Below the pieces are notes generated by a model. That model did not search any database. It saw only the letters and a program-made list of their open reading frames with translations, and had not been told where the DNA came from. From the NCBI RefSeq assembly GCF_001984155.1, contig NZ_MTQO01000051.1, positions 310,001 to 374,000 on the forward strand: 64,000 bases of DNA. Reading direction: 5' to 3'. The translations under genes and the position numbers were made by a program. Source of the stretch: Actinosynnema sp. ALI-1.44. GTDB lineage: Bacteria; Actinomycetota; Actinomycetes; Mycobacteriales; Pseudonocardiaceae. Positions 1 to 64,000 of the stretch are shown piece by piece; within the stretch, counting starts at the first letter, position 1, and each line of letters starts with the position of its first letter.

Positions 1-161
1 AGAGATATCCATGGTCGAAGGATTCTGGCGCGGGGAGTTTCGTGTCAACACTTTCTCCGAGCCGCGCGTGCGATTCTTTCACGTGCGCTCTCGACACGGT
101 CCGCATATCCGAATGAGACTGGGGACGCCAGGCGGACGGCACAACCTGAATCGAGGCGGGT
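1..161. other. Upstream region of the AHBA synthase operon
   Basis: No convincing gene is seen. A short open frame from base 11 overlaps the AHBA synthase start and looks incidental. The stretch presumably carries the promoter of the mitA-like operon. A GAGG about eight bases before the ATG at 162 is the likely ribosome binding site. I see no clean -10/-35 pair, so the promoter could also lie to the left of the window. Confidence 0.4.
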
Positions 162-1319
162 ATGGGTACGGAGTCGATGCAGTTTCCGGCGTGGCCGCAG
201 TTCGACGACGCTGAGCGCGTCGGGCTGTCCCGGGCTCTCGAGCAGGGCCAGTGGTGGCGGATCGGCGGCGACGAGGTGAAGTCCTTCGAGCGCGAGTTCG
301 CCCGGCACCACGGCGCCAACTACGCGCTCGCCGTCACGAGCGGTACCCATGCGCTGCAACTCGGTGCCGACGTACTCGGGCTCCAGCCCGGTGACGAGGT
401 GCTGGTGCCCGCGTTCACGTTCCTGTCCTCGGCGGTGGCCGTGCAGGCCATCGGTGGCGTGCCGGTCCCGGTCGACGTCGACCCGGACACCTACTGCATC
501 CGGCCGGAGGCGGCGGCCGAGGCGCTGACGTCACGGACAAGGCTGGTGATGCCGGTGCACATGGCCGGGCAGATCGCCGACATGGAGGCGTTGGACAAGC
601 TCGCCGCCGACGCGGGCGTGTTGATCCTTCAGGATGCGGCACACGCGCATGGCGCGCGCTGGCGCGGAAAACGAGTCGGCGAGCTGGGTTCCGTCGCCGC
701 GTTCAGCTTCCAGAACGGCAAGTTGATGACGGCGGGGGAGGGCGGTGCCCTGCTGTTCGACGACGAGGACCACTACCAGCGTGCCTTCTTGCGGCACAGT
801 GTCGGGCGGCCCGCGGACGACCGGTACTACCTGCACCGCACCACGGGGTCGAACCTGCGGCTCGGCGAGTTCGCCGCCGCGGTGCTGCGCGCCCAACTCG
901 GCCGCCTGGAGAACCAGGTGACGATCCGGGAGAGCCGGTGGTCCGTGCTGCGGCCACTGCTCGCCGCCATCCCCGGCGTGCGGCCGCAGGCCAGTGACGA
1001 CCGGTGCGACCGCAACCCGCACTACATGGCGATGTTCCGTGTGCCCGGGCTGACCGAGCAGAAACGCAACCTGCTGGTCGATCGCTTGGTGGCGCTGGGG
1101 ATACCGGCGTTCGTCGCGTTCCGTGCCATCTACCGGACCGACGGATTCTGGGACGCGCCCGCGCCCGCGCTGTCGGTGGACGAACTCGCCGAGCGTTGCC
1201 CCAACGCGGACGCCATCAGCGGCGACTGCGTCTGGCTGCACCACCGGGTGCTGCTCGCCGACGAGGAACAGATGCACGGTGTCGCGGCGGCAGTCGCGAG
1301 AGAGATCGCGGCGCTGTGA
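162..1319 (+). CDS. mitA: 3-amino-5-hydroxybenzoate (AHBA) synthase, RifK/MitA family
   Basis: This is a PLP-dependent DegT/DnrJ/EryC1/StrS enzyme of 385 residues, the usual length for the family. The N-terminus (FPAWPQFDDAERVGLSRALE, then GQWWRIGGDEV) and the PLP-lysine segment FSFQNGKLMTAGEGG (Lys about 187) match AHBA synthases very closely, far better than generic sugar aminotransferases. Family members aromatise 5-deoxy-5-amino-3-dehydroshikimate to AHBA. RifK is also reported to act with RifL as the aminotransferase that makes UDP-kanosamine. The start at 162 has GAGG eight bases upstream. The gene overlaps the next by four bases (GTGA). With the glycosyltransferase and deacetylase that follow, it reproduces the mitA-mitB-mitC order I recall from the Streptomyces lavendulae mitomycin cluster. 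A sugar aminotransferase is the less likely alternative. Confidence 0.93.
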   Translation: MGTESMQFPAWPQFDDAERVGLSRALEQGQWWRIGGDEVKSFEREFARHHGANYALAVTSGTHALQLGADVLGLQPGDEVLVPAFTFLSSAVAVQAIGGVPVPVDVDPDTYCIRPEAAAEALTSRTRLVMPVHMAGQIADMEALDKLAADAGVLILQDAAHAHGARWRGKRVGELGSVAAFSFQNGKLMTAGEGGALLFDDEDHYQRAFLRHSVGRPADDRYYLHRTTGSNLRLGEFAAAVLRAQLGRLENQVTIRESRWSVLRPLLAAIPGVRPQASDDRCDRNPHYMAMFRVPGLTEQKRNLLVDRLVALGIPAFVAFRAIYRTDGFWDAPAPALSVDELAERCPNADAISGDCVWLHHRVLLADEEQMHGVAAAVAREIAAL

Positions 1320-2257
1320 CCGCGCCGATCGTCGCCGGGCGCCCCACGATCAGCGTCATCGTCCCCACCAGGAACAAGGCGCCCCGGTTGCGGCTGACGC
1401 TCGCTTGTCTTGCCCAGCAACGCCTTCCGGACCCAGCACGGATGGAAGTGGTGCTGGTCGACGACGGCGCACCGGACAACACAGCGGGCAACACGGGGGA
1501 CGACACGGCGGACGTCATCGCGGAGTTCGCTCGCGGTCTGGTGCCGCTGCGGGTGGTGAGCGGCCCGCGCGCGGGGCGGGCGGCGGCTCGCAACACCGGT
1601 GCCGAGCACAGCTGGGCGGACTACCTCGTTTTCCTCGACGACGACATCCTGATCGGGCCGGACTTCGTGGCCGCGCACCTGGCCGCCGCCCGGCCACACC
1701 AGTTCGTGCACGGGCCGCTGCGCGAACTGGCCACCGCGGAACGCCTGGTGACCGACCTCGCCAACGCGTCCCCAGCCGAGGTGACGGCCCGCCGGGACGA
1801 ATTGGTGGCGGGCACCGTGAAACGGCACAGGCTGTTCGCCAACGCGCTCGAACGGGCCGTCGAGGCCATGGCCACCGGTCAGGTGCCCGATGTCGCGCCG
1901 TGGCTCGGTTCCGTGGGCGCGAACGTCGGCATGCACCGCGCCGCGTGGCGGGCCGTCGGCGGCTTCGACGAGGGGTTCGGCACGACGTGGGGCTGCGAGG
2001 ACCTCGAGCTCGGGCTTCGTCTGTACCGCTCGGGTGTGCGCCGGGCATTCGACACGCGGGCATCCGGCATCCACCTCACCCACCGGCGGCCGGACCGGTG
2101 GCACCAGCACGACGTCAACCTCGACCGGTTCCGCCGCATCCACCCGATCGCCGCCGTCCTGCACCTGCACCGGCTGCTCGGGCCGGACGGTGACGTGCAC
2201 CGCTACGTCGCCGCGGTGACCGAGACGCAGAGCGCTGACCTGGACGTGTCGGCGTGA
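1316..2257 (+). CDS. Family 2 glycosyltransferase (MitB-like)
   Basis: A GT-A fold glycosyltransferase of 313 residues. The N-terminus ISVIVPTRNKAPRLRLTL starts the nucleotide-binding fold. VFLDDDILIGPDF carries the acidic metal-binding cluster near residue 105, and GGFDEGFGTTWGCEDLELG near residues 215-235 is the usual ED acceptor-side motif. The GTG start at 1316 is chosen because it overlaps the AHBA synthase stop (GTGA); the longer upstream open frame lies inside the AHBA synthase. In mitomycin biosynthesis MitB is reported to move N-acetylglucosamine onto carrier-bound AHBA. The same role is inferred here from the neighbours, an AHBA synthase before it and a PIG-L deacetylase after it. 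The donor cannot be read from the sequence. Confidence 0.88.
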   Translation: MTAPIVAGRPTISVIVPTRNKAPRLRLTLACLAQQRLPDPARMEVVLVDDGAPDNTAGNTGDDTADVIAEFARGLVPLRVVSGPRAGRAAARNTGAEHSWADYLVFLDDDILIGPDFVAAHLAAARPHQFVHGPLRELATAERLVTDLANASPAEVTARRDELVAGTVKRHRLFANALERAVEAMATGQVPDVAPWLGSVGANVGMHRAAWRAVGGFDEGFGTTWGCEDLELGLRLYRSGVRRAFDTRASGIHLTHRRPDRWHQHDVNLDRFRRIHPIAAVLHLHRLLGPDGDVHRYVAAVTETQSADLDVSA

Positions 2258-2964
2258 AGCACATCGTGCTGTCGCCGCATCCCGACGACGCCGTGTGGTC
2301 GGTCGGGGGCAGGATCCGGTGGTGGGTGTCCCGGGGTGAGGCGACCACCGTGGTCACCGTGTTCGACGGCCCCGGCGAGGTGGACACCGACCAGTGGCGG
2401 CGAGTCGCCGAACCCGCCACCCGCCGCAGCGAGGACATCGCCGCGATCGCCTGCGTCGGCGCGCGGCGGGTGTCGCTGGGCCTGGCGGACGCGGCGGTGC
2501 GCGCCGACCGCGGTGTGCACAGGTACAGCAATCCGATGCGGCTCTTCGGCCGGATACACGACAAAGACGCCGACCTACCAGAGGTTGTGGCCGACGCGGT
2601 GGCTGGATTGCTTGCACCACATGCCGTTGTGCACGTGCCACTCGCGGCCGGGCGGCACGTGGATCACCGGCTGGTGCGGCAGGCCGCGGGACTGCTCGCG
2701 GAGCGGGGCGTGCCGATCCGGTTCTACGAGGACATCCCGTACCGGCTGCGGCCCGCCGACCACACGGGACTGCGCCCCGGCCACGAACCGGTCGACCTGG
2801 CGGGGTGGCTGAGCGCCGCGGAGCAGTACCACAGCCAAGTGGCCGTGCTGTTCGGTTCCGTCGCCGCGATGCGGGACGCGCTGAGCACACGGGCCCTCGA
2901 ATACGCACAGGGAACACCGTGGCCGCACGCGGGCCGCTACTGGACCAGCACGGAGTCCGCATGA
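2254..2964 (+). CDS. PIG-L/LmbE-family N-acetylglucosaminyl deacetylase (MitC-like)
   Basis: A zinc-dependent deacetylase of 236 residues. The signature HPDDAVWSVGG lies at residues 8-18, and the later histidine segment HVDHRLVRQAAG is in its usual place. The family removes acetyl groups from N-acetylglucosaminyl substrates, as MshB does. After the glycosyltransferase, the inferred substrate is an AHBA-linked N-acetylglucosamine, giving the free amine needed for later ring or aziridine chemistry. The GTG start overlaps the glycosyltransferase stop by four bases, so three genes are translationally coupled. A strong hairpin starts three bases after the stop and ends the operon. Confidence 0.88.
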   Translation: MKHIVLSPHPDDAVWSVGGRIRWWVSRGEATTVVTVFDGPGEVDTDQWRRVAEPATRRSEDIAAIACVGARRVSLGLADAAVRADRGVHRYSNPMRLFGRIHDKDADLPEVVADAVAGLLAPHAVVHVPLAAGRHVDHRLVRQAAGLLAERGVPIRFYEDIPYRLRPADHTGLRPGHEPVDLAGWLSAAEQYHSQVAVLFGSVAAMRDALSTRALEYAQGTPWPHAGRYWTSTESA

Positions 2965-2966
2965 GA

Positions 2967-3004
2967 ACGGGAGCGAGTCCGCGGCGTCGCAGACTCGCTC
3001 CCGT
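2967..3004. terminator. Strong hairpin terminator after the mitA-B-C-like operon
   Basis: A 13-base-pair perfect stem (ACGGGAGCGAGTC with GACTCGCTCCCGT) encloses a 12-base loop and starts three bases after the deacetylase stop. There is no U-tract, which is usual in actinobacteria. Confidence 0.85.
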
Positions 3005-3062
3005 GCACCGATGCACTAGTGCCGTCGACCGGAATGGTTCCCCGGTTCCGCTCGTGTGGGGT

Positions 3063-3115
3063 GCAACCAATGTGGCCTTCGTTGCCAAAAACGCAACCAA
3101 TGTGGCATTCGTTGC
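3063..3115. repeat. Tandem pair of 23-bp interspersed inverted-repeat units
   Basis: Two direct copies of a 23-base unit (3063-3085 and 3093-3115) begin GCAACCAATGTGG and end TTCGTTGC. Each can fold on itself through GCAAC and GTTGC. Related units lie at 47366-47418. Both places sit between the 3' ends of convergent genes, so a bidirectional terminator or a genome-wide interspersed repeat is likely. Confidence 0.75.
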
Positions 3116-3169
3116 GTTTCATGCAGGTGCATGGGATGCGCCTCGGGTGGACATATCCGGTCACGACCG

Positions 3170-4066
3170 CTAGCTCTGGAAGTCGAAAACGGGGTCCCGG
3201 GTCGCGCCGACGCGCTCCAAGGCGTCGGCCAGCAACTGGATCTGGTCGGACGAGGACGTGCACGGCAGCAGCACGAGCTCGCCGATGCCCGCCTCCGCGC
3301 AGCGAACCAGATGCGACCGCAGTTCGTCGTCGTTGGTCACGGCGTGGGCGGCCGCGAGGTCGAGGAGGTCGTCACCGCCGTAGTAGGTCCGGACGTAGGC
3401 GTCCCGGTTCTCCTTGGCGTTCTCCCCGAGGGAGAAGTAGCGGATGGTGGCGAACAGGGGCGTGCCGGACCGGCCGAGCTTCTCCCACTCCGCGCGCACC
3501 CCGGCGATCCCCTTGGCCATCAGGTCGTAGTCGAACGACGGTGCCATCCAGCCGTCGGCCACCCGCGCCGCACGCCGGAAAGCTTTGGGCACCAACCCAC
3601 CGAGCAGCATCGTCGGACGCCCGTCCGGCATCTTGGGCAGCGGCCCGGACAGCGACGACACCTCGCCGTCCCAGACCCGGCGCGCGTCGTCGAGCGTCTT
3701 GTCCAGTGTCTTGCCCCGGTCGGCGAACGGCACCCCGCTGACCTCGTAGTCGTCCGGCCAGGCACCGAGGCCGAGTCCGGCGGTGAGTCTGCCGCCCGAC
3801 AGCAGGTCCACTGTGGCCAGTTGTTTGGCCATCAGCGTCGAGTTGTTGCGCCAGCCGACGTTCAGCACCGCGGTCGTCAACCGCACCCGTTCGGTCGCCG
3901 CGGCCGCGGCGCCCAGTGCGACCAATGGGTCGAGGACGTCGTACACCAGACGGTCGATGGCGCCGAGCGAGTAGAAACCAAGACGTTCGCTCTCGGCGGC
4001 CCAGTGTGCTATCTCTTCCGCCGCACGTCCCGGTACCGCGACTGGCAGGCCGATTCCGATTTTCAC
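3170..4066 (-). CDS. LLM-class (luciferase-like) F420-dependent oxidoreductase
   Basis: About 298 residues with the bacterial-luciferase TIM-barrel pattern: an N-terminal KIGIGLPVAVPG strand, LATVDLLSGGRLTAGLGLG near residues 85-105, and the C-terminal PCTSSSDQIQ region. Family members use F420 or reduced flavin to reduce or hydroxylate small molecules. I place the start at the GTG at 4066 because a GGAG lies just upstream and the product then begins with the family-typical KIGIGLP. An ATG at 4081 in the same frame (303 residues) has no visible binding site but cannot be excluded. The gene stands alone on the minus strand, divergent from the radical SAM gene, with the 23-bp repeats after its 3' end. 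It is one of four LLM paralogues in the window. Confidence 0.85.
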   Translation of the reverse strand: MKIGIGLPVAVPGRAAEEIAHWAAESERLGFYSLGAIDRLVYDVLDPLVALGAAAAATERVRLTTAVLNVGWRNNSTLMAKQLATVDLLSGGRLTAGLGLGAWPDDYEVSGVPFADRGKTLDKTLDDARRVWDGEVSSLSGPLPKMPDGRPTMLLGGLVPKAFRRAARVADGWMAPSFDYDLMAKGIAGVRAEWEKLGRSGTPLFATIRYFSLGENAKENRDAYVRTYYGGDDLLDLAAAHAVTNDDELRSHLVRCAEAGIGELVLLPCTSSSDQIQLLADALERVGATRDPVFDFQS

Positions 4067-4331
4067 ATGGACTCCACTCATTGATCACTGATGGTGCAGC
4101 GTTCGATAAGCGTAGCAAGATAGCGCACTTGTCCGGTCGGTTGTTCCAGTGGTACGTGAGGCTCTATTGGTAGCCTGGTCACAGTGGCAAAGGGCTGTCG
4201 GCAGACCACTCTGGTGCCGACGCCGTCGACGGACTTGCGCGAGAAATTAGATGCGGGGAATACGGTCGTCACTGAGCTGTCGGTGTGGTCGGTATTGCTC
4301 CGGTCCGGGCCGAGGCTAGGAAGAGGGAAAA
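4067..4331. promoter_or_regulatory. Divergent intergenic region, LLM gene / radical SAM operon
   Basis: About 265 bases separate two divergent genes and must hold both promoters. A TAGCCT at 4171-4176 could be a -10 box, but no well-spaced -35 is seen. GAAGAGGG just before 4332 is the ribosome binding site of the radical SAM gene. The short minus-strand open frame here has no supporting feature. Confidence 0.4.
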
Positions 4332-5429
4332 ATGACCGAGATGCTGCTGGGAAATGACCTTGTCATCAACGAGGATTCGTGCAATCTCAGTTGTAACTAC
4401 TGCCTCACCGGACAGAGCAACCTGAAGGAAGGGCACCGGCTCAAACTCATCTTCGACCCCCCGAAGCGGGACACGTACTCGCCGGGAACCGAGCTGGAGG
4501 AGCGGGTGAACGCGGTGTCCGACCGGCTGCGCGCCCGGTTCCGGATGCCGCTGCTGAAAGTGACCGGCGGTGAGATCTTCCTGGTTCGCGGCATCATGGA
4601 CTTCTTGCGCAGGGAAGCGCCGAACTACGAAGTGCTCGTCGTGCAGACCAACGGCGTGCTGGTCACGGAGGAGCACCTCGAGCAGCTTCGTTCGTTCGGC
4701 AACGTGGTGCTCCAGGTTTCGCTGGACAGCCACCTCTTCTCCGGCAACAGCTACCGGGTGCAGAAGCAGGCGCTGCACGACAAGGTCATCCGGGCGATAA
4801 CCGGGATCCTGAACTCCGGAATTCCGAGCGAGATCTACACCGTGCTCAACGACAAGAGCGTCACCGAGCTTTCCGAATTCGCCGCGTGGCTGACCACGTT
4901 CGAGAACCCGCCGGTGATGTTCCCGTTCCCGGTGCGCGGCCCCGACGCCGAACAGTTCGCGGTCAAACCCGACCAGATTCACCACATCGAGCGGTTCGTC
5001 GACCGGTACGACGAGTTCCGCGGCGTGCTGCCGCCGCGCCCCTACTTCGACCGGCTGCTGAGCTTCTACCGCGAGGGCAAGCGCACCTTCCGGTGTCACC
5101 TGCCCCGGCTGGTCGTGTCCACCTTCAGCGACGGCGTCGTCACCCCGTGCCCGAACATCTGGTTCAGCGACATGGGCAAGGTGCTCGACCAGGACTGGCA
5201 GGCGGTGCTCGACAAGGTCGGCGAAACCGGGCTGTACAAGGCACTGCTGGCCGAGCGGCCCCGGCTTTCGGCCTGTCACGGCTGCTTCACCCCGTGGGAC
5301 ACGCTCTCGATGTACTTCGACGACGAGATCACGCTCGACGAGTTGTGCGCGGCGCCGACGTACTCACCCGAACCGATCCGGCGGATGCTCGAAGCCGCCA
5401 AACAGGACTATGTCCGCGGCGCGGCCTGA
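4332..5429 (+). CDS. Radical SAM enzyme with C-terminal SPASM-like cysteines
   Basis: A protein of 365 residues. The [4Fe-4S] motif CNLSCNYC gives Cys17, Cys21 and Cys24 (CxxxCxxC). The SAM-site strand LKVTGGEIFLV lies near residues 76-86. The C-terminus carries more cysteines (FRCHLPR, TPCPNIWF, SACHGCFTPWD), suggesting an auxiliary cluster of SPASM or twitch type. No B12-binding domain is present. It heads a long plus-strand operon and overlaps the ligase gene by 20 bases, so it is probably made together with it. The mitomycin cluster also encodes radical SAM proteins, but the reaction here is not deducible. The nearby transglutaminase-fold protein and peptide leave open a peptide-modifying role. 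Confidence 0.85.
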   Translation: MTEMLLGNDLVINEDSCNLSCNYCLTGQSNLKEGHRLKLIFDPPKRDTYSPGTELEERVNAVSDRLRARFRMPLLKVTGGEIFLVRGIMDFLRREAPNYEVLVVQTNGVLVTEEHLEQLRSFGNVVLQVSLDSHLFSGNSYRVQKQALHDKVIRAITGILNSGIPSEIYTVLNDKSVTELSEFAAWLTTFENPPVMFPFPVRGPDAEQFAVKPDQIHHIERFVDRYDEFRGVLPPRPYFDRLLSFYREGKRTFRCHLPRLVVSTFSDGVVTPCPNIWFSDMGKVLDQDWQAVLDKVGETGLYKALLAERPRLSACHGCFTPWDTLSMYFDDEITLDELCAAPTYSPEPIRRMLEAAKQDYVRGAA

Positions 5430-7674
5430 CCAGGCGCCAGCGGCGATCCCCGTGTACTCGCCGGACTCGCTGCGTGCCCGGCTGCGGCGGTTGCCCGGTG
5501 ACACGCGTGTCACCGGCGAACGAACCGCCGCCCGTCTGGGCGCGGAGGTCGACGAACTCGCCGCCGGACTGGACGTGCCGTACGGCGAGCCGATCGGGTA
5601 CCGGGTGCCCAACGGCGACGAGTGGGTCGTGGGGTTCCTCGGCCTGCTGCACGCCGGTGCGACACCGCTGCTGGTCGGTCAGGACGCACCGGCCAAAGAG
5701 GTCGAGCGGCTGTTCGCGGCGGCGGGTGCGCGGCGGGAACTCGTTCTCGACGGCGGGTTCCGGCTGGTCGGCGACCAGCCCGGCGACCCGGGTGGCCACG
5801 GCGTGCTGCTGGCGACCTCGGGCACCACCGGGTCGCCCAAGCTCGTGCTGCGCGACGAGCGGTCCCTGCTCACCGAAGGCGAGCGGTACCAGGCCAAAGC
5901 AGGACTCGACGGCACCGACCGGTTGGTGCTGCCGTTGCCGCTCACCCACGCCTACGCGTTGGGGTGGCTGGCAGCGGCTTTGGTGAGCGGTACCCAGGTC
6001 ATCGTGCTGGCGCCGACCGCGTTGCTGGCTGTCTCGGCGGAACTCGCCGACGGCGCGACCATTCTGGCGTTGGTGCCGACGATGGCACGGCTGCTGGCAC
6101 TGCGCGCCCGCCGCAGGCCGGTCGACGCGCCCAAGCTGCGGCTGGCGATGGTCGGCGCGGGTCCGGTCGACGAACGGCTCGATGAGGACTTCCGCACCGC
6201 TTTCGGGATCTCGACCGGGCGCAACTACGGCTCGACCGAGCTAGGCTCGGTGTTCGCTGGCCTGGCCGACCTGCCGCCGTTGTGCGTCGGCACACCCATG
6301 CCGGGCGTGCGGTACCGGATCGTGGAGGACGACGCGCCCTGCTCACCGGGGCGAGTGGGCAGCCTGGAGATCGCCGCCGGGCAGACCTGGCATCCGACCG
6401 GCGATCTGGCGGTGGCCGACGAGCAGGACCGGGTACGTGTGCTCGGCCGGGTGCACGGCGCGGTCCGCAAAGGCGGTCGCTGGGTGGCTCCGGCCGAGGT
6501 CGAATCCGTGCTGCGGGAACACCCCCACGTCGACGACGCGCAAGCGCGGGCGCGCCGTGGCCGCTTCGCCGACGAGGACTCGATTGTCGCCGACGTGGTG
6601 GTGAACGGCGTGGTCGGCGAGGCGGAGCTGCTCGCCTTCGCCAAGGAACGGCTGTCGGCCTACAAGGTGCCCGAACGCATCTACGTACGCCGGGAGTTCG
6701 AGCGCACAGCCACCGGGAAAGTGGTGGTGGGCAACGCACGCCGGTACCGACTGGGCGACGCGGCCGCGGTCATCGACGCGATGCGGGCATACCGCCGCTC
6801 GGAGCTGGTGTTCGCGCTCACCGAACTCGGTGTCCTTGACCTGTTGCGTGACGACGGCGCCGAGGCCGACCGCGTGGCCGACGAACTCTCGTTGTCCGCC
6901 GAGGCGGTGCGGGGCTTGCTCGACATCGCGGTCGACCTCGGCGTGGTGACCACCGACAGCGGGCCGGGCACGGTCCCCGCCGGGTTCGGCGAACTGCTCG
7001 GCCTGGAAGCCGAACTGTCCCGGACGTGGCTCACGCGCAAGGCCATCGTCGACACGGTCACCGCGGGCGTCACCAAGCGCCCGTTCGACACCGCGGACCT
7101 CGGTACGACGCTGCCGGACGTCTACCGCGCGGCCATGCACGGCCCGCACACCAAGGCACGCACCCGGCTCGGTGTGCGGATGCTGGGCGCACACGCGCGT
7201 GGCCGGGTACTCGAGGTGACGGCCGGGCCCGGCCGGTACCTCGCCGAGATCGCCGCGACGGGAGCCGACGTCACCGGCTGCCACCTGACGCGGGTCGGCA
7301 GGCTCGCCGGACCGCCGCATCCGTCACTGTCCGAACCGGACAACCCGGTGACGGTCGGCGACGACCCGCCCGCCTGTGCGTTCGACGCCTGCGTCGTCAC
7401 CAACGCCGTGCACGGTCCCGGTCCGGCAGCAGACCCGGCGTGGCTGCTGGACCGGTTGGTCCCGGGTGGGGTGCTGCTGGTCGACGACCTGTTCCTGCCC
7501 GGCGGCGGGCCGGGCACCGAGCTCGCACTGGACTGGCTGACCCACGGCGGCACGGCCTGGCCACGGGTGGAGCAGTGGCTGGACGCCCTCGCCGCGGCAG
7601 GGGGCTCGGTCGTCCGGACCGTGCGCCTCACACCACCGGAATGCTGCCTGATTCTCGCGAAAGAGGAACCGTAG
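5410..7674 (+). CDS. Acyl-AMP ligase fused to a methyltransferase-like domain (MitE-like N-terminus)
   Basis: A 754-residue two-part protein. Residues about 1-445 form an adenylate-forming ligase: P-loop ATSGTTGSPK near 134-143, GRNYGSTELGS near 270, PTGDL near 329, GRVHGAVRKGGRWVAPAEVE as the hinge, and the A10 lysine in ERTATGKVV near 437. Residues about 455-754 look like a small-molecule O-methyltransferase: a winged-helix-like N-terminal part (LVFALTELGVLDLL) and a Rossmann SAM motif VLEVTAGPGRYLAEIA near 601-616. In mitomycin biosynthesis MitE loads AHBA on a carrier protein, so AHBA activation is the likely job of the first half. No acyl carrier protein is found in the window. The fusion is unusual. 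The methyltransferase half could act on the activated acid or be mainly structural. Confidence 0.82.
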   Translation: MSAARPDQAPAAIPVYSPDSLRARLRRLPGDTRVTGERTAARLGAEVDELAAGLDVPYGEPIGYRVPNGDEWVVGFLGLLHAGATPLLVGQDAPAKEVERLFAAAGARRELVLDGGFRLVGDQPGDPGGHGVLLATSGTTGSPKLVLRDERSLLTEGERYQAKAGLDGTDRLVLPLPLTHAYALGWLAAALVSGTQVIVLAPTALLAVSAELADGATILALVPTMARLLALRARRRPVDAPKLRLAMVGAGPVDERLDEDFRTAFGISTGRNYGSTELGSVFAGLADLPPLCVGTPMPGVRYRIVEDDAPCSPGRVGSLEIAAGQTWHPTGDLAVADEQDRVRVLGRVHGAVRKGGRWVAPAEVESVLREHPHVDDAQARARRGRFADEDSIVADVVVNGVVGEAELLAFAKERLSAYKVPERIYVRREFERTATGKVVVGNARRYRLGDAAAVIDAMRAYRRSELVFALTELGVLDLLRDDGAEADRVADELSLSAEAVRGLLDIAVDLGVVTTDSGPGTVPAGFGELLGLEAELSRTWLTRKAIVDTVTAGVTKRPFDTADLGTTLPDVYRAAMHGPHTKARTRLGVRMLGAHARGRVLEVTAGPGRYLAEIAATGADVTGCHLTRVGRLAGPPHPSLSEPDNPVTVGDDPPACAFDACVVTNAVHGPGPAADPAWLLDRLVPGGVLLVDDLFLPGGGPGTELALDWLTHGGTAWPRVEQWLDALAAAGGSVVRTVRLTPPECCLILAKEEP

Positions 7675-7677
7675 GAC

Positions 7678-8451
7678 ATGGACACAACGACGTTTCTCGG
7701 CGAGCGGTACGGGCTCGCCGGCCGGATCGCCATCGTCACGGGTGCTTCCGGGAACATCGGCTCGGCGTGCGCCGTCGATCTCGCCAGGGCCGGTGCGACC
7801 GTGGTCGCCCACTACCACTCGAACGAACCCGCTGCCCGCAAGGTCGCCGACCAGATCACCGCGGAAGGCGGGACCTGCCTCGTCGTACAGGAGGATCTGA
7901 GCAACCCGGTCGGACCGGAGCGGTTGGTCGACCGGGTACTGCTCGAGTACGGCAGGGTCGACGTATGCGTCGCGGTCGCCGGGGTGCGAACCCGCAAACC
8001 CGCCGTCGCCACCACCGCCGCGGACGTCTCGGACCTGATGGCGACGAACTTCCACAGCGCGGTCACGCTCGCCAAGGCGTGCCTGCGGCCGATGATGCGC
8101 AACCGGTTCGGCCGGATCGTCGTGTTCGGTTCGACGGCAGGCGTCAACGGGCTCGGTGGGCACAGCGTGTACGCGGGCACGAAAGCAGCGCTGCACGCGT
8201 GGGTGTCGTCGGCCGCGGGCGAGGTCGCGGGGCGGGACATCACCGTCAACGCGGTGGCGCCCGGCGCGATCCGGGCGGACGACCTGGATTTCCACAGCGC
8301 CAGCGAGGTGGAGCTGGTGCTGAAGTTCATCGGCGCGGGCCGGATGGGGGAGCCGGATGAAGTGGCCTCGGTGGTGTCGTTCCTGTGCACCCCGGCCGCC
8401 AGCTACGTCAACGGTGCATGCGTGCAAGTCCATGGAGGAGCGAGGTTCTAG
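7678..8451 (+). CDS. Short-chain dehydrogenase/reductase (FabG-like)
   Basis: A classical SDR of 257 residues. The cofactor loop TGASGNIGSA lies near residues 21-30, the catalytic serine in VFGSTAGVNG, and the YxxxK pair in YAGTKAALHAW. The end NGACVQVHGGARF is typical of FabG-type proteins. The gene starts four bases after the ligase fusion stop, with GTAGG as a weak binding site. A similar reductase sits beside the ligase in mitomycin-type clusters. The substrate is unknown; reduction of a sugar- or acyl-derived ketone is an inference. Confidence 0.88.
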   Translation: MDTTTFLGERYGLAGRIAIVTGASGNIGSACAVDLARAGATVVAHYHSNEPAARKVADQITAEGGTCLVVQEDLSNPVGPERLVDRVLLEYGRVDVCVAVAGVRTRKPAVATTAADVSDLMATNFHSAVTLAKACLRPMMRNRFGRIVVFGSTAGVNGLGGHSVYAGTKAALHAWVSSAAGEVAGRDITVNAVAPGAIRADDLDFHSASEVELVLKFIGAGRMGEPDEVASVVSFLCTPAASYVNGACVQVHGGARF

Positions 8452-8453
8452 CG

Positions 8454-9566
8454 ATGACTACGTCGGCGCCGATCCGGATCGCCATGATCGGCTTGGGATG
8501 GGTGTTCACCGAGGTGTGGGCGCCGCTGTTGGCCAACCCCGGGTTCCGGGTGGTCGCGGTGTTCGACCCGGACGACGGCGCGCTGGCGCGGGCGTGCGAC
8601 GCGTTCCCGGCTGCTCGCGCGCTGTCCGCGGTGGAGCAGTTGGATCCGGCCGAGGTGGACCTCGCTGTCGTGGCGACGCCCAACCACCTGCACGCGCCGG
8701 TGGGAGCGTCGCTGCTGCGCCGGGGCATCGCGGTGTTCATCGAGAAACCGGTTTGCCTGACCGTGGCCGAGGGCGCGTTGCTGGTCGAAGCCGAGCGGGA
8801 AGGCGGTGCCCGGGTGCTCGCGGGTACCGCCGCGTGGCACCGCGCCGACGTCAAGGCGCTGCGCGCCCAGGTGGACCGGCTCGGTCCACTTCGGACGATC
8901 GAGCTGTCGTGGGTGCGGGCCAGGGGTGTACCCGGTTCCGTCGGCTGGTCCACCAAAGGGGCGAGTGCGGGCGGTGGCGCGCTGTTCGACCTCGGCTGGC
9001 ACCTCATCACGATCGGGCTGCGCATGATCGGGTGGCCCGCGGTGTGGGACGTCGTCGGCTCGGTGTCCTCGGATTTCCTCGGCCGGAAGGGATTCGGCGC
9101 GAGCTGGCACGTCGGTGGCGAGCGGCGGGCCGAGCCCGGTGCCGGCCAGGTGGAAGACCCGGTGGAGGACACCGTGCGGGCCAGTTGGCGCACCCGCACC
9201 GGGGTGTTCTTCGTCCTGACCACCGCGTGGGCGTCGCACATCGCACTCGACCGCACCAGGATCGCCGTGGAGGGAGCGGACGGCCGAGCCGAGCTGGACT
9301 GCACGTTCGGGTTCAGCCCGCAGCGCTCGGGCGCGTCGTCGCTGCGGGTGCTGACCTCCGGACGGATCGAGGACGTCGAGCTGCCGGACGAACCGGTCGG
9401 CACCGAGTACCGCACGCAGTTCGGGCTGCTGCCCACGTTGCTGGCCGACCCGAACCAGCCCGGTGCCGCCACCGGCGAGTCGGTCCGCATCGTCGACCTG
9501 ATCGAGCGGATCTACCACTCGGCAGGCGTCGCCCTGACCCGTGCACCGGGCTTACGGGCGGGGTGA
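8454..9566 (+). CDS. Gfo/Idh/MocA-family oxidoreductase, RifL-like
   Basis: An NAD(P)-dependent dehydrogenase of 370 residues. The Rossmann start IAMIGLGWVFTEVW, the family motif IEKPVCLT near residues 95-102, and the second-domain histidine in GGGALFDLGWHLI are visible. RifL of the rifamycin AHBA set belongs to this family and is reported to oxidise UDP-glucose at C3, before RifK transaminates it to UDP-kanosamine. An AHBA synthase and RifM-type phosphatases in this cluster support that role. I start at the ATG at 8454, just after the SDR stop, not at an upstream ATG inside the SDR. Confidence 0.84.
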   Translation: MTTSAPIRIAMIGLGWVFTEVWAPLLANPGFRVVAVFDPDDGALARACDAFPAARALSAVEQLDPAEVDLAVVATPNHLHAPVGASLLRRGIAVFIEKPVCLTVAEGALLVEAEREGGARVLAGTAAWHRADVKALRAQVDRLGPLRTIELSWVRARGVPGSVGWSTKGASAGGGALFDLGWHLITIGLRMIGWPAVWDVVGSVSSDFLGRKGFGASWHVGGERRAEPGAGQVEDPVEDTVRASWRTRTGVFFVLTTAWASHIALDRTRIAVEGADGRAELDCTFGFSPQRSGASSLRVLTSGRIEDVELPDEPVGTEYRTQFGLLPTLLADPNQPGAATGESVRIVDLIERIYHSAGVALTRAPGLRAG

Positions 9567-9572
9567 GATGTG

Positions 9573-10559
9573 ATGCGCCTGCGCCACCGCGTCGTCGGGC
9601 TGGGGCACACAGCGCCCGCGGCCGGGTCGGTCACCACACCGGAACGGGTGCGCCGGATGCGCGAGCTCACCGCGGCCGCCGCGCGCGGAGAATCGCTCCT
9701 GCTGTGCGCCGAACCCCGCGAACCGGTCGCCGGAGCCATGCGTGCCACGGCGGACTTGGCCACTCTGGGCGCGTTCGTCTTCGCGTACGCCACAGGAAGG
9801 CCGGTGCCCACTGTCCTGGCGGTGAGCGACTCCCACGCCGAGCCCGGCACGTTCGCCGGTGACCGCCTCGTGCACCACGAAGGACCCATCGGGCGGGCCC
9901 ACCGGTGGCTCGCGGGCATGGCGTGGGCGCCCCGCCTGGACACCGCCGAGTCGGCCTTCCTGACCAGGCTGATCAAAGCGTGGGGATTCGCGATGGCGTA
10001 CGGTGGCGAACCGGCCGAGGTGGCCAGGATGCTGACGGCCGACCAGTTCTCCGCGTTGCCGTTGCCGGGCACTGTGTCGCCGTTGGTCCGGCAGACCACC
10101 GACGGCAGCCGGTACAGCCTGGTCAGCCCCGGTGTGTTCGTCGGTGACGGCACGGGTCGACCAGCGGGCGAGCAGGCGGGCGACCTGGTCAACACCGTGG
10201 TGCTGCGACTGCGCCGCGGGCTGCCTGCCGACGAGCTGGCACGGCTGTGCGCCCGGTTCGACCCCGACCGCGTGCCGGGCAAGCTGGTCGTGCTGGTGCC
10301 GCCGCTGCCCGACCGGCGCCTGGCCGCGTACGTCACCGCGGCAGGCGGACAGCACATGCCCACCTGGGTACTGGGCCCCGGTTCGGGGCCGGGCAGCGGG
10401 GCGCGGCTGCGCCGGATGCACGAGGTGCTCGCCGGCCTCGGTGCGCACCTCGGTGGCGTCTGGCTCGACGGCCGAGGCCGCAGGCTCGAGCAGATCGTGC
10501 GCCTGGCCACCGTGATCAGTTCCCAGCACTCGGTACCGATCCTTGACCGCACAGCTTGA
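9573..10559 (+). CDS. Divergent class II DAHP-synthase-like protein, active site apparently lost
   Basis: A 328-residue protein that I align by eye with class II DAHP/aminoDAHP synthases (AroG, RifH). LLLCAEP aligns with the QGGDCAE metal-cysteine loop, FAYATGRPVPTVLAVSDSHAEP with the [23 protein letters not shown] helix-strand, and RFDPDRVPGKLVVLV with the RLDPHNKPGRLTLVS region. The catalytic residues do not survive. The GERTRQ loop reads GDGTGRP, the SRMG arginine is absent (VPPLP), DPMHGNT reads GPGSGPG, and the HVEITGEN glutamate reads VWLDGRG. It is about 70 residues shorter than the usual 400 or more. It may be a scaffold or a repurposed enzyme. The fold assignment is moderate in confidence; the gene itself is clearly real, between tightly spaced neighbours. 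Confidence 0.6.
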   Translation: MRLRHRVVGLGHTAPAAGSVTTPERVRRMRELTAAAARGESLLLCAEPREPVAGAMRATADLATLGAFVFAYATGRPVPTVLAVSDSHAEPGTFAGDRLVHHEGPIGRAHRWLAGMAWAPRLDTAESAFLTRLIKAWGFAMAYGGEPAEVARMLTADQFSALPLPGTVSPLVRQTTDGSRYSLVSPGVFVGDGTGRPAGEQAGDLVNTVVLRLRRGLPADELARLCARFDPDRVPGKLVVLVPPLPDRRLAAYVTAAGGQHMPTWVLGPGSGPGSGARLRRMHEVLAGLGAHLGGVWLDGRGRRLEQIVRLATVISSQHSVPILDRTA

Positions 10560-10575
10560 ACGGAGCGACAGGACC

Positions 10576-11640
10576 ATGAAGTTCGGCTACTTCTCCCATG
10601 TATGGGGCCGGCCGGGAATCACCCCGGCGCAGCGCTACGAGGAGCTGTGGCGGGAGATCGCGCTCGCCGACGAGGTCGGCTTCGACTACGCGTTCTCCGT
10701 CGAGCACCACTTCTCCCCGAGTGAGAGCTGGATGCCGTCACCGGCCATGTTCTGCGCGGGCGCGGCACAGCACACCCGGAGCATTCGCATCGGCCCTATG
10801 GGTTACGTGCCCGCGCTGCACAACCCGATCTCGATCGTGGAGGAGATCGCCGCGCTGGACCACGTGCTCGACGGGCGGCTGGAGGTCGGCATCGCCTCCG
10901 GCGTCGCACCGAGCTACTTCGGCCCGTACGGGGTGAAGTTCGAGGAGCGCAAGGAACGGATGGCCGAGTGCGTCGACCTGCTGCGCGCGGCGTACCAGAC
11001 CGAGAACGACTCGTTCGACTTCACCGGACCGTTCCACGAGTACTCCGACGTGTCGATGTCGTTCCGGCCGCTGCAACGGCCGTACCCGCCGTTGTGGATA
11101 CCGACCGGCGACCGCAAGACGTTGCGCTGGCTGGCCGAGATCGGCGCGCACACCTCGTCGACGATGATCGTTCCGCGCAAGGCGCTCGGTGTCGTGTACC
11201 GGCACTACGTCGACTGGTGGCGGCAGGCGGGCCACGAGGGCGCGCCGAACATCGGCTACTGGACGCTGGTGCACGTCGGCGACAGCGACGAGGAAGCGAT
11301 CACCCGCGCCGCGCCGCACCTGATCCACACGCTGACCAAGACCCTGCTCTACGGGCGAGGCGTGACCAGGCAGAGCTCGGACAACACCAGCGGCCTGAGT
11401 ACGGCGGACATCCTGGCCAACGCGGGCGACATCGACTTCCTGCTGGACCACAACCTGATCTTCGTCGGTTCACCGGAGACGGTCGCGGCGCGGATCCGGC
11501 AGGCGGCGGGCGAAGGCATGTTCAACACCCTGCTGGCCGAGTTCAACTTCGGTTTCCTCAGCGAGGCCGAGCAGCGCGAGTCCGTCCGGCTGTTCGCCGA
11601 CGAGGTCGTCCCGGTCCTGCGGGACTACCAACCCTACTGA
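10576..11640 (+). CDS. LLM-class flavin/F420-dependent monooxygenase
   Basis: A 354-residue luciferase-like protein. It starts MKFGYFSHVWGRPG, has FSVEHHFSP near residue 45, the barrel segment LDHVLDGRLEVGIASGVAPSYF, and the family C-terminal YGRGV and FVGSPETVAARIRQAAGEGM segments. It resembles the flavin-dependent LLM monooxygenases found in natural-product clusters. It is the first of a coupled group with the small acidic peptide and the transglutaminase-fold protein. I start at the internal ATG at 10576 because the upstream part of the frame overlaps the previous gene. Hydroxylation or N-oxidation of a pathway intermediate is plausible but inferred. Confidence 0.86.
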   Translation: MKFGYFSHVWGRPGITPAQRYEELWREIALADEVGFDYAFSVEHHFSPSESWMPSPAMFCAGAAQHTRSIRIGPMGYVPALHNPISIVEEIAALDHVLDGRLEVGIASGVAPSYFGPYGVKFEERKERMAECVDLLRAAYQTENDSFDFTGPFHEYSDVSMSFRPLQRPYPPLWIPTGDRKTLRWLAEIGAHTSSTMIVPRKALGVVYRHYVDWWRQAGHEGAPNIGYWTLVHVGDSDEEAITRAAPHLIHTLTKTLLYGRGVTRQSSDNTSGLSTADILANAGDIDFLLDHNLIFVGSPETVAARIRQAAGEGMFNTLLAEFNFGFLSEAEQRESVRLFADEVVPVLRDYQPY

Positions 11641-11663
11641 GCATGCGGCAGATGGAGGACGCC

Positions 11664-11792
11664 ATGTCATCGGCACCCCAGCACGACGAGTCCACCGCCG
11701 AACGGGACGACGAGTCCAACGAGTCCGTCTACGACGAGGCGGAGGCGAAGTTGGTCGCCGAACGGCTGCAGGCATTGGGCTACATCGAATGA
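11664..11792 (+). CDS. Small acidic peptide (42 aa) coupled to a transglutaminase-fold gene
   Basis: A GGAGG five bases before the ATG and an ATGA overlap with the next gene support this short gene. The product has 12 Asp/Glu and only 3 Lys/Arg, with no cysteine. Its N-terminal half is likely disordered. The C-terminal half (EAEAKLVAERLQALGYIE) is a likely helix ending in a glutamate. I recognise no family. The ending resembles the ERLRALGY tails of some larger enzymes. A carrier or leader peptide for the neighbouring enzymes is possible, but it lacks the serine of an acyl carrier protein and the zinc cysteines of LysW-type carriers. An ATG at 11643 would add seven residues but has a poorer binding site. 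Confidence 0.65.
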   Translation: MSSAPQHDESTAERDDESNESVYDEAEAKLVAERLQALGYIE

Positions 11793-12727
11793 CCGGCAAC
11801 GCGACCGCGGCACCCGACCGCTCCGCGGTGGACCTGGACCGGCTCGACCGGCTGCTGCGACTGGTCGGCGAGGTCCCGGCGCACATGCGCCGCTTCACCG
11901 TGCCCCCACGACTGGCCCGGATCAGGCACGGCATCCGGCCGGACTTGGCCGAAGTGCTCGTCGAAGCGGGTCTGCCACACGTCGGCAGGGGAGCTGACCG
12001 GCTGTTCGACGACTACGACGTCGGCAACCTGGCGCTGCACCTCGGGCTGGTCTCGGTGCGCCGGATGACCATGCGTTCGTGGGCGAACAGTTTGAACGAC
12101 AACAGTTCCCGGCCGCGAACCGTGGTGCGGATCGGTGTGCGGCCGCAATGCCCTCTGCGGCCGCACACCGGACCGTGCCAGTACCAGCTGTTGCGCGAAG
12201 GCGGCTGGCGTGAACAGGTCAGCGCCGACCGGGACACCCGTTCCCCGGTGGCGCAGTACCACGTCACACTCTCCGGTGAGTGGCCGCACCTGCCGCCCGC
12301 CGTGCGCGAACTGGCCGACGAGGTCGCGGACCTGGAGTTCTTCCTGCTGCCGGAGGCGATCCGCTGGGACCGGGAGTTCATGACCCGCACCCGGATGGCC
12401 GACTGCGGCACCGCGGCCGACTGGCTGGTGCACGAGGGCCGCCGCCGCGGCCTGCCTGTGCGGTTCGCGTTCGGGTTGCTCGTGGTCAAGCCGTACCCGA
12501 CGCCGCACTGCTGGGCGGAGTTCCTCGTCGACGGTGTCTGGGTGCCCTTCGACCCCTTGCTGCTCAAGGCCATGACCACATGGGCGGGACTCGACAAGGA
12601 GCGCTGGCACCGGTACGCGTCCATCGGGCCGATCCTGTACCGCCTCTGCGGGCACTTCACCAAAATCGCCTCGCACAACGATGTCTGGCCCTCGCTGTCG
12701 TTGTCGACCGACTACATCGGTGGGTGA
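11789..12727 (+). CDS. Transglutaminase-like superfamily protein
   Basis: A 312-residue protein with the cysteine-histidine-aspartate layout of the transglutaminase/papain-like fold: Cys206 in MADCGTAADWLVHEG, His240 in TPHCWAEFLVDG and Asp255 in WVPFDP. The 200-residue N-terminal part is not recognised. The family includes proteases, amidases and acyl-transfer enzymes, and relatives act in peptide and aminoglycoside side-chain assembly. The start overlaps the stop of the 42-residue peptide by four bases, so the two are made together, and the peptide may be substrate or partner. No signal peptide, so a cytoplasmic enzyme. The next gene follows after seven bases. Confidence 0.78.
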   Translation: MTGNATAAPDRSAVDLDRLDRLLRLVGEVPAHMRRFTVPPRLARIRHGIRPDLAEVLVEAGLPHVGRGADRLFDDYDVGNLALHLGLVSVRRMTMRSWANSLNDNSSRPRTVVRIGVRPQCPLRPHTGPCQYQLLREGGWREQVSADRDTRSPVAQYHVTLSGEWPHLPPAVRELADEVADLEFFLLPEAIRWDREFMTRTRMADCGTAADWLVHEGRRRGLPVRFAFGLLVVKPYPTPHCWAEFLVDGVWVPFDPLLLKAMTTWAGLDKERWHRYASIGPILYRLCGHFTKIASHNDVWPSLSLSTDYIGG

Positions 12728-12734
12728 GAACATC

Positions 12735-13412
12735 GTGAGTTCCCGGACTTCCAGCGTTTCCGACCTGGCCACCGTGGTGTTCGACATGGACGGGGTGCTG
12801 GTGGACAGCATCGACGTCATGCGGCAGGCGTTCGAGATCGCCTACGCCGAGGTGGTCGGCGGTACGACACCGCTGTTCGACGAGTACCGCAAGCACCTGG
12901 GCCGGTACTTCCCCGACATCATGCGGATCATGGGGCTGCCCGGCGAGATGCAGGCGCCGTACATGCGGGAGAGCGCCCGGCTGGCCGACCAGGTCCTGGT
13001 CTACCCCGGGATCCCGGCGATGCTGGACCAGCTGCGCGAGATGGGCGTGGCCACCGCGGTCGCCACCGGCAAGAGCGGCGAGCGGGCCAGGTCGTTGCTC
13101 GACCGGCTCGGGCTGCTCGACCGGTTCGACATCGTGGTCGGCAGCGACGAGGTGGCCCGGCCGAAACCCGCGCCGGACATCGTCGAACGCGCGCTCGACG
13201 TGCTGGGCGCCACCGCGGTGAGCGCCGCGATGGTCGGTGACGCGATCACCGACATGCGCAGCGCCCAAGCGGCCGGTGTGCTCGCCGTCGCCGCCGTCTG
13301 GGGCGAGGGCGACGAAGCCGAACTGCTCGGCGTGAACCCCGATGTCGTTCTGCGTTTCCCGGCCGAGGTGCCGATGCTGGTCCGCTCGCACGCCACACGA
13401 GGTATCGCCTGA
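12735..13412 (+). CDS. HAD-family phosphatase, RifM/MmcF-like
   Basis: A haloacid-dehalogenase phosphatase of 225 residues. Motif I VVFDMDGVLVDS, motif II AVATGKSG, motif III lysine in ARPKPAPDIVERAL and motif IV VGDAITD are all intact. The stretch RKHLGRYFPDIMRIMGLP is characteristic of RifM-type phosphatases in AHBA gene sets, which act on phosphorylated kanosamine-pathway intermediates. The GTG start at 12735 is chosen because the conserved core begins about ten residues later; upstream alternatives lie inside the previous gene. A paralogue lies at 21329-22030. Confidence 0.86.
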   Translation: MSSRTSSVSDLATVVFDMDGVLVDSIDVMRQAFEIAYAEVVGGTTPLFDEYRKHLGRYFPDIMRIMGLPGEMQAPYMRESARLADQVLVYPGIPAMLDQLREMGVATAVATGKSGERARSLLDRLGLLDRFDIVVGSDEVARPKPAPDIVERALDVLGATAVSAAMVGDAITDMRSAQAAGVLAVAAVWGEGDEAELLGVNPDVVLRFPAEVPMLVRSHATRGIA

Positions 13413-13438
13413 ACACCGTTATCCCTCAAGGAGGACCC

Positions 13439-13600
13439 ATGACACCTGTTGTGTCAGCCCCACGATCGAGCGCAGGCTACGCGGCACCCAACCGCACCTC
13501 AGGGGAACGTGGCGCAAGCCAGCCACAAGTACGCCCTGAACTGTACATGCCAGCCCAAGGTGACCAAGCGCAGAATTCCGGGGAGGCGGGACAGCAATGA
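13439..13600 (+). CDS. Possible small protein (53 aa) of unknown function
   Basis: A very good ribosome site (AAGGAGG, five bases before the ATG) opens a 53-codon frame whose TGA overlaps the ATG of the methyltransferase (ATGA). This suggests translational coupling. The product is low-complexity, rich in Gln, Pro, Ser and Ala, with no recognised domain. Its last 16 codons coincide with a DNA segment repeated upstream of the aminotransferase at 56.7 kb, where it is read differently. The frame may therefore be a leader or a chance frame across a regulatory element. Confidence 0.35.
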   Translation: MTPVVSAPRSSAGYAAPNRTSGERGASQPQVRPELYMPAQGDQAQNSGEAGQQ

Positions 13601-13601
13601 C
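13553..13601 (+). repeat. Leader repeat, copy 1 (before methyltransferase gene)
   Basis: A 49-base segment ending at the ATG of the methyltransferase matches 56690-56739 at all but about six positions. It begins with 18 identical bases (gcccaaggtgaccaagcg) and ends with a shared ribosome-site block, cggggaggcgg. CCAAG occurs twice nine bases apart inside it. Confidence 0.75.
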
Positions 13602-14433
13602 CCAAGTCAGCGTCCCCGTGCCGGTGCCCGAGGAAGTCGGTCGGCACTACGACGAGTACGCAGCGCTGTGTGACGTGACCGTCGGCGCGAACCTCCACTT
13701 CGGGTACTGGGACACGCCGGACAGCACGGCCACGTTCGAGCAGGCCGCGGACCGGCTCACCGAGGTGTTGATCGACCGGCTGCCCGTCGGGCCGGGACAG
13801 CACGTGCTCGATCTCGGCTGCGGTCATGGCGGACCCGCCATCGCCGTGGCGACCCGGACCGGCGCCCGCGTCACCGGCGTGTCCATCAGCAGGGAACAGG
13901 TAAGCCGAGCCACTGCCCGCGCGGAGGCGGCCGGGGTGGCCGACCGCGTCCAGTTCCACTGGGCGGACGCCACGAAGTTGCCGTTCGAGGCGCAGTCCTT
14001 CGACGCGGTGCTGGCGTTCGAGTCGATCATCCACATGCCCGACCGGGGGGACGTGCTCAGGCAGGTCCGCGAGGTGCTGCGGCCGGGCGGCCGGGTGGTG
14101 CTGACCGACTTCTACGAGCGGGCCCCGATCCCGCGGGAGAAGCTGCCCGCGGTCCAGCGCTACCTGCGGGACTTCCTGTGCACGATCGTCCAGCCGGGCG
14201 ACTACGTCCCGATGTTGGCCGACGCGGGTCTGCGGTTCCTCGAACTGCGCGACATCAGCGCGGAGACCGTCCGGCAGACCCTCGTGCACATGTCGGCGAA
14301 ACTCGGCGGTGCGCGGCAGGCGGAGTTGCACCGCGAATACGGTCGGGACCTGGTGGAGAAGTGGAACTCGGCCGACATGATCGACGTCGACGAGTTCGGG
14401 CACATCATCGTCGTGGCGGAACGCTGGAAGTGA
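13597..14433 (+). CDS. UbiE/Coq5-type SAM-dependent methyltransferase (MitM/MitN-like)
   Basis: A class I methyltransferase of 278 residues. SAM motif I VLDLGCGHGGPAIAVA lies near residues 70-85, GVSISREQVSRA follows, and RPGGRVVLTDF is motif III. It belongs to the family of small-molecule C-, N- and O-methyltransferases that includes the mitomycin enzymes MitM and MitN. N- or O-methylation of a mitosane-type intermediate is inferred. Upstream it carries the 49-base leader repeat. A second, divergent member of the family is at 41887-42720. Confidence 0.85.
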   Translation: MTQVSVPVPVPEEVGRHYDEYAALCDVTVGANLHFGYWDTPDSTATFEQAADRLTEVLIDRLPVGPGQHVLDLGCGHGGPAIAVATRTGARVTGVSISREQVSRATARAEAAGVADRVQFHWADATKLPFEAQSFDAVLAFESIIHMPDRGDVLRQVREVLRPGGRVVLTDFYERAPIPREKLPAVQRYLRDFLCTIVQPGDYVPMLADAGLRFLELRDISAETVRQTLVHMSAKLGGARQAELHREYGRDLVEKWNSADMIDVDEFGHIIVVAERWK

Positions 14434-14444
14434 ACGGTGAATGG

Positions 14445-14457
14445 TAATCTGGCGCCG
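14445..14457 (+). promoter_or_regulatory. Probable leaderless promoter of the mmcQ-like gene
   Basis: TAATCT at 14445-14450 is a good -10 box and lies six bases before the GTG start at 14457, the spacing expected if transcription starts at the first codon. No clear -35 is visible. Confidence 0.4.
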
Positions 14458-14837
14458 TGACACCCGAAGAACTCAACGACCTCGCGATGACATTTCCCGG
14501 AACGACCGAGGAACCGGCCTTCGGCCCGGAAACCAATGTGTACAAGGTGGCGGGCAAGGTTTTCGCGATCATGCAGCCGTCCTTGGATGTGCCGCAGGTG
14601 ACGCTGAAGTGCGAGCCCGGTACGGCGTTGGAGTTGCGGGCGCGGTTCTCCGGTATCTCCGAGGGGTATCACGTGAACAAGAAGCACTGGATCACGGTGC
14701 TGATGGACGGTTCGGTGCCGTCCGACGAGATGGGTGACATCGTTGCCCACGCTTATCGGCGGGCGGCGCTTTCCTTGACCAAGTCCGTGCAGGGTGACCT
14801 GGCCAAACGCGGTATGCCCACAGACGTCTTCGAATAG
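14457..14837 (+). CDS. mmcQ: MmcQ/YjbR-family protein
   Basis: A 126-residue protein of the MmcQ/YjbR (CyaY-like fold) family. The pattern LAMTFPGTTEEPAFG, then VFAIMQPSLDVPQVTLKC, GYHVNKKHWITV near residues 75-86, and a C-terminal helix ending LAKRG is characteristic. The family takes its name from a gene of the mitomycin C cluster, and the biochemical role is not established (DNA-binding has been suggested). Its place at the end of this plus-strand gene group supports the mitomycin-like assignment, although the family is also widespread outside such clusters. A strong terminator follows. Confidence 0.88.
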   Translation: MTPEELNDLAMTFPGTTEEPAFGPETNVYKVAGKVFAIMQPSLDVPQVTLKCEPGTALELRARFSGISEGYHVNKKHWITVLMDGSVPSDEMGDIVAHAYRRAALSLTKSVQGDLAKRGMPTDVFE

Positions 14838-14848
14838 CGGGTGGAAAG

Positions 14849-14884
14849 CGCCAAGGGCGTGCTCGTTTGAGCACGCCCTTGGCG
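14849..14884. terminator. Hairpin terminator after the mmcQ-like gene
   Basis: A 16-base-pair perfect stem (CGCCAAGGGCGTGCTC with its complement) with a four-base GTTT loop lies 12 bases after the stop. It serves the plus-strand operon and possibly the convergent minus-strand gene ending at 14944. Confidence 0.9.
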
Positions 14885-14943
14885 GTCTGTCAGATATTTC
14901 CGGGTGTGACGCGGATTCGGCTCTTCGCCACCAGTGTCCTGGA

Positions 14944-15960
14944 TCAGCTGGGGAAGCGCACTATTTCGTTTGCCTGTGGTTGGCCGGGCGGCGTGCCGTC
15001 ACCGAATGGGCGTCCGGCCAACTGGTCACGGTGGTGTTCGGTCAGCCAGCCGGTTGGGTCCGGGCCAATCGCGACGATTCCGCTCGGGTTGACCGGTTTC
15101 AGCACGTGGTAGTAGTGCGTGCGGATGTGCCCGAATTCCGTGGTGTCGCCGAAACCGGGAGTCTGGAACAGGTCGCGTGCGTACGCCCACAACGCCGGGT
15201 ATTCGATCAGCTTGCGGCGGTTGCACTTGAACAGACCGTGGTACACGGCGTCGAAGCGGACCAGTGTCGGGAACAGCCGGATGTCGGCCTCGGTGATCGT
15301 GTCGCCGACCAGGAACCGCCGGGTCGCCAGCCGGTCCTCCAGGCTGTCGAGCCGGGCGAACAGCTTGGCCACTGTGCGGTCGTAGCGGTCCTGGTCCGGC
15401 GCGAACCCGGCCAGGTACACGGCCTGGTTCAGGTCCCGGTAGACGTCCTCGGCCAGTGCGTCGATCTCGTCGCGGTGAGCGGCCGGGTACAAGTCGGGGG
15501 CACCGGGCCGGGCCAGTGCGCCCCACTGCGTGGCGAGGTCGATGGTGAGTTGGTTGAAGTCGTTGCTCACCAGGTGCCCGGTTTCCGTGTCGACCAGGAC
15601 CGGCACGCTCACCCCGCCTGCGTAGCCGGGTTCCGTGGCCAGGTACAGGTCTCGGACCGCGTGCACGCCGAGCACCGGGTCCACGTCGCCGGGCGAGCCG
15701 GTGGCCTCGGTGAACACCCAGTGGTTGTCGCCGTCGATGACTTCCTGGACCGGGTCGGTGATGCCCAGCGAGATGACCTCGTCGAGACCCATCAGCCTGC
15801 GCACGACCGCCGACCGGTGCGCCCACGGGCAGGCCCGGTTGATGACGAGCCGGTAGCGGCCTGCCCGCACCGGCCACCCGGACCGGCCGTCGGCGGTGAC
15901 TCGTCCGGTGAACCGCGACGGCGCCCGTTTCAGCTCGGTGGTGGCGGTCGGTGTGCTCAT
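14944..15960 (-). CDS. Xi-class glutathione-S-transferase-like (S-conjugate/hydroquinone) reductase
   Basis: A 338-residue protein of the ECM4/YqjG type. The catalytic CPWA motif occurs in INRACPWAHRSAVVRRLMGL near residue 47, followed by the conserved SVPVLVDTETGHLVSNDF and YDRTVAKLFARLDSLEDRL segments and the all-alpha C-terminal domain (FPTLVRFDAVYHGLFKCN). Family enzymes reduce glutathionyl-hydroquinones. In mycothiol-using actinomycetes the natural thiol would differ. Beside a flavin oxidase in a presumed quinone-antibiotic cluster, it may remove thiol adducts from the quinone or reset its oxidation state, that is, self-protection. The ATG at 15960 overlaps the oxidase stop by four bases; the longer open frame upstream lies inside that gene. 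Confidence 0.87.
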   Translation of the reverse strand: MSTPTATTELKRAPSRFTGRVTADGRSGWPVRAGRYRLVINRACPWAHRSAVVRRLMGLDEVISLGITDPVQEVIDGDNHWVFTEATGSPGDVDPVLGVHAVRDLYLATEPGYAGGVSVPVLVDTETGHLVSNDFNQLTIDLATQWGALARPGAPDLYPAAHRDEIDALAEDVYRDLNQAVYLAGFAPDQDRYDRTVAKLFARLDSLEDRLATRRFLVGDTITEADIRLFPTLVRFDAVYHGLFKCNRRKLIEYPALWAYARDLFQTPGFGDTTEFGHIRTHYYHVLKPVNPSGIVAIGPDPTGWLTEHHRDQLAGRPFGDGTPPGQPQANEIVRFPS

Positions 15961-17363
15961 CGGACCCTCCTGCGCGGTGGGATGTTGTGGTTGAACCGGA
16001 ACATGTTGTCCGGGTCGACCGCCAGCTTGATGCCGACCAGTCGCTTGTACGCCTCTTCGGTGAACGCCTGGCGCACGTCGTCGGGGTCGGTGTGGGCCAC
16101 CCCGGCCATGAAGTTCAGCGTCCGGTAACCGCTGTTCCACGGTGCCATCACGTCCACCAGACGGGCGTGCGCGGAGAGCACGTCCGCTTCCGACCCGGGG
16201 TTGAGCACCGACGCCGCGTACAACTGGAACGGCGCGTCCCGGTGTGCGACCGCGTTGGGGGTCTCGGGTGGGCGCGCCAACGCGCCGCCGAGGTGGCGGA
16301 TCTCGATGATGACCCGGCCGTCCGACTCGGGACCGGACAGGGCCAGCAGCGCTTCGACGGTGTCCGGTGCGAGCTCACTGAGCTGGAAGGTGTTGATGTA
16401 GAACGATCCTGGCGTCGGCGGGTCGTTGTGGATGCTGTTGACCTCGTCGTACGGCAACGAGCGCACGGTGTCCAGCAGCGGCTCGGCCACCTGGCGCAAC
16501 GGTTCGATGAGCCGCGCGCCTTCCTCGGGCGAGCCCAGGTAGCTCAGCCGCACATGGGTGACGTGGCGACCGCGCAACGCCTCCGGCACCTCGGGCACGT
16601 CCGGGAGCGGGACCATGCAGAACGAGGAGCTCAGTTCGTCCGGCACGTCGGCCACCCACCGGCGGTAGGTGTGCAGCACGTCGGGAGCCACGGAGCCGTC
16701 GAAGAACAGCGCGCCCCCGTAGAGCCGCTCGACCGGCAGCAGGTCCACCTCGAGTGCGGTCACCACCCCGAAATTGCCCTTGCCGCCCCGCAACGCCCAG
16801 AACAGGTCCGTGTTCTGGGTCGGGTCGGCGCGTCGCAACACGCCGTCCGGTGTGACCACGTCGATCCAGCGGACGTGGTCGGCGGCGTAGCCGTACCGGC
16901 GGGAGAGCACGCCGATGCCGCCGCCGAGGACGTACGAGACCGCCCCGACGAACGACGCCGACCCGTTCAGCGGTGCCAGACCGTGTTTGGCCGCCGCGCC
17001 GATGACGTCCTGCCAGCGCACTCCCGCGCTGATCGTGGCTGTCTGGCGCAAGGCGTCGACGTGGAAGTCGACCATCCGCCGGGTCGTGATCATGAGCGCG
17101 TTGTCCGCTGCCACGGACACCCCGTGGCCGGTGTTCTGGACAGCCACACCCAACCCGCGGTCGCGCGCGTAACCGACCGCGGCCACCACATCGGCCGCGC
17201 TGGTCGCGCCGACGACCACTGCGGGGCGGTGCACCACCGACTGGTCGAAGCCGTCGACTTCCTCGGCGTACCCCTGTTGGCCAGGGAGGAAGATCGGCCC
17301 GTTGATCGCGCGCGTCAGTTTCTCAAGGGAGTTCGCCGAGTCCCGTGGTGACTTCTTCGACAT
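15957..17363 (-). CDS. Berberine-bridge-type FAD-linked oxidase (McrA/MitR-like)
   Basis: A 468-residue VAO/PCMH-fold flavoprotein. Residues about 40-210 form the FAD domain, with the histidine for covalent FAD in NTGHGVSVAAD and the loop SASFVGAVSYVLGGGIGVLSRRYG. The usual C-terminal NPDNMFRFNHNIPP-type ending (VDPDNMFRFNHNIPP) is present. The second, cysteine FAD link of bicovalent members is not seen. In the mitomycin producer, McrA of this family reoxidises the activated hydroquinone and gives resistance, and MitR is a related pathway enzyme. Either role is possible here. The gene leads a two-gene minus operon with the Xi-GST, which favours protection or quinone handling. Confidence 0.87.
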   Translation of the reverse strand: MSKKSPRDSANSLEKLTRAINGPIFLPGQQGYAEEVDGFDQSVVHRPAVVVGATSAADVVAAVGYARDRGLGVAVQNTGHGVSVAADNALMITTRRMVDFHVDALRQTATISAGVRWQDVIGAAAKHGLAPLNGSASFVGAVSYVLGGGIGVLSRRYGYAADHVRWIDVVTPDGVLRRADPTQNTDLFWALRGGKGNFGVVTALEVDLLPVERLYGGALFFDGSVAPDVLHTYRRWVADVPDELSSSFCMVPLPDVPEVPEALRGRHVTHVRLSYLGSPEEGARLIEPLRQVAEPLLDTVRSLPYDEVNSIHNDPPTPGSFYINTFQLSELAPDTVEALLALSGPESDGRVIIEIRHLGGALARPPETPNAVAHRDAPFQLYAASVLNPGSEADVLSAHARLVDVMAPWNSGYRTLNFMAGVAHTDPDDVRQAFTEEAYKRLVGIKLAVDPDNMFRFNHNIPPRRRVR

Positions 17364-17411
17364 CGATTCGCCGATTCTCTGCTGTGGGTGACATTCATCG
17401 GTATTGGGACC

Positions 17412-17441
17412 AGCCTAATCGGCGCTGTTGAAGGATGTCTG
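17412..17441 (-). promoter_or_regulatory. Probable promoter of the flavin oxidase operon
   Basis: On the minus strand CAGACA (17441-17436) and TAGGCT (17417-17412) are 18 bases apart, a plausible -35/-10 pair about 50 bases before the oxidase ATG. Confidence 0.45.
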
Positions 17442-17449
17442 GAACGAAT

Positions 17450-17486
17450 CGGACATGCCGGTGACGCGTCCCGTAGGCTGACGCGA
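17450..17486 (+). promoter_or_regulatory. Probable leaderless promoter of the siderophore-interacting-type gene
   Basis: CGGACA (17450-17455), an 18-base spacer and TAGGCT (17474-17479) are followed after six bases by the ATG at 17486. This places the transcription start on the start codon. Confidence 0.5.
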
Positions 17487-18229
17487 TGAGCCTTCGGTCC
17501 GATAACCCGTACGGGCGGCCACGACGGTACGAAAGCCGGCAGCTCGACGTGCGAGTCGACGACCGGGTGGCGGTTACCCCGAGAATGTGGGAACTGCGGC
17601 TGCGCGGTCCGGCGCTCGGAATGGTGCGTGCCGCCAAGGCGGGCGCGCACGTCCGGGTCGAAGTGCCGGTCGCGAACTCGGCGCCGGTATCGCGGACCTA
17701 TTCGGTGTGGGCGCAGGACGCCGCGACGGCATCGCTCGTCCTGCGGGTGGTCGACCACGTCCCAGGTGGACCGGGCAGCCGGTGGGCGGCCAGTGCCAGC
17801 ATAGGCCAACGGCTGCGAATAAGCTTGCCGCACAATAAGATCTCGCTGGAGCCCACCGCGCCGTACCACGTGTTCGTCGGGGAGGAAACCGGTGCGGTGC
17901 CGTTGCTGGCCATGGTGGCGGCGCTGCCGCGGGCCGCGCCCGTGTTCGGCGCGTTGGAGACCGTCGACGCGGAGTCGGAACTGGCCGTTCCGAGTGGGCG
18001 CGCGGTCGAATGGGTGCATCGCGGCGCTGCGTCCGCGGTGAATTCGCCGGTGTTGTTGCGCGCTGTTCGACAGCTCGAACTGCCCGACCGGCCCGGGGTC
18101 GCGTACGTCGCGGGAGAATCGGCCACGTGCCGCGCCGTCGCCAGGTATCTGGTGAACGAGCGCGGATGGCCCCGTGCCGCGGTGCGCAGGCAGACACACT
18201 GGACCTCGGGACAATACGGATTGTTGTAA
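17486..18229 (+). CDS. Siderophore-interacting (SIP/ViuB-type) flavin reductase
   Basis: A 247-residue ferredoxin-reductase-like flavoprotein. The FAD motif RTYSVW lies near residue 70, GEETGAVPLLAMVAALP near 130-147 starts the NAD(P)H domain, and YVAGESATCRAVARYLVNERGWPRAAV near 205-230 is diagnostic of the SIP family. Family members reduce ferric siderophores with NAD(P)H. In an antibiotic cluster it may instead supply electrons to a quinone or flavin enzyme. It is divergent from the flavin oxidase and is probably translated from a leaderless message. Confidence 0.82.
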   Translation: MSLRSDNPYGRPRRYESRQLDVRVDDRVAVTPRMWELRLRGPALGMVRAAKAGAHVRVEVPVANSAPVSRTYSVWAQDAATASLVLRVVDHVPGGPGSRWAASASIGQRLRISLPHNKISLEPTAPYHVFVGEETGAVPLLAMVAALPRAAPVFGALETVDAESELAVPSGRAVEWVHRGAASAVNSPVLLRAVRQLELPDRPGVAYVAGESATCRAVARYLVNERGWPRAAVRRQTHWTSGQYGLL

Positions 18230-18285
18230 TGGTCCGGTGCTGAGTTTGCGCATTCACGAAAGCGTTCGACGCATCTTCTGACGGG

Positions 18286-18299
18286 TAAATTCGTGGTTA
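18286..18299 (+). promoter_or_regulatory. Probable leaderless promoter of the 98-aa gene
   Basis: TAAATT at 18286-18291 ends seven bases before the ATG at 18299, and TTCGAC at 18265-18270 is a possible -35 with a short 15-base spacer. Confidence 0.4.
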
Positions 18300-18595
18300 T
18301 GACAGCAACCGCGATTCGATGGCGGGCCGTTCGTCGCGCCGTCATTTCACCGTTCACAGAAGAGGACGTCGAGAAAGTGGGAGAACGCATCCGTTCGGCC
18401 GGGACCTCCTCGGACGAGGTGCGGGCGGGCCTGGCCGCGCACCTCGTCGGCGGGCCGTGGGTCGACGGCCTGCCGCGCTACATCTGGTACTCGACCGGCG
18501 AGACGGTCGTGGAGTTCCGGCTGGCCGACCCCGCGCAGGCCCGATACGTGCGGTACGAACTGCACCCCAGCGAGTGGCCGGAGGGAATCCGATGA
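18299..18595 (+). CDS. Hypothetical protein (98 aa)
   Basis: No family is recognised. The product starts with a basic segment (IRWRAVRRAV), continues with an acidic helix (TEEDVEKVGERIRSAG), and ends with a strand-rich part (YIWYSTGETVVEFRL). It overlaps the next gene by four bases (ATGA), so the two are coupled. Next to an ImmA/IrrE-like protein, a two-gene toxin-antitoxin or phage-derived module is conceivable, but nothing in this small protein shows it. I prefer the ATG at 18299, seven bases after the -10 box, over the GTG at 18293. Confidence 0.65.
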   Translation: MTATAIRWRAVRRAVISPFTEEDVEKVGERIRSAGTSSDEVRAGLAAHLVGGPWVDGLPRYIWYSTGETVVEFRLADPAQARYVRYELHPSEWPEGIR

Positions 18596-19992
18596 GGACA
18601 CTTCCCGAGTTCGCGCTGTCCTGGACGTGGGGCGCGGCGCCGCCGGACCAGTGCGCGGAGTTCACCGCGACCTGGGCGTCGCTGCGCATCTCGGTGGGGG
18701 AGCAGGTGCTGAGCCTCGCCGTGGACCCGGACACCTCCGCTAGCCGCACCCACATCGAGGTGCCGCTGTACTCGCTCGCCGAATGGGTCGCGTTCAACTG
18801 GTGGTCGCTGACGGCGGACCTGCGACCGGGGACCCAGATCTCCCAGTTGCGGTTCGCGTACCGCAACGGCGTCGGTGACCAGCGCGGGCCGTGGTGGGTG
18901 CGGTCCCGGCGGCACGTGCTGCGCGCGGCCGGGGACGGTTTCTGGTGGCCGGACGTGCTGTTCTACTCCGAGGGCCGGGAGACCCGCGTGGTCTGGATGC
19001 CCGACAACGAGACGCCACCGCGTTCGCCTTACCGGTTCGTTGGGCGGGGGAACCCGACCGTGTCGACTGCCGCGTTCCACCGCACCCTGGCCGAGTTCGT
19101 GGACGCTGTGGTGGCGAGACTGGACGAGCAGGGTGTCACCGACACCCCGCTGCACACCGAGTGGGCAGCCGTGCGGGGCGCAGGCGACGCGGAAACCGCG
19201 CTCTTCCAGAAGGTCGCGGCTCTCGGCCTGGACCCGTACACCGAGTCGGAACGCCACGAGGCCGACATCACGGCAGCTGTCCAAGACCTGCCGTCGCACC
19301 TGGTCTTCGACTTCTTCAACGGAGTCGGCGCGAACCGGGTCCGCGACCAGGTGGGCTGGCTCGACCGGGTGCGTGAGCAGACCGGTACCGGTTCGGCCCC
19401 GCTCGGCCCGGTCCTGGAAGAGTTGCGTGCCGCCTGCGCCGACCTCGCCGAGCGGTTCTACGACGACAGCAGCACCGAGAACCCGTGGCAGATCGGGTTC
19501 CTCACCGCACGGCGGGTGCGGGAGACGCTCGGGGTGCCGGACACGGAGCCGTTCGACTTCGGCTCGTTGTTCAGCCACCGCGTCGAGCCCGTGCCCTATC
19601 TTGACCGAGGGCTGGTCGCATACGGCAGTCGTACCGGTGTGGACGGTCCGGTGTTGGTGTCGACCCGCCCCTACTCCGAGCCGGCCTTGCGGTTCCTGCT
19701 GGGTCGTGCGCTGTGGCACCTCGTGTGCGACCGGGAGGACACCTTCGTCATCGTCGCCGCGCACACGCATCGCCAGGCGGTAGCCCGTGGCTTCTCCCTG
19801 GAGTTGCTGGCGCCTGCCGCGGGGATCGCCGAGTTCCTCGCCGACCCGGAGCACCTGGTGACGAGCGAGGACGTCGACCACATGGCCGACCACTTCGGGT
19901 GTGGGACCCTCGTGGTCGAGCACCAGTTGGACAACCGGGTGCTCGCGTTCGACTTCCCGTGGTCCGGGCCCCGGTCGGAACAGGCTGCGTGA
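18592..19992 (+). CDS. ImmA/IrrE-like protein with a lost HExxH motif
   Basis: A 466-residue protein. The C-terminal 110 residues resemble ImmA/IrrE-type metallopeptidase domains: a helix where HExGH would be expected, then RQAVARGFSLELLAPAAGIAEFL and a winged-helix-like DVDHMADHFGCGTLVVEHQLDNR. The metal motif itself is replaced (FLLGRALWHLVCD), so it is probably not a peptidase. The N-terminal 300 residues are tryptophan-rich and unrecognised. The ATG overlaps the 98-residue gene. Its role in the cluster is unknown, and it may be a host gene trapped between cluster operons. A hairpin after it also serves the convergent methyltransferase gene. Confidence 0.7.
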   Translation: MRTLPEFALSWTWGAAPPDQCAEFTATWASLRISVGEQVLSLAVDPDTSASRTHIEVPLYSLAEWVAFNWWSLTADLRPGTQISQLRFAYRNGVGDQRGPWWVRSRRHVLRAAGDGFWWPDVLFYSEGRETRVVWMPDNETPPRSPYRFVGRGNPTVSTAAFHRTLAEFVDAVVARLDEQGVTDTPLHTEWAAVRGAGDAETALFQKVAALGLDPYTESERHEADITAAVQDLPSHLVFDFFNGVGANRVRDQVGWLDRVREQTGTGSAPLGPVLEELRAACADLAERFYDDSSTENPWQIGFLTARRVRETLGVPDTEPFDFGSLFSHRVEPVPYLDRGLVAYGSRTGVDGPVLVSTRPYSEPALRFLLGRALWHLVCDREDTFVIVAAHTHRQAVARGFSLELLAPAAGIAEFLADPEHLVTSEDVDHMADHFGCGTLVVEHQLDNRVLAFDFPWSGPRSEQAA

Positions 19993-20013
19993 TCGGTGTT
20001 GGTGATCGGTGTT

Positions 20014-20044
20014 GCCGGGCGGCGCCACGCGGGTGCCGCCCGGC
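20014..20044. terminator. Bidirectional hairpin terminator
   Basis: A ten-base-pair GC stem (GCCGGGCGGC with GCCGCCCGGC) and an 11-base loop lie between the convergent genes ending at 19992 and 20060. Confidence 0.75.
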
Positions 20045-20059
20045 CGTGTGCCGCTGCGG

Positions 20060-21100
20060 TTACTCGCGGACAGCCTCGATGACGCGCAGTGGCCCGTCAC
20101 CGATCGGGATCGAGCGTGTCACCCGCAGTCCGGCTCGCGACATCAGCTCGCGGTACTCCCGCTCCGCGCGCTCCTGCCCGCCGCACAGCACCAACAGCAG
20201 CAGGTCGCGGAACAGCCACTCCTGCTTGGCGTCGTCCTCGAGCGTCGACTCGATGACGAGCAGGCGGGAGTCGGGTCGCATGGCCCGCCTGATGGTGACG
20301 AGGATGCGCACGATGTCGTCGGCTTCCCAGTCGTGCAACGCCCGCTTGATGAGGTACACGTCGGCGCCCGGCGGCACGCTCTGGAAGAAGTCGCCTGGCA
20401 CCAGTTCGTAGCGGTCGTCGACGCCCTGGCCGGACAACAGGTCCGCGGCGAGTGACAGCACGCTGGGCCGGTCCAGCAGCTTGCCTCGGATGTCCGGGTT
20501 GGCGCGCAGCACAGCACGCAACAGACTGCCCTTGCCGCCTGCCACGTCCACCAGTTCACGCACGCCCGAGAAGTCGTAGGCGTGCGCGATGGCGTCGGAC
20601 TCCTCCTCCGACACCGAACTCATCGCCGAGTTGAAGCGGCGCTGGGCATCCGGGTTGGTCCGGGTCAGCTCCCAGAAGCCGGAACCGTTGGCGCGGTCGA
20701 ACGAGGCAGTGCCGGTCTGCACCGTGAACAGCAGCTCGCCCCAGGCGGCCCAGTGCCACGGAGCCGCCTGGAACAGCGCGTCCGTTGCTTCGGCGCAGCC
20801 GGGGTTGGTGCACAGCACGGCGGACAGCGCCGACTGGGCGTAGGTGTTCCCGTCGGCGAGTCGTTCGAACACCCCGAACGACGTCAGCGTGCGCAGCAGC
20901 CTGCCGAGCGTCGGGGCGTGCGTCTTGGTTCGCGCGGCCAGGTCCGCCACCGTTCTCGGGCCGTCCACGAGCAGGTCCGGAATGCCGAGCTCGGCGGCCA
21001 CGTGCACCGCCCTCGCCCGCCACGCGCCTTGCAGCAATTCCACCATCTCGGCACGCACGTCGCGCTCGGGCGCACGTGCGGCATTCATTTCCGTGGTCAT
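20060..21100 (-). CDS. SAM-dependent O-methyltransferase (MmcR-like)
   Basis: A 346-residue plant-caffeate-type O-methyltransferase. The N-terminal winged-helix dimerisation domain (AVHVAAELGIPDLLVDGPRTVADLA) is followed by SAM motif LVDVAGGKGSLLRAVL near residues 190-205, the catalytic histidine in LIKRALHDWEADD near 260, and LLVIESTLEDDAKQEW. MmcR of the mitomycin cluster, which methylates the 7- or 9a-oxygen region of the mitosane core, belongs to this family, so a similar role is inferred. GGGAGTAGA before the ATG at 21100 is the binding site. The gene is divergent from the second HAD phosphatase. Confidence 0.87.
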   Translation of the reverse strand: MTTEMNAARAPERDVRAEMVELLQGAWRARAVHVAAELGIPDLLVDGPRTVADLAARTKTHAPTLGRLLRTLTSFGVFERLADGNTYAQSALSAVLCTNPGCAEATDALFQAAPWHWAAWGELLFTVQTGTASFDRANGSGFWELTRTNPDAQRRFNSAMSSVSEEESDAIAHAYDFSGVRELVDVAGGKGSLLRAVLRANPDIRGKLLDRPSVLSLAADLLSGQGVDDRYELVPGDFFQSVPPGADVYLIKRALHDWEADDIVRILVTIRRAMRPDSRLLVIESTLEDDAKQEWLFRDLLLLVLCGGQERAEREYRELMSRAGLRVTRSIPIGDGPLRVIEAVRE

Positions 21101-21328
21101 TCTACTCCCAATACTGTTGGGTATGCGAGTGTCCGTTTCGATATCCCGAGTCGCCCGATGTGGCTCTGACCAGGATGGACGTGCCCATTTTCAGTGTGGC
21201 CCACGGCGGGCGCCGACGTTGAAGAATGGGTCGAGCCGGGCACTTTTCCCGACGTGGACCACTTACTCGTCGATATCGGGCTGGGTATCGTGAGAATGCA
21301 CGGCATACCCGTTCTTGGAAGGAGCGGC
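21101..21328. other. Divergent intergenic region, O-methyltransferase / second HAD
   Basis: A 228-base region that must hold two promoters. A plus frame from 21194 runs into the phosphatase without a stop, but it lacks a good ribosome site and contains a TTA codon. The phosphatase start at 21329, with GGAAGGAG upstream, is preferred. Confidence 0.4.
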
Positions 21329-22030
21329 ATGGTGCTGCGGCGTGTGGATCCCATTCCGCTGGAGAAGGTGCGTGCGGTCGTCTTCGACCTAGACGGCGTG
21401 CTCGTCGACAGCCTCGCGGCGGCGGTGCGGGCGTTCGAGGCCGCCTACGCCGAGGTGGTCGGCCCCGGCGACGCCCCGAGCGACGAGTTCGTCCGCCACG
21501 CCGGCCGGTACTTCCCGGACGTCCTGCACGCCATGGGCCTGCCGTCGGCCATGGCGGAGCCGTACGTCCGGGAGAGCTACCGGCTGGCCGACACGGTACG
21601 GGCCCACGACGGGGTGCCGCACCTGCTGAACGTGTTGCGCGGGATGGGAATCCGGATCGCGGTGGCCACCGGTCGCAGCCGCGAGCGGGCGGTGTGGCTG
21701 CTGGACCGGCTGAACCTGCTGCCTCAGATCGACGTCGTCGTCGGCAGCGACGAGGTCCGGTCGCCCAAGCCCGCGCCGGACATCGTCATCGAAGCCCTCA
21801 TCCGCCTCGACGTGCCCGCGGACGCGGCGATCATGGTCGGCGGCGCGGTCGCCGACGTGCGCAGCGCCCAGGCCGCCGGTGTGGTCGCGGCAGCCGCTGT
21901 CTGGGGCGAAAGCGCGACCGCGGACCTCCTGGCCGCGCGCCCCGACCTGGTGCTGCGCCGCCCCTCGGATGTGCACCTGCTGTGCGGTGTCGACCACCGC
22001 ACAGCCCGGATCATCTCCTTGACCGGCTGA
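21329..22030 (+). CDS. Second RifM-type HAD phosphatase, motif IV altered
   Basis: A 233-residue paralogue of the phosphatase at 12735. Motif I VVFDLDGVLVDS, HAGRYFPDVLHAMGLP, motif II AVATGRSRERA and motif III SPKPAPDIVIEAL are present. Motif IV reads MVGGAVADVRSAQ, where the first phosphatase has MVGDAITDMRSAQ. The first acidic residue, which helps bind Mg2+, is Gly172, so activity may be low or changed. It is a single plus-strand gene between two minus-strand genes. A recent duplication inside the cluster is likely. Confidence 0.82.
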   Translation: MVLRRVDPIPLEKVRAVVFDLDGVLVDSLAAAVRAFEAAYAEVVGPGDAPSDEFVRHAGRYFPDVLHAMGLPSAMAEPYVRESYRLADTVRAHDGVPHLLNVLRGMGIRIAVATGRSRERAVWLLDRLNLLPQIDVVVGSDEVRSPKPAPDIVIEALIRLDVPADAAIMVGGAVADVRSAQAAGVVAAAAVWGESATADLLAARPDLVLRRPSDVHLLCGVDHRTARIISLTG

Positions 22031-22057
22031 GGCGCCCGGTCACGGTCACATTCCCCA

Positions 22058-22897
22058 TCACGATGCGAGGTCCGCGGCCAGGTCGAGCGACAGCGACGAC
22101 GTCGGTGCGTTCGACGGGAGCTCGAGCCTCGGGTGGCCGCGCAGGATGTCCGTGCACAGCTTGTGCAGTCGTACCGACGGGCCAAGGCCCAGTTCCTTGG
22201 ACAGCGTGGTCCGGTAGTGGCGGAACACGTCGAGCGCGTCGGCACGCCTGCCGGAGCGGTGCAGTGCGAGCATCAGCTGGACGGTGAAGACCTCGTTGGT
22301 GGGGTGCTGGCAGTGCAGTGCGCTCAGCTCGCTGACCAGTTCGTGGTGCAGGCCGAGGCGCATCTCCGTGCGGATGCGCTGCCCGAGCACGTCGAGACGG
22401 CTGGACTCGAGGTCCCGTGTGGTCGGGAACAGCAACGGGCCCGTGACCACATCCGGCAGGACCGGGCCGCGGTTCCACAGACTGAGCGCGTCCCGGAACA
22501 GGGCGGCGGCTGCCTCGTTCTCGCCCCGCATCAACTTGGCCCGGCCCGCACGGGCACGGCTGTTGAACGTGTCCAGGTCGAATTCCCCCGAGAGGACGTT
22601 GAGGCGGTAGGCGTGGTCGAGCGTGACCAGCCGGTGCTCGGCGGCACGCGGGGGACGCCCCGTTCCGCCGTCGTCGCAGATGACCCGGCGCAGCTGCATG
22701 ATGTACGTGTAGACCGACGCGTTCGCTGTCGGTGTGGGGTTGTCGTCCCACAGTTCCGTGACGAACTGGTCGATGGACACGGTGTGCCCGTGGGTGAGCA
22801 GCAGCAGTGCGATCATCTGGCGTTGTTTCGGTGCGGATGGCGTCAGGTCCACCCCCTCATGGCTGACCGTCAACGGCCCGAGGACGCCGAATTGCAT
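22058..22897 (-). CDS. SARP-family transcriptional activator
   Basis: A 279-residue DnrI/ActII-ORF4-type regulator. The N-terminal winged-helix OmpR-like DNA-binding domain begins MQFGVLGPLTVSHEG, with KQRQMIALLLLTHGHTVSIDQFVTELWDD. The bacterial transcription activation domain follows (LDTFNSRARAGRAKL, HPTNEVFTVQLMLALHRSGRRADALDVFRHYR). SARPs bind direct repeats near promoters and switch on cluster genes. It is convergent with the HAD gene and downstream of the flavin oxidase, whose operon it may share. GGGGAGG lies before the ATG. A second SARP is at 28403. Confidence 0.9.
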   Translation of the reverse strand: MQFGVLGPLTVSHEGVDLTPSAPKQRQMIALLLLTHGHTVSIDQFVTELWDDNPTPTANASVYTYIMQLRRVICDDGGTGRPPRAAEHRLVTLDHAYRLNVLSGEFDLDTFNSRARAGRAKLMRGENEAAAALFRDALSLWNRGPVLPDVVTGPLLFPTTRDLESSRLDVLGQRIRTEMRLGLHHELVSELSALHCQHPTNEVFTVQLMLALHRSGRRADALDVFRHYRTTLSKELGLGPSVRLHKLCTDILRGHPRLELPSNAPTSSLSLDLAADLAS

Positions 22898-22937
22898 GAT
22901 TCCTCCCCAGGGAGTTCGCTGCGCACAGCCGAACGGC

Positions 22938-24476
22938 TCAGCCGTACCGGCCGGGCGCGATCACGGTGCGCGGGTCCAGGACGTCCTTCAGGTGGCGGAT
23001 GAACCGCCGTGCCGCGGGATCCGGGCTGAGGTGGTCGATCGCGTCGGCGTGGTCGACGTCGAGCCGGTACGGCAGGAAGCCCGCCTCGCCGAACATGCCG
23101 TACATCCGGTCGAGGGTTTCGTGCGCGTGCGCCGCAGACTCGTCGTCCGGCGAGAACCGCATCGTGACAACGAAGTCGACGACATCGGCGTCCAGCATGT
23201 TCATCGTGGCACCGCAGCGGATGCCGCTCGTCTCGTGGACCCGGTCCAGCAGTTCGGTGGCCTGCGCGATGGCCTCGCCGGTGAACGGCACGAGCGGGAG
23301 GAAGAACAGGAATCCGCCCCCGGCGGAGTCCACGTCGTCGGCAGGTACGCGCATCTTGGCCTGGAACAGCGCGTCCTCGTCGTCCGGCTGGCCCGCGTAG
23401 CCCAGTTCCACCAGCGTGGCCACCTCACGCACATCCGGGTCGGGATCAGCGCGGTCGGTATGCGTGACCTGAGTGAACACACCCGACGCGACGGCCTCGT
23501 CGATGAGCACCTTGGTGAGCGCCTCGGCCGATGCCATCGTGCCTGCCACGCACACGTGCACCAGGAACTCGTCTTCGGTGCCGTGGTACGCCTTCGCCGC
23601 GGCCGGGTCGTACACCTTGGGAACGCCGTGTGTGAGGCCCTGGCTTACCCAGTGCCGCACCAGGTCCACGGCCTCTCGCAGGTGGCTGCGCGTGAAGTTC
23701 AGGCGGACCACCAGCAGCGCTTCCGGCGCCGGTGGCAGGCGGATCGCGGCGGCGGTGACCACGCCGAGGTTCGACTGGAGGAACAGCGGCAGGGCGGACG
23801 GGCCGAGTCCGTGCGGGTAGAGCGGCGTACGGCCGCTGTCGCTCGGCCACCAGCCGACCCGCATCATCTCGCCGCTCGGCAGCACGACCTCCAGCCCCGC
23901 CAGGTCCTCCACCCGTTGCCGGAGCAGGCCGACGCCCCTGTCGAGCGCGTTGCCCACCACACTGGTGTGCATCGACGACGCGGTCAGGTTGAGCTTGCGT
24001 GCCGTGCCTGCCAGGCGTTTGGCCAGTTCCCCCTGGGTCACGCCGGGTTCGACCACCGCCCACCCCGCGGTCGTGTCGATCGCGCGGACGCGGTCCATAC
24101 CGCTCAGGTCCAGGATCACCGCGCCGTTGTCGGCGGGTTCCCGTGAGCCGAGGCCCCAGTTGTGGCCGGTGCTCATCGGCTGCAACGCGACCGGATCGGC
24201 GGACCCGGCCACGATCGCCACGACCCGGCGCACCTCGTCCGCGGTGCGCGGCCGGATGACGCCCGCGACGTCTCGCTGGTCGTACAGACCGACGTTCGGC
24301 CCGAGCCGCATGGTCGCCGCACCGGTGTGCGACCCGACCGGCGTGACGACCCGGTCGGCGCCGAGGGCGGCGGCGACGGCGTCGAGCACCGCGTCAGGGC
24401 GAGAGTGATGGGCTTTTCCGTTCGTCGACGGACTTCCGGGCTTGACCGTGTGCAGCACGTTCAATGCGTTCGACAC
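22938..24476 (-). CDS. FAD-linked oxidase of the vanillyl-alcohol/4-cresol oxidase type
   Basis: A 512-residue VAO-fold flavoprotein. The N-terminal PP-loop region (VAGVIRPRTADEVRRVVAIV), LQPMSTGHNWGLGSREP near residue 110, the pyrophosphate-binding SSMHTSVVGNALDRGVGLL, and a 4-cresol-oxidase-type C-terminus (DHLSPDPAARRFIRHLKDVLDPRTVIAPGRYG) are visible. Such enzymes oxidise para-substituted phenols or alcohols. In this cluster it may oxidise an aryl-linked intermediate. I choose the GTG at 24476 because AAGGAG lies nine bases upstream. A GTG at 24518 would add 14 residues without a binding site. The gene probably shares transcription with the SARP downstream, 40 bases away. Confidence 0.84.
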   Translation of the reverse strand: MSNALNVLHTVKPGSPSTNGKAHHSRPDAVLDAVAAALGADRVVTPVGSHTGAATMRLGPNVGLYDQRDVAGVIRPRTADEVRRVVAIVAGSADPVALQPMSTGHNWGLGSREPADNGAVILDLSGMDRVRAIDTTAGWAVVEPGVTQGELAKRLAGTARKLNLTASSMHTSVVGNALDRGVGLLRQRVEDLAGLEVVLPSGEMMRVGWWPSDSGRTPLYPHGLGPSALPLFLQSNLGVVTAAAIRLPPAPEALLVVRLNFTRSHLREAVDLVRHWVSQGLTHGVPKVYDPAAAKAYHGTEDEFLVHVCVAGTMASAEALTKVLIDEAVASGVFTQVTHTDRADPDPDVREVATLVELGYAGQPDDEDALFQAKMRVPADDVDSAGGGFLFFLPLVPFTGEAIAQATELLDRVHETSGIRCGATMNMLDADVVDFVVTMRFSPDDESAAHAHETLDRMYGMFGEAGFLPYRLDVDHADAIDHLSPDPAARRFIRHLKDVLDPRTVIAPGRYG

Positions 24477-24651
24477 CTCGATGCTCTCCTTAGTCGACCC
24501 CGGTCGGACGAGCCGCACGGGAGTGGGAGATCGGTTCCACCAATCGCGGTGATCTCACCGTAGGCTGGAGAGGCGAAGGGTTCTGGTCGATCCGCGCACA
24601 CGAAGTCCCCAATTGGCGCACGGGCCGCCGCCGGACGGGCCCAGCCGGGTG

Positions 24652-25752
24652 CTACCCGAGGATTCCGTTCGCGTAGAAGGAGCTCGCGGTCATGGTCGCG
24701 CGGGCACCCGGTCTCGATCGTGGGGGAATGTCCACACCTTGTTGGCGAAGTTTGCGGAATTCGCGGGGTGTCATGCCATAGCGCTGCCGGAACAGACGAC
24801 TGACCTGTGAAGGCTCCTGCAGACCCCAGCGTTCGCCGATGGCGGCCACGGTCAGGTGGTCGGTGCGCGGGTTGTTGAGATCGGCGAGAATGCCCGTGAG
24901 GCGCTCATCCCTGATCCATTTCGCCGGGCTCGTGCGCTGCGCCGCGAAGATCACCTGGAGATAACGCAGTGATATGTTGTGTTTCTTCGCCAGGACGGCC
25001 GGGCTCAGCGCGGGATCGGCGATGTGCCGTTTGGCATACGAGAGCACCCGCAGCAGGAGCATCTGCCGCGCGGCGACCGTGTCGTCCTCTTCGTCATGCA
25101 GCCGGTCGGTGAACAGCGTCGTGACGAGGCCGCCGAGGACCATGCCGAGCGGTTCGGCGGCCGCGTCGGGTAAGTCCCGCAGTTGCTGCCCGAGCGTGCC
25201 GAGCGACTGGCTGACAAGCGCACCGACACCGTTGCTGCTCGGCCACGGCCTGCTGGTCAGCTTGCGCGTGATGTCCGGGGTGAGCCCGAGCGACCGGTGC
25301 GGGAACCGCAGCGCCACCATCTGGAACCGTTGGGGCATTTCCAACGTGTACGAGCGGGAGCTGTCGAAGGTGACCACCTCGCCGGGGGCGACCGTCGTCG
25401 TTCCCCCGTCCTGGCTGAGCTCGGCCTCACCGGACAGCGGCACGGTCACGTACACGTGCCCGTCGGTGTCGGACGCCCGTCGATTGGACAGGTAGACCGA
25501 ATGCGCGTCGGCGGAGATCAGCGACACGCGGAAGTGGCCGATGGCGCTGGTCAGAATGGTGCCTTCGGCGAACGTGTCGCGATCAACGACGACGTCGAGA
25601 TTCAGACCGCAGGTGCGCCGGACCTGGTCCCGCCATTGATCGATACGCTGCCCGGTGGTCCCGGAGCCGGTATTATGGCTCCGCACATCATGCCGCTCGG
25701 AGGGGCTCCCCATCATCGTATGATGTTCTCGTCGTACGACATGCGCAACCAT
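24652..25752 (-). CDS. AraC-family transcriptional regulator
   Basis: A 366-residue regulator. An N-terminal cupin-like sensing domain (HVYVTVPLSGEAELSQDG, then VAPGEVVTFDSSRSYTLEMP) is followed by a C-terminal double helix-turn-helix (SPAVLAKKHNISLRYLQVIF, then TVAAIGERWGLQEPSQVSRLFRQRYGMTPREFRK). The effector is unknown. It reads toward the flavin oxidase and is divergent from the FAD/NAD(P) gene, so either could be a target. A TATAAG box lies about 17 bases before the ATG at 25752. Two palindromes lie inside its first 14 codons, so the true start might be later. Confidence 0.87.
   Translation of the reverse strand: MVAHVVRREHHTMMGSPSERHDVRSHNTGSGTTGQRIDQWRDQVRRTCGLNLDVVVDRDTFAEGTILTSAIGHFRVSLISADAHSVYLSNRRASDTDGHVYVTVPLSGEAELSQDGGTTTVAPGEVVTFDSSRSYTLEMPQRFQMVALRFPHRSLGLTPDITRKLTSRPWPSSNGVGALVSQSLGTLGQQLRDLPDAAAEPLGMVLGGLVTTLFTDRLHDEEDDTVAARQMLLLRVLSYAKRHIADPALSPAVLAKKHNISLRYLQVIFAAQRTSPAKWIRDERLTGILADLNNPRTDHLTVAAIGERWGLQEPSQVSRLFRQRYGMTPREFRKLRQQGVDIPPRSRPGARATMTASSFYANGILG
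25711..25740. promoter_or_regulatory. Two short palindromes at the AraC gene 5' end
   Basis: CATCAT-CGT-ATGATG (25711-25725) and GTCGTACGAC (25731-25740) are perfect inverted repeats, five bases apart. They could be an operator for autoregulation or for the divergent gene, or they could be chance. Confidence 0.3.
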
Positions 25753-25981
25753 TCCGCGTCAGTTGGCGACTTATAGGATCCACAGCGGACAGTTCCGGCG
25801 GCGCCCGCGTGCCGCCGAGCCGCCCGGCGCGCTTTCGAGCGCCATGCACGAATCCGCAATTGCCCAAGCGCGTACTCACGAGTTGGTCCAATCGTGGTGA
25901 CCTAGCCTGCGTTTGCAGCGGACATCAAGACACTCGGGGTTTCGATCTTCTTTCCGCGAAGATTACTGAGGGGAAGTCCCA

Positions 25982-27544
25982 ATGAACTCGTCGTTACGGA
26001 TCGGAGTTGTGGGCGGAGGCGCGTCGGCCGTGTGCCTGCTCGCCGCGCTGGCTCGAGCCGGAGACCTGAGCAACGGAAGGCTTGTGGTGTACGAGCCCTC
26101 GGCGCGGCCGTGGCGTGGCCGACCATACCAGCCCGACATGGACACGGTGCGCGTGAACGCCCCGCCGCAGGACATGTCGGTGTGCGCGGACCAGCCGGGC
26201 CACTTCCAGGACTGGTTGCTGTCCAACGATTTGCTGGCGTCGTCCGGTGGCCCCTACTGGGATGGGCGCGCCGGCACGGCCTTCGTGCCCAGGACGTACT
26301 ACGGCGCATACCTGGAGCAGTCCGCGTGGACGGCGTGGACAACACTGTTGCGGCGCGGATGGCGCGTGGAGCTCGTCCGCGACCGTGTTGAGCGTGTCAT
26401 CCCAGGGCAGGATGACCTGACGCTGGTCACCGCTGGTGGTTCGCGCACGCGGGTCGACCACGTGGTGCTCGGTGTCGGCGGCGGTGCGCCGGCCGACCTG
26501 TACTCACTGTCCGACTCGGATCGCTTCGTCGCCGACCCCTATCCGCTCGTGCGAACCGTGAGCGGCATCGACCCGGACGCCACAGTCGGGGTCATCGGCA
26601 GTGGCCTGACGGCGGTCGACGTCGTGCGCTCGCTGACCAGCGCCGGGCACCGGGGACGGATCAGCCTGCTGTCGCGGCGTGGCGTGCTGCCCAGCGTGCG
26701 CCAGCGGCCCATCCACCACCAGCCGCGGTACTTCACACCCACCCGGTTGCGTGCGCTCGCGGCAGGTGGCGCGAACGTCACCCTCGCGCAGCTCGGCTCC
26801 ATCATGACCGAGGAACTGCGTGCGGCCGGTGAGAACCCGGCCGCGCTGTGGGCCGAGCTCGCCGCCGTCGAGCACGAGGCTCCGACGGACCGCCTGCGCA
26901 GGCAGTTGGCCGCGGTCGGCTCGCCGCGGATGAGCCTGCGCATCCTCCAGCAGCTAGTGCCCGAGGCCGGGCCGGACGTGTGGCCGTTGCTGTCCGACGC
27001 CGAACAGGACCACCTGCTGGCCAGGCACCATCGCACCGTGATGAGCATCTGCTGCCCGATGTCACCGGCCAACGCCGAGTTCCTGCTCAGAACGGTGCAC
27101 TGTGGACAACTCCGGGTCGTGCGCGGCCTGCGCGCGGTGTGCGCCGACCGGGGCGGCCGGTTCACCATCCACACCGGACAGCACAGGGAAACGGCGGACG
27201 TCGTGATCAACGCGGTGAACCCGCGGCTGCGCGGTTTCTCCGCCCAGGCGCGGCCCTTGGTCGAATCACTGGTGGCGGCGGGCCTCGCCGAACGGCACCC
27301 GCGTGGTGGCCTGCGGGTCCAGCGGGCGACCAGCGCACTGACCACCGGCGGCCAGGCCCGGCGCGGTATCTACGCACTCGGTGACACGGCATCGGGTTCG
27401 CTGTTCTTCACGTTCGGCATCCAGTCCCTGGTGGACAGAGCGGCCGACGTCGTCGGCGCGATCCGGTCCGAGCACATCGCGAGCGCGACGAACACGCGCG
27501 CCGCGCACGGTTCGTTCACAGACCTCATGCCTCGAATCGCTTGA
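25982..27544 (+). CDS. FAD/NAD(P)-binding oxidoreductase (NAD_binding_9 type)
   Basis: A 520-residue flavoprotein. It has an N-terminal dinucleotide fold (IGVVGGGASAVCLLAAL), VNAPPQDMSV, a second nucleotide motif TVGVIGSGLTAVDVVRSL near residues 200-217, and GIYALGDTASGSLFFTFGIQS near the C-terminus. This is the layout of the FAD/NAD(P)-binding family often annotated as hydroxyacylglutathione-linked or SidA-like, but the substrate is unknown. Codon 5 is TTA, so in a developing actinomycete translation would depend on the bldA tRNA. It forms an operon with the class II aldolase and the second SARP. A possible -10 (TAGCCT, 25903-25908) lies upstream. Confidence 0.82.
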   Translation: MNSSLRIGVVGGGASAVCLLAALARAGDLSNGRLVVYEPSARPWRGRPYQPDMDTVRVNAPPQDMSVCADQPGHFQDWLLSNDLLASSGGPYWDGRAGTAFVPRTYYGAYLEQSAWTAWTTLLRRGWRVELVRDRVERVIPGQDDLTLVTAGGSRTRVDHVVLGVGGGAPADLYSLSDSDRFVADPYPLVRTVSGIDPDATVGVIGSGLTAVDVVRSLTSAGHRGRISLLSRRGVLPSVRQRPIHHQPRYFTPTRLRALAAGGANVTLAQLGSIMTEELRAAGENPAALWAELAAVEHEAPTDRLRRQLAAVGSPRMSLRILQQLVPEAGPDVWPLLSDAEQDHLLARHHRTVMSICCPMSPANAEFLLRTVHCGQLRVVRGLRAVCADRGGRFTIHTGQHRETADVVINAVNPRLRGFSAQARPLVESLVAAGLAERHPRGGLRVQRATSALTTGGQARRGIYALGDTASGSLFFTFGIQSLVDRAADVVGAIRSEHIASATNTRAAHGSFTDLMPRIA

Positions 27545-27558
27545 GAAGGGCAACTCCC

Positions 27559-28374
27559 ATGACGACAACCTTTCCGGGCGCGTTACGCCCCGCGTACCTC
27601 GCCGACACCCACACCGGGTTACCCATCCCCGGCCGGCCGCGGTTCGACACGTTCGCCGACGAACGGCGCCACCGCAGGCAAAGGCTCTGCGCGGCACTGC
27701 GCCTGTTCGGCAAGTGCGGCTACGACGAAGGCGTATCCGGCCACATCTCGGTGCGTGACCCGGAGCACGCCGACCGGTTCTGGGTGAACCCGTTCGGGGT
27801 GTCCTTCAACCGGGTCAAGGTGCGCGACCTCATCTGCGTCGACCAGAACGGTGTCGTGGTCGAAGGCACGCGCCGAGTCAACCCGAGCGCGTTCGTGATC
27901 CACTCCGAGATCCACCGGCTGAACCCGAACGCGGAGGCGGCGGCCCACGGCCACACCACGCACGTGCGCGCGTTGGGTTCGCTGCACCGGCTGCTCGACC
28001 CGCTCGACCAGGAATCCGCCGCGTTCTACCTCGACCAGGTGCTCTACACCGATTACCACGGTCCGTCGATCTCGCTGGAGCAGGGCACGGACATCGCCGA
28101 GCGGCTCGGTGACAGCAAGGCGATCCTGTTGGCCCACCACGGGTTGATCACAGCCGGTGGGTCGATCGAGGAGGCCGTGCACTGGTTCTTCAGCTACGAC
28201 AGCTGCGCCATGGTGCAACTGCTCGCGATGGCCGCCGGACGACCGCGCGCCTTGAGCCACGAGCAGGCCATGGCGGCCAAGGACGGGTTCGGCGACGCAC
28301 TGCTCGGCTGGTTCAGCTTCCAGTTGGCCTACGAGGAAATCACCGCGGAGCAGCCCGATCTGCTCGAGGAGTAG
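27559..28374 (+). CDS. Class II aldolase/adducin-family protein
   Basis: A 271-residue protein. It has the N-terminal CGYDEGVSGHISVRDPE segment, the catalytic/metal cluster NAEAAAHGHTTHVRAL with two histidines near residues 131-135, and the later metal histidine in LLAHHGLITAGGS near 190. Family enzymes cleave or epimerise phosphorylated sugars, or act as plain lyases and decarboxylases. Codons 9 and 21 are both TTA, a rare codon in such DNA. AGAAGGG precedes the ATG, and it follows the FAD/NAD(P) gene by 14 bases. Its substrate may be a sugar-derived part of the pathway intermediate, but that is inference. Confidence 0.86.
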   Translation: MTTTFPGALRPAYLADTHTGLPIPGRPRFDTFADERRHRRQRLCAALRLFGKCGYDEGVSGHISVRDPEHADRFWVNPFGVSFNRVKVRDLICVDQNGVVVEGTRRVNPSAFVIHSEIHRLNPNAEAAAHGHTTHVRALGSLHRLLDPLDQESAAFYLDQVLYTDYHGPSISLEQGTDIAERLGDSKAILLAHHGLITAGGSIEEAVHWFFSYDSCAMVQLLAMAAGRPRALSHEQAMAAKDGFGDALLGWFSFQLAYEEITAEQPDLLEE

Positions 28375-28402
28375 GCGGCACGCCCATGAGGGGAGAACAG
28401 CC

Positions 28403-29194
28403 ATGATGCCGATGAAGATGGGTGTGCTCGGCCCGCTGCTGATGGATCGGGGTGGGCGCAACCGGGTGCCGAACGCACGCAAGCCGCGGCGACTGCTGGC
28501 GTTGCTGATGATCAACGCCGGCTACCCGGTGCGGGCGAGCGACTGCGTGACCGAGTTGTGGGACACCTCTCCGCCCAAGAGCGCCGCGTCCACACTGCAG
28601 ACCTACGTCCTGCACCTGCGCCGCATGCTCGGCGAGGCCGCGAGCGGCGACGACGACAACACCCTGCGCACCGCGAACCTCGGCTACCAGCTCGCGGTGA
28701 ACCCGCTGGACGTCGACTGCTTCCTGTTCGAGGACATGGCCCGGCACGGCGCCGCCCTCGCCAACGCCAACGAGTACGAGGGCGCGTCGGAGATGTTCAC
28801 CAAGGCGCTCGACCTGTGGCGCGGCCCGGTCATGGCCGACGTGCGGCCCGGCCCGGTCAGCCTGTCGTACGTCGTCGAACTCGAGGAGAGCCGCAAGTAC
28901 GTGCTGGAACGGCGGATCGAGGCCGACCTCAAGCTGCACAAGCACAAGGCCCTGCTCGACGAACTGGAGACGCTCGTCAGGACCTACCCGACGAACGAGA
29001 ACCTGCGCGCCCAGTTCATGGTGGCGTTGTACCGGTCCGGCCACCGCGCCGAAGCGCTGTCGGTGTTCCGCAACCTGCGTCGCACGCTCGAGGACAACTT
29101 CGGGTTCGAGCCGGATCCCCGGATCAAACGGCTGTACGGCGCCATCTGGGCCGAACACCCGGCTCTGCACCTGCCTACCGCTGCCGCGCGGTGA
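28403..29194 (+). CDS. SARP-family transcriptional activator (second copy)
   Basis: A 263-residue regulator with the winged-helix DNA-binding domain ([52 protein letters not shown]) and the bacterial transcription activation domain ([56 protein letters not shown]). It follows the TTA-containing aldolase by 28 bases with GAGGGGAGA as binding site, so its expression may depend on the same operon. Its 3' end overlaps the convergent cysNC gene by 20 bases. Confidence 0.9.
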
Positions 29195-31016
29195 CCTCGT
29201 CGACCACGCGCAGGACCGCCTCGGCCATCGCGTCCGGGTCACCGTGGTCGGGGCGCAGCACCAGTTCCGGCCGTGACGGCGGTTCGTACGGGTCGTCGAT
29301 CCCGGTGAACCCGGTGATCTCACCGGCCATGGCGCGTTGGTACAACCCCTTCGGGTCACGGGCGGCGCACAGTTCGATCGGCGTGTCCACGAACACCTCG
29401 ACGAACGGCAGCCCGGCTGCCTCGTGCGCGGCCCGGACCCGGTCCCTGTCCGCCCGGTACGGGCTGATCAGCGACGCCACCGCGACCGCGCCGAAGTCGG
29501 CGAACAACTTGGCCACCTCGCCGACCCTGCGCACGTTCTCCTCCCGGTCCCGCTGGGCGAAGCCGAGGTCGGCGTTGAGCCCGTGCCGGAGGTTGTCGCC
29601 GTCGAGCAGGTACGCCGGTCGGTCGGCGCGTGCCAGCAACCGTTCGAGCGCGGCCGCGATCGTGGACTTGCCGGACGCGGACAGGCCGGTGAACCACACC
29701 GTCACCCCCTGCGACGGCCTGTCCCCGCTGGTGACCCCTGGGGGATGCCAGACGACCGGGGACGCGGACAGGCTGGGGCCGATCAGCATCCCCGCCGCGA
29801 CGGTGTCGTTGGTCGCCTCGTCGACGAGGACGAAGCTGCCCGTCGCCCGGTTGGACCGGTACGGGTCGAACAGCAACGGCTGCCGGGTGCGCAGTGACAC
29901 CCGGCCGATCTGGTTGAGCGACAAGGTGTTCACACTCTTGTCGCGGTGCAGGGTGGTCACGTCCATGTGGTAGTCGACGGCACGGACCGTGGCCGCCGTC
30001 GCCCGCGTGGTGTGCAGCAGGAGATACCGGCGGTCCGGAGCGAGCTCACCCCGGTCGGACAGCCAGCACACCAGTGCGTCCACGTCCTGCGCCACTTGAG
30101 GCCGGTTGTTGGGACGGCACAGCAGGTCGCCCCGCCCGACGGGCAGTTCGTCGGCCAGCCGTACGGTGACCGCCTGTGGCGCGGCCGCCTCGGCCAGTTC
30201 GGCCCCGCCTGGGCCACACACCTCGGTGACCACTGTGGACGTTCCGGCAGGCAGCACCACCACCTCGTCGCCGGGCTTGAACACGCCACCCGCGATTGTC
30301 CCGGCATAGCGGCGAACGCCGTCCTGGCCGCGGATGACGTACTGCACCGGCAACCGCGCGTCGATGAGGTTGCGGTCGGAGGTGGTGTGCACGTCTTCCA
30401 GGCGCCGCAACAACGACGTGCCCTCGTACCACGGCATGCTCGTGGTGCGGTGTACGACGTTGTCGCCGGTCAGCGCGGACATCGGGACGAAGGACAGGTC
30501 CGGCACGTCCAGCTTCGCGGTGAACCGCCGGAACTCCTCGCAGATCTCCGCGAACCGCTCCCGCGACCACCCGACCGCGTCCATCTTGTTGACGCACAGC
30601 ACGACGTGCTTGATCCCGAGCAGGCTCGCGATCAGCGCGTGCCTGCGGGTCTGCTCGCTGACGCCGTTGCGGGCGTCCACCAGCAGCAGGGCCAGGTCCG
30701 CGGTGGACGCGCCGGTGACCATGTTGCGGGTGTACTGGATGTGCCCCGGGCAGTCGGCCAGGATGAACGTGCGCTCCGGCGAGCTGAAGTACCGGTAGGC
30801 GACGTCGATGGTGATGCCCTGGGCCCGTTCGGCCCGCAGGCCGTCGGTGACCAGCGCGAGGTCCGGGACGACCTCGCCGGAATCCGTACCGGCCCGTTCG
30901 ATGGCGGCCAGTTGGTCGTCGAACAGGGCCTTGGAGTCGAACAGCAGCCGCCCGATGAGCGTCGACTTCCCGTCGTCGACGCTGCCCGCGGTGACCACGC
31001 GCAGTACCCCGGTCAT
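29175..31016 (-). CDS. cysNC: CysNC: sulfate adenylyltransferase GTPase subunit fused to APS kinase
   Basis: A 613-residue bifunctional protein. Residues 1-430 are an EF-Tu-like GTPase ([41 protein letters not shown]). Residues about 440-613 are an APS kinase (P-loop [18 protein letters not shown], then [16 protein letters not shown] and [20 protein letters not shown]). With CysD it makes APS and then PAPS, the donor for sulfotransferases or the entry to sulfate reduction. It is in an operon with cysD and a secreted DUF6081-like gene. A second, pathway-dedicated PAPS supply would suggest a sulfated product, but I see no sulfotransferase in the window. The start overlaps the cysD stop by one base. 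Confidence 0.95.
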
Positions 31017-31948
31017 CAGAAGTACCCCTCTTTCTTGCGGTCTTCCATCCCCGCCTCGGAGATCCGGTCGTCCGCCCTGGTGGCGCCGCGCTCGGACACC
31101 CGGCTGGCGGCGAGTTCGGCGATCACCTCGTCGACGGTGGTGGCAGTCGAGTGGACGCAGCCCGTGCAGGTGGCGTCGCCGACCGTGCGGAACCGCACCT
31201 GCGCCTCGAACCGGTCATGGCCGGGCGCGACCGACAGGTGCTGGGTGTCGGCGAGCAGCATCCCGTCCCGCTCGAACACCATGCGGCGGTGCGCGAAGTA
31301 CAGGGTCGGCAGCGGGATCCGTTCTGCGGCGATGTAGCGCCAGACGTCCAACTCGGTCCAGTTGGACAGCGGGAAGACCCGGATGTGCTCACCGGGGCGG
31401 TGCCGCCCGTTAAAGAGGTTCCACAGCTCCGGCCGTTGCGCGGACGGGTCCCACTGGCCGAACTCGTCCCGGAAGCTGAACACCCGCTCCTTGGCGCGGG
31501 CCTTCTCCTCGTCCCGGCGGGCCCCGCCGAACACCGCGTCGAACGCCCCCTCGGTGATGGCACGCAACAGAGCGGTGGTCTGCAGCCGGTTGCGGCTGGT
31601 GCCCGGCCCGGTGGGTTCGCGCACCCGCCCGGCGTCGATGTCGTCCTGCACCCGGCTGACCAGCAGCCGCAGGCCCAGTTCGCGCACGGTCGCGTCCCGA
31701 TACCGGATCACCTCGGTGAAGTTGTGGCCCGTGTCCACGTGCAGCACCGGGAACGGCAACGCGGCCGGGGCGAACGCCTTCACCGCGAGGCGCAGCATCA
31801 CCGCGGAGTCCTTGCCGCCGGAGAACAGCAGCACCGGCCGGTCGAACGTGGCGGCCACCTCGCGGATGACGTGGACGGACTCGGCCTCCAGCGTGGCGAG
31901 GTCGGACAGGTCGTACCTCGCGGCGTCCAGCCGCGCGGCCGCGGTCAC
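31016..31948 (-). CDS. cysD: CysD: sulfate adenylyltransferase subunit 2
   Basis: A 310-residue ATP-sulfurylase catalytic subunit. The PP-loop [19 protein letters not shown] lies near residues 43-60, with [16 protein letters not shown] near 80, [13 protein letters not shown], and the conserved KKEGYF C-terminus. It adenylates sulfate with ATP, driven by the CysN GTPase. The GTG start overlaps the stop of the DUF6081-like gene by four bases (GTGA), and its own stop touches cysNC. Confidence 0.95.
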
Positions 31949-33018
31949 GGGTTCGTCCCGCGCGGCCGGCTGGACACGACGAGGCTGCGCATCGTGAAAC
32001 TCGCGCCCTGGCCGAACAGGCGGTGTTCGGGCAGGCTCCGCTCGTCGTGGAAGACCTGCTGCACCGGGTGGCCCGACACCGGGTCGAAGTACAGCGACGA
32101 GTCGTTGGCCAGCCGTACCAGCCCCGACCCCGGTATGCCCGGCTGCGCTCCGTCGAGCACGGAGAACATGCCCATGCCACAGTTCAGTTGCCGCGGCTCG
32201 ACGAGATTCTCGACGCCGCCGTAGTCAATCATCATGTGCTTCCTGTCGATTCGGTGGCCGATGCGGTGCACCCGGTAGACCTCGCGCTTGTCGACGTACC
32301 AGCGGACCGTGCCCGAGGACCGGTCGTACCCGATGCGCAGGTCGTGTTCCTGGCCCGGTGCGGTCCGGCCGACGGGGATCGCGAACGAGAAACCGGCGTA
32401 GTCGCCGAGTGCGGCACGCAGGTACGGACCGCGTTCGTAGAAGGCGTAGATGCGGTTGTTGGTGAGGAAGAAGTCGAACACCATCCCGGTTTCCGGGTCG
32501 ACGGCGTTCATCGCCACCGAGGCCAGGCGCAGGTCGGTGCCGGGGTCTCGGACCAGTCCACCGAACGGGTGCGCTTCGGTGCCGTAGGTCCGCGCGGCCA
32601 TGCGCGTCTCGCAGCTCAGTTCCCTGCCACGAACGGCGTCGAAACCCGCGAAGCCGGACGACGCGACGTGCGTGGTGGTCGCGAACCACTTTACGTGGTC
32701 CAGGCCGCCGGTCAGCGGATCCTGCGGCATCGTCACCGTGAACGCCGGTGCTCCGGTTCGTGCGTTGACGCCCCTCGCGTCGACCCGCAGGCCATGCCGG
32801 GAGGTCGTGACGACCCCGTCGTCCGGTGTGAGGGTGCCGAACGAGGGAATCGCCCATCGGGCATTCTCACCGGAGGCGTTGAAGCCTTGCTGGAAGTCAT
32901 CCCAGACAATTCGATACGCGGGCGATGTGGTGGCTACCGCGGCGCTCGGCGCGGACAGCGGAACGGCACTTGCGGCGAGAAGCGCGACAAGTAATCGGGC
33001 GCGCGGACTACGGCTCAT
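31945..33018 (-). CDS. Secreted DUF6081-like protein
   Basis: A 357-residue protein. A Sec signal peptide (SPRARLLVALLAASAVPLSAPSAAVA) ends near residue 28. The mature part has WDDFQQGFNASGENARW, a jelly-roll-like strand pattern and GTVRWYVDKREVYRVHRIG, matching the DUF6081 family as I remember it. These look like carbohydrate-binding or glycosidase-like beta-sandwiches of unknown role. It overlaps cysD by four bases, so it is co-translated with sulfate activation genes, which is an odd pairing. It could belong to export, storage or modification of the product outside the cell. Confidence 0.72.
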   Translation of the reverse strand: MSRSPRARLLVALLAASAVPLSAPSAAVATTSPAYRIVWDDFQQGFNASGENARWAIPSFGTLTPDDGVVTTSRHGLRVDARGVNARTGAPAFTVTMPQDPLTGGLDHVKWFATTTHVASSGFAGFDAVRGRELSCETRMAARTYGTEAHPFGGLVRDPGTDLRLASVAMNAVDPETGMVFDFFLTNNRIYAFYERGPYLRAALGDYAGFSFAIPVGRTAPGQEHDLRIGYDRSSGTVRWYVDKREVYRVHRIGHRIDRKHMMIDYGGVENLVEPRQLNCGMGMFSVLDGAQPGIPGSGLVRLANDSSLYFDPVSGHPVQQVFHDERSLPEHRLFGQGASFTMRSLVVSSRPRGTNP

Positions 33019-33304
33019 CGGAAACCTCGTTTATTCTGGTGGGTTGGTACATCCCGGCCAGGTTGCCAAACGAGTCCTCATGGTCCGGTGGAGTCACCGT
33101 GCGTGCAGCACCGGTCATCGGAGCGGCAAGTTGCCTGGTCAGGGCCTGAATCGGGGTTTTCGCGCCGGACGCGCAGAATGCCGTTTCGCGCGATACTCGA
33201 ACGTGGGGCCTTGCGTGCCGGTGAGATCGCCGCAGATCCTGGGGCGCGGCAGGAAACGTGTGTGGAAACCCAACTCGTCGGAGCGGGGAACGAGGCGAAC
33301 GAGG
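33019..33304. other. Divergent intergenic region, DUF6081-like gene / LLM operon
   Basis: A 286-base region that presumably holds the promoters of the minus sulfate-activation operon and the plus operon starting at 33305. I see no clear -10/-35 pair, hairpin or repeat in it. Confidence 0.35.
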
Positions 33305-34312
33305 ATGCGAAAACTGCGTTGGGACCTTGTGCTGCCACAGGGGACGAATCTTGAGTTGGCCGGAACCGGCGGCAGCGAAGCGTGGCAGACAGTGCTCCGC
33401 GCGGCGATCGAGGCCGAACGGCTCGGCTTCGACACGGTGTGGGCGCGGGACCGGACGGAGACCTCGCCGCGGCGGGAACCCGGGCCCGTCTTCGACTCGT
33501 GGACCGCGCTCGCCGCGATCAGCCAGCACACCGACCGGATCCGGTTGGGGCACCTCGGCATCAGCGCGCCCGTGGGGGACGCCGCGGTGCTGGCCAAACG
33601 CGCGGCCTGCCTGGACGTGATGTCCGGGGGCAGGATGACGCTGGGGCTCGACGCGGACGGCGGCACAGCCGAACTCGAGGCGCACGGCGTGCCGGTGCCC
33701 ACGCCGGCCGACCGCCGTGCCGGTCTGGTGGAGACAGTGGCCGCGGTGCGTCGCTTGTGGACCGAGCGGAGTCTGTCGTTCGGCGGCGAGCACGTCCGGC
33801 TCAACCGAGCCTTCAGCTTCCCCAAGCCGGTCACCGGGCGGCCAGGGGTGCACGTCGTCGACAACGACCCGGGAACGCCGTTGTCGTGGCTGGATCCGGC
33901 CGAGATCGACGGTGTCGTCTGGCGCGGCGGACCGAGCCAGGTGGCCGAGGGCACGCGACAGCTGGCGCAGCGCTGCGTCGACGCGGGGGTGGATCCCGGC
34001 GGGATCGAACGCACCGTCATGCTCGAGTGCCGGATCTTCGACACCACCGTGGACCGCGACCGGTGGCTGGCCATGCCGCACGTCGTCATCTTCTGGAGCG
34101 AGCACCCCGACCTGTACATGGGCCGCAACCTGGTCGGGACGCCGGACGCCGTGCGGGGCCAGGTGCAGCGTTACGTCGACGCCGGTGCCACCCGGTTCGT
34201 CGTCTGGTTCCGCGACTACCCGGAGCTGGGCAGCGTCCGCAAGCTGATGACCGAAGTCGTGCCGGACGTGTCCGGCCCTCGCGAGCCCGCCGCACCGGCT
34301 CTCGCGGCCTGA
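33305..34312 (+). CDS. LLM-class F420-dependent oxidoreductase
   Basis: A 335-residue luciferase-like protein. It begins MRKLRWDLVLPQGTNLELAG and has RAAIEAERLGFDTVWARDRTE, the barrel segment AACLDVMSGGRMTLGLDADGG and the C-terminal GTPDAVRGQVQRYVDAGATRFVVWF. F420-dependent reduction or oxidation of a pathway intermediate is likely. The much longer open frame upstream is not coding; the ATG at 33305 follows GAGG sites closely. It leads a five-gene plus operon with the CxxK hydrolase, P450, aldo-keto reductase and toroid-fold protein. Confidence 0.85.
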   Translation: MRKLRWDLVLPQGTNLELAGTGGSEAWQTVLRAAIEAERLGFDTVWARDRTETSPRREPGPVFDSWTALAAISQHTDRIRLGHLGISAPVGDAAVLAKRAACLDVMSGGRMTLGLDADGGTAELEAHGVPVPTPADRRAGLVETVAAVRRLWTERSLSFGGEHVRLNRAFSFPKPVTGRPGVHVVDNDPGTPLSWLDPAEIDGVVWRGGPSQVAEGTRQLAQRCVDAGVDPGGIERTVMLECRIFDTTVDRDRWLAMPHVVIFWSEHPDLYMGRNLVGTPDAVRGQVQRYVDAGATRFVVWFRDYPELGSVRKLMTEVVPDVSGPREPAAPALAA

Positions 34313-34327
34313 GTCCGGGGGAGAACC

Positions 34328-35941
34328 ATGTCCAGCGCGCTCACCGATCCGCCCCGCGTCCAGCCGACCACCCTGTTCCTCAGCGAGGGCTGGCTCGATC
34401 TGGCGTCCGCGGCGTTCGCCCCGATCCCGGTCGACGAGGACACGGCGACTCGTTTCGGCCTTGCCATCACGGATGCCCCCGCGGGCGTCGTCGACACCAT
34501 GGTGCTGGTCGTCGACATGCGGACCGGTGGTATCCGCTTCGACCGCCTCGCCGCGCCCGAGTCGGGCAACCCGACGCTGCGGCTCACACGCGAGGCCGCG
34601 GCTCGGCTGCTGCTCGGGTCGGCCGCCGACCGGGTGGGGGTCTTCGAAACCGGCCACAACCGGGTCAGCGGCAACTTGACCGAAGTGTTCTTCCTCGACC
34701 AGGTGCTGCAACACGACACCGGCGGTGTGCTGGCCAAGTTGCGAGCCCTGACCAAGGGACTGCCCGACGGGTTCGGCGCGCCCAGTTGGCCGCCGCCCGC
34801 GGCCGTCACCCCCGACGCGGACGACGCCGCCGCCGTGGCCGCCGCGACCGAGTCGTTGCCCCGGACGATGGCCCGGTTGCGCGCCGAGCTGGCAGTCTCC
34901 ACCCCAGGCGCCCAGCTCTACGTCTCGCGGCACGGCACACCCGTCGCCAACGTGGGGATGGGCACCGCCCGGCCCGGGGTGCCGTTCTCCCGCCGGTCCC
35001 CGACGTTGTGGTACTGCTGCGCCAAACCGTTCGCGTCGGTCGCTGTCGGGTGGCTGTGGGAACGCGGGCTGCTGGACCCGTACTCGCCGGTGTCCGCGTA
35101 CCTGCCCGACTACACCGGTGAAGGCAAGCAGACGCTCACCCTCGCGCAGCTGCTGACCCACACCGGTCCCGTGCCCACCGGGCGCGATCCGTTGCACGGC
35201 AGCCTGTTCGGGCCCGACGAGCAGCGCCGCACGCTGGTGCGGGCCATGCGCGTGCCGCGGCAGAGCGGGCCGCCGCGGGTGAACTACAGCCAGTGGTGGG
35301 CCTGGGTGCTGCTGGCCGAGGTCATCGAGGCGGTGGACGGCAGGGACTACGACCGGTTCGTCACCGAGACGATCCTGCGCCCGTGCGGCATCGCGGACAC
35401 CACCTACGTCCGGTTGACGGACACCGACTTCGACCGCGTCGGCGGGACGCTGCCGGTGCTGTACGTCAACGCGTCCGGCCGTCCCGCGCAGCCGACCTAC
35501 TGGTTCTCCAGCCGGGCGGCCACCACCTGCGCGCTGCCCGGCGTCAACACCAGGGGCCCGATGGCCGACCTCGGCCGGTTCCTGGAGACGCTGCTGGCGG
35601 GCGGCACCGCGCCGGGCGGGCGCATCCTCGCTCCGCCCACGGTCGCGGCGCTGGTGGCACGGCACCGCAACGGTGTCGCCGACCGGTTCGGCAACGCGGA
35701 CTGGGGACTCGGCTTCCGGCTCGAATGCAGGCACCTGAACCCGGACCTGACCAGCTTCAGCCGTTACGCCTCACCGAGGTCGTACGGCCACGAGGGCCTG
35801 TGGACCGCGGCGGCGTTCGCCGACCCGGACGCCGGGCTCGTGGTCGCCGTGCACCTCAACGGGAAAACCCGGCACGAGCAGCACCGCGAGCGGATCCTCG
35901 CCATCGGCGACGCGGTGTACGAGGACCTGGGGCTGGCGTGA
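34328..35941 (+). CDS. SCP2-like domain fused to a beta-lactamase-family hydrolase with CxxK in place of SxxK
   Basis: A 537-residue protein. Residues about 45-135 look like a sterol-carrier (SCP2)-like domain (TGGIRFDRLAAPESGNPTLRL, then LTEVFFLDQVLQ). Residues about 175-535 follow the class C beta-lactamase/serine esterase pattern. However, the catalytic SxxK reads Cys230-Cys-Ala-Lys233, the YxN motif reads Tyr320-Ser-Gln, and the third motif is His488-Glu-Gly. The nucleophile would therefore be a cysteine, which is rare in this family and fits acyl transfer better than fast hydrolysis. GGGGGAGA precedes the ATG at 34328. The stop overlaps the P450 start by four bases. The substrate is unknown. 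Confidence 0.8.
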   Translation: MSSALTDPPRVQPTTLFLSEGWLDLASAAFAPIPVDEDTATRFGLAITDAPAGVVDTMVLVVDMRTGGIRFDRLAAPESGNPTLRLTREAAARLLLGSAADRVGVFETGHNRVSGNLTEVFFLDQVLQHDTGGVLAKLRALTKGLPDGFGAPSWPPPAAVTPDADDAAAVAAATESLPRTMARLRAELAVSTPGAQLYVSRHGTPVANVGMGTARPGVPFSRRSPTLWYCCAKPFASVAVGWLWERGLLDPYSPVSAYLPDYTGEGKQTLTLAQLLTHTGPVPTGRDPLHGSLFGPDEQRRTLVRAMRVPRQSGPPRVNYSQWWAWVLLAEVIEAVDGRDYDRFVTETILRPCGIADTTYVRLTDTDFDRVGGTLPVLYVNASGRPAQPTYWFSSRAATTCALPGVNTRGPMADLGRFLETLLAGGTAPGGRILAPPTVAALVARHRNGVADRFGNADWGLGFRLECRHLNPDLTSFSRYASPRSYGHEGLWTAAAFADPDAGLVVAVHLNGKTRHEQHRERILAIGDAVYEDLGLA

Positions 35942-37119
35942 GCGGCCCGATCGTGGATCTCGGACCCGCGTCGTCCGGGCCCGCCTTCCACCCGACCGTG
36001 GACTGGCTGCGTACGCGGCGGCCGGTGTGCCAGGGTGTGCTGCCCGACGGCTCGGTGGTCTGGCTCGTCACCCGGTACGAGGACGTCCGGGCCGCGCTGG
36101 CCGACCCCCGGCTGTCGCTGAGCAAACGGCATGCCAAGGGCTGGAAGGGGTTCGGCCTGCCGCCGGAGCTGGACGCCAACCTGCTCAACATGGACGCGCC
36201 GGACCACACCCGGATCCGGCGCCTGGTCGCCCCGGCGTTCCGGCCCCACGCGATCGAGCGGTTGCGCCCGCGGGTGGAGCGGATCACCGAGGAGCTCGTG
36301 GCCGCACTGCGCCCGCTGCGCGAAACCGAACTGGTCGGCTCGTTCATCGAACCGCTGACGCTCAGGTCGGTGTGCGAGTTGCTGGGCGTCCCGCTCGACG
36401 ACCAGATGGACCTGCGGCGCTGGAACACCGAAATGCTGTCCGAGACCGAGGGCGCGCCAGAGGCCAGGGACAACATCGTGCGCCTGATGCGCCGACTGAT
36501 CCGGCGCAGGCGCACCGAACCGGGCGACGACCTCATCTCGCGGCTGGTGGTCGCGAGGGACCAGGACGGCGTGCTCAGCGAGGACGAGCTGACCTCGCTG
36601 ATATTCCTCGTGATGGTCGCGGGGTACATGAGCTCGGCCAACTTCATCGGCCTTGCCGTGCTGTCGCTGTGCGGCGACTCGGCGCAACTCGCGGCCCTGC
36701 GTTCCGGCGCGGCGCCCATCGGCCCGGCGGTGTCGGAGTTGCTGCGCTACGACACCCCGGAAGCCGTCGCACCCCGGCGGTTTCCCGTGGTCGACATGGA
36801 CATCGGCGGAGTGCGCATCCGGGCGGGGGAGCCGGTCGTCCTCGTGATCAGTTCGGCCAACCGCGACCCGCGACGGTTTCCCGACGCACAACGACTGGTG
36901 TTGGACCGCGCGGCCACGAACCTGAGTTTCGGGCACGGCCCGCACTACTGCCTCGGTGCCGCGTTGGCCCGGCTCCAGGCGGAGACCGGTATCGCGGCGC
37001 TGGTTCGATCCCTGCCGGGCCTGCGGCTCGCCCAGCCGGACGCGGAGCTGGTGTGGCTGCCCAGTTTCCGGTTCCGCGGCCTCTGCGAACTGCCCGTCAC
37101 ATGGGACACCGTCGCTTGA
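35938..37119 (+). CDS. Cytochrome P450 with a non-canonical I-helix
   Basis: A 393-residue bacterial P450. The heme-binding loop NLSFGHGPHYCLGAALARLQ is intact, the K-helix ExxR is in SELLRYDTPEAVAPRR, and the C-helix reads DAPDHTRIRRLVAPAF. The oxygen-activation helix reads MVAGYMSSANFIG, where the usual AGxDT/AGxET acid-alcohol pair is Met-Ser. This suggests unusual oxygen or proton handling, as in P450s doing couplings or peroxygenase-like steps. The GTG start at 35938 overlaps the hydrolase stop (GTGA). A mitosane-type ring oxidation is a reasonable but untested role. Confidence 0.9.
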   Translation: MSGPIVDLGPASSGPAFHPTVDWLRTRRPVCQGVLPDGSVVWLVTRYEDVRAALADPRLSLSKRHAKGWKGFGLPPELDANLLNMDAPDHTRIRRLVAPAFRPHAIERLRPRVERITEELVAALRPLRETELVGSFIEPLTLRSVCELLGVPLDDQMDLRRWNTEMLSETEGAPEARDNIVRLMRRLIRRRRTEPGDDLISRLVVARDQDGVLSEDELTSLIFLVMVAGYMSSANFIGLAVLSLCGDSAQLAALRSGAAPIGPAVSELLRYDTPEAVAPRRFPVVDMDIGGVRIRAGEPVVLVISSANRDPRRFPDAQRLVLDRAATNLSFGHGPHYCLGAALARLQAETGIAALVRSLPGLRLAQPDAELVWLPSFRFRGLCELPVTWDTVA

Positions 37120-37136
37120 CACACAGGAGGATGGTC

Positions 37137-38156
37137 GTGAAGCGCAAGATCCTGGGCGGAACGGGTATCTCGGTCAGCGAGTACGCGCTGGGCGCGATGA
37201 TGTTCAGCTCGTGGGGCGATCCCGATCCGGTGAACGGTGTGCGGGTCATCCACCAGGCACTGGACGCGGGCATCAACTTCGTGGACACCGCGGACATCTA
37301 CGGCGACGGGGAGTCCGAGCGGATCGTGGGGCAGGCCCTGCGCGGCAGGCGGGACGACGTCGTGGTCGCCACCAAGTTCCACGGGTCGATGGGGCCGGAT
37401 CCCAACCACGGCGGCAACTCCCGGCGCTGGATCACGCGTGCGGTGGAGGACAGCCTGCGCCGGTTGGCGATGGACCACATCGATCTGTACCAGGTGCACC
37501 GGCCGGATCCGAACACCGACATCGACGAGACCTTGTCGGCGTGTTCGGACCTGGTCCGATCCGGGAAGGTCCGCGCGATCGGCACATCGGCGTTCGCGGC
37601 GGAAGAGATCGTGGAGGCGCAGTGGGTCGCGCAGCAGCGCGGCCACGTCCGGTTCCGCAGCGAGCAACCCGCGTACTCCATCCTCGCCCGCAGCATCGAG
37701 GCCGACGTGCTCCCGACCGCGCGCCGCTACGGCATGGGCGTGCTCACCTGGGGTCCGCTCGGCGCGGGATGGCTGTCCGACAAGGAGATCCGTCCGGGTG
37801 TCGGCCGGGCCAGGCTGGAGGCGGACCGGTTCGACACGAGCACCCCGGCGATCGCGGCCAAGCAGGTGGCGGTCGGTGAGCTCAAGAAGGTCGCGGCGGA
37901 CGCGGGTCTGCCGCTGGCCCACCTGGCGGTCGCGTTCGTGCTGACGCACCCCGCGGTCACGTCGGTGCTCATCGGGCCGCGCACGCCGGAGCAGTTGGCC
38001 GACCTGCTCGCGGGCGCGGGTACCGTGCTCGACGAGGACACGCTCGACCGGATCGACGAGATCGTGCCACCGGGGACGGACCTGTTCCCGATGGATCGCC
38101 GTTTCGTCCCTGCGGCGCTGGCCGACAAGAAGGCGCGGCGGCGGCAGGGCGGATGA
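37137..38156 (+). CDS. Aldo/keto reductase
   Basis: A 339-residue NADPH-dependent aldo-keto reductase. It starts KRKILGGTGISVSEYALGAMMF and has the catalytic tyrosine region FVDTADIYGDGESERIVGQAL, the lysine strand VVVATKFHG, the DHIDLYQVHRPDP segment and the cofactor-binding SVLIGPRTPEQL. The GTG at 37137 has AGGAGG six bases upstream; the ATG at 37131 touches that site and is less likely. It lies 17 bases after the P450 and 12 bases before the toroid-fold gene. The substrate is probably a ketone or aldehyde in the pathway. Confidence 0.9.
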   Translation: MKRKILGGTGISVSEYALGAMMFSSWGDPDPVNGVRVIHQALDAGINFVDTADIYGDGESERIVGQALRGRRDDVVVATKFHGSMGPDPNHGGNSRRWITRAVEDSLRRLAMDHIDLYQVHRPDPNTDIDETLSACSDLVRSGKVRAIGTSAFAAEEIVEAQWVAQQRGHVRFRSEQPAYSILARSIEADVLPTARRYGMGVLTWGPLGAGWLSDKEIRPGVGRARLEADRFDTSTPAIAAKQVAVGELKKVAADAGLPLAHLAVAFVLTHPAVTSVLIGPRTPEQLADLLAGAGTVLDEDTLDRIDEIVPPGTDLFPMDRRFVPAALADKKARRRQGG

Positions 38157-38168
38157 GGAGGGGACCGG

Positions 38169-39065
38169 ATGGACGGGTGGCTTGACCGGGCCGAGTGGTT
38201 CGTGTGGCTGACGGGGCGGATTCTGGAACAGCACCGGTTCGCCTACCACTTCCTCGGCGGCAGCGCGGAGGCGGTCGAGGCCGCGCTGTTCGCCTTCGCC
38301 TGTCCGGCAGGCGGGTTCGGCTACGCGCTGGAGCCCGACCTGCGAGGTCCCGCGCCCGAGCCGCTCAGTACCGCGCTGGCGTTGCGGTTGCTCGAAGAGG
38401 TCGGCCGGTGCGGCGAGCGCGACACCACCGCGCTGCTCGCCCACCTGGAGCGGACGAGCACGCCGGACGGCGGCCTACCGGCCCGCAACCCCCAGCCAGG
38501 CAACTACCCGGCCGCCGCGGCCGTGCCCCCGATCGCCGACCCACCCGGTTCGCTGCAGTCGACCGGACCCGTCGTCGGGGTGCTGCGGGCAAGCGGCGTG
38601 CGGCATCCGTGGCTGGACAAGGCGACCGAGTTCTGCTGGACGGCCATCGATTCGGTGGAGCCCACGGACCCGTACGTCATCGAGGCGGCCGTGGCGTTCC
38701 TCGACCGAGCCGAGGACCGGGACCGGGCTCGTGCGGCTGCGAACCGACTGGGCGACCAGGTCAGGGGAAGGCGGCTCGCGGTGCTCGATCCGGCCGACGC
38801 GGACGCGTACCCGCTGCCGGCCGGATTCCCGCCCGGGTTGCACTTCTACCCGTACGACTTCGCCCACACACCGGATTCCCTGGCCGCGGAGTGGTTCACC
38901 GGGGAGGAGATGGACCGTTCGCTGGACCACCTGCGGTCCCGGCAGCTCGCGGACGGCGGCTGGGCGATGCGCTTCCCGGAGTGGGCGCCGGGGACCGCGT
39001 TGGAGTGGCGACCGATCCTGACCATCGAAGCGCTGCTGACGCTGCGTGCGTACGGTCGCCTGTAG
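38169..39065 (+). CDS. Prenyltransferase/squalene-cyclase-like alpha-toroid protein
   Basis: A 298-residue protein with repeated helix pairs and turn motifs of the terpenoid-cyclase toroid fold (CPAGGFGYALEPDL, STPDGGLPARNP, RQLADGGWAMRFPEW). It lacks the DxDD acid of hopene cyclases. Such short single-domain toroids occur beside biosynthetic or regulatory genes, with no known reaction. GAGGAGGGG precedes the ATG. It ends the plus operon. A binding or scaffold role is as likely as catalysis. Confidence 0.72.
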   Translation: MDGWLDRAEWFVWLTGRILEQHRFAYHFLGGSAEAVEAALFAFACPAGGFGYALEPDLRGPAPEPLSTALALRLLEEVGRCGERDTTALLAHLERTSTPDGGLPARNPQPGNYPAAAAVPPIADPPGSLQSTGPVVGVLRASGVRHPWLDKATEFCWTAIDSVEPTDPYVIEAAVAFLDRAEDRDRARAAANRLGDQVRGRRLAVLDPADADAYPLPAGFPPGLHFYPYDFAHTPDSLAAEWFTGEEMDRSLDHLRSRQLADGGWAMRFPEWAPGTALEWRPILTIEALLTLRAYGRL

Positions 39066-39070
39066 ACCCG

Positions 39071-39478
39071 TCACTCGAGGATGTCGTAGATCCGTTCCGG
39101 CTTGAGGCGCACGATCACGAGGTCGTGGTCCTTCGCGTTCTCCGGGGAGTACTCGGCGTACGGCATCCCCGTGTACTTGTAGGACAGTCGATCCATGATC
39201 GTGTCGTGACCGTCGTGGGTGAAGGTGACGGTACCCGAGATCGACGCGTAGCCGTACGGCGCGCCTGCCGGGTGCACGAGCAGGGTCATCCGCGGGTCAC
39301 GCAGCAGGTGCTTCTCCTTGTGGCTGCCGTGCAGGATCGCGAACCGCACCTCGTCGCCGTCACGCTCCAACCAGACCACCGACAGGTGCGGGCTGCCGTC
39401 GGCCTTGATCGTGGCGACGATCCCGAAGGTCGCGGAATCCAGTCTCTTCCTCAGCGGCTCGGACATGGTCACCGGCAT
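39071..39478 (-). CDS. PPOX-class F420-dependent oxidoreductase
   Basis: A 135-residue split-barrel flavin/F420 protein. FGIVATIKADGSPHLSVVWLERDGDEVRFAI is the family start, and HLLRDPRMTLLVH and YASISGTVTFT follow. Family members reduce quinones, enones or other acceptors with F420H2 and can protect against quinones. I use the ATG at 39478 because AAAGGAG lies seven bases upstream. The gene is convergent with the toroid-fold gene (five bases apart). Confidence 0.86.
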   Translation of the reverse strand: MPVTMSEPLRKRLDSATFGIVATIKADGSPHLSVVWLERDGDEVRFAILHGSHKEKHLLRDPRMTLLVHPAGAPYGYASISGTVTFTHDGHDTIMDRLSYKYTGMPYAEYSPENAKDHDLVIVRLKPERIYDILE

Positions 39479-39597
39479 GGCCGATGCTCCTTTCATCTGC
39501 GCTCCTGTCGGTGGAAACCTGGCCGGTCACGGTGGGGAGGAAGCCGATGCCTTGACCCGGCGCCGGTCGTGTGAACTGGTGTTCCAGAATGCGGAAT

Positions 39598-40385
39598 GTG
39601 AAGGTGGTGGTGCAGGTCAAGCTGCTGCCGACGCCCGCGCAGGCGGCGGCGTTGGCGGCGACTCTGCGCGGGTGCAACATGGCCGCTGATCGTGTGTCGG
39701 TGGTGGCGTTCGAGCGGAAGGTGTTCTCCCGCAACGACCTGCACAAGCTGGTGTATCCGGAGTTGCGGGCGGCGAGCCGGACGCGTTCGAACCTGTTGAC
39801 TGGATCGGTGTCGATCGGGGCATCGTCAACCACGCCACCACCTGCGACGGCGTGAATTTCTCGGGTCGTCGGTTGTCGCGGTATCGACGGTGGCACGCGC
39901 GTAGACGCCGGGAGTTGCAGGCGAAACGGACGAAGTCCGCGATCCGGCGGCTGAAACGGCGTGCCCGACGCGAGGCCCGGCATGCGCGGCATGTGAACCA
40001 CACGATCGGGAAGGAGGTAGTGGCCGTCGCGCAACGCACCGGTCGCGGGATCGCCCTGGAAGAACTGGGCGGTATCCGGGATCGGGTACGGCTTCGTCGC
40101 GACCAGCGGGCCACCCACGCCTCCTGGCCGTTTCACCATCTCGGTGACGTTCTCGCGTACAAGGCCCGCAAGGCCGGGGTGCCGGTGGTGACAGTGGACG
40201 CGCATTACACCTCTCAAACGTGTCCCCGGTGCGGGCATGTGGCCCGTACCCATCGCCCCACTCGGGAGCAGTTCTTGTGTCGTCAGTGTGGCCTCGCTGG
40301 ACCCGCTGACGTTGTCGCCGCCGTGAACGTTCGTAACCGGGCACGGCGAGCGTGGGTGTTGGTCAACGCACCCGCGCCCGCGTAG
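39598..40385 (+). pseudogene. tnpB: Remnant of an IS605/IS1341-type tnpB (RNA-guided nuclease), deleted and frameshifted
   Basis: The N-terminal TnpB segment (VKVVVQVKLLPTPAQAAALA) reads from the GTG at 39598 to about 39785. The sequence then jumps, in another frame, to DWIGVDRGIVNHATTCDG, the first RuvC aspartate region, at about 39795. From there the C-terminal half continues: GIALEELGGIRDRV, the zinc ribbon CPRCGHVARTHRPTREQFLC with its last CRQCG, and PADVVAAVNVRNRARRAW. About 120 residues between the two parts are missing compared with a 370-400-residue TnpB, so the protein is inactive. No TnpA gene is present. Confidence 0.85.
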
Positions 40386-40461
40386 ACCGTGGGTGGATGC
40401 GTCCCGCACGCCACACCCAGTGGCGCACGGAGAACGCGATCCGGCTTGAACGGCGCCGAGC

Positions 40462-40497
40462 CCCAAGCTCGGTCCTTCAGGGCCGAGAAGTTGACGT
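40462..40497 (+). mobile_element. Right end of the TnpB element (hairpin and GTTGAC terminus)
   Basis: The hairpin CTCGG-TCC-TTCA-GGG-CCGAG (40468-40487), followed by AAGTTGAC, is the right-end/omega-RNA 3' pattern I know from actinobacterial IS1341-type elements. The cytochrome P450 stop codon lies inside the hairpin loop, so the element supplies the last codons of that gene. I cannot define the left end. Confidence 0.6.
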
Positions 40498-41865
40498 CAC
40501 GGACTCATGAACACGGCGCGGCTCGGTCACCACCGGCAGCGGACCCATGGCCACCAGTGCCCTCGGTTCCGGCCGGACCCGCGTACCGGGCACCGCCCGC
40601 AGCCGCCAGCGCGCGGCGATCTCGGCGAGCGCCAGCGTGGTCTCCATGATCGCGAAGTTGTCGCCGATGCACTTGCGGCTGCCGGACCCGAACGGGATCA
40701 TCGCGCCGGACGGGATCTGCTTGGCCCGCTCGGGCAGCCAGCGGTCGGGATCGAAGGTGTCCGGGTCGGTGAACAGCCTCGGATCGCGTTGCAGCGCGTA
40801 GGAACTGTAGATCAGGATGGTTCCCGCGGGCAGCGGTTGACCACCGAGTTCGGTGTCCTGGCTGACGATCCTGGTCATCATCCAGCCCGGCGGGTACAGG
40901 CGGAGGACCTCGGTGATGACGCGGGTGGTGTACTCCAGTGACGGCAGGTCCTCGTACTCGAGCGGCCGGCCGCCGACCAGCCGGTCGGCTTCTTCGTGCA
41001 GCCGCCGCTCGCATTCGGGGTTGTCGTTGAGCAGGTGCACCGCCCAGCACAGGGCGGTCGCGGTCGTTTCCGTTGCCGCGGCGAGGAAGTTCATCACCAT
41101 GTCGTGCACTTCGACGTCCGACAGCGCGTCGCCGGTCTCGGTGTCGCGGGCCGCCAGCAGCTCGGACATCAGATTGTCGCCGTCGGCCCCGTCGCGCCTC
41201 GTCTCGGCGATGATCCGGTTCACCAGACCGTCCAGCCGGGCCCGTGCCGCCTCGAACCGGCGGTTGCCGGGCGTGGGCAGCTTGCTCAACCAGGCGAACG
41301 GCTGGACCACGCGCTGGTACATGCCCTCCATCACGACCGGCAGGTCGGTCAGCACCGACCGCATCTCGTCGCTGCCGATGGTGGTGGACAGCAAAACCTT
41401 CGCGCCGACCCTGGCGGTGACCGAGTGCAAGGCGTCGTTGAGCTCGACCACTTCACCCGGTCGCCAGGTGTCCATCTCCGCGTCGAGCTCGTCGCGCATC
41501 ACCGAGCTGTAGGAAGCGATCCGGTTGAGCCGGAACGAAGGCTGCGCCAACCTGCGCAGCCGCTTGTGGTCCCGGTACGGGCAGTTGCCGAGTGTGTTGC
41601 CCATCAACAACTTCGTCTTCTCGTAGAACGGGCCGCCCCAGTCGAAGGTGCGGGGATCACGCAGCAGCTTGGTGACCAGCTCCCTGTCGCACACCATGTA
41701 CGCGGGCTGGCGGCCGAGTCCGATCCGGACCAGATCGCCGTGCCGGTACAGCCCGGTCAGGAACTCCAGCGGGGTCCGGCGCAGCGGAACCATGTGCCCG
41801 AGCACCGGCAGCGCACCGGGCGCCGATGACACGGTCCACGACCGCGAAGTGTCGACGTCCTTCAC
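40477..41865 (-). CDS. Cytochrome P450 with C-terminus supplied by an inserted element
   Basis: A 462-residue P450 of the longer, pentalenene-oxygenase-like kind. It has the proline-rich start GALPVLGHMVPLRRTP, the I-helix FLAAATETTATALCWAVHLL with a normal acid-threonine pair, ExxR in ITEVLRLYPPGWMMTR, and the heme loop IPFGSGSRKCIGDNFAIMET. The last residues (VTSTSRP) come from the right end of the TnpB element, so the natural C-terminus has been changed slightly. The core ends before that point, and the enzyme is probably active. It follows the methyltransferase at 41887 by 21 bases in a minus-strand pair. Confidence 0.9.
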   Translation of the reverse strand: MKDVDTSRSWTVSSAPGALPVLGHMVPLRRTPLEFLTGLYRHGDLVRIGLGRQPAYMVCDRELVTKLLRDPRTFDWGGPFYEKTKLLMGNTLGNCPYRDHKRLRRLAQPSFRLNRIASYSSVMRDELDAEMDTWRPGEVVELNDALHSVTARVGAKVLLSTTIGSDEMRSVLTDLPVVMEGMYQRVVQPFAWLSKLPTPGNRRFEAARARLDGLVNRIIAETRRDGADGDNLMSELLAARDTETGDALSDVEVHDMVMNFLAAATETTATALCWAVHLLNDNPECERRLHEEADRLVGGRPLEYEDLPSLEYTTRVITEVLRLYPPGWMMTRIVSQDTELGGQPLPAGTILIYSSYALQRDPRLFTDPDTFDPDRWLPERAKQIPSGAMIPFGSGSRKCIGDNFAIMETTLALAEIAARWRLRAVPGTRVRPEPRALVAMGPLPVVTEPRRVHESVTSTSRP

Positions 41866-41886
41866 TGTTTCGCCTCCAGGGATCGA

Positions 41887-42720
41887 TCAGGCGGGCTTGC
41901 GTGCGACCACGACGACGTAGCCGAGTTCGGGGCAGGCACCGAACCGCTCGAGCGTGTCGACGAGCTCGTGGTACTCCCGCTCGCCGAGCTTGATGGTGTG
42001 GGTGTGCCAGGCTTTGCGCATGTTCTCCGCGGCGACCCGCCACGACGGCTGGACCGCTTCGGTGATGTCGGCGACCTCCACCACCTCGAGCCCGGCGGCA
42101 CGCACAAGCGACTCGTACTCCGCACGCGGCACGATCGGCGCGGTCTCGAAGGTCGTGGAGGCGGTCGCGAACAAGGCGGCTGTCGCCGGGTCGGTGATCG
42201 GCTGGCGGAGCATGAAATCGGTGACCACGACCCGCCCGCCCGGCCGCAGCACCCGCCCGATCTCGGCGTACGCGTTCGTCCGATCGGGAACATGGCAGAC
42301 CGACTCGATCGCGAACGCCGCGTCGAACGTCGCGTCATCGAACGGCATGTCCCGCATGTCGGCCACGGAGAAGGAGACGGTGCCCGCCAGTCCCCGCTTG
42401 TCGGCCAACTGCTGCGCGACCTGTACCTGGTACTCGCTGACCGTGACACCGCTGACCCGGACGCGGTGCTCGATCGCCACCTGGGTACTCGCGTTTCCGT
42501 TGCCCGAACCGACATCCAGCACGTGGTGCCCTGGCTTGAGCTCGCACCGCTTGACCACGACGTCGGTGAGCCGGTCCCCGGCCTCGGTCACGGTCTGCGG
42601 CACGTCCGGGCCTGCCCAGTAGCCGCCGTGCAGGTGGCCGCCGTGCGTTTCCGTCATCAGGTCGGTCATCCACTCGTACAGTTCGCGGACACCGTCGGAC
42701 GAGTGCGTGTCGGTGCTCAT
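41887..42720 (-). CDS. UbiE/Coq5-type SAM-dependent methyltransferase (second MitM/MitN-like)
   Basis: A 277-residue class I methyltransferase. HLHGGYWAGPDVPQTVTEAG, the SAM loop HVLDVGSGNGNASTQVA near residues 70-85, GVTVSEYQVQVAQ and RPGGRVVVTDFM match the family of the gene at 13597, with clear divergence. The similar length and the pairing with a P450 suggest a tailoring step, inferred as O- or N-methylation of the mitosane-type core. It is divergent from the carbamoyltransferase gene. Confidence 0.86.
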   Translation of the reverse strand: MSTDTHSSDGVRELYEWMTDLMTETHGGHLHGGYWAGPDVPQTVTEAGDRLTDVVVKRCELKPGHHVLDVGSGNGNASTQVAIEHRVRVSGVTVSEYQVQVAQQLADKRGLAGTVSFSVADMRDMPFDDATFDAAFAIESVCHVPDRTNAYAEIGRVLRPGGRVVVTDFMLRQPITDPATAALFATASTTFETAPIVPRAEYESLVRAAGLEVVEVADITEAVQPSWRVAAENMRKAWHTHTIKLGEREYHELVDTLERFGACPELGYVVVVARKPA

Positions 42721-42885
42721 CGTTCCCCTTCCCGATGGGTTTCGATGAAACGCTAGTGCCCCCGGCTTGAACCTCGCTCCAGCCGATCCGGCTCGACTCG
42801 TTGTATAGCACCGGGGTTTACCCTTCGAGGCAAGCGTTTCCCCGTCGATGTGGGCCTTCCCGAGGATCTGCTGGAGGAGAAGAAC
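42721..42885. promoter_or_regulatory. Divergent promoter region, methyltransferase-P450 / carbamoyltransferase
   Basis: A 165-base region. TTGTATAGC (42801-42809) contains TATA-like boxes on both strands and is the only AT-rich point. GGAGGAG just before 42886 is the ribosome site of the carbamoyltransferase and decides its start. Confidence 0.4.
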
Positions 42886-44529
42886 GTGAATTCAGTACTC
42901 GGTCTTGGCGGATCCGGCCACGACTGGTCGTCGTGCGCCACCGACGGTCGCCGCATGGTCGCCGTGGACGAGGAGCGGCTGATCCGCAGCAAGTACGGCC
43001 TCGGGGCCGATCTGCTCGCCGGTGTCAGCCGACAGGTGGTGTTGGACCAGATCGGCGTTCCGGCGGACAAAGTGGAGCACGTGGTGGCCTGTGAACTGGT
43101 ACCACGCACGTTCTACTACTCCTTCCGAAACCGTGTGGTCGTGATCAACCACCACCTCGCCCACGCCTACAGCGCGTTCGGCGCGTCCGGGTTCACCCGG
43201 GCGGCCGTGCTGGTGACGGACAACTCCGGCAGCCTGGTGCTCGGGTCGAAGACGGGCAACGGCCCGCGCGAGGTCGAGACCATCAGTGGTTTCGTCGCCG
43301 ACGACACCGGAATTCGCCTGGTGCACCGGGTCAGCGGCCAGCACATCGTGGACGCCGACTCGGAGAGCGCGTTCTACCAGCCGGGGGAGACCGACAACTC
43401 GCTCGGCGCCTTCTACCGCGCCGCGAGCATCGCCGCGGGACTCGCCTACACCGGGCCGAAAACGCGGTTCCCGGTCAGCGAGGACGGCAAGACCATGGGC
43501 CTGGCCCCGTACGGGGACAACCGTTTCCTCGACGAGGTGTCCGAACTGGTCGACCTCCAGCCGGACGGCGAAGTGCGGATCTCGGTGGGCAAGGCGGCGC
43601 ACGTGTTCCAGCGGATGGTGTCGTCCGGTTCGTTCGAGGACAAGGCCGCGCTCGCCTTCGCGGCACAGGACGTCCTGGAACGCGCGCTCGTCCACTGTGC
43701 TCAGGCGCTGCACGAGCGCACCGGGTTGACCGACCTGTGCATCGCGGGTGGCGTCGGGCTCAACAGCGTGGCCAACTACCGGATACTGAAGGAAACCCCG
43801 TTCGAGCGGATCTTCGTCGTTCCCGCTGCCGGGGACAACGGCATCAGCCTCGGGTGCGCCTACTACGGGCTGCACCAGCTGGCAGGCGTCCCGATGGCCG
43901 AGTTGCCCACGCTGAACGACGCCTACCTCGGACCGGAGTACCCGGAATGGCAGGTGGACGAGGCGATCGAACGCACCGGCTTCACCGTCCGGCGCCCCGA
44001 CGACCTGCCCGCCGAGGTGGCCGCGTTGCTGGCGCGGCGCAAGATCGTCGGCTGGTTCGACGGCCGGTCCGAGTTCGGTCCACGCGCGCTCGGGCACAGG
44101 AGCATCCTCACCGCGCCGTTCCCGGGCGAGATGCGGGATCACCTCAACAACAACGTGAAGTTCCGCGAGTGGTTCCGGCCCTACGCCCCGATGATCCCCG
44201 AGGAGCGCTACCAGGAGTACTTCGACCTGGCGCAGCCTTCGCCGTACATGCTGATCGTCGCCGATGTGACCAGGCCGGACGCCATCCCGGCGGCCACCCA
44301 TGTGGACGGTACGGCACGCCTGCAGACCGTGGCGAAGTCGGCGAACCCGAAGATCCACGCGCTGTTGGGCGAGTTCGAGGCGCTGACCGGTGTGCCGGTC
44401 GTGCTCAACACCTCGTTCAACGTGGCAGGCCAGCCGATCGTGGAGACACCGCGGGACGCGGTCGACGCGTTCGGGGCCATGCCGCTGGACCACCTGGTGC
44501 TCGGGGACCGACTGCTCAGCCGCGCCTGA
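42886..44529 (+). CDS. NodU/TobZ-type O-carbamoyltransferase (MmcS-like)
   Basis: A 547-residue carbamoyltransferase. The N-terminal Kae1-like domain has VLGLGGSGHDWSSCATDG, the metal histidines in INHHLAHAYSAF near residue 90, VTDNSGS and KTMGLAPYGD. The C-terminal YrdC-like domain has FDGRSEFGPRALGHRSIL near 390-405 and VLNTSFNVAGQPIVETP. It joins carbamoyl phosphate with ATP and moves the carbamoyl group to a hydroxyl. Mitomycins carry a 10-O-carbamate, so this gene supports the product class strongly. The GTG at 42886 is chosen for its GGAGGAG site; an upstream GTG at 42850 would add 12 residues. The next gene starts ten bases after its stop. Confidence 0.92.
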   Translation: MNSVLGLGGSGHDWSSCATDGRRMVAVDEERLIRSKYGLGADLLAGVSRQVVLDQIGVPADKVEHVVACELVPRTFYYSFRNRVVVINHHLAHAYSAFGASGFTRAAVLVTDNSGSLVLGSKTGNGPREVETISGFVADDTGIRLVHRVSGQHIVDADSESAFYQPGETDNSLGAFYRAASIAAGLAYTGPKTRFPVSEDGKTMGLAPYGDNRFLDEVSELVDLQPDGEVRISVGKAAHVFQRMVSSGSFEDKAALAFAAQDVLERALVHCAQALHERTGLTDLCIAGGVGLNSVANYRILKETPFERIFVVPAAGDNGISLGCAYYGLHQLAGVPMAELPTLNDAYLGPEYPEWQVDEAIERTGFTVRRPDDLPAEVAALLARRKIVGWFDGRSEFGPRALGHRSILTAPFPGEMRDHLNNNVKFREWFRPYAPMIPEERYQEYFDLAQPSPYMLIVADVTRPDAIPAATHVDGTARLQTVAKSANPKIHALLGEFEALTGVPVVLNTSFNVAGQPIVETPRDAVDAFGAMPLDHLVLGDRLLSRA

Positions 44530-44538
44530 AGGCACCCG

Positions 44539-46152
44539 ATGCGCACCGATGTGCCGGTCCTCATCGTCGGCGGCGGGCCGGTCGGTCTGTCCGCGGCGCT
44601 TTTCCTGGCCCGCCAGGGAGTTCGGTCGTTGCTGGTGGAGCGCCGCGGCACCACCTCGCCGATGCCACGGGCCACCCACGTCACCCGGCGCAGCATGGAA
44701 CTGTTCCGGGAAGCCGGACTGGAACCGGAGATCGCGGCTGCGGGCTACGCGGTGGTCCCGGCGCAGGACCCTAGGGCGGTGTCCGATCCCGAACGGACAC
44801 TGCCCAGGGTGGTGTTCGGCGTCGAGTCGATCGCGGATCTGCACCGGCGGGCGGAGATCCTGGAAACCGGAGTGGAGGAGTTGGCCGTGCCGGGGCCCAG
44901 CCCGCCCTACTGGTGCGGGCAGGACCGGCTGGAGCCCATTCTGCGCCGTGCCGCGGTACGCGCGGGCGCCGACGTCCGGTTCGAGCACGAACTCGTCGAC
45001 CTGGACATCCGGGACGCGGAGGTCACGGCGCGGATCCACGGCAGGAAGACCGGGCGAACGCAGACGTGTCACCCGCGTTACGTGATCGCGGCCGACGGCG
45101 CGTCCGGCCGGACCGCCGAGGCGGCGGAGATCCCGTTCGGCGGACTAGGAACGATAGCCAGCCGGGTGTCGATCCTGTTCCGCGCGGACCTGACTGGGCT
45201 GATCGGTGCGCGCCGGTTCTTCATGGCGATGATCGAGAACGAGAAGTTCTCCGGGGCGGTCATGTCGCTCAACGAGAAGCACCGGTGGGCGGCCGCGGTC
45301 GACCAGTCGCTGGCGGGGGACACCAGCCCGGATCGGTGTGTCGCACTGGTGCGGTCGGCGATCGGTGACCCCGCGGTGGACGTGACGATGGACGGCGTCT
45401 TCCGCTGGGAAGCCAGGCACCGCATGGCCATGGCCTACCGGGCGGGACCGCTGTTCGTGATGGGCGACGCGGCGCACGTGCACCCGCCATCCGGTGGGTT
45501 CGGCTCCAACGTCGGCTTCCAGGACGCGCACAACCTGGCCTGGAAGATGGCGGCGGTGGTGAAAGGCTGGGCAGGGCAGTCACTCCTGGACACCTACGAC
45601 ACCGAACGCAGGCCGGTGGCGACGGCGACGGCGGAACAGACACTGCTCCTGGACGGCGTGCCGTCGGAACGGCTGGGCGGCGCGACCTCCCGCGACCAGC
45701 GGATCGTGATCATGGGCTACCGCTACGCCTCCCAGGCCGTGCTGGGTGCGGTGCCGGACGTACCGTTCCCGGAGACGTTCGGACTGCACGGCGTACCGGG
45801 CACTCGTGTCCCGCACGTCCACATCGGTGGATCGTCCACCATGGACGCGCTGGGTGCGGGCTTCGTGTTGTTCTCCCCGGATCCAAGGTGGCTGGAGACG
45901 GCGGCGAAGGTGGAGCTCGAGCTCGCGGTACCAGTGGAGGCACGCCACGTCGCGCCAACCGCGGCCACGGCCTTCGCCGAGGCATGCGGCACGGGAAGCC
46001 ACGGCGCCATCCTGGTCCGTCCGGACGGCTTCGTCGCCTGGCGCCGTGTGGCCCGGAAGTCACAGACCGAACGCGACCGGTACCTCTGCCTGACTGCGGT
46101 GCTGAAACGCTTCGCTGCCATCAACGAGCGCGACTCGGCACCCACACAGTGA
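44539..46152 (+). CDS. Group A FAD-dependent aromatic monooxygenase
   Basis: A 537-residue PHBH-type monooxygenase. The FAD fold starts VLIVGGGPVGLSAALFLARQG, DG motif YVIAADGASGRTAEAA lies near residues 178-193, and the GD motif FVMGDAAHVHPPSGGFGSN near 308-326. The C-terminal thioredoxin-like domain ends with ILVRPDGFVAWR. It would hydroxylate an aromatic ring with NAD(P)H and oxygen. In an AHBA-derived pathway, ring hydroxylation toward the quinone is the natural role, but this is inferred. It follows the carbamoyltransferase closely and ends the cluster operon on this side. Confidence 0.88.
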   Translation: MRTDVPVLIVGGGPVGLSAALFLARQGVRSLLVERRGTTSPMPRATHVTRRSMELFREAGLEPEIAAAGYAVVPAQDPRAVSDPERTLPRVVFGVESIADLHRRAEILETGVEELAVPGPSPPYWCGQDRLEPILRRAAVRAGADVRFEHELVDLDIRDAEVTARIHGRKTGRTQTCHPRYVIAADGASGRTAEAAEIPFGGLGTIASRVSILFRADLTGLIGARRFFMAMIENEKFSGAVMSLNEKHRWAAAVDQSLAGDTSPDRCVALVRSAIGDPAVDVTMDGVFRWEARHRMAMAYRAGPLFVMGDAAHVHPPSGGFGSNVGFQDAHNLAWKMAAVVKGWAGQSLLDTYDTERRPVATATAEQTLLLDGVPSERLGGATSRDQRIVIMGYRYASQAVLGAVPDVPFPETFGLHGVPGTRVPHVHIGGSSTMDALGAGFVLFSPDPRWLETAAKVELELAVPVEARHVAPTAATAFAEACGTGSHGAILVRPDGFVAWRRVARKSQTERDRYLCLTAVLKRFAAINERDSAPTQ

Positions 46153-46319
46153 CCAAGGAGCCAGGTATGACGTCCCGATGCCGGAGATCGCCGCAATGCC
46201 GATCGGGCCGGTCAGACCAAATCACTGCGGCGGATGGCCGCTGAACACCCTGCCCAGGCTGTGGCGGGCGCGATGGCGGGCTAGATTCACATCACATCCG
46301 AGATGTGGGGGAATCACCG

Positions 46320-47300
46320 TTGAAGCGTCACATGTTCGCCACAGCCGTGCTCACGGTCAGTCTGGGGCTCGGCACTGTCGTGTCCGGACCGCAGGCCGTT
46401 GCGGCACCGGCAACGGCACCTTGCCAGTACGTCGCAGCCGATCTGCCACTGCCCGCCGGGGCCTATTCAGCGACCTTGGTCGCGGGAACCGCCGACAGCA
46501 GGTTGCTGCTCGGGGAGCTGTCGGGATGGACGGTCAGCGGCGTGATCTGGCAGGACGGCACCATCCTGCGATCGATGCCCGGAGTACCGGACAGCCGCGT
46601 GTACCCCACAGGAATCAACAACGACGCCGTGGTCGTCGGCCACGTGCAGAAGAACAACACCAACGTCCACGCCGCGTTCCGGCTCACGGGCGAGAACACC
46701 TACACGTACCTCACCACGCCCGCGGGCCACGGTTCGTGGGCCAGGGCCGTCAACGACGCCGGTGACATCGCCGGGGAGATCTATTCCCCGTCCGGCGGCT
46801 TCCCCACGCCCGTGGTGTGGGAAGCCGGAAAGCCCGGCTACACGACGATTCCCGGTCAGAGCCTGGCGATCGCGATCAGCCCGGACCGGAAGGTCCTCAC
46901 CCGTGAGGGGCTGGTGTACGACCTCAACACCGGAACGAGCCTCCAGCTGCCCCTCGGCTCGTCGTACTCCATGCTCGACGGCAACCGCATCTTCGGCGCC
47001 GGGTACAGCAACGGGTACGAGATCACCGAGTGGACCGCGCTGGGCCAGCAAGTGGGTGTCTACGCCGGTGGTCGTACGCCGAAGGGCGTGAACAAGCAGA
47101 ACACGGTGTTCGCCGGTTTCGGGCAGGAGATCGATCCGGTGGCGGGGCTGTGGACCAACGGCGGGTGGGCCGCTGTCCAGGCGGACAAGCTGCCGCAGGT
47201 GTCATGGGAGTACGCCGACATCACCGACGACGGCGTGCTGCTCGGCAACTACCGGACGAGCTCCGGCCTGCACGCCGCCAGCTGGGTCTGCGCTCCATGA
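46320..47300 (+). CDS. Secreted protein with HAF-type (beta-propeller-like) repeats
   Basis: About 326 residues. A Sec signal peptide (KRHMFATAVLTVSLGLGTVVSG) runs to about residue 30 (AVAAP). The mature part has repeated N-D-x-G-x-V/I turns typical of extracellular HAF repeats (INNDAVVVGHVQ, VNDAGDIAGEIY, ITDDGVLLGNY), about six units. Its role is unknown, and it does not look part of antibiotic synthesis. The start is uncertain: the TTG at 46320 has GGGGGAA upstream, while a GTG at 46305 or ATG at 46332 is possible. Confidence 0.72.
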   Translation: MKRHMFATAVLTVSLGLGTVVSGPQAVAAPATAPCQYVAADLPLPAGAYSATLVAGTADSRLLLGELSGWTVSGVIWQDGTILRSMPGVPDSRVYPTGINNDAVVVGHVQKNNTNVHAAFRLTGENTYTYLTTPAGHGSWARAVNDAGDIAGEIYSPSGGFPTPVVWEAGKPGYTTIPGQSLAIAISPDRKVLTREGLVYDLNTGTSLQLPLGSSYSMLDGNRIFGAGYSNGYEITEWTALGQQVGVYAGGRTPKGVNKQNTVFAGFGQEIDPVAGLWTNGGWAAVQADKLPQVSWEYADITDDGVLLGNYRTSSGLHAASWVCAP

Positions 47301-47365
47301 CAAACAGCCAGGACCAGCGCTGTGACCTGACACCGGATCCCGCCCGCCGGGTTCCCTGCGTAAAC

Positions 47366-47418
47366 GCAACCAATGCCGCCTTGGTTGCGCCTGGCGCACC
47401 GAAGGCCACATTGGTTGC
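47366..47418. repeat. Inverted pair of 23-bp interspersed repeat units
   Basis: The unit at 47366-47388 is a perfect hairpin, GCAACCAA with TTGGTTGC around seven bases. A second unit (47396-47418) lies in the opposite orientation and is close to the units at 3063-3115. It sits between the convergent genes ending at 47300 and 47433, consistent with a two-way terminator. Confidence 0.75.
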
Positions 47419-47432
47419 ACCCAACGCGGGCA

Positions 47433-49037
47433 CTAGCCGGTGAGGTAGACCTGCTCGAACCGGGCGTTGCCGAATGTCCGGCCGGCGAAGTCGAACTTCG
47501 GCCAGCCCGCTGTCCTGGTGCTGTGCGCGTTCTCGACGTTGGCGAAGAACGGGATGATCCAGCCGCCGCGGTCGTACTGGATCCGGTACATCCGCTGCGT
47601 CAGCTCGGCCTGCTTGGCCTGGTCGACGGTGGCCTGGGCCTGCTCGTAGAGCGACCGGAGCTCGCCAAGGTCCTGTCCGCCCATGTGTGTCAGCGTGGTC
47701 GTGTCGCTGAGGTCCGTCAGCGCCGACAGCGTCAGGTAGCTGCCCTGCGGCGGCCATTTGTCCACGGAGAACGGCCAGTTGTGGAAGTTCGGGCCGAACA
47801 GCGTCGCCGTGTCCACCTGCTTGACGTTGACGGTGATCCCGATCTCGGCGGCGTTCTTGGCCAGTACCGTGCACATGGCCACCGCTTCGGTGGACACCGG
47901 GCCGGTGACCAGTTCGACCGTGAGACCTTCCCGCCCCGCCTGCTTGAGCAGCTCCCGGGCTTGAGCGACGTCCCGCTTGCGGGTCAGGGCCGCGGGATAG
48001 CCCGGGGCGAACGGTTCGGGCAGGTCGTGCGCCACCACGCCGTGGCCTGACAGGCACGCGGTGAGCGCCTGGTCGCGGTCGATGGCCAGGCGCAGTGCCT
48101 GCCGTACCCGCACGTCGTCGAACGGGGGCTTGCGCATGTCCATGTAGATGCCGGTCCACGCACCGGTCTTGGACTCCAGCAGCTTCAGGCCGGGCTTCTG
48201 CTCGATCGTCGGGATCTGCGCGTACGGCACCTGGTTGATCGCGTCCACCTGGCCGGTCACCAACGCGTTGATCCGCGCCGAGTCGTCGTTGATCACGTTC
48301 ACCACCAGCTCGTCCAGGTACGGCTTGGGGCCGAGGTCCGCCGGTGCGGGCGTGTCGCTCGGCTGGGACTCGCCGGTGGCGTCCCAGTAGTTGCCGAACC
48401 GCTCGCACACCCACTGCCGGTTCGGCGAGAAGCTCTTGTACCTGAACGGACCGGTGCCGACCGGGGTGCGCGGGTCGAATCCGACCGGAATGATCTTGAA
48501 CGGGCTGGCCAGCGCGGTCTGGAAGGTCGCGGCCGGTCGGATCAGCTTCATCCGGAGCGTGCGCTGGTCGAGTTTGGTGATGGCGTTGAGATCGACGAAC
48601 GGCTTGAACTTCCCGACGGTCACCGCGCCGGGTAAGGAGAAGGTCCGCTGGAAGGTGAACAGGACGTCGTCCGCGTCGAGCGTCTTGCCGTTGTGGAACT
48701 CGATGCCCTGCCTGACCCGGATGGTCCACTCGTCACCGGTCGCGTTGGACTCGATCACCTCCGCCATCCGCACCTGGTACTGCATCTCGTTGCTGTAGTC
48801 GGCGAGCTGGTCGTAGAGCACGCGTGCCATGAAGCTGACCGGGGCGCTGTTGAGCAGCATCGGATCCACGGTGTCCGATCCCTTGGCGCCACCGGTCGCG
48901 ACGGTCAGCCTGCCGCCGCGTCGCGGTGCGCCGCCTGCTTGGGCGGGGCCGCCGCCACAGGCCGCGAGCAGGCTGAGCGCGGCGGCGGAGCCGAGGAATC
49001 CACGTCGGCTCAGTCCCGGCGTCGGTTGCGTGGTCAT
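47433..49037 (-). CDS. ABC transporter substrate-binding lipoprotein (DppA/OppA family 5)
   Basis: A 534-residue solute-binding protein. A Tat-type signal (LSRRGFLGSAAALSLLAACGGG) ends in a lipobox with Cys28 (LAAC), so it is a membrane-anchored lipoprotein. The mature protein shows the family 5 pattern (GGRLTVATGG, QYQVRMAEVIESNATGDEWTI, VRQALRLAIDRDQAL). It captures a peptide-like or other small organic ligand for the permease genes of the same operon. It is the last gene of the operon and overlaps the ATPase gene by four bases. Its ligand may be the substrate of the enzymes at 53-59 kb, because both operons share an operator. Confidence 0.92.
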   Translation of the reverse strand: MTTQPTPGLSRRGFLGSAAALSLLAACGGGPAQAGGAPRRGGRLTVATGGAKGSDTVDPMLLNSAPVSFMARVLYDQLADYSNEMQYQVRMAEVIESNATGDEWTIRVRQGIEFHNGKTLDADDVLFTFQRTFSLPGAVTVGKFKPFVDLNAITKLDQRTLRMKLIRPAATFQTALASPFKIIPVGFDPRTPVGTGPFRYKSFSPNRQWVCERFGNYWDATGESQPSDTPAPADLGPKPYLDELVVNVINDDSARINALVTGQVDAINQVPYAQIPTIEQKPGLKLLESKTGAWTGIYMDMRKPPFDDVRVRQALRLAIDRDQALTACLSGHGVVAHDLPEPFAPGYPAALTRKRDVAQARELLKQAGREGLTVELVTGPVSTEAVAMCTVLAKNAAEIGITVNVKQVDTATLFGPNFHNWPFSVDKWPPQGSYLTLSALTDLSDTTTLTHMGGQDLGELRSLYEQAQATVDQAKQAELTQRMYRIQYDRGGWIIPFFANVENAHSTRTAGWPKFDFAGRTFGNARFEQVYLTG

Positions 49038-50842
49038 GAGTGGTCCTCCCGGGACGGTACTGGGGCAGACGCGGCCCGGAATTCCGGTGTCGCCGCGATG
49101 AGCTTCTGGGTGAACGGATCGCGGGGCCGGTCGAGGACGTCATCGACCCGACCTGTCTCGACGAGCCGCCCTTCGCGCATGGCGATGACACGGTCCGCCA
49201 CGGTACGAACGAGCGCGAGGTTGTGTGTGACGAACAGCAACGCCAGGCCTTCTTCGTCCTGGAGCCTGCGCAGCAGCCGCACGATCGACGCCTGAACCGA
49301 GACGTCCAACGCGGACGTGATCTCGTCGCAGATCAGCACCTCGGGACGGCACACCAGTGCCCGTGCGATCGCGACACGTTGCCGTTCGCCGCCGGACAGC
49401 TGGTTCGGATACGACGACGCCATGCTCGGCGCGAGCGACACGCGCTCCAGCGTTTCGCTGATCGCCGCCGTCGCCTTGGCTGTCGGCATGGAGAACAGCA
49501 CCTTCAACGGTTCACGCAGGGTCTCACCGATCGTGCGTCGCGGGTTGAGCGAGTTGTACGGGCTCTGGAAGATGTACTGCACCGCGCGGCGCATCGCCAA
49601 CGGCCGGTCCCTGGCCCTGATCGCCATCTCGTTGTCCCGGAATAAGATCCCGCCACTGTGCTTGTGGTGCAGGCCGATGATGCTGCGCGCCAGGGTAGTC
49701 TTGCCGCATCCTGATTCACCGACCAGCGCGAGACACTCCCGGCTCGCCAGGTCCAGCGACACGTCGTGCAGGATCTGCTTCTTGCCGTGGAACGCGTCCA
49801 AACGCGACACGCGAAGCAAGACGTCGTCGCCGATGTCCTCGCGCGGTGCGGCCGTGCGCGCGGTGGCACGGGCAGGACCGGCGGCGAGAGGTTCGGCGCG
49901 GATACAGCGAACGCTGTGCCCATCGCCGACCTCGATCGGTTCCAGAACCGCCGTCGCACACTCCGGCACAGCCTCGGAACACCTAGGGTGGAACGCACAA
50001 CCGGTGGGACGGCGACCGGGCGACGGCGTATCACCGGGAATCGCGACCAGTTCCCGGCGCTGGGACACCACCGGCACCGCGGCCAGCAACGCGCGGGTGT
50101 ACGGATGCACTGGCTTGTCGAAGATCTGCGTGATCGCGCCGGACTCCACGACCCGGCCCGCGTACATGACCAGGATCCGGTCGGCCAGGTCCGCCACGAC
50201 CGCCATGTCATGCGTGACGTACAGCGCCGCGACCTGGTGCGCCGCGCACAACTCGCGGATCGTGCGCAGCACCAGGGCTTGTGTGGTGACGTCGAGTCCG
50301 GTGGTCGGCTCGTCGAGCACGATCACGCGCGGGCGCAACACGAACGCCAGCGCCAACGTGATTCGTTGCTGTTGGCCGCCGGACAGCTGATGCGGGAAAC
50401 GGTCAAGGAACGCGTCGTCGGAGTCCAGGCCGACCTCGCGCAGGGTTGTCCTGATCCGCTCGTCCCGCTGCCCGGCGGGGACCTCCCGTTGGTGAAACTC
50501 GAACAGTTCATGCAGTTGCGTGCCCAGCCGCAGTGCGGGGTTGAGCGCCATCGACGGATCCTGCGGCACGTACGCGACCGTGCTGCCGCGTAACGACGTC
50601 AGCTCGTCCGGGCCGAGGCCCACGATGTCCTGCCCGTCGATCAGCACGCAACCGCCGACGATCCGCGCCCCGCGCCGGGCGTCACCGAGCAACGCCAGCC
50701 CCACCGTCGTCTTCCCCGAGCCGGACTCGCCGACCAGGCCGAGCACCTCGCCCGCGCGGATGGTGAAGTCGACGCAGTCGACCACGTCCACGCCCCGCCC
50801 GTCCAGGTCGATGCGCAGCCCGCTGACCGTCACCGCCGTCAT
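49034..50842 (-). CDS. Fused double ATPase of a peptide/nickel-type ABC transporter (DppD-DppF)
   Basis: A 602-residue protein with two ABC ATPase domains. Domain 1 has Walker A LVGESGSGKTTVGLALLG near residues 36-53, signature LSGGQQQRITLALAF and Walker B VIVLDEPTTGLD. The oligopeptide-type cysteine linker (GCAFHPRCSEAVPEC) follows near residue 290. Domain 2 has LVGESGCGKTTLARSIIG, LSGGERQRVAIARAL and LICDEITSALD. It energises uptake by the two permeases. The ATG at 50842 overlaps the permease stop (ATGA); the longer frame upstream lies in that gene. Confidence 0.93.
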   Translation of the reverse strand: MTAVTVSGLRIDLDGRGVDVVDCVDFTIRAGEVLGLVGESGSGKTTVGLALLGDARRGARIVGGCVLIDGQDIVGLGPDELTSLRGSTVAYVPQDPSMALNPALRLGTQLHELFEFHQREVPAGQRDERIRTTLREVGLDSDDAFLDRFPHQLSGGQQQRITLALAFVLRPRVIVLDEPTTGLDVTTQALVLRTIRELCAAHQVAALYVTHDMAVVADLADRILVMYAGRVVESGAITQIFDKPVHPYTRALLAAVPVVSQRRELVAIPGDTPSPGRRPTGCAFHPRCSEAVPECATAVLEPIEVGDGHSVRCIRAEPLAAGPARATARTAAPREDIGDDVLLRVSRLDAFHGKKQILHDVSLDLASRECLALVGESGCGKTTLARSIIGLHHKHSGGILFRDNEMAIRARDRPLAMRRAVQYIFQSPYNSLNPRRTIGETLREPLKVLFSMPTAKATAAISETLERVSLAPSMASSYPNQLSGGERQRVAIARALVCRPEVLICDEITSALDVSVQASIVRLLRRLQDEEGLALLFVTHNLALVRTVADRVIAMREGRLVETGRVDDVLDRPRDPFTQKLIAATPEFRAASAPVPSREDHS

Positions 50843-51681
50843 GAATGTCCCTCCTGCGGGGAGACGCGGGCGACTGTGCGCGCGAATCCCTCGGTGATCA
50901 GGTTGGTGCCGAACGTGAACAGCGCGACACACAGCACGGGCACCACTACGCCCCACGGTTGCAGTGCCAGGCCCTGGTAGTTCTCCTTGATCATCAGACC
51001 CCAGTCGGCCGCGGGCGGCTGCAGGCCGACGCCGAGGAAGCTCATCGCCGTCACGACTCCGATGGACCAGGTCAGCCGCAGTCCGAACTCGACCATCAAC
51101 GGCGTCATCACGTTCGGCAGGATCTCCCGCCGTACGATTCGCAACCGCGGTGCGCCGAGCGTCTCCGCCGATTCGACGAACTCGCGTGACACCACCTCGC
51201 GAGCCGCGCCATACGCGACTCTGGCGACCTGCGGCAACCACGCGATCGCAACGATCAACGGCATCAACGCGGTGTCCGCGCCCGCCATGGCCATCAGCAG
51301 CAGGATGAGCACGAGCGGAGGGAACGCGCGCAGCACGTCCATGGCGCGCATCAGCAGTTCGTCCATGACGCCACCGCTGTAGGCAGCGGTCATCCCGATC
51401 ACGGCACCGGCCGTGACGCCGACGAGTGTGCCGACGAACGAGATCCACACGATGCTCTGACCGCCCGCGAGCACGCGGGACAGCACATCTTCGCCGAGGT
51501 AGTCGGTACCGAGCAACGCGGTCGCGCTGGACGGCGCGTAGGGGGCGCCGACGATGTCGCTGTGCGCGTGGGGCGCGATGAGCGGGCCGACGACGATGAC
51601 CAGCAGGATCAGCCCGGTCAGCACCAGTCCGATGCGCATGCGCGGTTCACGGAGGCTGCGGCGCAGCAGTGTGGTGTTCAT
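50839..51681 (-). CDS. ABC transporter permease (DppC type)
   Basis: A 280-residue membrane protein with about six transmembrane segments (LVLTGLILLVIVVGPLIAP first) and the EAA loop ESAETLGAPRLRIVRREILPN near residues 175-195. It pairs with the DppB-type permease. ATG at 51681 overlaps that gene's stop by four bases. Confidence 0.92.
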   Translation of the reverse strand: MNTTLLRRSLREPRMRIGLVLTGLILLVIVVGPLIAPHAHSDIVGAPYAPSSATALLGTDYLGEDVLSRVLAGGQSIVWISFVGTLVGVTAGAVIGMTAAYSGGVMDELLMRAMDVLRAFPPLVLILLLMAMAGADTALMPLIVAIAWLPQVARVAYGAAREVVSREFVESAETLGAPRLRIVRREILPNVMTPLMVEFGLRLTWSIGVVTAMSFLGVGLQPPAADWGLMIKENYQGLALQPWGVVVPVLCVALFTFGTNLITEGFARTVARVSPQEGHS

Positions 51682-52655
51682 CGGCCTGCCGTTCGCAGGC
51701 GGGGCGTGACATACACGGTCAGCACGTCTCCGATGAGGTTGAAGACCACGTAACAGGCGGCGAAGATCAGGCAGATCAGCTGGATCACCGGCACGTCGCG
51801 GTTGTTCACCGCGTCGACCAGCGCGCTGCCGAGGCCGGGGTAGTTGAAGACCTGCTCGATGACCACGATGCCGCCGGTCAGGTAGGCCAGGGCGAGTGAG
51901 GTGCCCTGGATCGCCGGGACGAGGGCGTTGCGCAGCACATGTCGCCGCAGCACCACACGTTCCGGGACGCCTTTGAGCCGTGCTGTGCGGACGTATTCCG
52001 ACTCGTACACGTCGATCACCGAGCCACGCACGAGCCGCGCCAGGTACGGCAGAACTCCGAGCACAAGTGCCACGACCGGGAGTACGAGCTGCTCGGCGTT
52101 GCTCAGCGGACTCTGACCAGGAGCGAGCAGCACGGTCCCAGGCAGTACGGGGAACACCGAGGTGGAGAACAGGATCACCAGCAGCAGCGCGATGATGAAC
52201 TCGGGCAACGCGGTGAGACCGAGCGTGACCACGAGCACCACCCGGTCGACTGGCCGATCGCGCCTGCGACCGGCCCACGCGCCGACGAAGACTGACAACG
52301 GCACCACGATGGCCGCCGCGACCAGCACGAGCACCGCCGAGTTGACCGCCCGGTCGCCGATCAGCGTGCTGACTTGTTCCTGGGTGACCAGTGATCGGCC
52401 GGGGTCACCGCTGAGCACGCCACCCAGCCACGCGAAGTACTGGTCGAGGATCGGCCGGTCGAGGCCGAGTTCGGTGCGCAGCGCGGCGACTCGCTCCGGT
52501 GTCGCGTCGTGACCGAGCACCGCGCGGGCGGGATCGCCGGGCAGTACCTGCGTCGCGAGGAACACCAGGACTGACACGAGCAGCACCACGACCACACCGA
52601 GCAGGAGGCGCCGCGACAGCCACAGCCGCCGGGCTACGGAGGAACTTCCGTCCAC
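51678..52655 (-). CDS. ABC transporter permease (DppB type), first gene of the operon
   Basis: A 325-residue membrane protein. Its first transmembrane helix (LLLGVVVVLLVSVLVFLATQVLPGDPAR) is followed by the DppB-type PGDPARAVLG loop, later helices and the EAA-type loop YVRTARLKGVPERVVLRRHVLRN. The GTG at 52655 has GAGGTGA seven bases upstream; the longer frame lies in non-coding and opposite-strand sequence. A palindromic operator lies between this gene and the acetyltransferase. Confidence 0.9.
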   Translation of the reverse strand: MDGSSSVARRLWLSRRLLLGVVVVLLVSVLVFLATQVLPGDPARAVLGHDATPERVAALRTELGLDRPILDQYFAWLGGVLSGDPGRSLVTQEQVSTLIGDRAVNSAVLVLVAAAIVVPLSVFVGAWAGRRRDRPVDRVVLVVTLGLTALPEFIIALLLVILFSTSVFPVLPGTVLLAPGQSPLSNAEQLVLPVVALVLGVLPYLARLVRGSVIDVYESEYVRTARLKGVPERVVLRRHVLRNALVPAIQGTSLALAYLTGGIVVIEQVFNYPGLGSALVDAVNNRDVPVIQLICLIFAACYVVFNLIGDVLTVYVTPRLRTAGR

Positions 52656-52698
52656 GTGATCACCTCGTTGTGACTGGTACTGAGGGAGGATGCTCTGC

Positions 52699-52719
52699 GG
52701 TGTTGTGACTGTCAACACC
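52699..52719. promoter_or_regulatory. Palindromic operator GGTGTTG-N7-CAACACC at the dpp-like promoter
   Basis: A perfect seven-base inverted repeat with a seven-base centre. On the minus strand TTGACA (52715-52710) lies within it and is followed, 17 bases on, by CATCCT. This would be the -35/-10 of the transporter operon. The same GTGTTG-N7-CAACAC palindrome lies at 53231-53249. Confidence 0.7.
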
Positions 52720-52730
52720 TTGCGCTCGGA

Positions 52731-52743
52731 TAACCTGGTGGTG
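52731..52743 (+). promoter_or_regulatory. Probable leaderless promoter of the acetyltransferase gene
   Basis: TAACCT at 52731-52736 lies six bases before the GTG start at 52743, the spacing of a leaderless message. The palindrome at 52699-52719 would lie over its -35 region. Confidence 0.45.
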
Positions 52744-53237
52744 TGGAGATCGTGATCGGCCGGGCCCTGCCCGGTGACGTGCCCGCGATCCTGCGGATCC
52801 GCCGGGCCGCGGAGGACTGGCTCGCGGCGGCCGGGATCCGGCAGTGGCAGCCGGGCTGGCTGACAGCCGAGCGGCTGGACGCGGAGATCGGCCGTGGTGA
52901 ATGGCAGGTCGCACGAGGCGATGCCGGTGTGTGCGGCGCGCTGCGGCTGCTGTGGTCCGACGAGGCGGTGTGGCAGGCCGACAACGCGTTCGCCGGCTAC
53001 GTGCACGGTCTGGTGATCGACCGGCGGCATACCGGGCTGGGTTCGCGAATGCTCGACTGGGCGGGGGAGCGGGCCGTCGAAGCAGGTGCTTCGTTGCTGC
53101 GGCTGGATTGCGTATCGCACAACACGCGATTGCGTCAGTACTACCTGGATCAGGGATTCCGCGAGTTCGGTGAGCGGGCGGCGTACGGCGGCTGGACCAT
53201 GGCGCTGTTCGAGAAGCGGCTCGGCACTGTGTGTTGA
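52743..53237 (+). CDS. GNAT-family N-acetyltransferase
   Basis: A 164-residue acetyltransferase. The core acetyl-CoA motif VHGLVIDRRHTGLGSRMLDWAGERA lies near residues 82-106, and the C-terminal LRQYYLDQGFREFGERAA is typical. It transfers an acetyl group from acetyl-CoA to an amine; the substrate is unknown. It is divergent from the transporter operon and is followed by the second operator. Its last codons overlap that palindrome. A role in detoxifying or trapping the imported amine is a guess. Confidence 0.87.
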   Translation: MEIVIGRALPGDVPAILRIRRAAEDWLAAAGIRQWQPGWLTAERLDAEIGRGEWQVARGDAGVCGALRLLWSDEAVWQADNAFAGYVHGLVIDRRHTGLGSRMLDWAGERAVEAGASLLRLDCVSHNTRLRQYYLDQGFREFGERAAYGGWTMALFEKRLGTVC

Positions 53238-53263
53238 CAACGACAACACCGCGCTCGCATACT
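53231..53263 (+). promoter_or_regulatory. Palindromic operator GTGTTG-N7-CAACAC and promoter of the REDY-LLM operon
   Basis: GTGTTG (53231-53236) and CAACAC (53244-53249) form the same spaced palindrome as at 52699. TTGACA (53234-53239) lies in it, and CATACT (53258-53263) follows after 18 bases, a good promoter pair 72 bases before the first gene. The stretch ACAACACCGC after the -35 is identical in both promoters. Confidence 0.7.
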
Positions 53264-53334
53264 CGGAGCCGTTCCAAGGGGACAGTGCCGTTCCCTGGCG
53301 ACATTCCGCTGGCGTTGACGAACGGAGTGCGACG

Positions 53335-53646
53335 GTGCAGAAGGTCTACTGCCTGTACAAGTTGAAGCCCGGCGTGACGGCCGAGAAGTACATCGAGTGG
53401 TCGAAGACCGTCGACCAGGCGATCACCCGGCAGCAGCCCTGTGTGCACCAGTTCCGCGTGTACCGCTTCGAAGGGCGTCGCGGTGGCGAGGCCCCGTGGG
53501 ACGTGATCGAGGACATCGACGTCGAATCGTGGGAGGCGTGGGAGAAGTGCCTGACCACGCCCGAAATGGCCGACGTGGTCAAGGGTTTCCGCGAGATGGC
53601 CGACCGCGACTCGGCGGTGACCGTGTTCGGCAGCGAGATCGTCTAG
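53335..53646 (+). CDS. REDY/HapK-like (dimeric alpha-beta barrel) small protein
   Basis: A 103-residue protein starting QKVYCLYKLKPGVTAEKYIEWSKTVDQ. This is the EthD/REDY-type ferredoxin-like fold pattern (strand, long helix, strand, then VYRFEGR and DVESWEAWEKCL). HapK-like members of this family occur in prodigiosin clusters; their function is unclear, and others bind small molecules or aid degradation. The GTG at 53335 has CGGAG seven bases upstream. It is the first gene of the operon and ends four bases before the LLM gene. Confidence 0.75.
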   Translation: MQKVYCLYKLKPGVTAEKYIEWSKTVDQAITRQQPCVHQFRVYRFEGRRGGEAPWDVIEDIDVESWEAWEKCLTTPEMADVVKGFREMADRDSAVTVFGSEIV

Positions 53647-53650
53647 GTCG

Positions 53651-54583
53651 GTGGCCGGTACGGCTGTGACGAGCGCGCCCCGGCTCTCGGTCGGGGCACC
53701 GAACGACCCGGCCCTGCTCGTGCCGTTCGCCCGGCGCGCCGAGAAGCTCGGTTTCACCGGAATCTGGACGCAGGACACGCTGAGCACCGCGAACATCTCG
53801 CTCGACGGCCTGCATGTGCTGTCCCACCTCGCGGCCGTCACCGACCGGATACGCCTGGGCATCGGTGTGCTGTACTCCGGACGGCGCAATCCGGCCGTGC
53901 AGGCTCGCGAACTGGCCACCATCGACCAGCTCTCCGGCGGGCGGTTGACCGTCGGGCTCGGCATCGGCAACGAGTACCACCGTGAATCCCTTGCCGCACT
54001 GGGCATCCAGACCGACAGGCCGGTCCGCAGGCTGGTCGACGGGATCGGCGTGATGCGGGCGCTGTGGACCGGATCGGACTACGACGGCGAGCTGTACTCC
54101 TTCACCGGCATCCGGTCGCAACCGCCGCCGGTGCAACGGCCCGGACCGCCCATCTGGATCGGTGCCCGCGCGGAATCGGCGCTGCGCCGGGCAGTGCGGA
54201 TCGCCGACGGCTGGACCGGCGCCGCTCCTGTTGCCACGCAGGACTTCCTCGACCAGCTCGCGATAGTGCACCGGGCCATCGCCGACCAGGGCCGGGATCC
54301 GGCCACCTTCACCGTCTCCAAGAGCGTCTACGTCGCCGTGGAGGACACGGTGCGCGAGGCCCGGCAGCGCCTGGTTCCCGCGTTCGACCGGGCCTTCGGC
54401 GCGAATCCGGTGTACGACGCGGCGGGAATGGCCGACCGCGTCGCGGTCTTCGGCCCGCCGGAGCACTGTGCGCAGCGGCTGCGTGAACTGTTCGACGCGG
54501 GCGTGCACGAGCTGATCCTGTACCCGATGTACGACCGGATGGCCCAGCTCGAAGCGTTCGGCAGCCTGGTTGGACGCCCATGA
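53651..54583 (+). CDS. LLM-class F420-dependent oxidoreductase
   Basis: A 310-residue luciferase-like enzyme. PFARRAEKLGFTGIWTQDTL, RLGIGVLYSGRRNPAVQARELATIDQLSGGRLTVGLGIG, SALRRAVRIADGWTGAAP and FGPPEHCAQRLRELFDAGVHELILYP are the conserved barrel segments. It may oxidise or N-dealkylate an imported substrate. It overlaps the next gene by four bases. The start is a GTG at 53651. Confidence 0.87.
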   Translation: MAGTAVTSAPRLSVGAPNDPALLVPFARRAEKLGFTGIWTQDTLSTANISLDGLHVLSHLAAVTDRIRLGIGVLYSGRRNPAVQARELATIDQLSGGRLTVGLGIGNEYHRESLAALGIQTDRPVRRLVDGIGVMRALWTGSDYDGELYSFTGIRSQPPPVQRPGPPIWIGARAESALRRAVRIADGWTGAAPVATQDFLDQLAIVHRAIADQGRDPATFTVSKSVYVAVEDTVREARQRLVPAFDRAFGANPVYDAAGMADRVAVFGPPEHCAQRLRELFDAGVHELILYPMYDRMAQLEAFGSLVGRP

Positions 54584-56700
54584 ACGCCACGCTGCTCGGC
54601 TACGTCGATCCGCTGAGTGTCCGGGCGGGCGGCGAGATCCGGCTGATGGTGAGCGCCACCAGCGGCTACGAGGTCGAGCTGCTGCGTCTCGTGCACGGCA
54701 CCGACGATCCGCGCGGACCGGGCGTCCGCGAGGAGCGCGTCGACATCCCGATCGATCCTCAACCCGCTCGGATACAGCCGTGGCCCGCTGGTTCCTACCT
54801 GTCCGCGCCCGCGCATCCAGCGCTGGACGTCGACACCTTCACCGTGACCGCGTGGATCATGCCGACGATGACCGCGGGAGGGCGGCCGCGTGCCATCGTC
54901 TCCCGCCGGGCGAATGGTGGTTGGGCGAACGGCGGCTGGGCGCTTGGCCTGACCGGGGACGACCGGCTCGCGGCGTGGGCCGGTCCGTCCGACGAACCGC
55001 TGGTCACCACCGACACCCCGATCCCTTGTGATCGCTGGACGTTCGTCACCGCCGCCTTCAGCCCCCAGGGCGTGGCGCTGGAACAGGTCCCGGTCCCTGA
55101 GTGGCCGGTTGGCTCGTGGCGTGCGACAGCGTCGTATGACGGGCCGGTCGATGTGGCGGCGTCAGGTATTCCCGTGCAGGTCGCGGCGTGGCAGGGGACG
55201 GCGTGCTTCAACGGCCGGATCGACCGCCCGGCCATCGCCACCCCCGCTGGTGTCCTGGCCCGCTGGCGTCCAGTTCACGGTAGCGAAGGCGTGACCGACG
55301 ACGGTCCGCACGGCCTCACAGCCGTTGCCGTCAACACGCCTGCCCGTGGCGTGCCCGGTGCGAACTGGACCGGCCGGGAGATCGACTTCCGGCTCGCCCC
55401 CGACGAGTACGGCGCGATCCACTACCACGACGACGACATGACCGACGCCCAGTGGGAACCGCAGGTCACCGTGCGCCTTCCGGACGACCTGCGCAGCGGC
55501 GTCTACGCATTTCGGTTGCGAGCCGGGCACGACGAGCTGAGCATCCCGTTCTACGTCCGTCCCGCGAAGCCCACCGCGCGGGTCGCGGTCCTGATCCCGA
55601 CCTTCACCTACCTCGCCTACGCCAACTCCCACGGCACGCTGGAGAAAGCAGGCCCGGACGGACTGGACTACGCCACGACCGTCCAGCACCAATGGGCCGC
55701 CGCGCACAAGGTGTGCAGCCTCTACGACCTGCACCGCGACGGCAGCGGCTGCTACTACGCGTCCCGCCTGCGTCCGCTCACCACGATCACGCCGACCTAC
55801 GCCGGACCGTTCGGGCTGTGGAACCTCAGCGCGGACCTGTGCCTGATCGACTGGCTCGAACACGAGGGCATCGCCTACGACATCGTCTGCGACGACGACC
55901 TGCACAGCGAGGGCGTCGCCGCGCTGGCCGACTACTCGGTGGTCCTCACCGGCTCACACCCGGAGTACTACACCGCGCCGATGCTGGACGGGCACGAGGC
56001 GTACCTGGCAGGCGGCGGTCGGCTGATGTACCTGGGCGGCAACGGTTACTACTGGGTGACCGGCGTCTCGCCGGAGCAGCCGCACGTCATCGAGATCCGC
56101 CGTGGCCACACCGGGACGAGAGGCTGGGAGGTGCCGCCGGGCGAGACGCACCTGAGCACCACCGGCGAGGCGGGCGGACTGTGGCGGCATCGTGGCCGTG
56201 CGCCGCAGCGGCACGTCGGCGTCGGGTTCACCGCACAGGGTGGACGCGGCCGGGGGCGTCCATACCACCAGGTTCCGCTCACGGACGGACGCGGCGCGTT
56301 CGCTCTGTCCGAAGTGGACGACCTGATCGACGCGGACGGACTGGTCAGCCATGCGGCGGCTGGAATGGAGGTCGACCGGGCCGATCCGTCGCTCGGGACA
56401 CCACCGCATACCGTCGTACTGGCCACCGCGTCGGGCTTCAGCGACCACTTCCAGCTCGCCGTCGAAGAGGTGCTCACGTCGAACTCGCGGCAGGGTGGCA
56501 CCGTCGAACCACGTGTCCGCGCGGACCTGGTGTTCCTCGAGTGTCCCCACGGAGGTGGCGTGTTCAGCACCGGCTCGATCGCCTGGTGCACCACGCTCGG
56601 CGTCGACGGTTACGACAACCCGGTGGCACGCGTGACCGGCAACGTGCTGCGCCGCTTCCTCGATCCCACCCCTCTGGTGAACAGTGCTGGCCCAAGGTGA
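54580..56700 (+). CDS. N,N-dimethylformamidase large-subunit-like protein
   Basis: A 706-residue protein. The N-terminal third has a LamG-like beta-sandwich (FTVTAWIMPTM, DRWTFVTAAFSP). From about residue 330 the Rossmann-like DMFase core runs: VAVLIPTFTYLAYANS, LCLIDWLEHEGIAYDIVCDDD, VVLTGSHPEYYTAPMLDGHE (Tyr463/464) and LMYLGGNGYYWV (Tyr490/491). As I recall, DMFase binds one iron through two tyrosines and a glutamate, and these conserved tyrosines sit in matching places. DMFase hydrolyses dialkylformamides to amine and formate, so amide hydrolysis of the imported or LLM-oxidised substrate is plausible. No small DMFase subunit is seen. Confidence 0.8.
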   Translation: MNATLLGYVDPLSVRAGGEIRLMVSATSGYEVELLRLVHGTDDPRGPGVREERVDIPIDPQPARIQPWPAGSYLSAPAHPALDVDTFTVTAWIMPTMTAGGRPRAIVSRRANGGWANGGWALGLTGDDRLAAWAGPSDEPLVTTDTPIPCDRWTFVTAAFSPQGVALEQVPVPEWPVGSWRATASYDGPVDVAASGIPVQVAAWQGTACFNGRIDRPAIATPAGVLARWRPVHGSEGVTDDGPHGLTAVAVNTPARGVPGANWTGREIDFRLAPDEYGAIHYHDDDMTDAQWEPQVTVRLPDDLRSGVYAFRLRAGHDELSIPFYVRPAKPTARVAVLIPTFTYLAYANSHGTLEKAGPDGLDYATTVQHQWAAAHKVCSLYDLHRDGSGCYYASRLRPLTTITPTYAGPFGLWNLSADLCLIDWLEHEGIAYDIVCDDDLHSEGVAALADYSVVLTGSHPEYYTAPMLDGHEAYLAGGGRLMYLGGNGYYWVTGVSPEQPHVIEIRRGHTGTRGWEVPPGETHLSTTGEAGGLWRHRGRAPQRHVGVGFTAQGGRGRGRPYHQVPLTDGRGAFALSEVDDLIDADGLVSHAAAGMEVDRADPSLGTPPHTVVLATASGFSDHFQLAVEEVLTSNSRQGGTVEPRVRADLVFLECPHGGGVFSTGSIAWCTTLGVDGYDNPVARVTGNVLRRFLDPTPLVNSAGPR

Positions 56701-56739
56701 CCAAGCGTCGAAATTTCGGGGAGGCGGAACAGCCATGAC
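56690..56739 (+). repeat. Leader repeat, copy 2 (before aminotransferase gene)
   Basis: A 50-base segment ending at the aminotransferase ATG matches 13553-13601 with five mismatches and one gap. It includes the ribosome-binding block cggggaggcgg and overlaps the end of the DMFase-like gene. Confidence 0.75.
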
Positions 56740-58021
56740 GGGGATCGATCCGGGGCGCCTTGACGTGATGCTGGCGCGTGAACGCGCCGCGTGGACCGCG
56801 GCCAGGCCCAAAGCCGTCGCACTCCGCGAACGAGCTCGCCGCTCCCAGTTGCACGGCACCCCGCAGCACTGGATCCACCAGTTCCCACCGCCCGTGCCAC
56901 TCGTCGTCGACCGGGCGGCGGGTGCGCGGCTGTACGACACCGATGGGCACGAGTACGCCGACTTCGGCTTGGCTGGTACGGCCGCGTTGTGGGGCCACAA
57001 CCATCCGGCGGTGGTCGCGGCTGTGCGCGAGCAGGTCGACCGCGGCAGCGTCACGCTATGGTCGAGCGAGGACCACGTGTGGGTGACCGAGGAGCTGCAC
57101 CGCCGTTTCGGTTTGCCGTTCTGGCAGTTCGCCGTGTCCGCGACCGACGCCAACCGGTTCGCGTTGACGCTGGCCCGCGCGGCCACCGGACGGCGGCGGG
57201 TCGTGGTGTTCAACCACGCCTACCACGGCTCGGTGGACGAGTCCCTCGCCGATTCCGTCGGCGTGGAGTTCAACGACGTCGACGCGCTTGACCAAGCGCT
57301 CGCGGCACGGGACGTCGCCGCCGTCCTCGCCGAACCGGTGATGACCAACGGCGGAGCCGTGATCCACCCGCGACCCGGTTTCCACGCCGCGCTGCGTGAC
57401 CTCACCCGGCGAACCGGCACACTGCTGATCCTCGACGAGACGCAGACCATCCCGGCCGGTCCCGGCGGCTGCACCGGCGAACTGGGTCTGGAGCCTGACC
57501 TGATCACCATGGGCAAGTGCCTCGCGGGCGGCATCCCCGCAGGGGTGTACGGGATGACCGACGAGGTGGCGGCAGCGGCCACCCGGTACACCGAGTCGGG
57601 AGACGGTGGCCTCGGCAGCACGATGGCAAGCGGACCGCTGGCCGTGCGAGCGATGCGTGCGGTACTCGGTGACGTGATGACTGATGCGACGTACGCACAC
57701 ATGAAACGCCTGGCCGTACGCTACGCGAACGACGTCACGACAGTGATCGCCAAGCATGATCTGCCATGGCATGTCGGCAGGCTCGGTGGGCGTGTCTCGT
57801 ATGCCTTCATGCCGGAACCACCACACAGTGCCAGTCAAATGTACCCGCCGGTCGGAGTGTCTGTGCGCGAGGCGTTGTGGCTGTACTTGGCCAACCGCGG
57901 CATCGTGCTCAACGGTATGAGCGGCGCGGCTTTGATGTCACCGATGACTGTCGAGTCCGATGTGGAACGACACGGGGTGTTGTTCGCCGAGGCGATCAGC
58001 GAACTGTGTGACCATGGATGA
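56735..58021 (+). CDS. Class III aminotransferase (glutamate-1-semialdehyde aminomutase-like)
   Basis: A 428-residue PLP enzyme. It has LYDTDGHEYADFGLAGTAALWGHNHP near residues 65-90, a short serine-alanine variant of the cofactor loop (VSATDANRFALTLARAATG), VVVFNHAYHGSVDES, the aspartate strand LLILDETQTIPAGPGG near 230-245 and the lysine in ITMGKCLAGGIPAGVYG near 265. The end is the usual GSA-aminomutase type. It moves an amino group on a semialdehyde or 2-oxo acid, or between neighbouring carbons. The ATG at 56735 has GGGGAGGCGG upstream. It overlaps the next gene by eight bases. Confidence 0.87.
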   Translation: MTGIDPGRLDVMLARERAAWTAARPKAVALRERARRSQLHGTPQHWIHQFPPPVPLVVDRAAGARLYDTDGHEYADFGLAGTAALWGHNHPAVVAAVREQVDRGSVTLWSSEDHVWVTEELHRRFGLPFWQFAVSATDANRFALTLARAATGRRRVVVFNHAYHGSVDESLADSVGVEFNDVDALDQALAARDVAAVLAEPVMTNGGAVIHPRPGFHAALRDLTRRTGTLLILDETQTIPAGPGGCTGELGLEPDLITMGKCLAGGIPAGVYGMTDEVAAAATRYTESGDGGLGSTMASGPLAVRAMRAVLGDVMTDATYAHMKRLAVRYANDVTTVIAKHDLPWHVGRLGGRVSYAFMPEPPHSASQMYPPVGVSVREALWLYLANRGIVLNGMSGAALMSPMTVESDVERHGVLFAEAISELCDHG

Positions 58022-59216
58022 GGTCACGGACGCGCGGATCCAGCAGTTCCGCGCCGACATCAACCAGTCCAGGGTGCCTGGTGCCTTCGAACCGGGCCGG
58101 TGGTCCGTGGCTCCCGCGAACCGGGACGTCGCGATGCCCGCCCGGATCCGGTTGCGTGACACCACGATGCGCTCGGTCGCTCCCCGGGCGAGGGGTGAGT
58201 TCACCAGGCTGTTGGCTGGCAGTGGAGTGCCGGAGATCGTGACCACCGATCCGGCCGACCTGGAGGTGATCAAGGAAGAACAGCCGGGGTGCCTGGTATG
58301 GCGTCCGTTCGTCTCCACTGTGGACGGAGTGGACCGTGCGTTGGCTGACGGATACGACGGCGTGCAGGTGTCGGTGCCGGGATTCGGTCCGGCGTCGGGG
58401 ATCTACGGCCCACCGATCCCCGCTTCGCGCTCGGAGGTGGTGGACCGGGCGGCCGCTGTCGTGGCACACGCGTCACGGCTGCGAGTCACCGCCGCATTGA
58501 CGATGGTGTCGTACTTGACCGCTGATGTCCTTGTCGAAACGGTGTCCGCGCTGGCCGACGCGGGCGCGGACGAGATCGCCTTGTTCGACGGGCCAGGTGC
58601 GGTCGGCCCCGAGGCGTTCGGCCACCTGGTCTCGGCGGTCAAAGCGGTCGCGCCCGATCTCGACGTCGGTGTCCACCCGCACAACACCTTCGGGCTCGCG
58701 GTCGCGTGTGCCGTCGCAGCGGCGCGGGCGGGAGCGGTCGTGGTGGAATCGTCGGTGAACGGATACTGCGGCGGCCCGGGTAACGCCGACCTCGCCGCAA
58801 CCGCAGCGGCGTTCGAGGCACTGTACGGTGTGGACACCGGTGTCCGGCTGCACACGTTGACCGGCCTCTCGCGTGCCGGTGCGGAGCTGACCGATCAGCC
58901 GCTGCCCTTCAGCCAACCGATCACCGGTCGCGACGCGTTCTGCTGGGGCGGGGCTGACTGGGTGATCCTCGAGTCCGAAGTGGATCCGTTGTTGCACAAC
59001 TGCGTCGAGCCCGGCCTGGTCGGCAACGAGCGCCGTGTCCCGTTGACCGCGCAAAGCGGCCCACGGACCGTCGCCGCCACACTGCGACGCCTGGGCATCG
59101 AGCTCGACCCGGCGGTACTCCCGGCCATTGTGGACCGATGCCACGCGGAACTGCGCGCTCGGGGGCGTTCGCTGACCGACGACGAGATCCGCGCGATCGT
59201 CGCTGGCGCGCTCTGA
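58014..59216 (+). CDS. HMG-CoA lyase-like (pyruvate carboxyltransferase family) enzyme
   Basis: A 400-residue TIM-barrel enzyme of the HMG-CoA-lyase/homocitrate-synthase family. RLRDTTMRSVAPRA carries the N-terminal catalytic Arg-Asp, the metal histidines are in GVHPHNTFGLAVACAVAAARAGA near residues 214-236, and VESSVNGYCGGPGNADL is the glycine-rich family signature. The family cleaves or forms carbon-carbon bonds next to thioesters or keto acids. Here it might cleave the aminotransferase product, ending the pathway. The ATG at 58014 lies inside the end of the aminotransferase gene. A terminator follows. Confidence 0.84.
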   Translation: MDEVTDARIQQFRADINQSRVPGAFEPGRWSVAPANRDVAMPARIRLRDTTMRSVAPRARGEFTRLLAGSGVPEIVTTDPADLEVIKEEQPGCLVWRPFVSTVDGVDRALADGYDGVQVSVPGFGPASGIYGPPIPASRSEVVDRAAAVVAHASRLRVTAALTMVSYLTADVLVETVSALADAGADEIALFDGPGAVGPEAFGHLVSAVKAVAPDLDVGVHPHNTFGLAVACAVAAARAGAVVVESSVNGYCGGPGNADLAATAAAFEALYGVDTGVRLHTLTGLSRAGAELTDQPLPFSQPITGRDAFCWGGADWVILESEVDPLLHNCVEPGLVGNERRVPLTAQSGPRTVAATLRRLGIELDPAVLPAIVDRCHAELRARGRSLTDDEIRAIVAGAL

Positions 59217-59236
59217 CCAGGCTGGTTTCTCCGCAG

Positions 59237-59270
59237 CGGGGTGGGGAGGCCGTGTGGCCGCCCCACCCCG
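59237..59270. terminator. Bidirectional hairpin terminator
   Basis: A ten-base-pair stem (CGGGGTGGGG with CCCCACCCCG) with a further GGCC pairing in its loop lies between the convergent HMG-CoA-lyase-like gene and the protease gene. Confidence 0.85.
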
Positions 59271-59280
59271 GATTCGTGGA

Positions 59281-60048
59281 CTAGACCGGCAGGCCGGTGA
59301 CGTCCCGGACCCAGCCGCGGTGCACGGCGACATCGGTGTAGACGCCGTAACCGTCGTAGGAGTCGAACGTGAAGTTCGGGATCCAGCTGAAGGCACCGAT
59401 CAACAGCCAGCTGTCACCGCTGCGGACCAGTGCGGGGCCACCGGAGTCGCCCTTGTGCGCCCCTGACTTGCTCTGCGGGTTGCCGGTGCAGACCTCGAGT
59501 GCCGGATCCACCCGGCCGCCACCGGTGTTGCAGTCCTCCGCCTTGTGCACCGTGGTGTCGATTTCCTGCAGTACCGGGGGAGCGGTGCACCATGCCGACG
59601 GGCTGGTGCAGCCCCAGCCGATGAGCCGGGCCGGGTCGTCGACGCCCGGACGTTCGGTTGCCAGCTTCACCGGCTGCCCGCCGATCGGCGTGGTGAGCCG
59701 GAGCACCGCGATGTCGTGCTTGTTCGGTGCTGTCGGGTACTCCGGGTGAACGATGATCTGTTCGACCGTGCTCAGGGCGCCGCCCTCGGTCGACGACAGG
59801 CTGCCGACCCGCACCTGCACGTCGCCGGGCTGGTCGTTCACCACGCAGTGGGCCGCGGTGAGCACCCAGGACTTGTCGATCAGCGAACCGCCGCAGAAGT
59901 GCTCGCCATCTCTGGTTTGCACGGACGTCATGAACGAGTACGCCGTCGTCGCGTCCTGCCCGCCGATGATGGCCTGTGCGGGCGCGGTGAGCCCGACGCT
60001 GACGCCTGCAGCGAGCAGTGCGGTGACGATCATACGCGATAGCCGCAT
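59281..60048 (-). CDS. Secreted trypsin-like (S1) serine protease
   Basis: A 255-residue protease. A signal peptide (SRMIVTALLAAGVSVGLTAPAQA) ends near residue 26, and the mature start IIGGQDATTAYSF is typical. The catalytic triad is visible as His in LTAAHC, Asp in KHDIAVLRL and Ser in GAHKGDSGGPAL. It acts outside the cell. Unlike classical trypsins, the primary-pocket aspartate six residues before the serine cannot be confirmed. TTGACA on the minus strand (60112-60107) is a good -35, with TAAGGG 17 bases on as a weak -10. Confidence 0.93.
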   Translation of the reverse strand: MRLSRMIVTALLAAGVSVGLTAPAQAIIGGQDATTAYSFMTSVQTRDGEHFCGGSLIDKSWVLTAAHCVVNDQPGDVQVRVGSLSSTEGGALSTVEQIIVHPEYPTAPNKHDIAVLRLTTPIGGQPVKLATERPGVDDPARLIGWGCTSPSAWCTAPPVLQEIDTTVHKAEDCNTGGGRVDPALEVCTGNPQSKSGAHKGDSGGPALVRSGDSWLLIGAFSWIPNFTFDSYDGYGVYTDVAVHRGWVRDVTGLPV

Positions 60049-60248
60049 GTGTTGTGTTCCTCATCGAGTGGGGACGTGAGCGTCCCTTACGATAACGATC
60101 TTGGTGTGTCAAAGTCACTGTGTTGTCAGGATTCTCTCGTGCGGGTCGTGCTTGATCGCGCGATTTCCTCTGTTCGGAGGGACTTTCGGGCACAGTCGCA
60201 GGACAGGCGGCAGTACTTGTGGTAAACAACGGTGAACTGGAGGGCTGC

Positions 60249-61781
60249 TTAGCTTTCCGAGTCGCCGTACCACAACTTGACGGCTCGCTCGAACGTTTTT
60301 CCGTCGAATTCGCGTTCACCGGCCCAGACGACGATGCCGTCCGGCCGCACGACCACGGCATCCAGTCCGAGGTCGTCCTTTGCCACGCCCGCCACGTAGC
60401 GCAGCCGGTTTTCCCGACCCGTCACCGACTCGCGCAAACGCTGGTCAGTGCTGAAGTCGAGCACGACCCCGCGGCCGTCCCGCATCTCCTCGCCGAGGCG
60501 GGTTCCGTCCGTCAGCTGGAAGTCCGGGGCGGTGTGGCCGATCAGCGGATGCTCGCCGCCGAGGTCGTAGCGGAGCGATGCACCGGAGACCTTCCCGTAC
60601 ACGTAAGTCGTGCCGTCCCGGGTTTCTAGGAGATCCCGGATCACGGACTGCACCGCCTGACCATGCTTGTCCGGTCGCATGGCTGCGGCCTGGGCGCGAG
60701 TCCAGTCGAGCACCCAGGCACCGATCGGATGCCGTTCACGGATGTAGGTGTCGAGCAACGTGTCCGGCGCCTGCCCACGCACGACTGCCGCGAGCTTCCA
60801 GCCCAGGTTCATGGCGTCGCCGATGCCGGTGTTGAGTCCCTGCCCGCCCAACGGGGAGTGGATGTGCGCGGCGTCGCCTGCGAGCAGCACACGGCCGCGC
60901 CGGTACGTCGTGGTCTGCATCGCCCGGTCGGTGAAGGTCGAGACGAGGTGGACATCGGTCAGCGTGACGTCGGTGCCGGACACCCGGCGCAGCACGGATT
61001 GCAGGTGCTCGAGGCTCGGCCGCTGCGTGCGGTCGAAAGCGCCGCCGTCGAAGTCCATCATGGCGACGTGTCCCTCAGTGGGCATCTGGATGTACATGCC
61101 GGTCGGCGTCAGGGTGAACCCGGGGCTCAGCTTCTCGGGATCGGCGATGCCGACGAGCATGGTGTAGCCGGTGAACTGCGGCTCGGTGCCGACGAAGTCG
61201 AAGCCCGCCAGCGCGCGCACGGCACTGCGTCCGCCGTCGCAGCCGACGGCCCAGCGCGCCGCGTACTCCTGCTCGCCGTCACGCACGATCACGCCGTCTT
61301 CGTCCTGCTCGACGGCGGAGACCGTGACGCCGCGCCGGATCTCCACGCCGAGCTCGGCAGCCCGCTCGGACAGCACCGACTCGACCGCGGCGAGGCTGGT
61401 CATCACGCCATGAAGCGCCGGGCTGGGCAGCCGGTACGGCAGCGCGCCGACGTCGACCTCGGCTGGATCGAGCACTATGCCTGCGAAGTGGCCGACGAAC
61501 CGCGGCCGCACCGAATCGCCCTCATCCGGCTCCTCATCCGGCCCCTCATTTGGGTCGTCGTGGACGCCCGACGCCGCCCGCAGCGCGGACAGCATGCCGC
61601 GGCGGTGGAACGCCTCGACCGACGCGGCCGACAGGCCCCGCATCCCGAGTGGCATCGACCGCCACTGGGATCCGGGCTCCGGCTCCCGTTCGAGCACCAG
61701 GACCGAGCAGCCCGCGAGACCGAGCTCGCAGGCCAGGAACAGACCGACCGGGCCCGCCCCCGCAATCACCGCGTCATACAT
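60249..61781 (-). CDS. Group A FAD-dependent monooxygenase
   Basis: A 510-residue PHBH-type flavoprotein. The FAD fold starts YDAVIAGAGPVGLFLACELG, the DG motif is WAVGCDGGRSAVRALAGFDF near residues 155-174, and the GD motif LLAGDAAHIHSPLGGQGLN lies near 275-293. A C-terminal thioredoxin-like domain (VVVRPDGIVVWAGERE) follows. Related enzymes hydroxylate aromatic antibiotics or inactivate them, as rifampicin monooxygenases do. It is divergent from the AfsR-type regulator; a pair of direct repeats in between suggests it is that regulator's target. ATG at 61781 is chosen because the flavin fold begins there. Confidence 0.87.
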   Translation of the reverse strand: MYDAVIAGAGPVGLFLACELGLAGCSVLVLEREPEPGSQWRSMPLGMRGLSAASVEAFHRRGMLSALRAASGVHDDPNEGPDEEPDEGDSVRPRFVGHFAGIVLDPAEVDVGALPYRLPSPALHGVMTSLAAVESVLSERAAELGVEIRRGVTVSAVEQDEDGVIVRDGEQEYAARWAVGCDGGRSAVRALAGFDFVGTEPQFTGYTMLVGIADPEKLSPGFTLTPTGMYIQMPTEGHVAMMDFDGGAFDRTQRPSLEHLQSVLRRVSGTDVTLTDVHLVSTFTDRAMQTTTYRRGRVLLAGDAAHIHSPLGGQGLNTGIGDAMNLGWKLAAVVRGQAPDTLLDTYIRERHPIGAWVLDWTRAQAAAMRPDKHGQAVQSVIRDLLETRDGTTYVYGKVSGASLRYDLGGEHPLIGHTAPDFQLTDGTRLGEEMRDGRGVVLDFSTDQRLRESVTGRENRLRYVAGVAKDDLGLDAVVVRPDGIVVWAGEREFDGKTFERAVKLWYGDSES

Positions 61782-61835
61782 GAGAAATCCCTCGTCAGTA
61801 GCGTGTTCTCGTTCGACACGGCAACACTGACGCGG

Positions 61836-61873
61836 GCCGCTCACACGGGGCACATACGCCGCTCATCCGGGGC
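61836..61873. promoter_or_regulatory. Direct repeats with a 22-bp period (possible SARP/AfsR site)
   Basis: GCCGCTCACACGGGGC (61836-61851) and GCCGCTCATCCGGGGC (61858-61873) differ at two positions and are 22 bases apart, two DNA turns. SARPs bind such repeats. A minus-strand CAGTGT six bases beyond the repeat could be a -10 box for the monooxygenase gene. Confidence 0.5.
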
Positions 61874-61891
61874 TCGCGCGAAGATCGTGGG

Positions 61892-64000
61892 ATGGATGAG
61901 AGTTCTCGGCTGCGGGTCACGCTGCTTGGCGCGTTTCAGGTGTCGCGCGGTGACGTGGCTCTGGCCGTGCCCGGCGCCCGGTTGCAGGGGTTGACCGTGC
62001 GGCTGGCGCTGGCAGGCGGGCGTGCGACCGAGCAGGGCGTCCTGGTCGACGCGGTCTGGGCCGGGGACCCGCCTGCCGACTCCACGCACGCCCTGCACGC
62101 TCTGATCTCACGGCTGCGCCGGGCCCTCGGTTCGGCAGGCGACGTCACGCCGCTCGCAGGCGGTTACCGGCTGGCGGTGGACGCCGCCGACGTGGACGCG
62201 CTGCGGTTCGAGCAACTCGCCGCCGCAGGCCGGGACCGCCTGCGGGCAGGCGACCCGAGCGCCGCGGCGGCCGTACTCGGCGAGGCCGTGGCACTGTGGG
62301 GCCACTACCTCGGCGTCGAGCCCACGGCCGTCAACGCTGTCGCACCGGCCGTCGCGACCCGGCTGGCCCACGCCTCGATCGAGGCCGCCACGGACCTCGC
62401 CGACGCCGAGCTGGCCCTGGGGCGCGCCGACGCGGCCAATACCCGCCTGACCGCCCTGTTGGCAGACCACCCCGTCCACGAACGGGCCGCCGGGTTGCTC
62501 ATGGACGCGCTCGCAGCTCAGGGGCGCCAAGCCGAGGCCCTGGCCCGGTACGAACAAGTGCGGGAAACCCTGGCCGACGTCCTGGGCACCGATCCGGGGG
62601 CCGCGCTGCGTGAGCGCCACCTGCGCCTGCTGCGCGGCGAGCCCGCCGTCGTGGCAGCCAAACCCGTCACGCGGACCAATTTGCCCGCGCCGTTGACCAG
62701 CTTCGTCGGCCGTGACGACGACCTGGCCCGGATCGACACGCTGCTGGCCGCCGGGCGGCTGGTCGCCGTGCTCGGTCCAGGTGGTGCGGGCAAGACCCGC
62801 CTCGCCTTGGAAGCCGCGCGCCGCCATCAGCATGAGTACCGCGACGGCTGCTGGTGGATCGACCTCTCATCGGTCACCGAGCCGACCAAGGTCGGCACGG
62901 CACTGCTGGCCGCGATCGGACTGCGTGGCACGGGGTTGTTCGAGGCACCGGCCAAGCTGATCGACGACCTCGACGTGCTGGCGGACCAGCTGACCGGTCA
63001 GGAAAGCCTGCTGGTGGTGGACAACTGCGAGCACCTGGTCGACGCCGTGGCCCACTTGCTCTCGGCGTTGCTGGCACGCTGCGCGGGCCTGCGAGTGCTG
63101 GCCACCAGCAGAGAGCCGCTCGCCATCGACGGCGAGGCGCTGGTCCCGCTCGGCCCGCTCACCCTGCCCGAGCCGGACGCGGACGTCGAGCAGGCCCGCC
63201 GCACCGCGTCGGTCCGACTGTTCACCGAGCGGGCGGCGGCCGTGCGGCCCGGGTTCGACGTCGACAAGCGCAACCTCGGCGAAGTGGTGCGGATCGTCCG
63301 CAGCCTCGACGGCATGCCGCTGGCGCTGGAACTGGCCGCGGCCCGCCTGCGCACGCTCTCGCTGGCCGACCTGGCCACCGGGCTGTCCGACCGGTTCCGC
63401 CTGCTCACGACAGGCAGCCGCACTGCCTTCCCCCGGCACCGCACCCTGCGGGCGGTGATCGCGTGGAGCTGGGATGTGCTCGGCGAGGACGCGCGCACGG
63501 TCGCGGAGCGGATCTCGGTCCTGCCCGGCGGCGTCACGCTCGCCTCGGCCAGCGCGGTCTGCGCCGGTACGAAGGTACCGGCCGGTGAGGTCCGCGAGCT
63601 CCTGGGGGACCTCGTCGACCGGTCGTTGCTCCAGCTCGTACCGACAGTGCGCACCAAGGACGGCGGCCGTTATCGGATGCTCGAGACCATCCGGGAGTAC
63701 GGCCTGGAAAGCCTGGCCGAGCAGGGTGTTCTGACCGCCGTGAGGGACCTGGGTGCTCGTCACTTCGCGGACCTGGTCGCCCACTACGACTCGCTGCTGC
63801 GCGGCCCCGAGCAGCTTGACCCGCTCCACGTGCTGAGCGTCGAGTACGACAACGTGCTGGCCGCCCTGCGCCACCTCTGCGACATCGGGGACGCGGACGG
63901 CGCGCTCGGGCTCGCGGTGGATCTGACCTGGTACTGGTACATGCTCGGCCGCTATCCCGACGCGTCCTACTGGCTTGGCCAGGCGGTCGCGTTGCCGGCC
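61892..64000 (+). CDS. AfsR/SARP-type regulator with BTAD and NB-ARC domains (5' part)
   Basis: The frame is open from the ATG at 61892 to the end of the window (703 codons), so the gene is cut off. The N-terminal winged-helix domain (RVTLLGAFQVSRGDVALAVP, then LVDAVWAGDPPADSTHALHA) and transcription activation domain (DADVDALRFEQLAA-like, then HPVHERAAGLLMDALAAQGR) cover residues 1-250. An NB-ARC ATPase follows: Walker A VLGPGGAGKTRLALEAAR near 290-307, Walker B LLVVDNCEHLVDAV near 370 and GMPLALELAAARLRTL near 475. A tetratricopeptide-rich C-terminus probably continues outside. It likely regulates nearby genes in response to phosphorylation or a ligand. Confidence 0.92.
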   Translation, partial: MDESSRLRVTLLGAFQVSRGDVALAVPGARLQGLTVRLALAGGRATEQGVLVDAVWAGDPPADSTHALHALISRLRRALGSAGDVTPLAGGYRLAVDAADVDALRFEQLAAAGRDRLRAGDPSAAAAVLGEAVALWGHYLGVEPTAVNAVAPAVATRLAHASIEAATDLADAELALGRADAANTRLTALLADHPVHERAAGLLMDALAAQGRQAEALARYEQVRETLADVLGTDPGAALRERHLRLLRGEPAVVAAKPVTRTNLPAPLTSFVGRDDDLARIDTLLAAGRLVAVLGPGGAGKTRLALEAARRHQHEYRDGCWWIDLSSVTEPTKVGTALLAAIGLRGTGLFEAPAKLIDDLDVLADQLTGQESLLVVDNCEHLVDAVAHLLSALLARCAGLRVLATSREPLAIDGEALVPLGPLTLPEPDADVEQARRTASVRLFTERAAAVRPGFDVDKRNLGEVVRIVRSLDGMPLALELAAARLRTLSLADLATGLSDRFRLLTTGSRTAFPRHRTLRAVIAWSWDVLGEDARTVAERISVLPGGVTLASASAVCAGTKVPAGEVRELLGDLVDRSLLQLVPTVRTKDGGRYRMLETIREYGLESLAEQGVLTAVRDLGARHFADLVAHYDSLLRGPEQLDPLHVLSVEYDNVLAALRHLCDIGDADGALGLAVDLTWYWYMLGRYPDASYWLGQAVALPA

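Follow-up and report, generated by a model that had tools for sequence, protein, structure and literature searches.

Genes and promoters around the two palindromes

The window, a stretch of 64,000 nucleotides of DNA from Actinosynnema sp. ALI-1.44, carries the genes of an oligopeptide-type ABC transporter on its minus strand and, facing away from them on the plus strand, a GNAT acetyltransferase gene followed by REDY/HapK-like, luciferase-like (LLM), DMFase-like, class-III aminotransferase and HMGL-like genes (Table 1). Compared with solved structures, the DMFase-like protein matches DMFase at 2e-111 and N-acetyl-(R)-beta-phenylalanine acylase at 4e-95. The best PDB match of the aminotransferase AT3b is an unnamed "probable aminotransferase", followed by glutamate-1-semialdehyde aminomutases, beta-transaminases and beta-phenylalanine aminotransferase.

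Table 1. Predicted features of the window cluster, and the candidate regulator gene (window positions unless a locus is given)
Feature	Position	Strand	Basis and remarks
Solute-binding protein, family 5	47433..49037	-	Pfam SBP_bac_5
Fused double ATPase, oligopeptide-type ABC transporter	49034..50848	-	Pfam ABC_tran twice, oligo_HPY; start approximate
permC, ABC transporter permease	50839..51681	-	Pfam BPD_transp_1; start chosen by eye
permB, ABC transporter permease	51678..52655	-	Pfam BPD_transp_1; start codon chosen by eye
ABC transporter operon promoter	52687..52715	-	TTGACA -35 at 52715-52710 inside operator 1, spacer 17 bp, CATCCT -10 at 52692-52687; read from the sequence, aligned with relatives
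Operator site 1 (predicted), GTGTTGTGACTGTCAACAC	52700..52718	+	Between permease gene (-) and GNAT gene (+)
Possible -10 GATAAC of a short-leader GNAT promoter	52729..52734	+	Other side of operator 1; no clear -35
GNAT acetyltransferase	52743..53237	+	Pfam Acetyltransf_1
Operator site 2 (predicted), GTGTTGACAACGACAACAC	53231..53249	+	Upstream of REDY-LLM-DMFase operon
REDY-LLM-DMFase operon promoter	53234..53263	+	TTGACA -35 at 53234-53239 inside operator 2, spacer 18 bp, CATACT -10 at 53258-53263; aligned with relatives
REDY/HapK-like protein	53335..53646	+	Pfam HapK
Luciferase-like (LLM) oxidoreductase, perhaps F420-dependent	53651..54583	+	Pfam Bac_luciferase; best NCBIfam TIGR03619, just under cut-off
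DMFase large-subunit-like amidase	54580..56700	+	Pfam DMFA2_C; PDB matches DMFase and N-acetyl-(R)-beta-phenylalanine acylase
AT3b, class-III aminotransferase	56723..58021	+	Pfam; NCBIfam PRK07046 "transaminase" above cut-off
HMGLb, HMGL-like metallolyase/aldolase	58011..59216	+	Pfam HMGL-like
Candidate regulator, MarR-family, 176 aa	L016:7487-8017 (contig C40, window's genome G000)		Pfam

An earlier, sequence-only reading of this DNA had described a pair of GTGTTG-N7-CAACAC palindromes here, and both are present as the two exact matches of the window (none in 100 dinucleotide shuffles); the interval 52699-52719 that it gave for the first one is site 1 plus one more complementary pair. Aligned in the TTGACA direction, the two sites are identical at 16 of 19 bases, and both are found at the same position in five further species. 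The promoter features that it had read at the sites were also recovered: each palindrome covers a TTGACA -35 box, both palindromes are followed by ACAACACCGC and a CATnCT -10 (CATCCT for the transporter and CATACT for REDY), and the two promoters point apart with the GNAT gene in between. On the strand that carries TTGACA, the transporter promoter (minus) reads GTGTTGACAGTCACAACACCGCAGAGCATCCT and the REDY-LLM-DMFase promoter (plus) reads GTGTTGACAACGACAACACCGCGCTCGCATACT. A consensus promoter scan of positions 52300-53700 gave the REDY-side promoter as its single promoter-like match and did not report the transporter promoter.

A point missed in that reading is that the GNAT start lies 24 bp from site 1, with the site upstream. 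GATAA or GATAC stands before the GNAT start in the five aligned loci that have this gene, and together with the short distance to site 1 this means that three transcription units, not two, may respond, the GNAT gene being the possible third under site 1.

The Pfam search found no regulator among the ten genes of the units flanking the sites, in agreement with the earlier remark that no regulator gene lies next to them. The nearest regulator-like ORF seen, family scans having covered the window beyond its first 32 kb, is of AfsR/SARP type as judged by eye from its translation (window 61892-64000, plus strand, running off the end), approximately 8.6 kb from site 2; it is not among the flanking ORFs common to other DMFase loci. 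On the other side of the cluster, at window 32600-35941 and 40477-46152, there are LLM-domain, beta-lactamase-fold, P450, methyltransferase, carbamoyltransferase and FAD monooxygenase genes, which could be a secondary-metabolite region adjoining the regulon.

A MarR-family gene on another contig and the refined motif

The sequence-only reading had proposed to follow the palindrome through the genome, and held that a palindrome as common as chance predicts would speak against a shared operator. In the 11.7 Mb of the genome GTGTTG-N7-CAACAC is found exactly at three places, the two in the window and C40:190025, against 0.27 expected from base composition. When two mismatches are allowed there are 290 matches of the motif versus 240 of a reversed control, and we therefore place weight only on near-exact matches. 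The third exact place was the route to a candidate regulator: it follows a MarR-family gene at a distance of 8 bp and precedes an HMG-CoA lyase gene, and a fourth palindrome, CTGTTGTTATTGTCAACAG, lies between this MarR gene (+) and a divergent aldehyde dehydrogenase gene (-). From these four sites (two in the window, C40:190025 and CTGTTGTTATTGTCAACAG) we derived the 17-mer TGTTGWNNNTGTCAACA, which has five exact places in the window's genome, where 0.012 are expected from composition; the MarR locus has three of them and the window the other two. Newly found by this search were the exact place C40:185534 and the one-mismatch palindrome C40:185682, which stand before class-III aminotransferase and alpha/beta hydrolase genes. 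The MarR locus has four sites, located before the aminotransferase gene, before the hydrolase gene, between the aldehyde dehydrogenase and MarR genes, and before the HMG-CoA lyase gene; with the two of the window they make six exact-core sites at regulon promoters in this genome. The core of the operator is TGTTG-N7-CAACA and its typical form is the 17-mer TGTTGWNNNTGTCAACA. A further one-mismatch place of the 17-mer, C51:982889, is counted against our best explanation, and the one-mismatch match C30:178043 (L008) was rejected as a regulon site, being within or at the start of ORFs that look unlike those of the regulon.

The candidate protein matches two MarR models of Pfam, MarR_2 with 32.1 bits (cut-off 27) and MarR with 27.2 bits (cut-off 24.6). 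With a profile built from nine MarR orthologues, 47 distinct PDB sequences were matched at E <=0.001 (best 4.6e-22), most of them named as MarR-type regulators. Five MarR-type equivalog models of NCBIfam were also matched, all far below their cut-offs, and the candidate is therefore no named regulator. A pseudopalindromic site in the regulator's own, often divergent, promoter region is characteristic of the MarR family, and the candidate gene has one, the predicted site CTGTTGTTATTGTCAACAG; a site is also found before the MarR orthologues of relatives. The earlier guess of a GntR-, LacI- or TetR-type repressor is not supported, since the only other Pfam match is a sub-cut-off IclR HTH and no GntR, LacI or TetR domain was found in the candidate with Pfam and NCBIfam at E 0.001. 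Its suggestion that the controlling protein is encoded elsewhere fits the candidate gene, which lies on another contig; the link of this gene to the window sites therefore rests on motif and comparison.

Among the other products of the MarR locus are two enoyl-CoA hydratases, of which the second was assigned from its 32% match with the first; a CoA transferase of family III, an AMP ligase and a nitronate monooxygenase are encoded there as well. According to PDB matches the aldehyde dehydrogenase is of succinate-semialdehyde type and the lyase is an HMG-CoA lyase; the transaminase is of amine type, with putrescine aminotransferase as second PDB match. An ORF of 380 aa behind the hydrolase gene (L016:4686-5828) has no Pfam or NCBIfam match at E 0.001.

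Distribution of sites, regulator and gene clusters among relatives

In a sample of 200 genomes, the window's own included, the MarR gene is found in nine at a threshold of 1e-15 and a REDY orthologue in three at 1e-8, all three among the nine. Eight genomes belong to the genus, and at the same thresholds three have both genes and five have neither. The exact 17-mer is present in ten of the 200 genomes: seven of the nine with the MarR gene (5, 6, 6, 2, 2, 1, and 1 copies) and three of the 191 without it (one copy each), whereas the reversed pattern is present in two. The association with MarR gives a Fisher p of 1.8e-9, a value that treats related genomes as independent and uses a 17-mer derived from one of the nine. 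G075 and G087 possess MarR and no exact 17-mer, G087 having two exact-core sites. The single copies in genomes without MarR lie inside an ORF in G007, before a gene beside a TetR-like ORF (by eye) in G013, and in G115.

The relative position of the two clusters differs among genomes. In G002, assembled as one contig of 11.8 Mb, MarR is located at 6.718 Mb and REDY at 6.735 Mb, and the two clusters are therefore neighbours there; the window's genome and G005 have them on separate contigs, and we take G005 to be one assembly with Actinocrispum wychmicini DSM 45934. Both window sites are kept in G002 and G005, in the permease-GNAT gap and the GNAT-REDY gap. In G046, G079, G087, G090 and G111 sites stand by MarR and before HMG-CoA lyase, the latter with one core mismatch in G090 and G111. 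Two MarR proteins, at 54-56% identity, and only one-mismatch sites were found in G075, where the 20 kb read contains no HMG-CoA lyase cluster. On a third contig of G005, two copies of the 17-mer 75 bp apart lie upstream of an orthologue (78%) of the hydrolase, a gene that forms part of the MarR locus in G002 and in the window's genome; the operator thus accompanies this gene at the other location as well. Behind this orthologue and its two operators (L090:6407-9339, G005:C2) is an amidohydrolase-like ORF, recognized by eye and apparently split over two frames, 7532-7834 and 7798-9339. The MarR match of G111 (C3:81790-82299) has one TAG inside the matched stretch, for which either a start-site effect or a broken gene could account.

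When named genomes were scanned with the DMFase-like protein, 14 loci came up, four close ones at 71-78% identity and ten distant ones at 33-42%. The close loci are those of Actinocrispum, Actinomadura sp. KC06, and two Spongiactinospora species, and each of them carries both sites where the window has them. Together with the window and G002 this makes six of six close-module loci with both sites, in the families Pseudonocardiaceae, Thermomonosporaceae, and Streptosporangiaceae. No exact-core site was found at the ten distant loci (5.4 to 22 kb each), and no site at four distant DMFase-like loci of 4.6-5.2 kb in a sample of the phylum. The MarR profile was searched in seven of the 14 genomes of the scan, with one match each (E 1e-72 or better) in the three actinomycetes outside the family and none in four genomes whose DMFase-like protein is distant; Actinocrispum is covered as G005 by the sample of 200. 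In the three outside genomes the MarR locus has two sites, by MarR and before HMG-CoA lyase. Each of the six genomes in which the close DMFase cluster was found has a MarR orthologue. Among 396 genomes across the phylum MarR passes 1e-40 only in the window's own, so that its presence in the six is not explained by commonness.

The clusters themselves vary. Actinomadura sp. KC06 keeps both operators (L065:8375-9050), and the GNAT and REDY genes were not found between them by tblastn at 1e-8, so that neither gene seems to be needed for the module. Actinocrispum has an extra exact-core palindrome just behind the HMGL-like gene (L064:14705-14721; also L057:2218), absent there in the other five DMFase loci. 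Genes for a solute-binding protein and for one or two permeases of a further ABC transporter are located nearby in G002 and Spongiactinospora rosea.

An alignment of 40 sites without gaps reveals the shape of the operator across species. Positions 1-5 and 13-16 of the 17-mer do not vary, an A occupies base 17 in 38 sites, and the neighboring base is G or C in all 40 sites before the 17-mer and in 39 after it. Agreement averages 0.98-1.00 over the core, 0.71-0.86 over the spacer, and 0.50-0.70 over the flanks; the uniformity of the core is partly by construction, since the sites were picked at <=1 core mismatch (two of them, L060:9749 and L061:9709, have one). Left out of the table of 40 were the Actinocrispum DMFase-locus copies of L057, which we take to be the same assembly as L064, the site L064:14705 (= L057:2218), the one-mismatch site of G075 (L063:6768), and the two L090 sites. 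The presence of a site in each place does not follow from this selection: one is found in six of six permease-GNAT gaps, in six of six gaps before REDY or LLM, and, leaving out G075, before 11 of 11 MarR and 11 of 11 HMG-CoA lyase genes. The loci compared, 599,492 bases chosen for the genes or sites concerned, contain 42 exact-core sites, with the Actinocrispum DMFase-locus sites counted twice, against none of the reversed pattern and none in three mononucleotide shuffles.

A predicted MarR regulon, its alternatives and its possible pathway

It is highly likely, from the sequence comparisons, that the two palindromes of the window serve as operators for a MarR-family repressor whose gene lies on another contig (L016:7487-8017); this protein would occlude the -35 boxes and control one joint catabolic regulon. 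A small set of sites, including the window pair, is probably switched by this one repressor. The operator shared by the ABC transporter and REDY-LLM-DMFase operons, as predicted by the sequence-only reading, is supported by comparison, through the overlap with both -35 boxes, the mere three exact places in the genome and its recurrence at the same promoters across species, and so is the distant regulator; the assignment to GntR, LacI or TetR is not supported, and the regulon would also include the MarR locus with four more sites. A MarR dimer would sit on each operator with one winged helix per half, and in this state would block RNA polymerase from the -35 box. A pathway intermediate, perhaps a CoA thioester or an aldehyde as our guess, would then free MarR from the operator. 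After release the importer, the GNAT gene, and the REDY-LLM-DMFase-aminotransferase-HMGL-like operon would be switched on together with the MarR locus, comprising aminotransferase, hydrolase, aldehyde dehydrogenase, HMG-CoA lyase, two enoyl-CoA hydratases, CoA transferase, AMP ligase, and nitronate monooxygenase.

Several described systems resemble this arrangement. CouR is a MarR-family repressor of the cou genes in Rhodococcus jostii RHA1, whose operators are described as an inverted repeat, cATTGA-5 bp-TCAATg, overlapping a TTGAcA -35 box at four promoters, and p-coumaroyl-CoA abolishes its binding (PMC4737184). It shares with the present case the inverted repeat with 5-bp spacing over the -35 box, the single catabolic regulon and the actinomycete host (PMC4737184); the most symmetric counterpart here is TGTTGA-N5-TCAACA at L016:8027. 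The two differ in the half-site (TGTTGA here, cATTGA there), in the target genes, and in that the regulon here is split over two distant loci. The MexR site of Pseudomonas aeruginosa, inverted GTTGA repeats 5 bp apart (PII, GTTGACCTTATCAAC), has the same geometry and half-site core as the present operators (PMC9892617), whereas MexR controls an efflux pump and its protein similarity is at family level only (1lnw, E 3.1e-5). SCO3205 of Streptomyces coelicolor is reported as a MarR protein with pseudopalindromic operators, TTnAAnnnTCAA, between its own and a divergent gene and with few further genomic sites (PMC3737563); its consensus and targets are different. On the analogy of the CouR layout, the MexR site, and the SCO3205 case, repression by occlusion would be the most likely mode for the two window operons. 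Counting against a uniform mechanism, and lowering our confidence in this reading somewhat, the sites are not alike with respect to the promoter. TTGACA inside the site, read toward the gene, is found in all rows for the transporter (3/3), REDY (3/3), and aminotransferase (2/2), in 7/8 rows for HMG-CoA lyase, 3/5 for aldehyde dehydrogenase, and 1/2 for hydrolase, and in none for GNAT (0/3) or MarR (0/8); among the further species of the 40-site alignment it is present in the added transporter and REDY/LLM rows and absent from the three added HMG-CoA lyase rows. Occlusion of the -35 box may thus differ from promoter to promoter, and the site at the MarR gene and GNAT may act otherwise.

One alternative is that MarR acts at the window sites as an activator or dual regulator and not as a plain repressor, which we regard as improbable. 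SAV4189, a MarR protein, has been described as an activator, and TTGACA read toward the gene is absent on the GNAT side of site 1 and at MarR's own site. Against activation, the transporter and REDY sites cover a consensus TTGACA with a spacer of 17-18 bp, the usual place for occlusion, and CouR, with the same layout, represses (PMC4737184).

Slightly less probable still is that the palindromes are operators of some other regulator with overlapping specificity, MarR merely sharing the motif. The MarR gene is not adjacent to the window sites, and a loose first look gave 102 candidates for the MarR protein in the genome, 17 of them scored, so that other MarR-like proteins are likely. This is opposed by the motif standing beside the MarR gene in eight other genomes of the family (exact core in seven, one mismatch in G075) and in three genomes of two other families, and by just one protein of the window's genome having passed 1e-15. 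A search for a local regulator conserved next to the six DMFase loci also found none: in the flanks compared, the ORFs beyond the cluster are each common to two of the loci at most.

It is very unlikely that the repeats reflect conservation of the promoter itself, as an extended -35 region to which no regulator binds. The likeness of the two window promoters does run past the palindrome into ACAACACCGC and CATnCT, but the conserved unit is a two-fold palindrome on both sides of the -35 box with changing flanking bases, and the 17-mer is rare where the MarR gene is lacking, as counted above. Chance recurrence of a short palindrome, which the loose two-mismatch counts would allow since such matches mean little, is practically dismissed by the exact counts, the shuffles, and the same promoters in three families and five further species.

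The repressor model outlined above thus leaves the question of what the regulon serves. The gene content of both loci points to the import and degradation of a compound that contains nitrogen and may be N-acylated. Its identity is a guess; an N-acylated beta-amino acid or amine would be possible. The sites seem to turn on an uncharacterised nutrient-degradation pathway plus its importer. More tentatively, and with slightly more doubt than confidence, we propose that the regulon is an undescribed actinomycete pathway consisting of a core and a front-end module that was added in some species and is tied in only by the operator. The core would comprise MarR, the amine transaminase, aldehyde dehydrogenase, HMG-CoA lyase, CoA enzymes, and nitronate monooxygenase; the module would comprise the oligopeptide-type importer, LLM oxidoreductase, DMFase-like acylase, beta-transaminase-like enzyme, and aldolase, and might deacylate and transaminate an N-acyl beta-amino acid or related amide to feed the core. 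The operator would then stay with the genes even after the loci part. Among the matches listed in the open-access literature, as represented by titles and the starts of abstracts, none concerns this regulon or gene set, which is weak evidence of absence.

An anonymous palindrome has in this way become a testable circuit with a candidate regulator, six genomic sites, and the genes that they join. The comparison places the DMFase-LLM module and a distant HMG-CoA lyase operon in one pathway, for which the gene order of this genome alone would be insufficient, and an inducer screen of one MarR protein offers a way to find the substrate. The mechanism itself, a MarR catabolic regulon, is ordinary; the interest lies in a regulon that is rare and split, and in the undescribed pathway that it marks.
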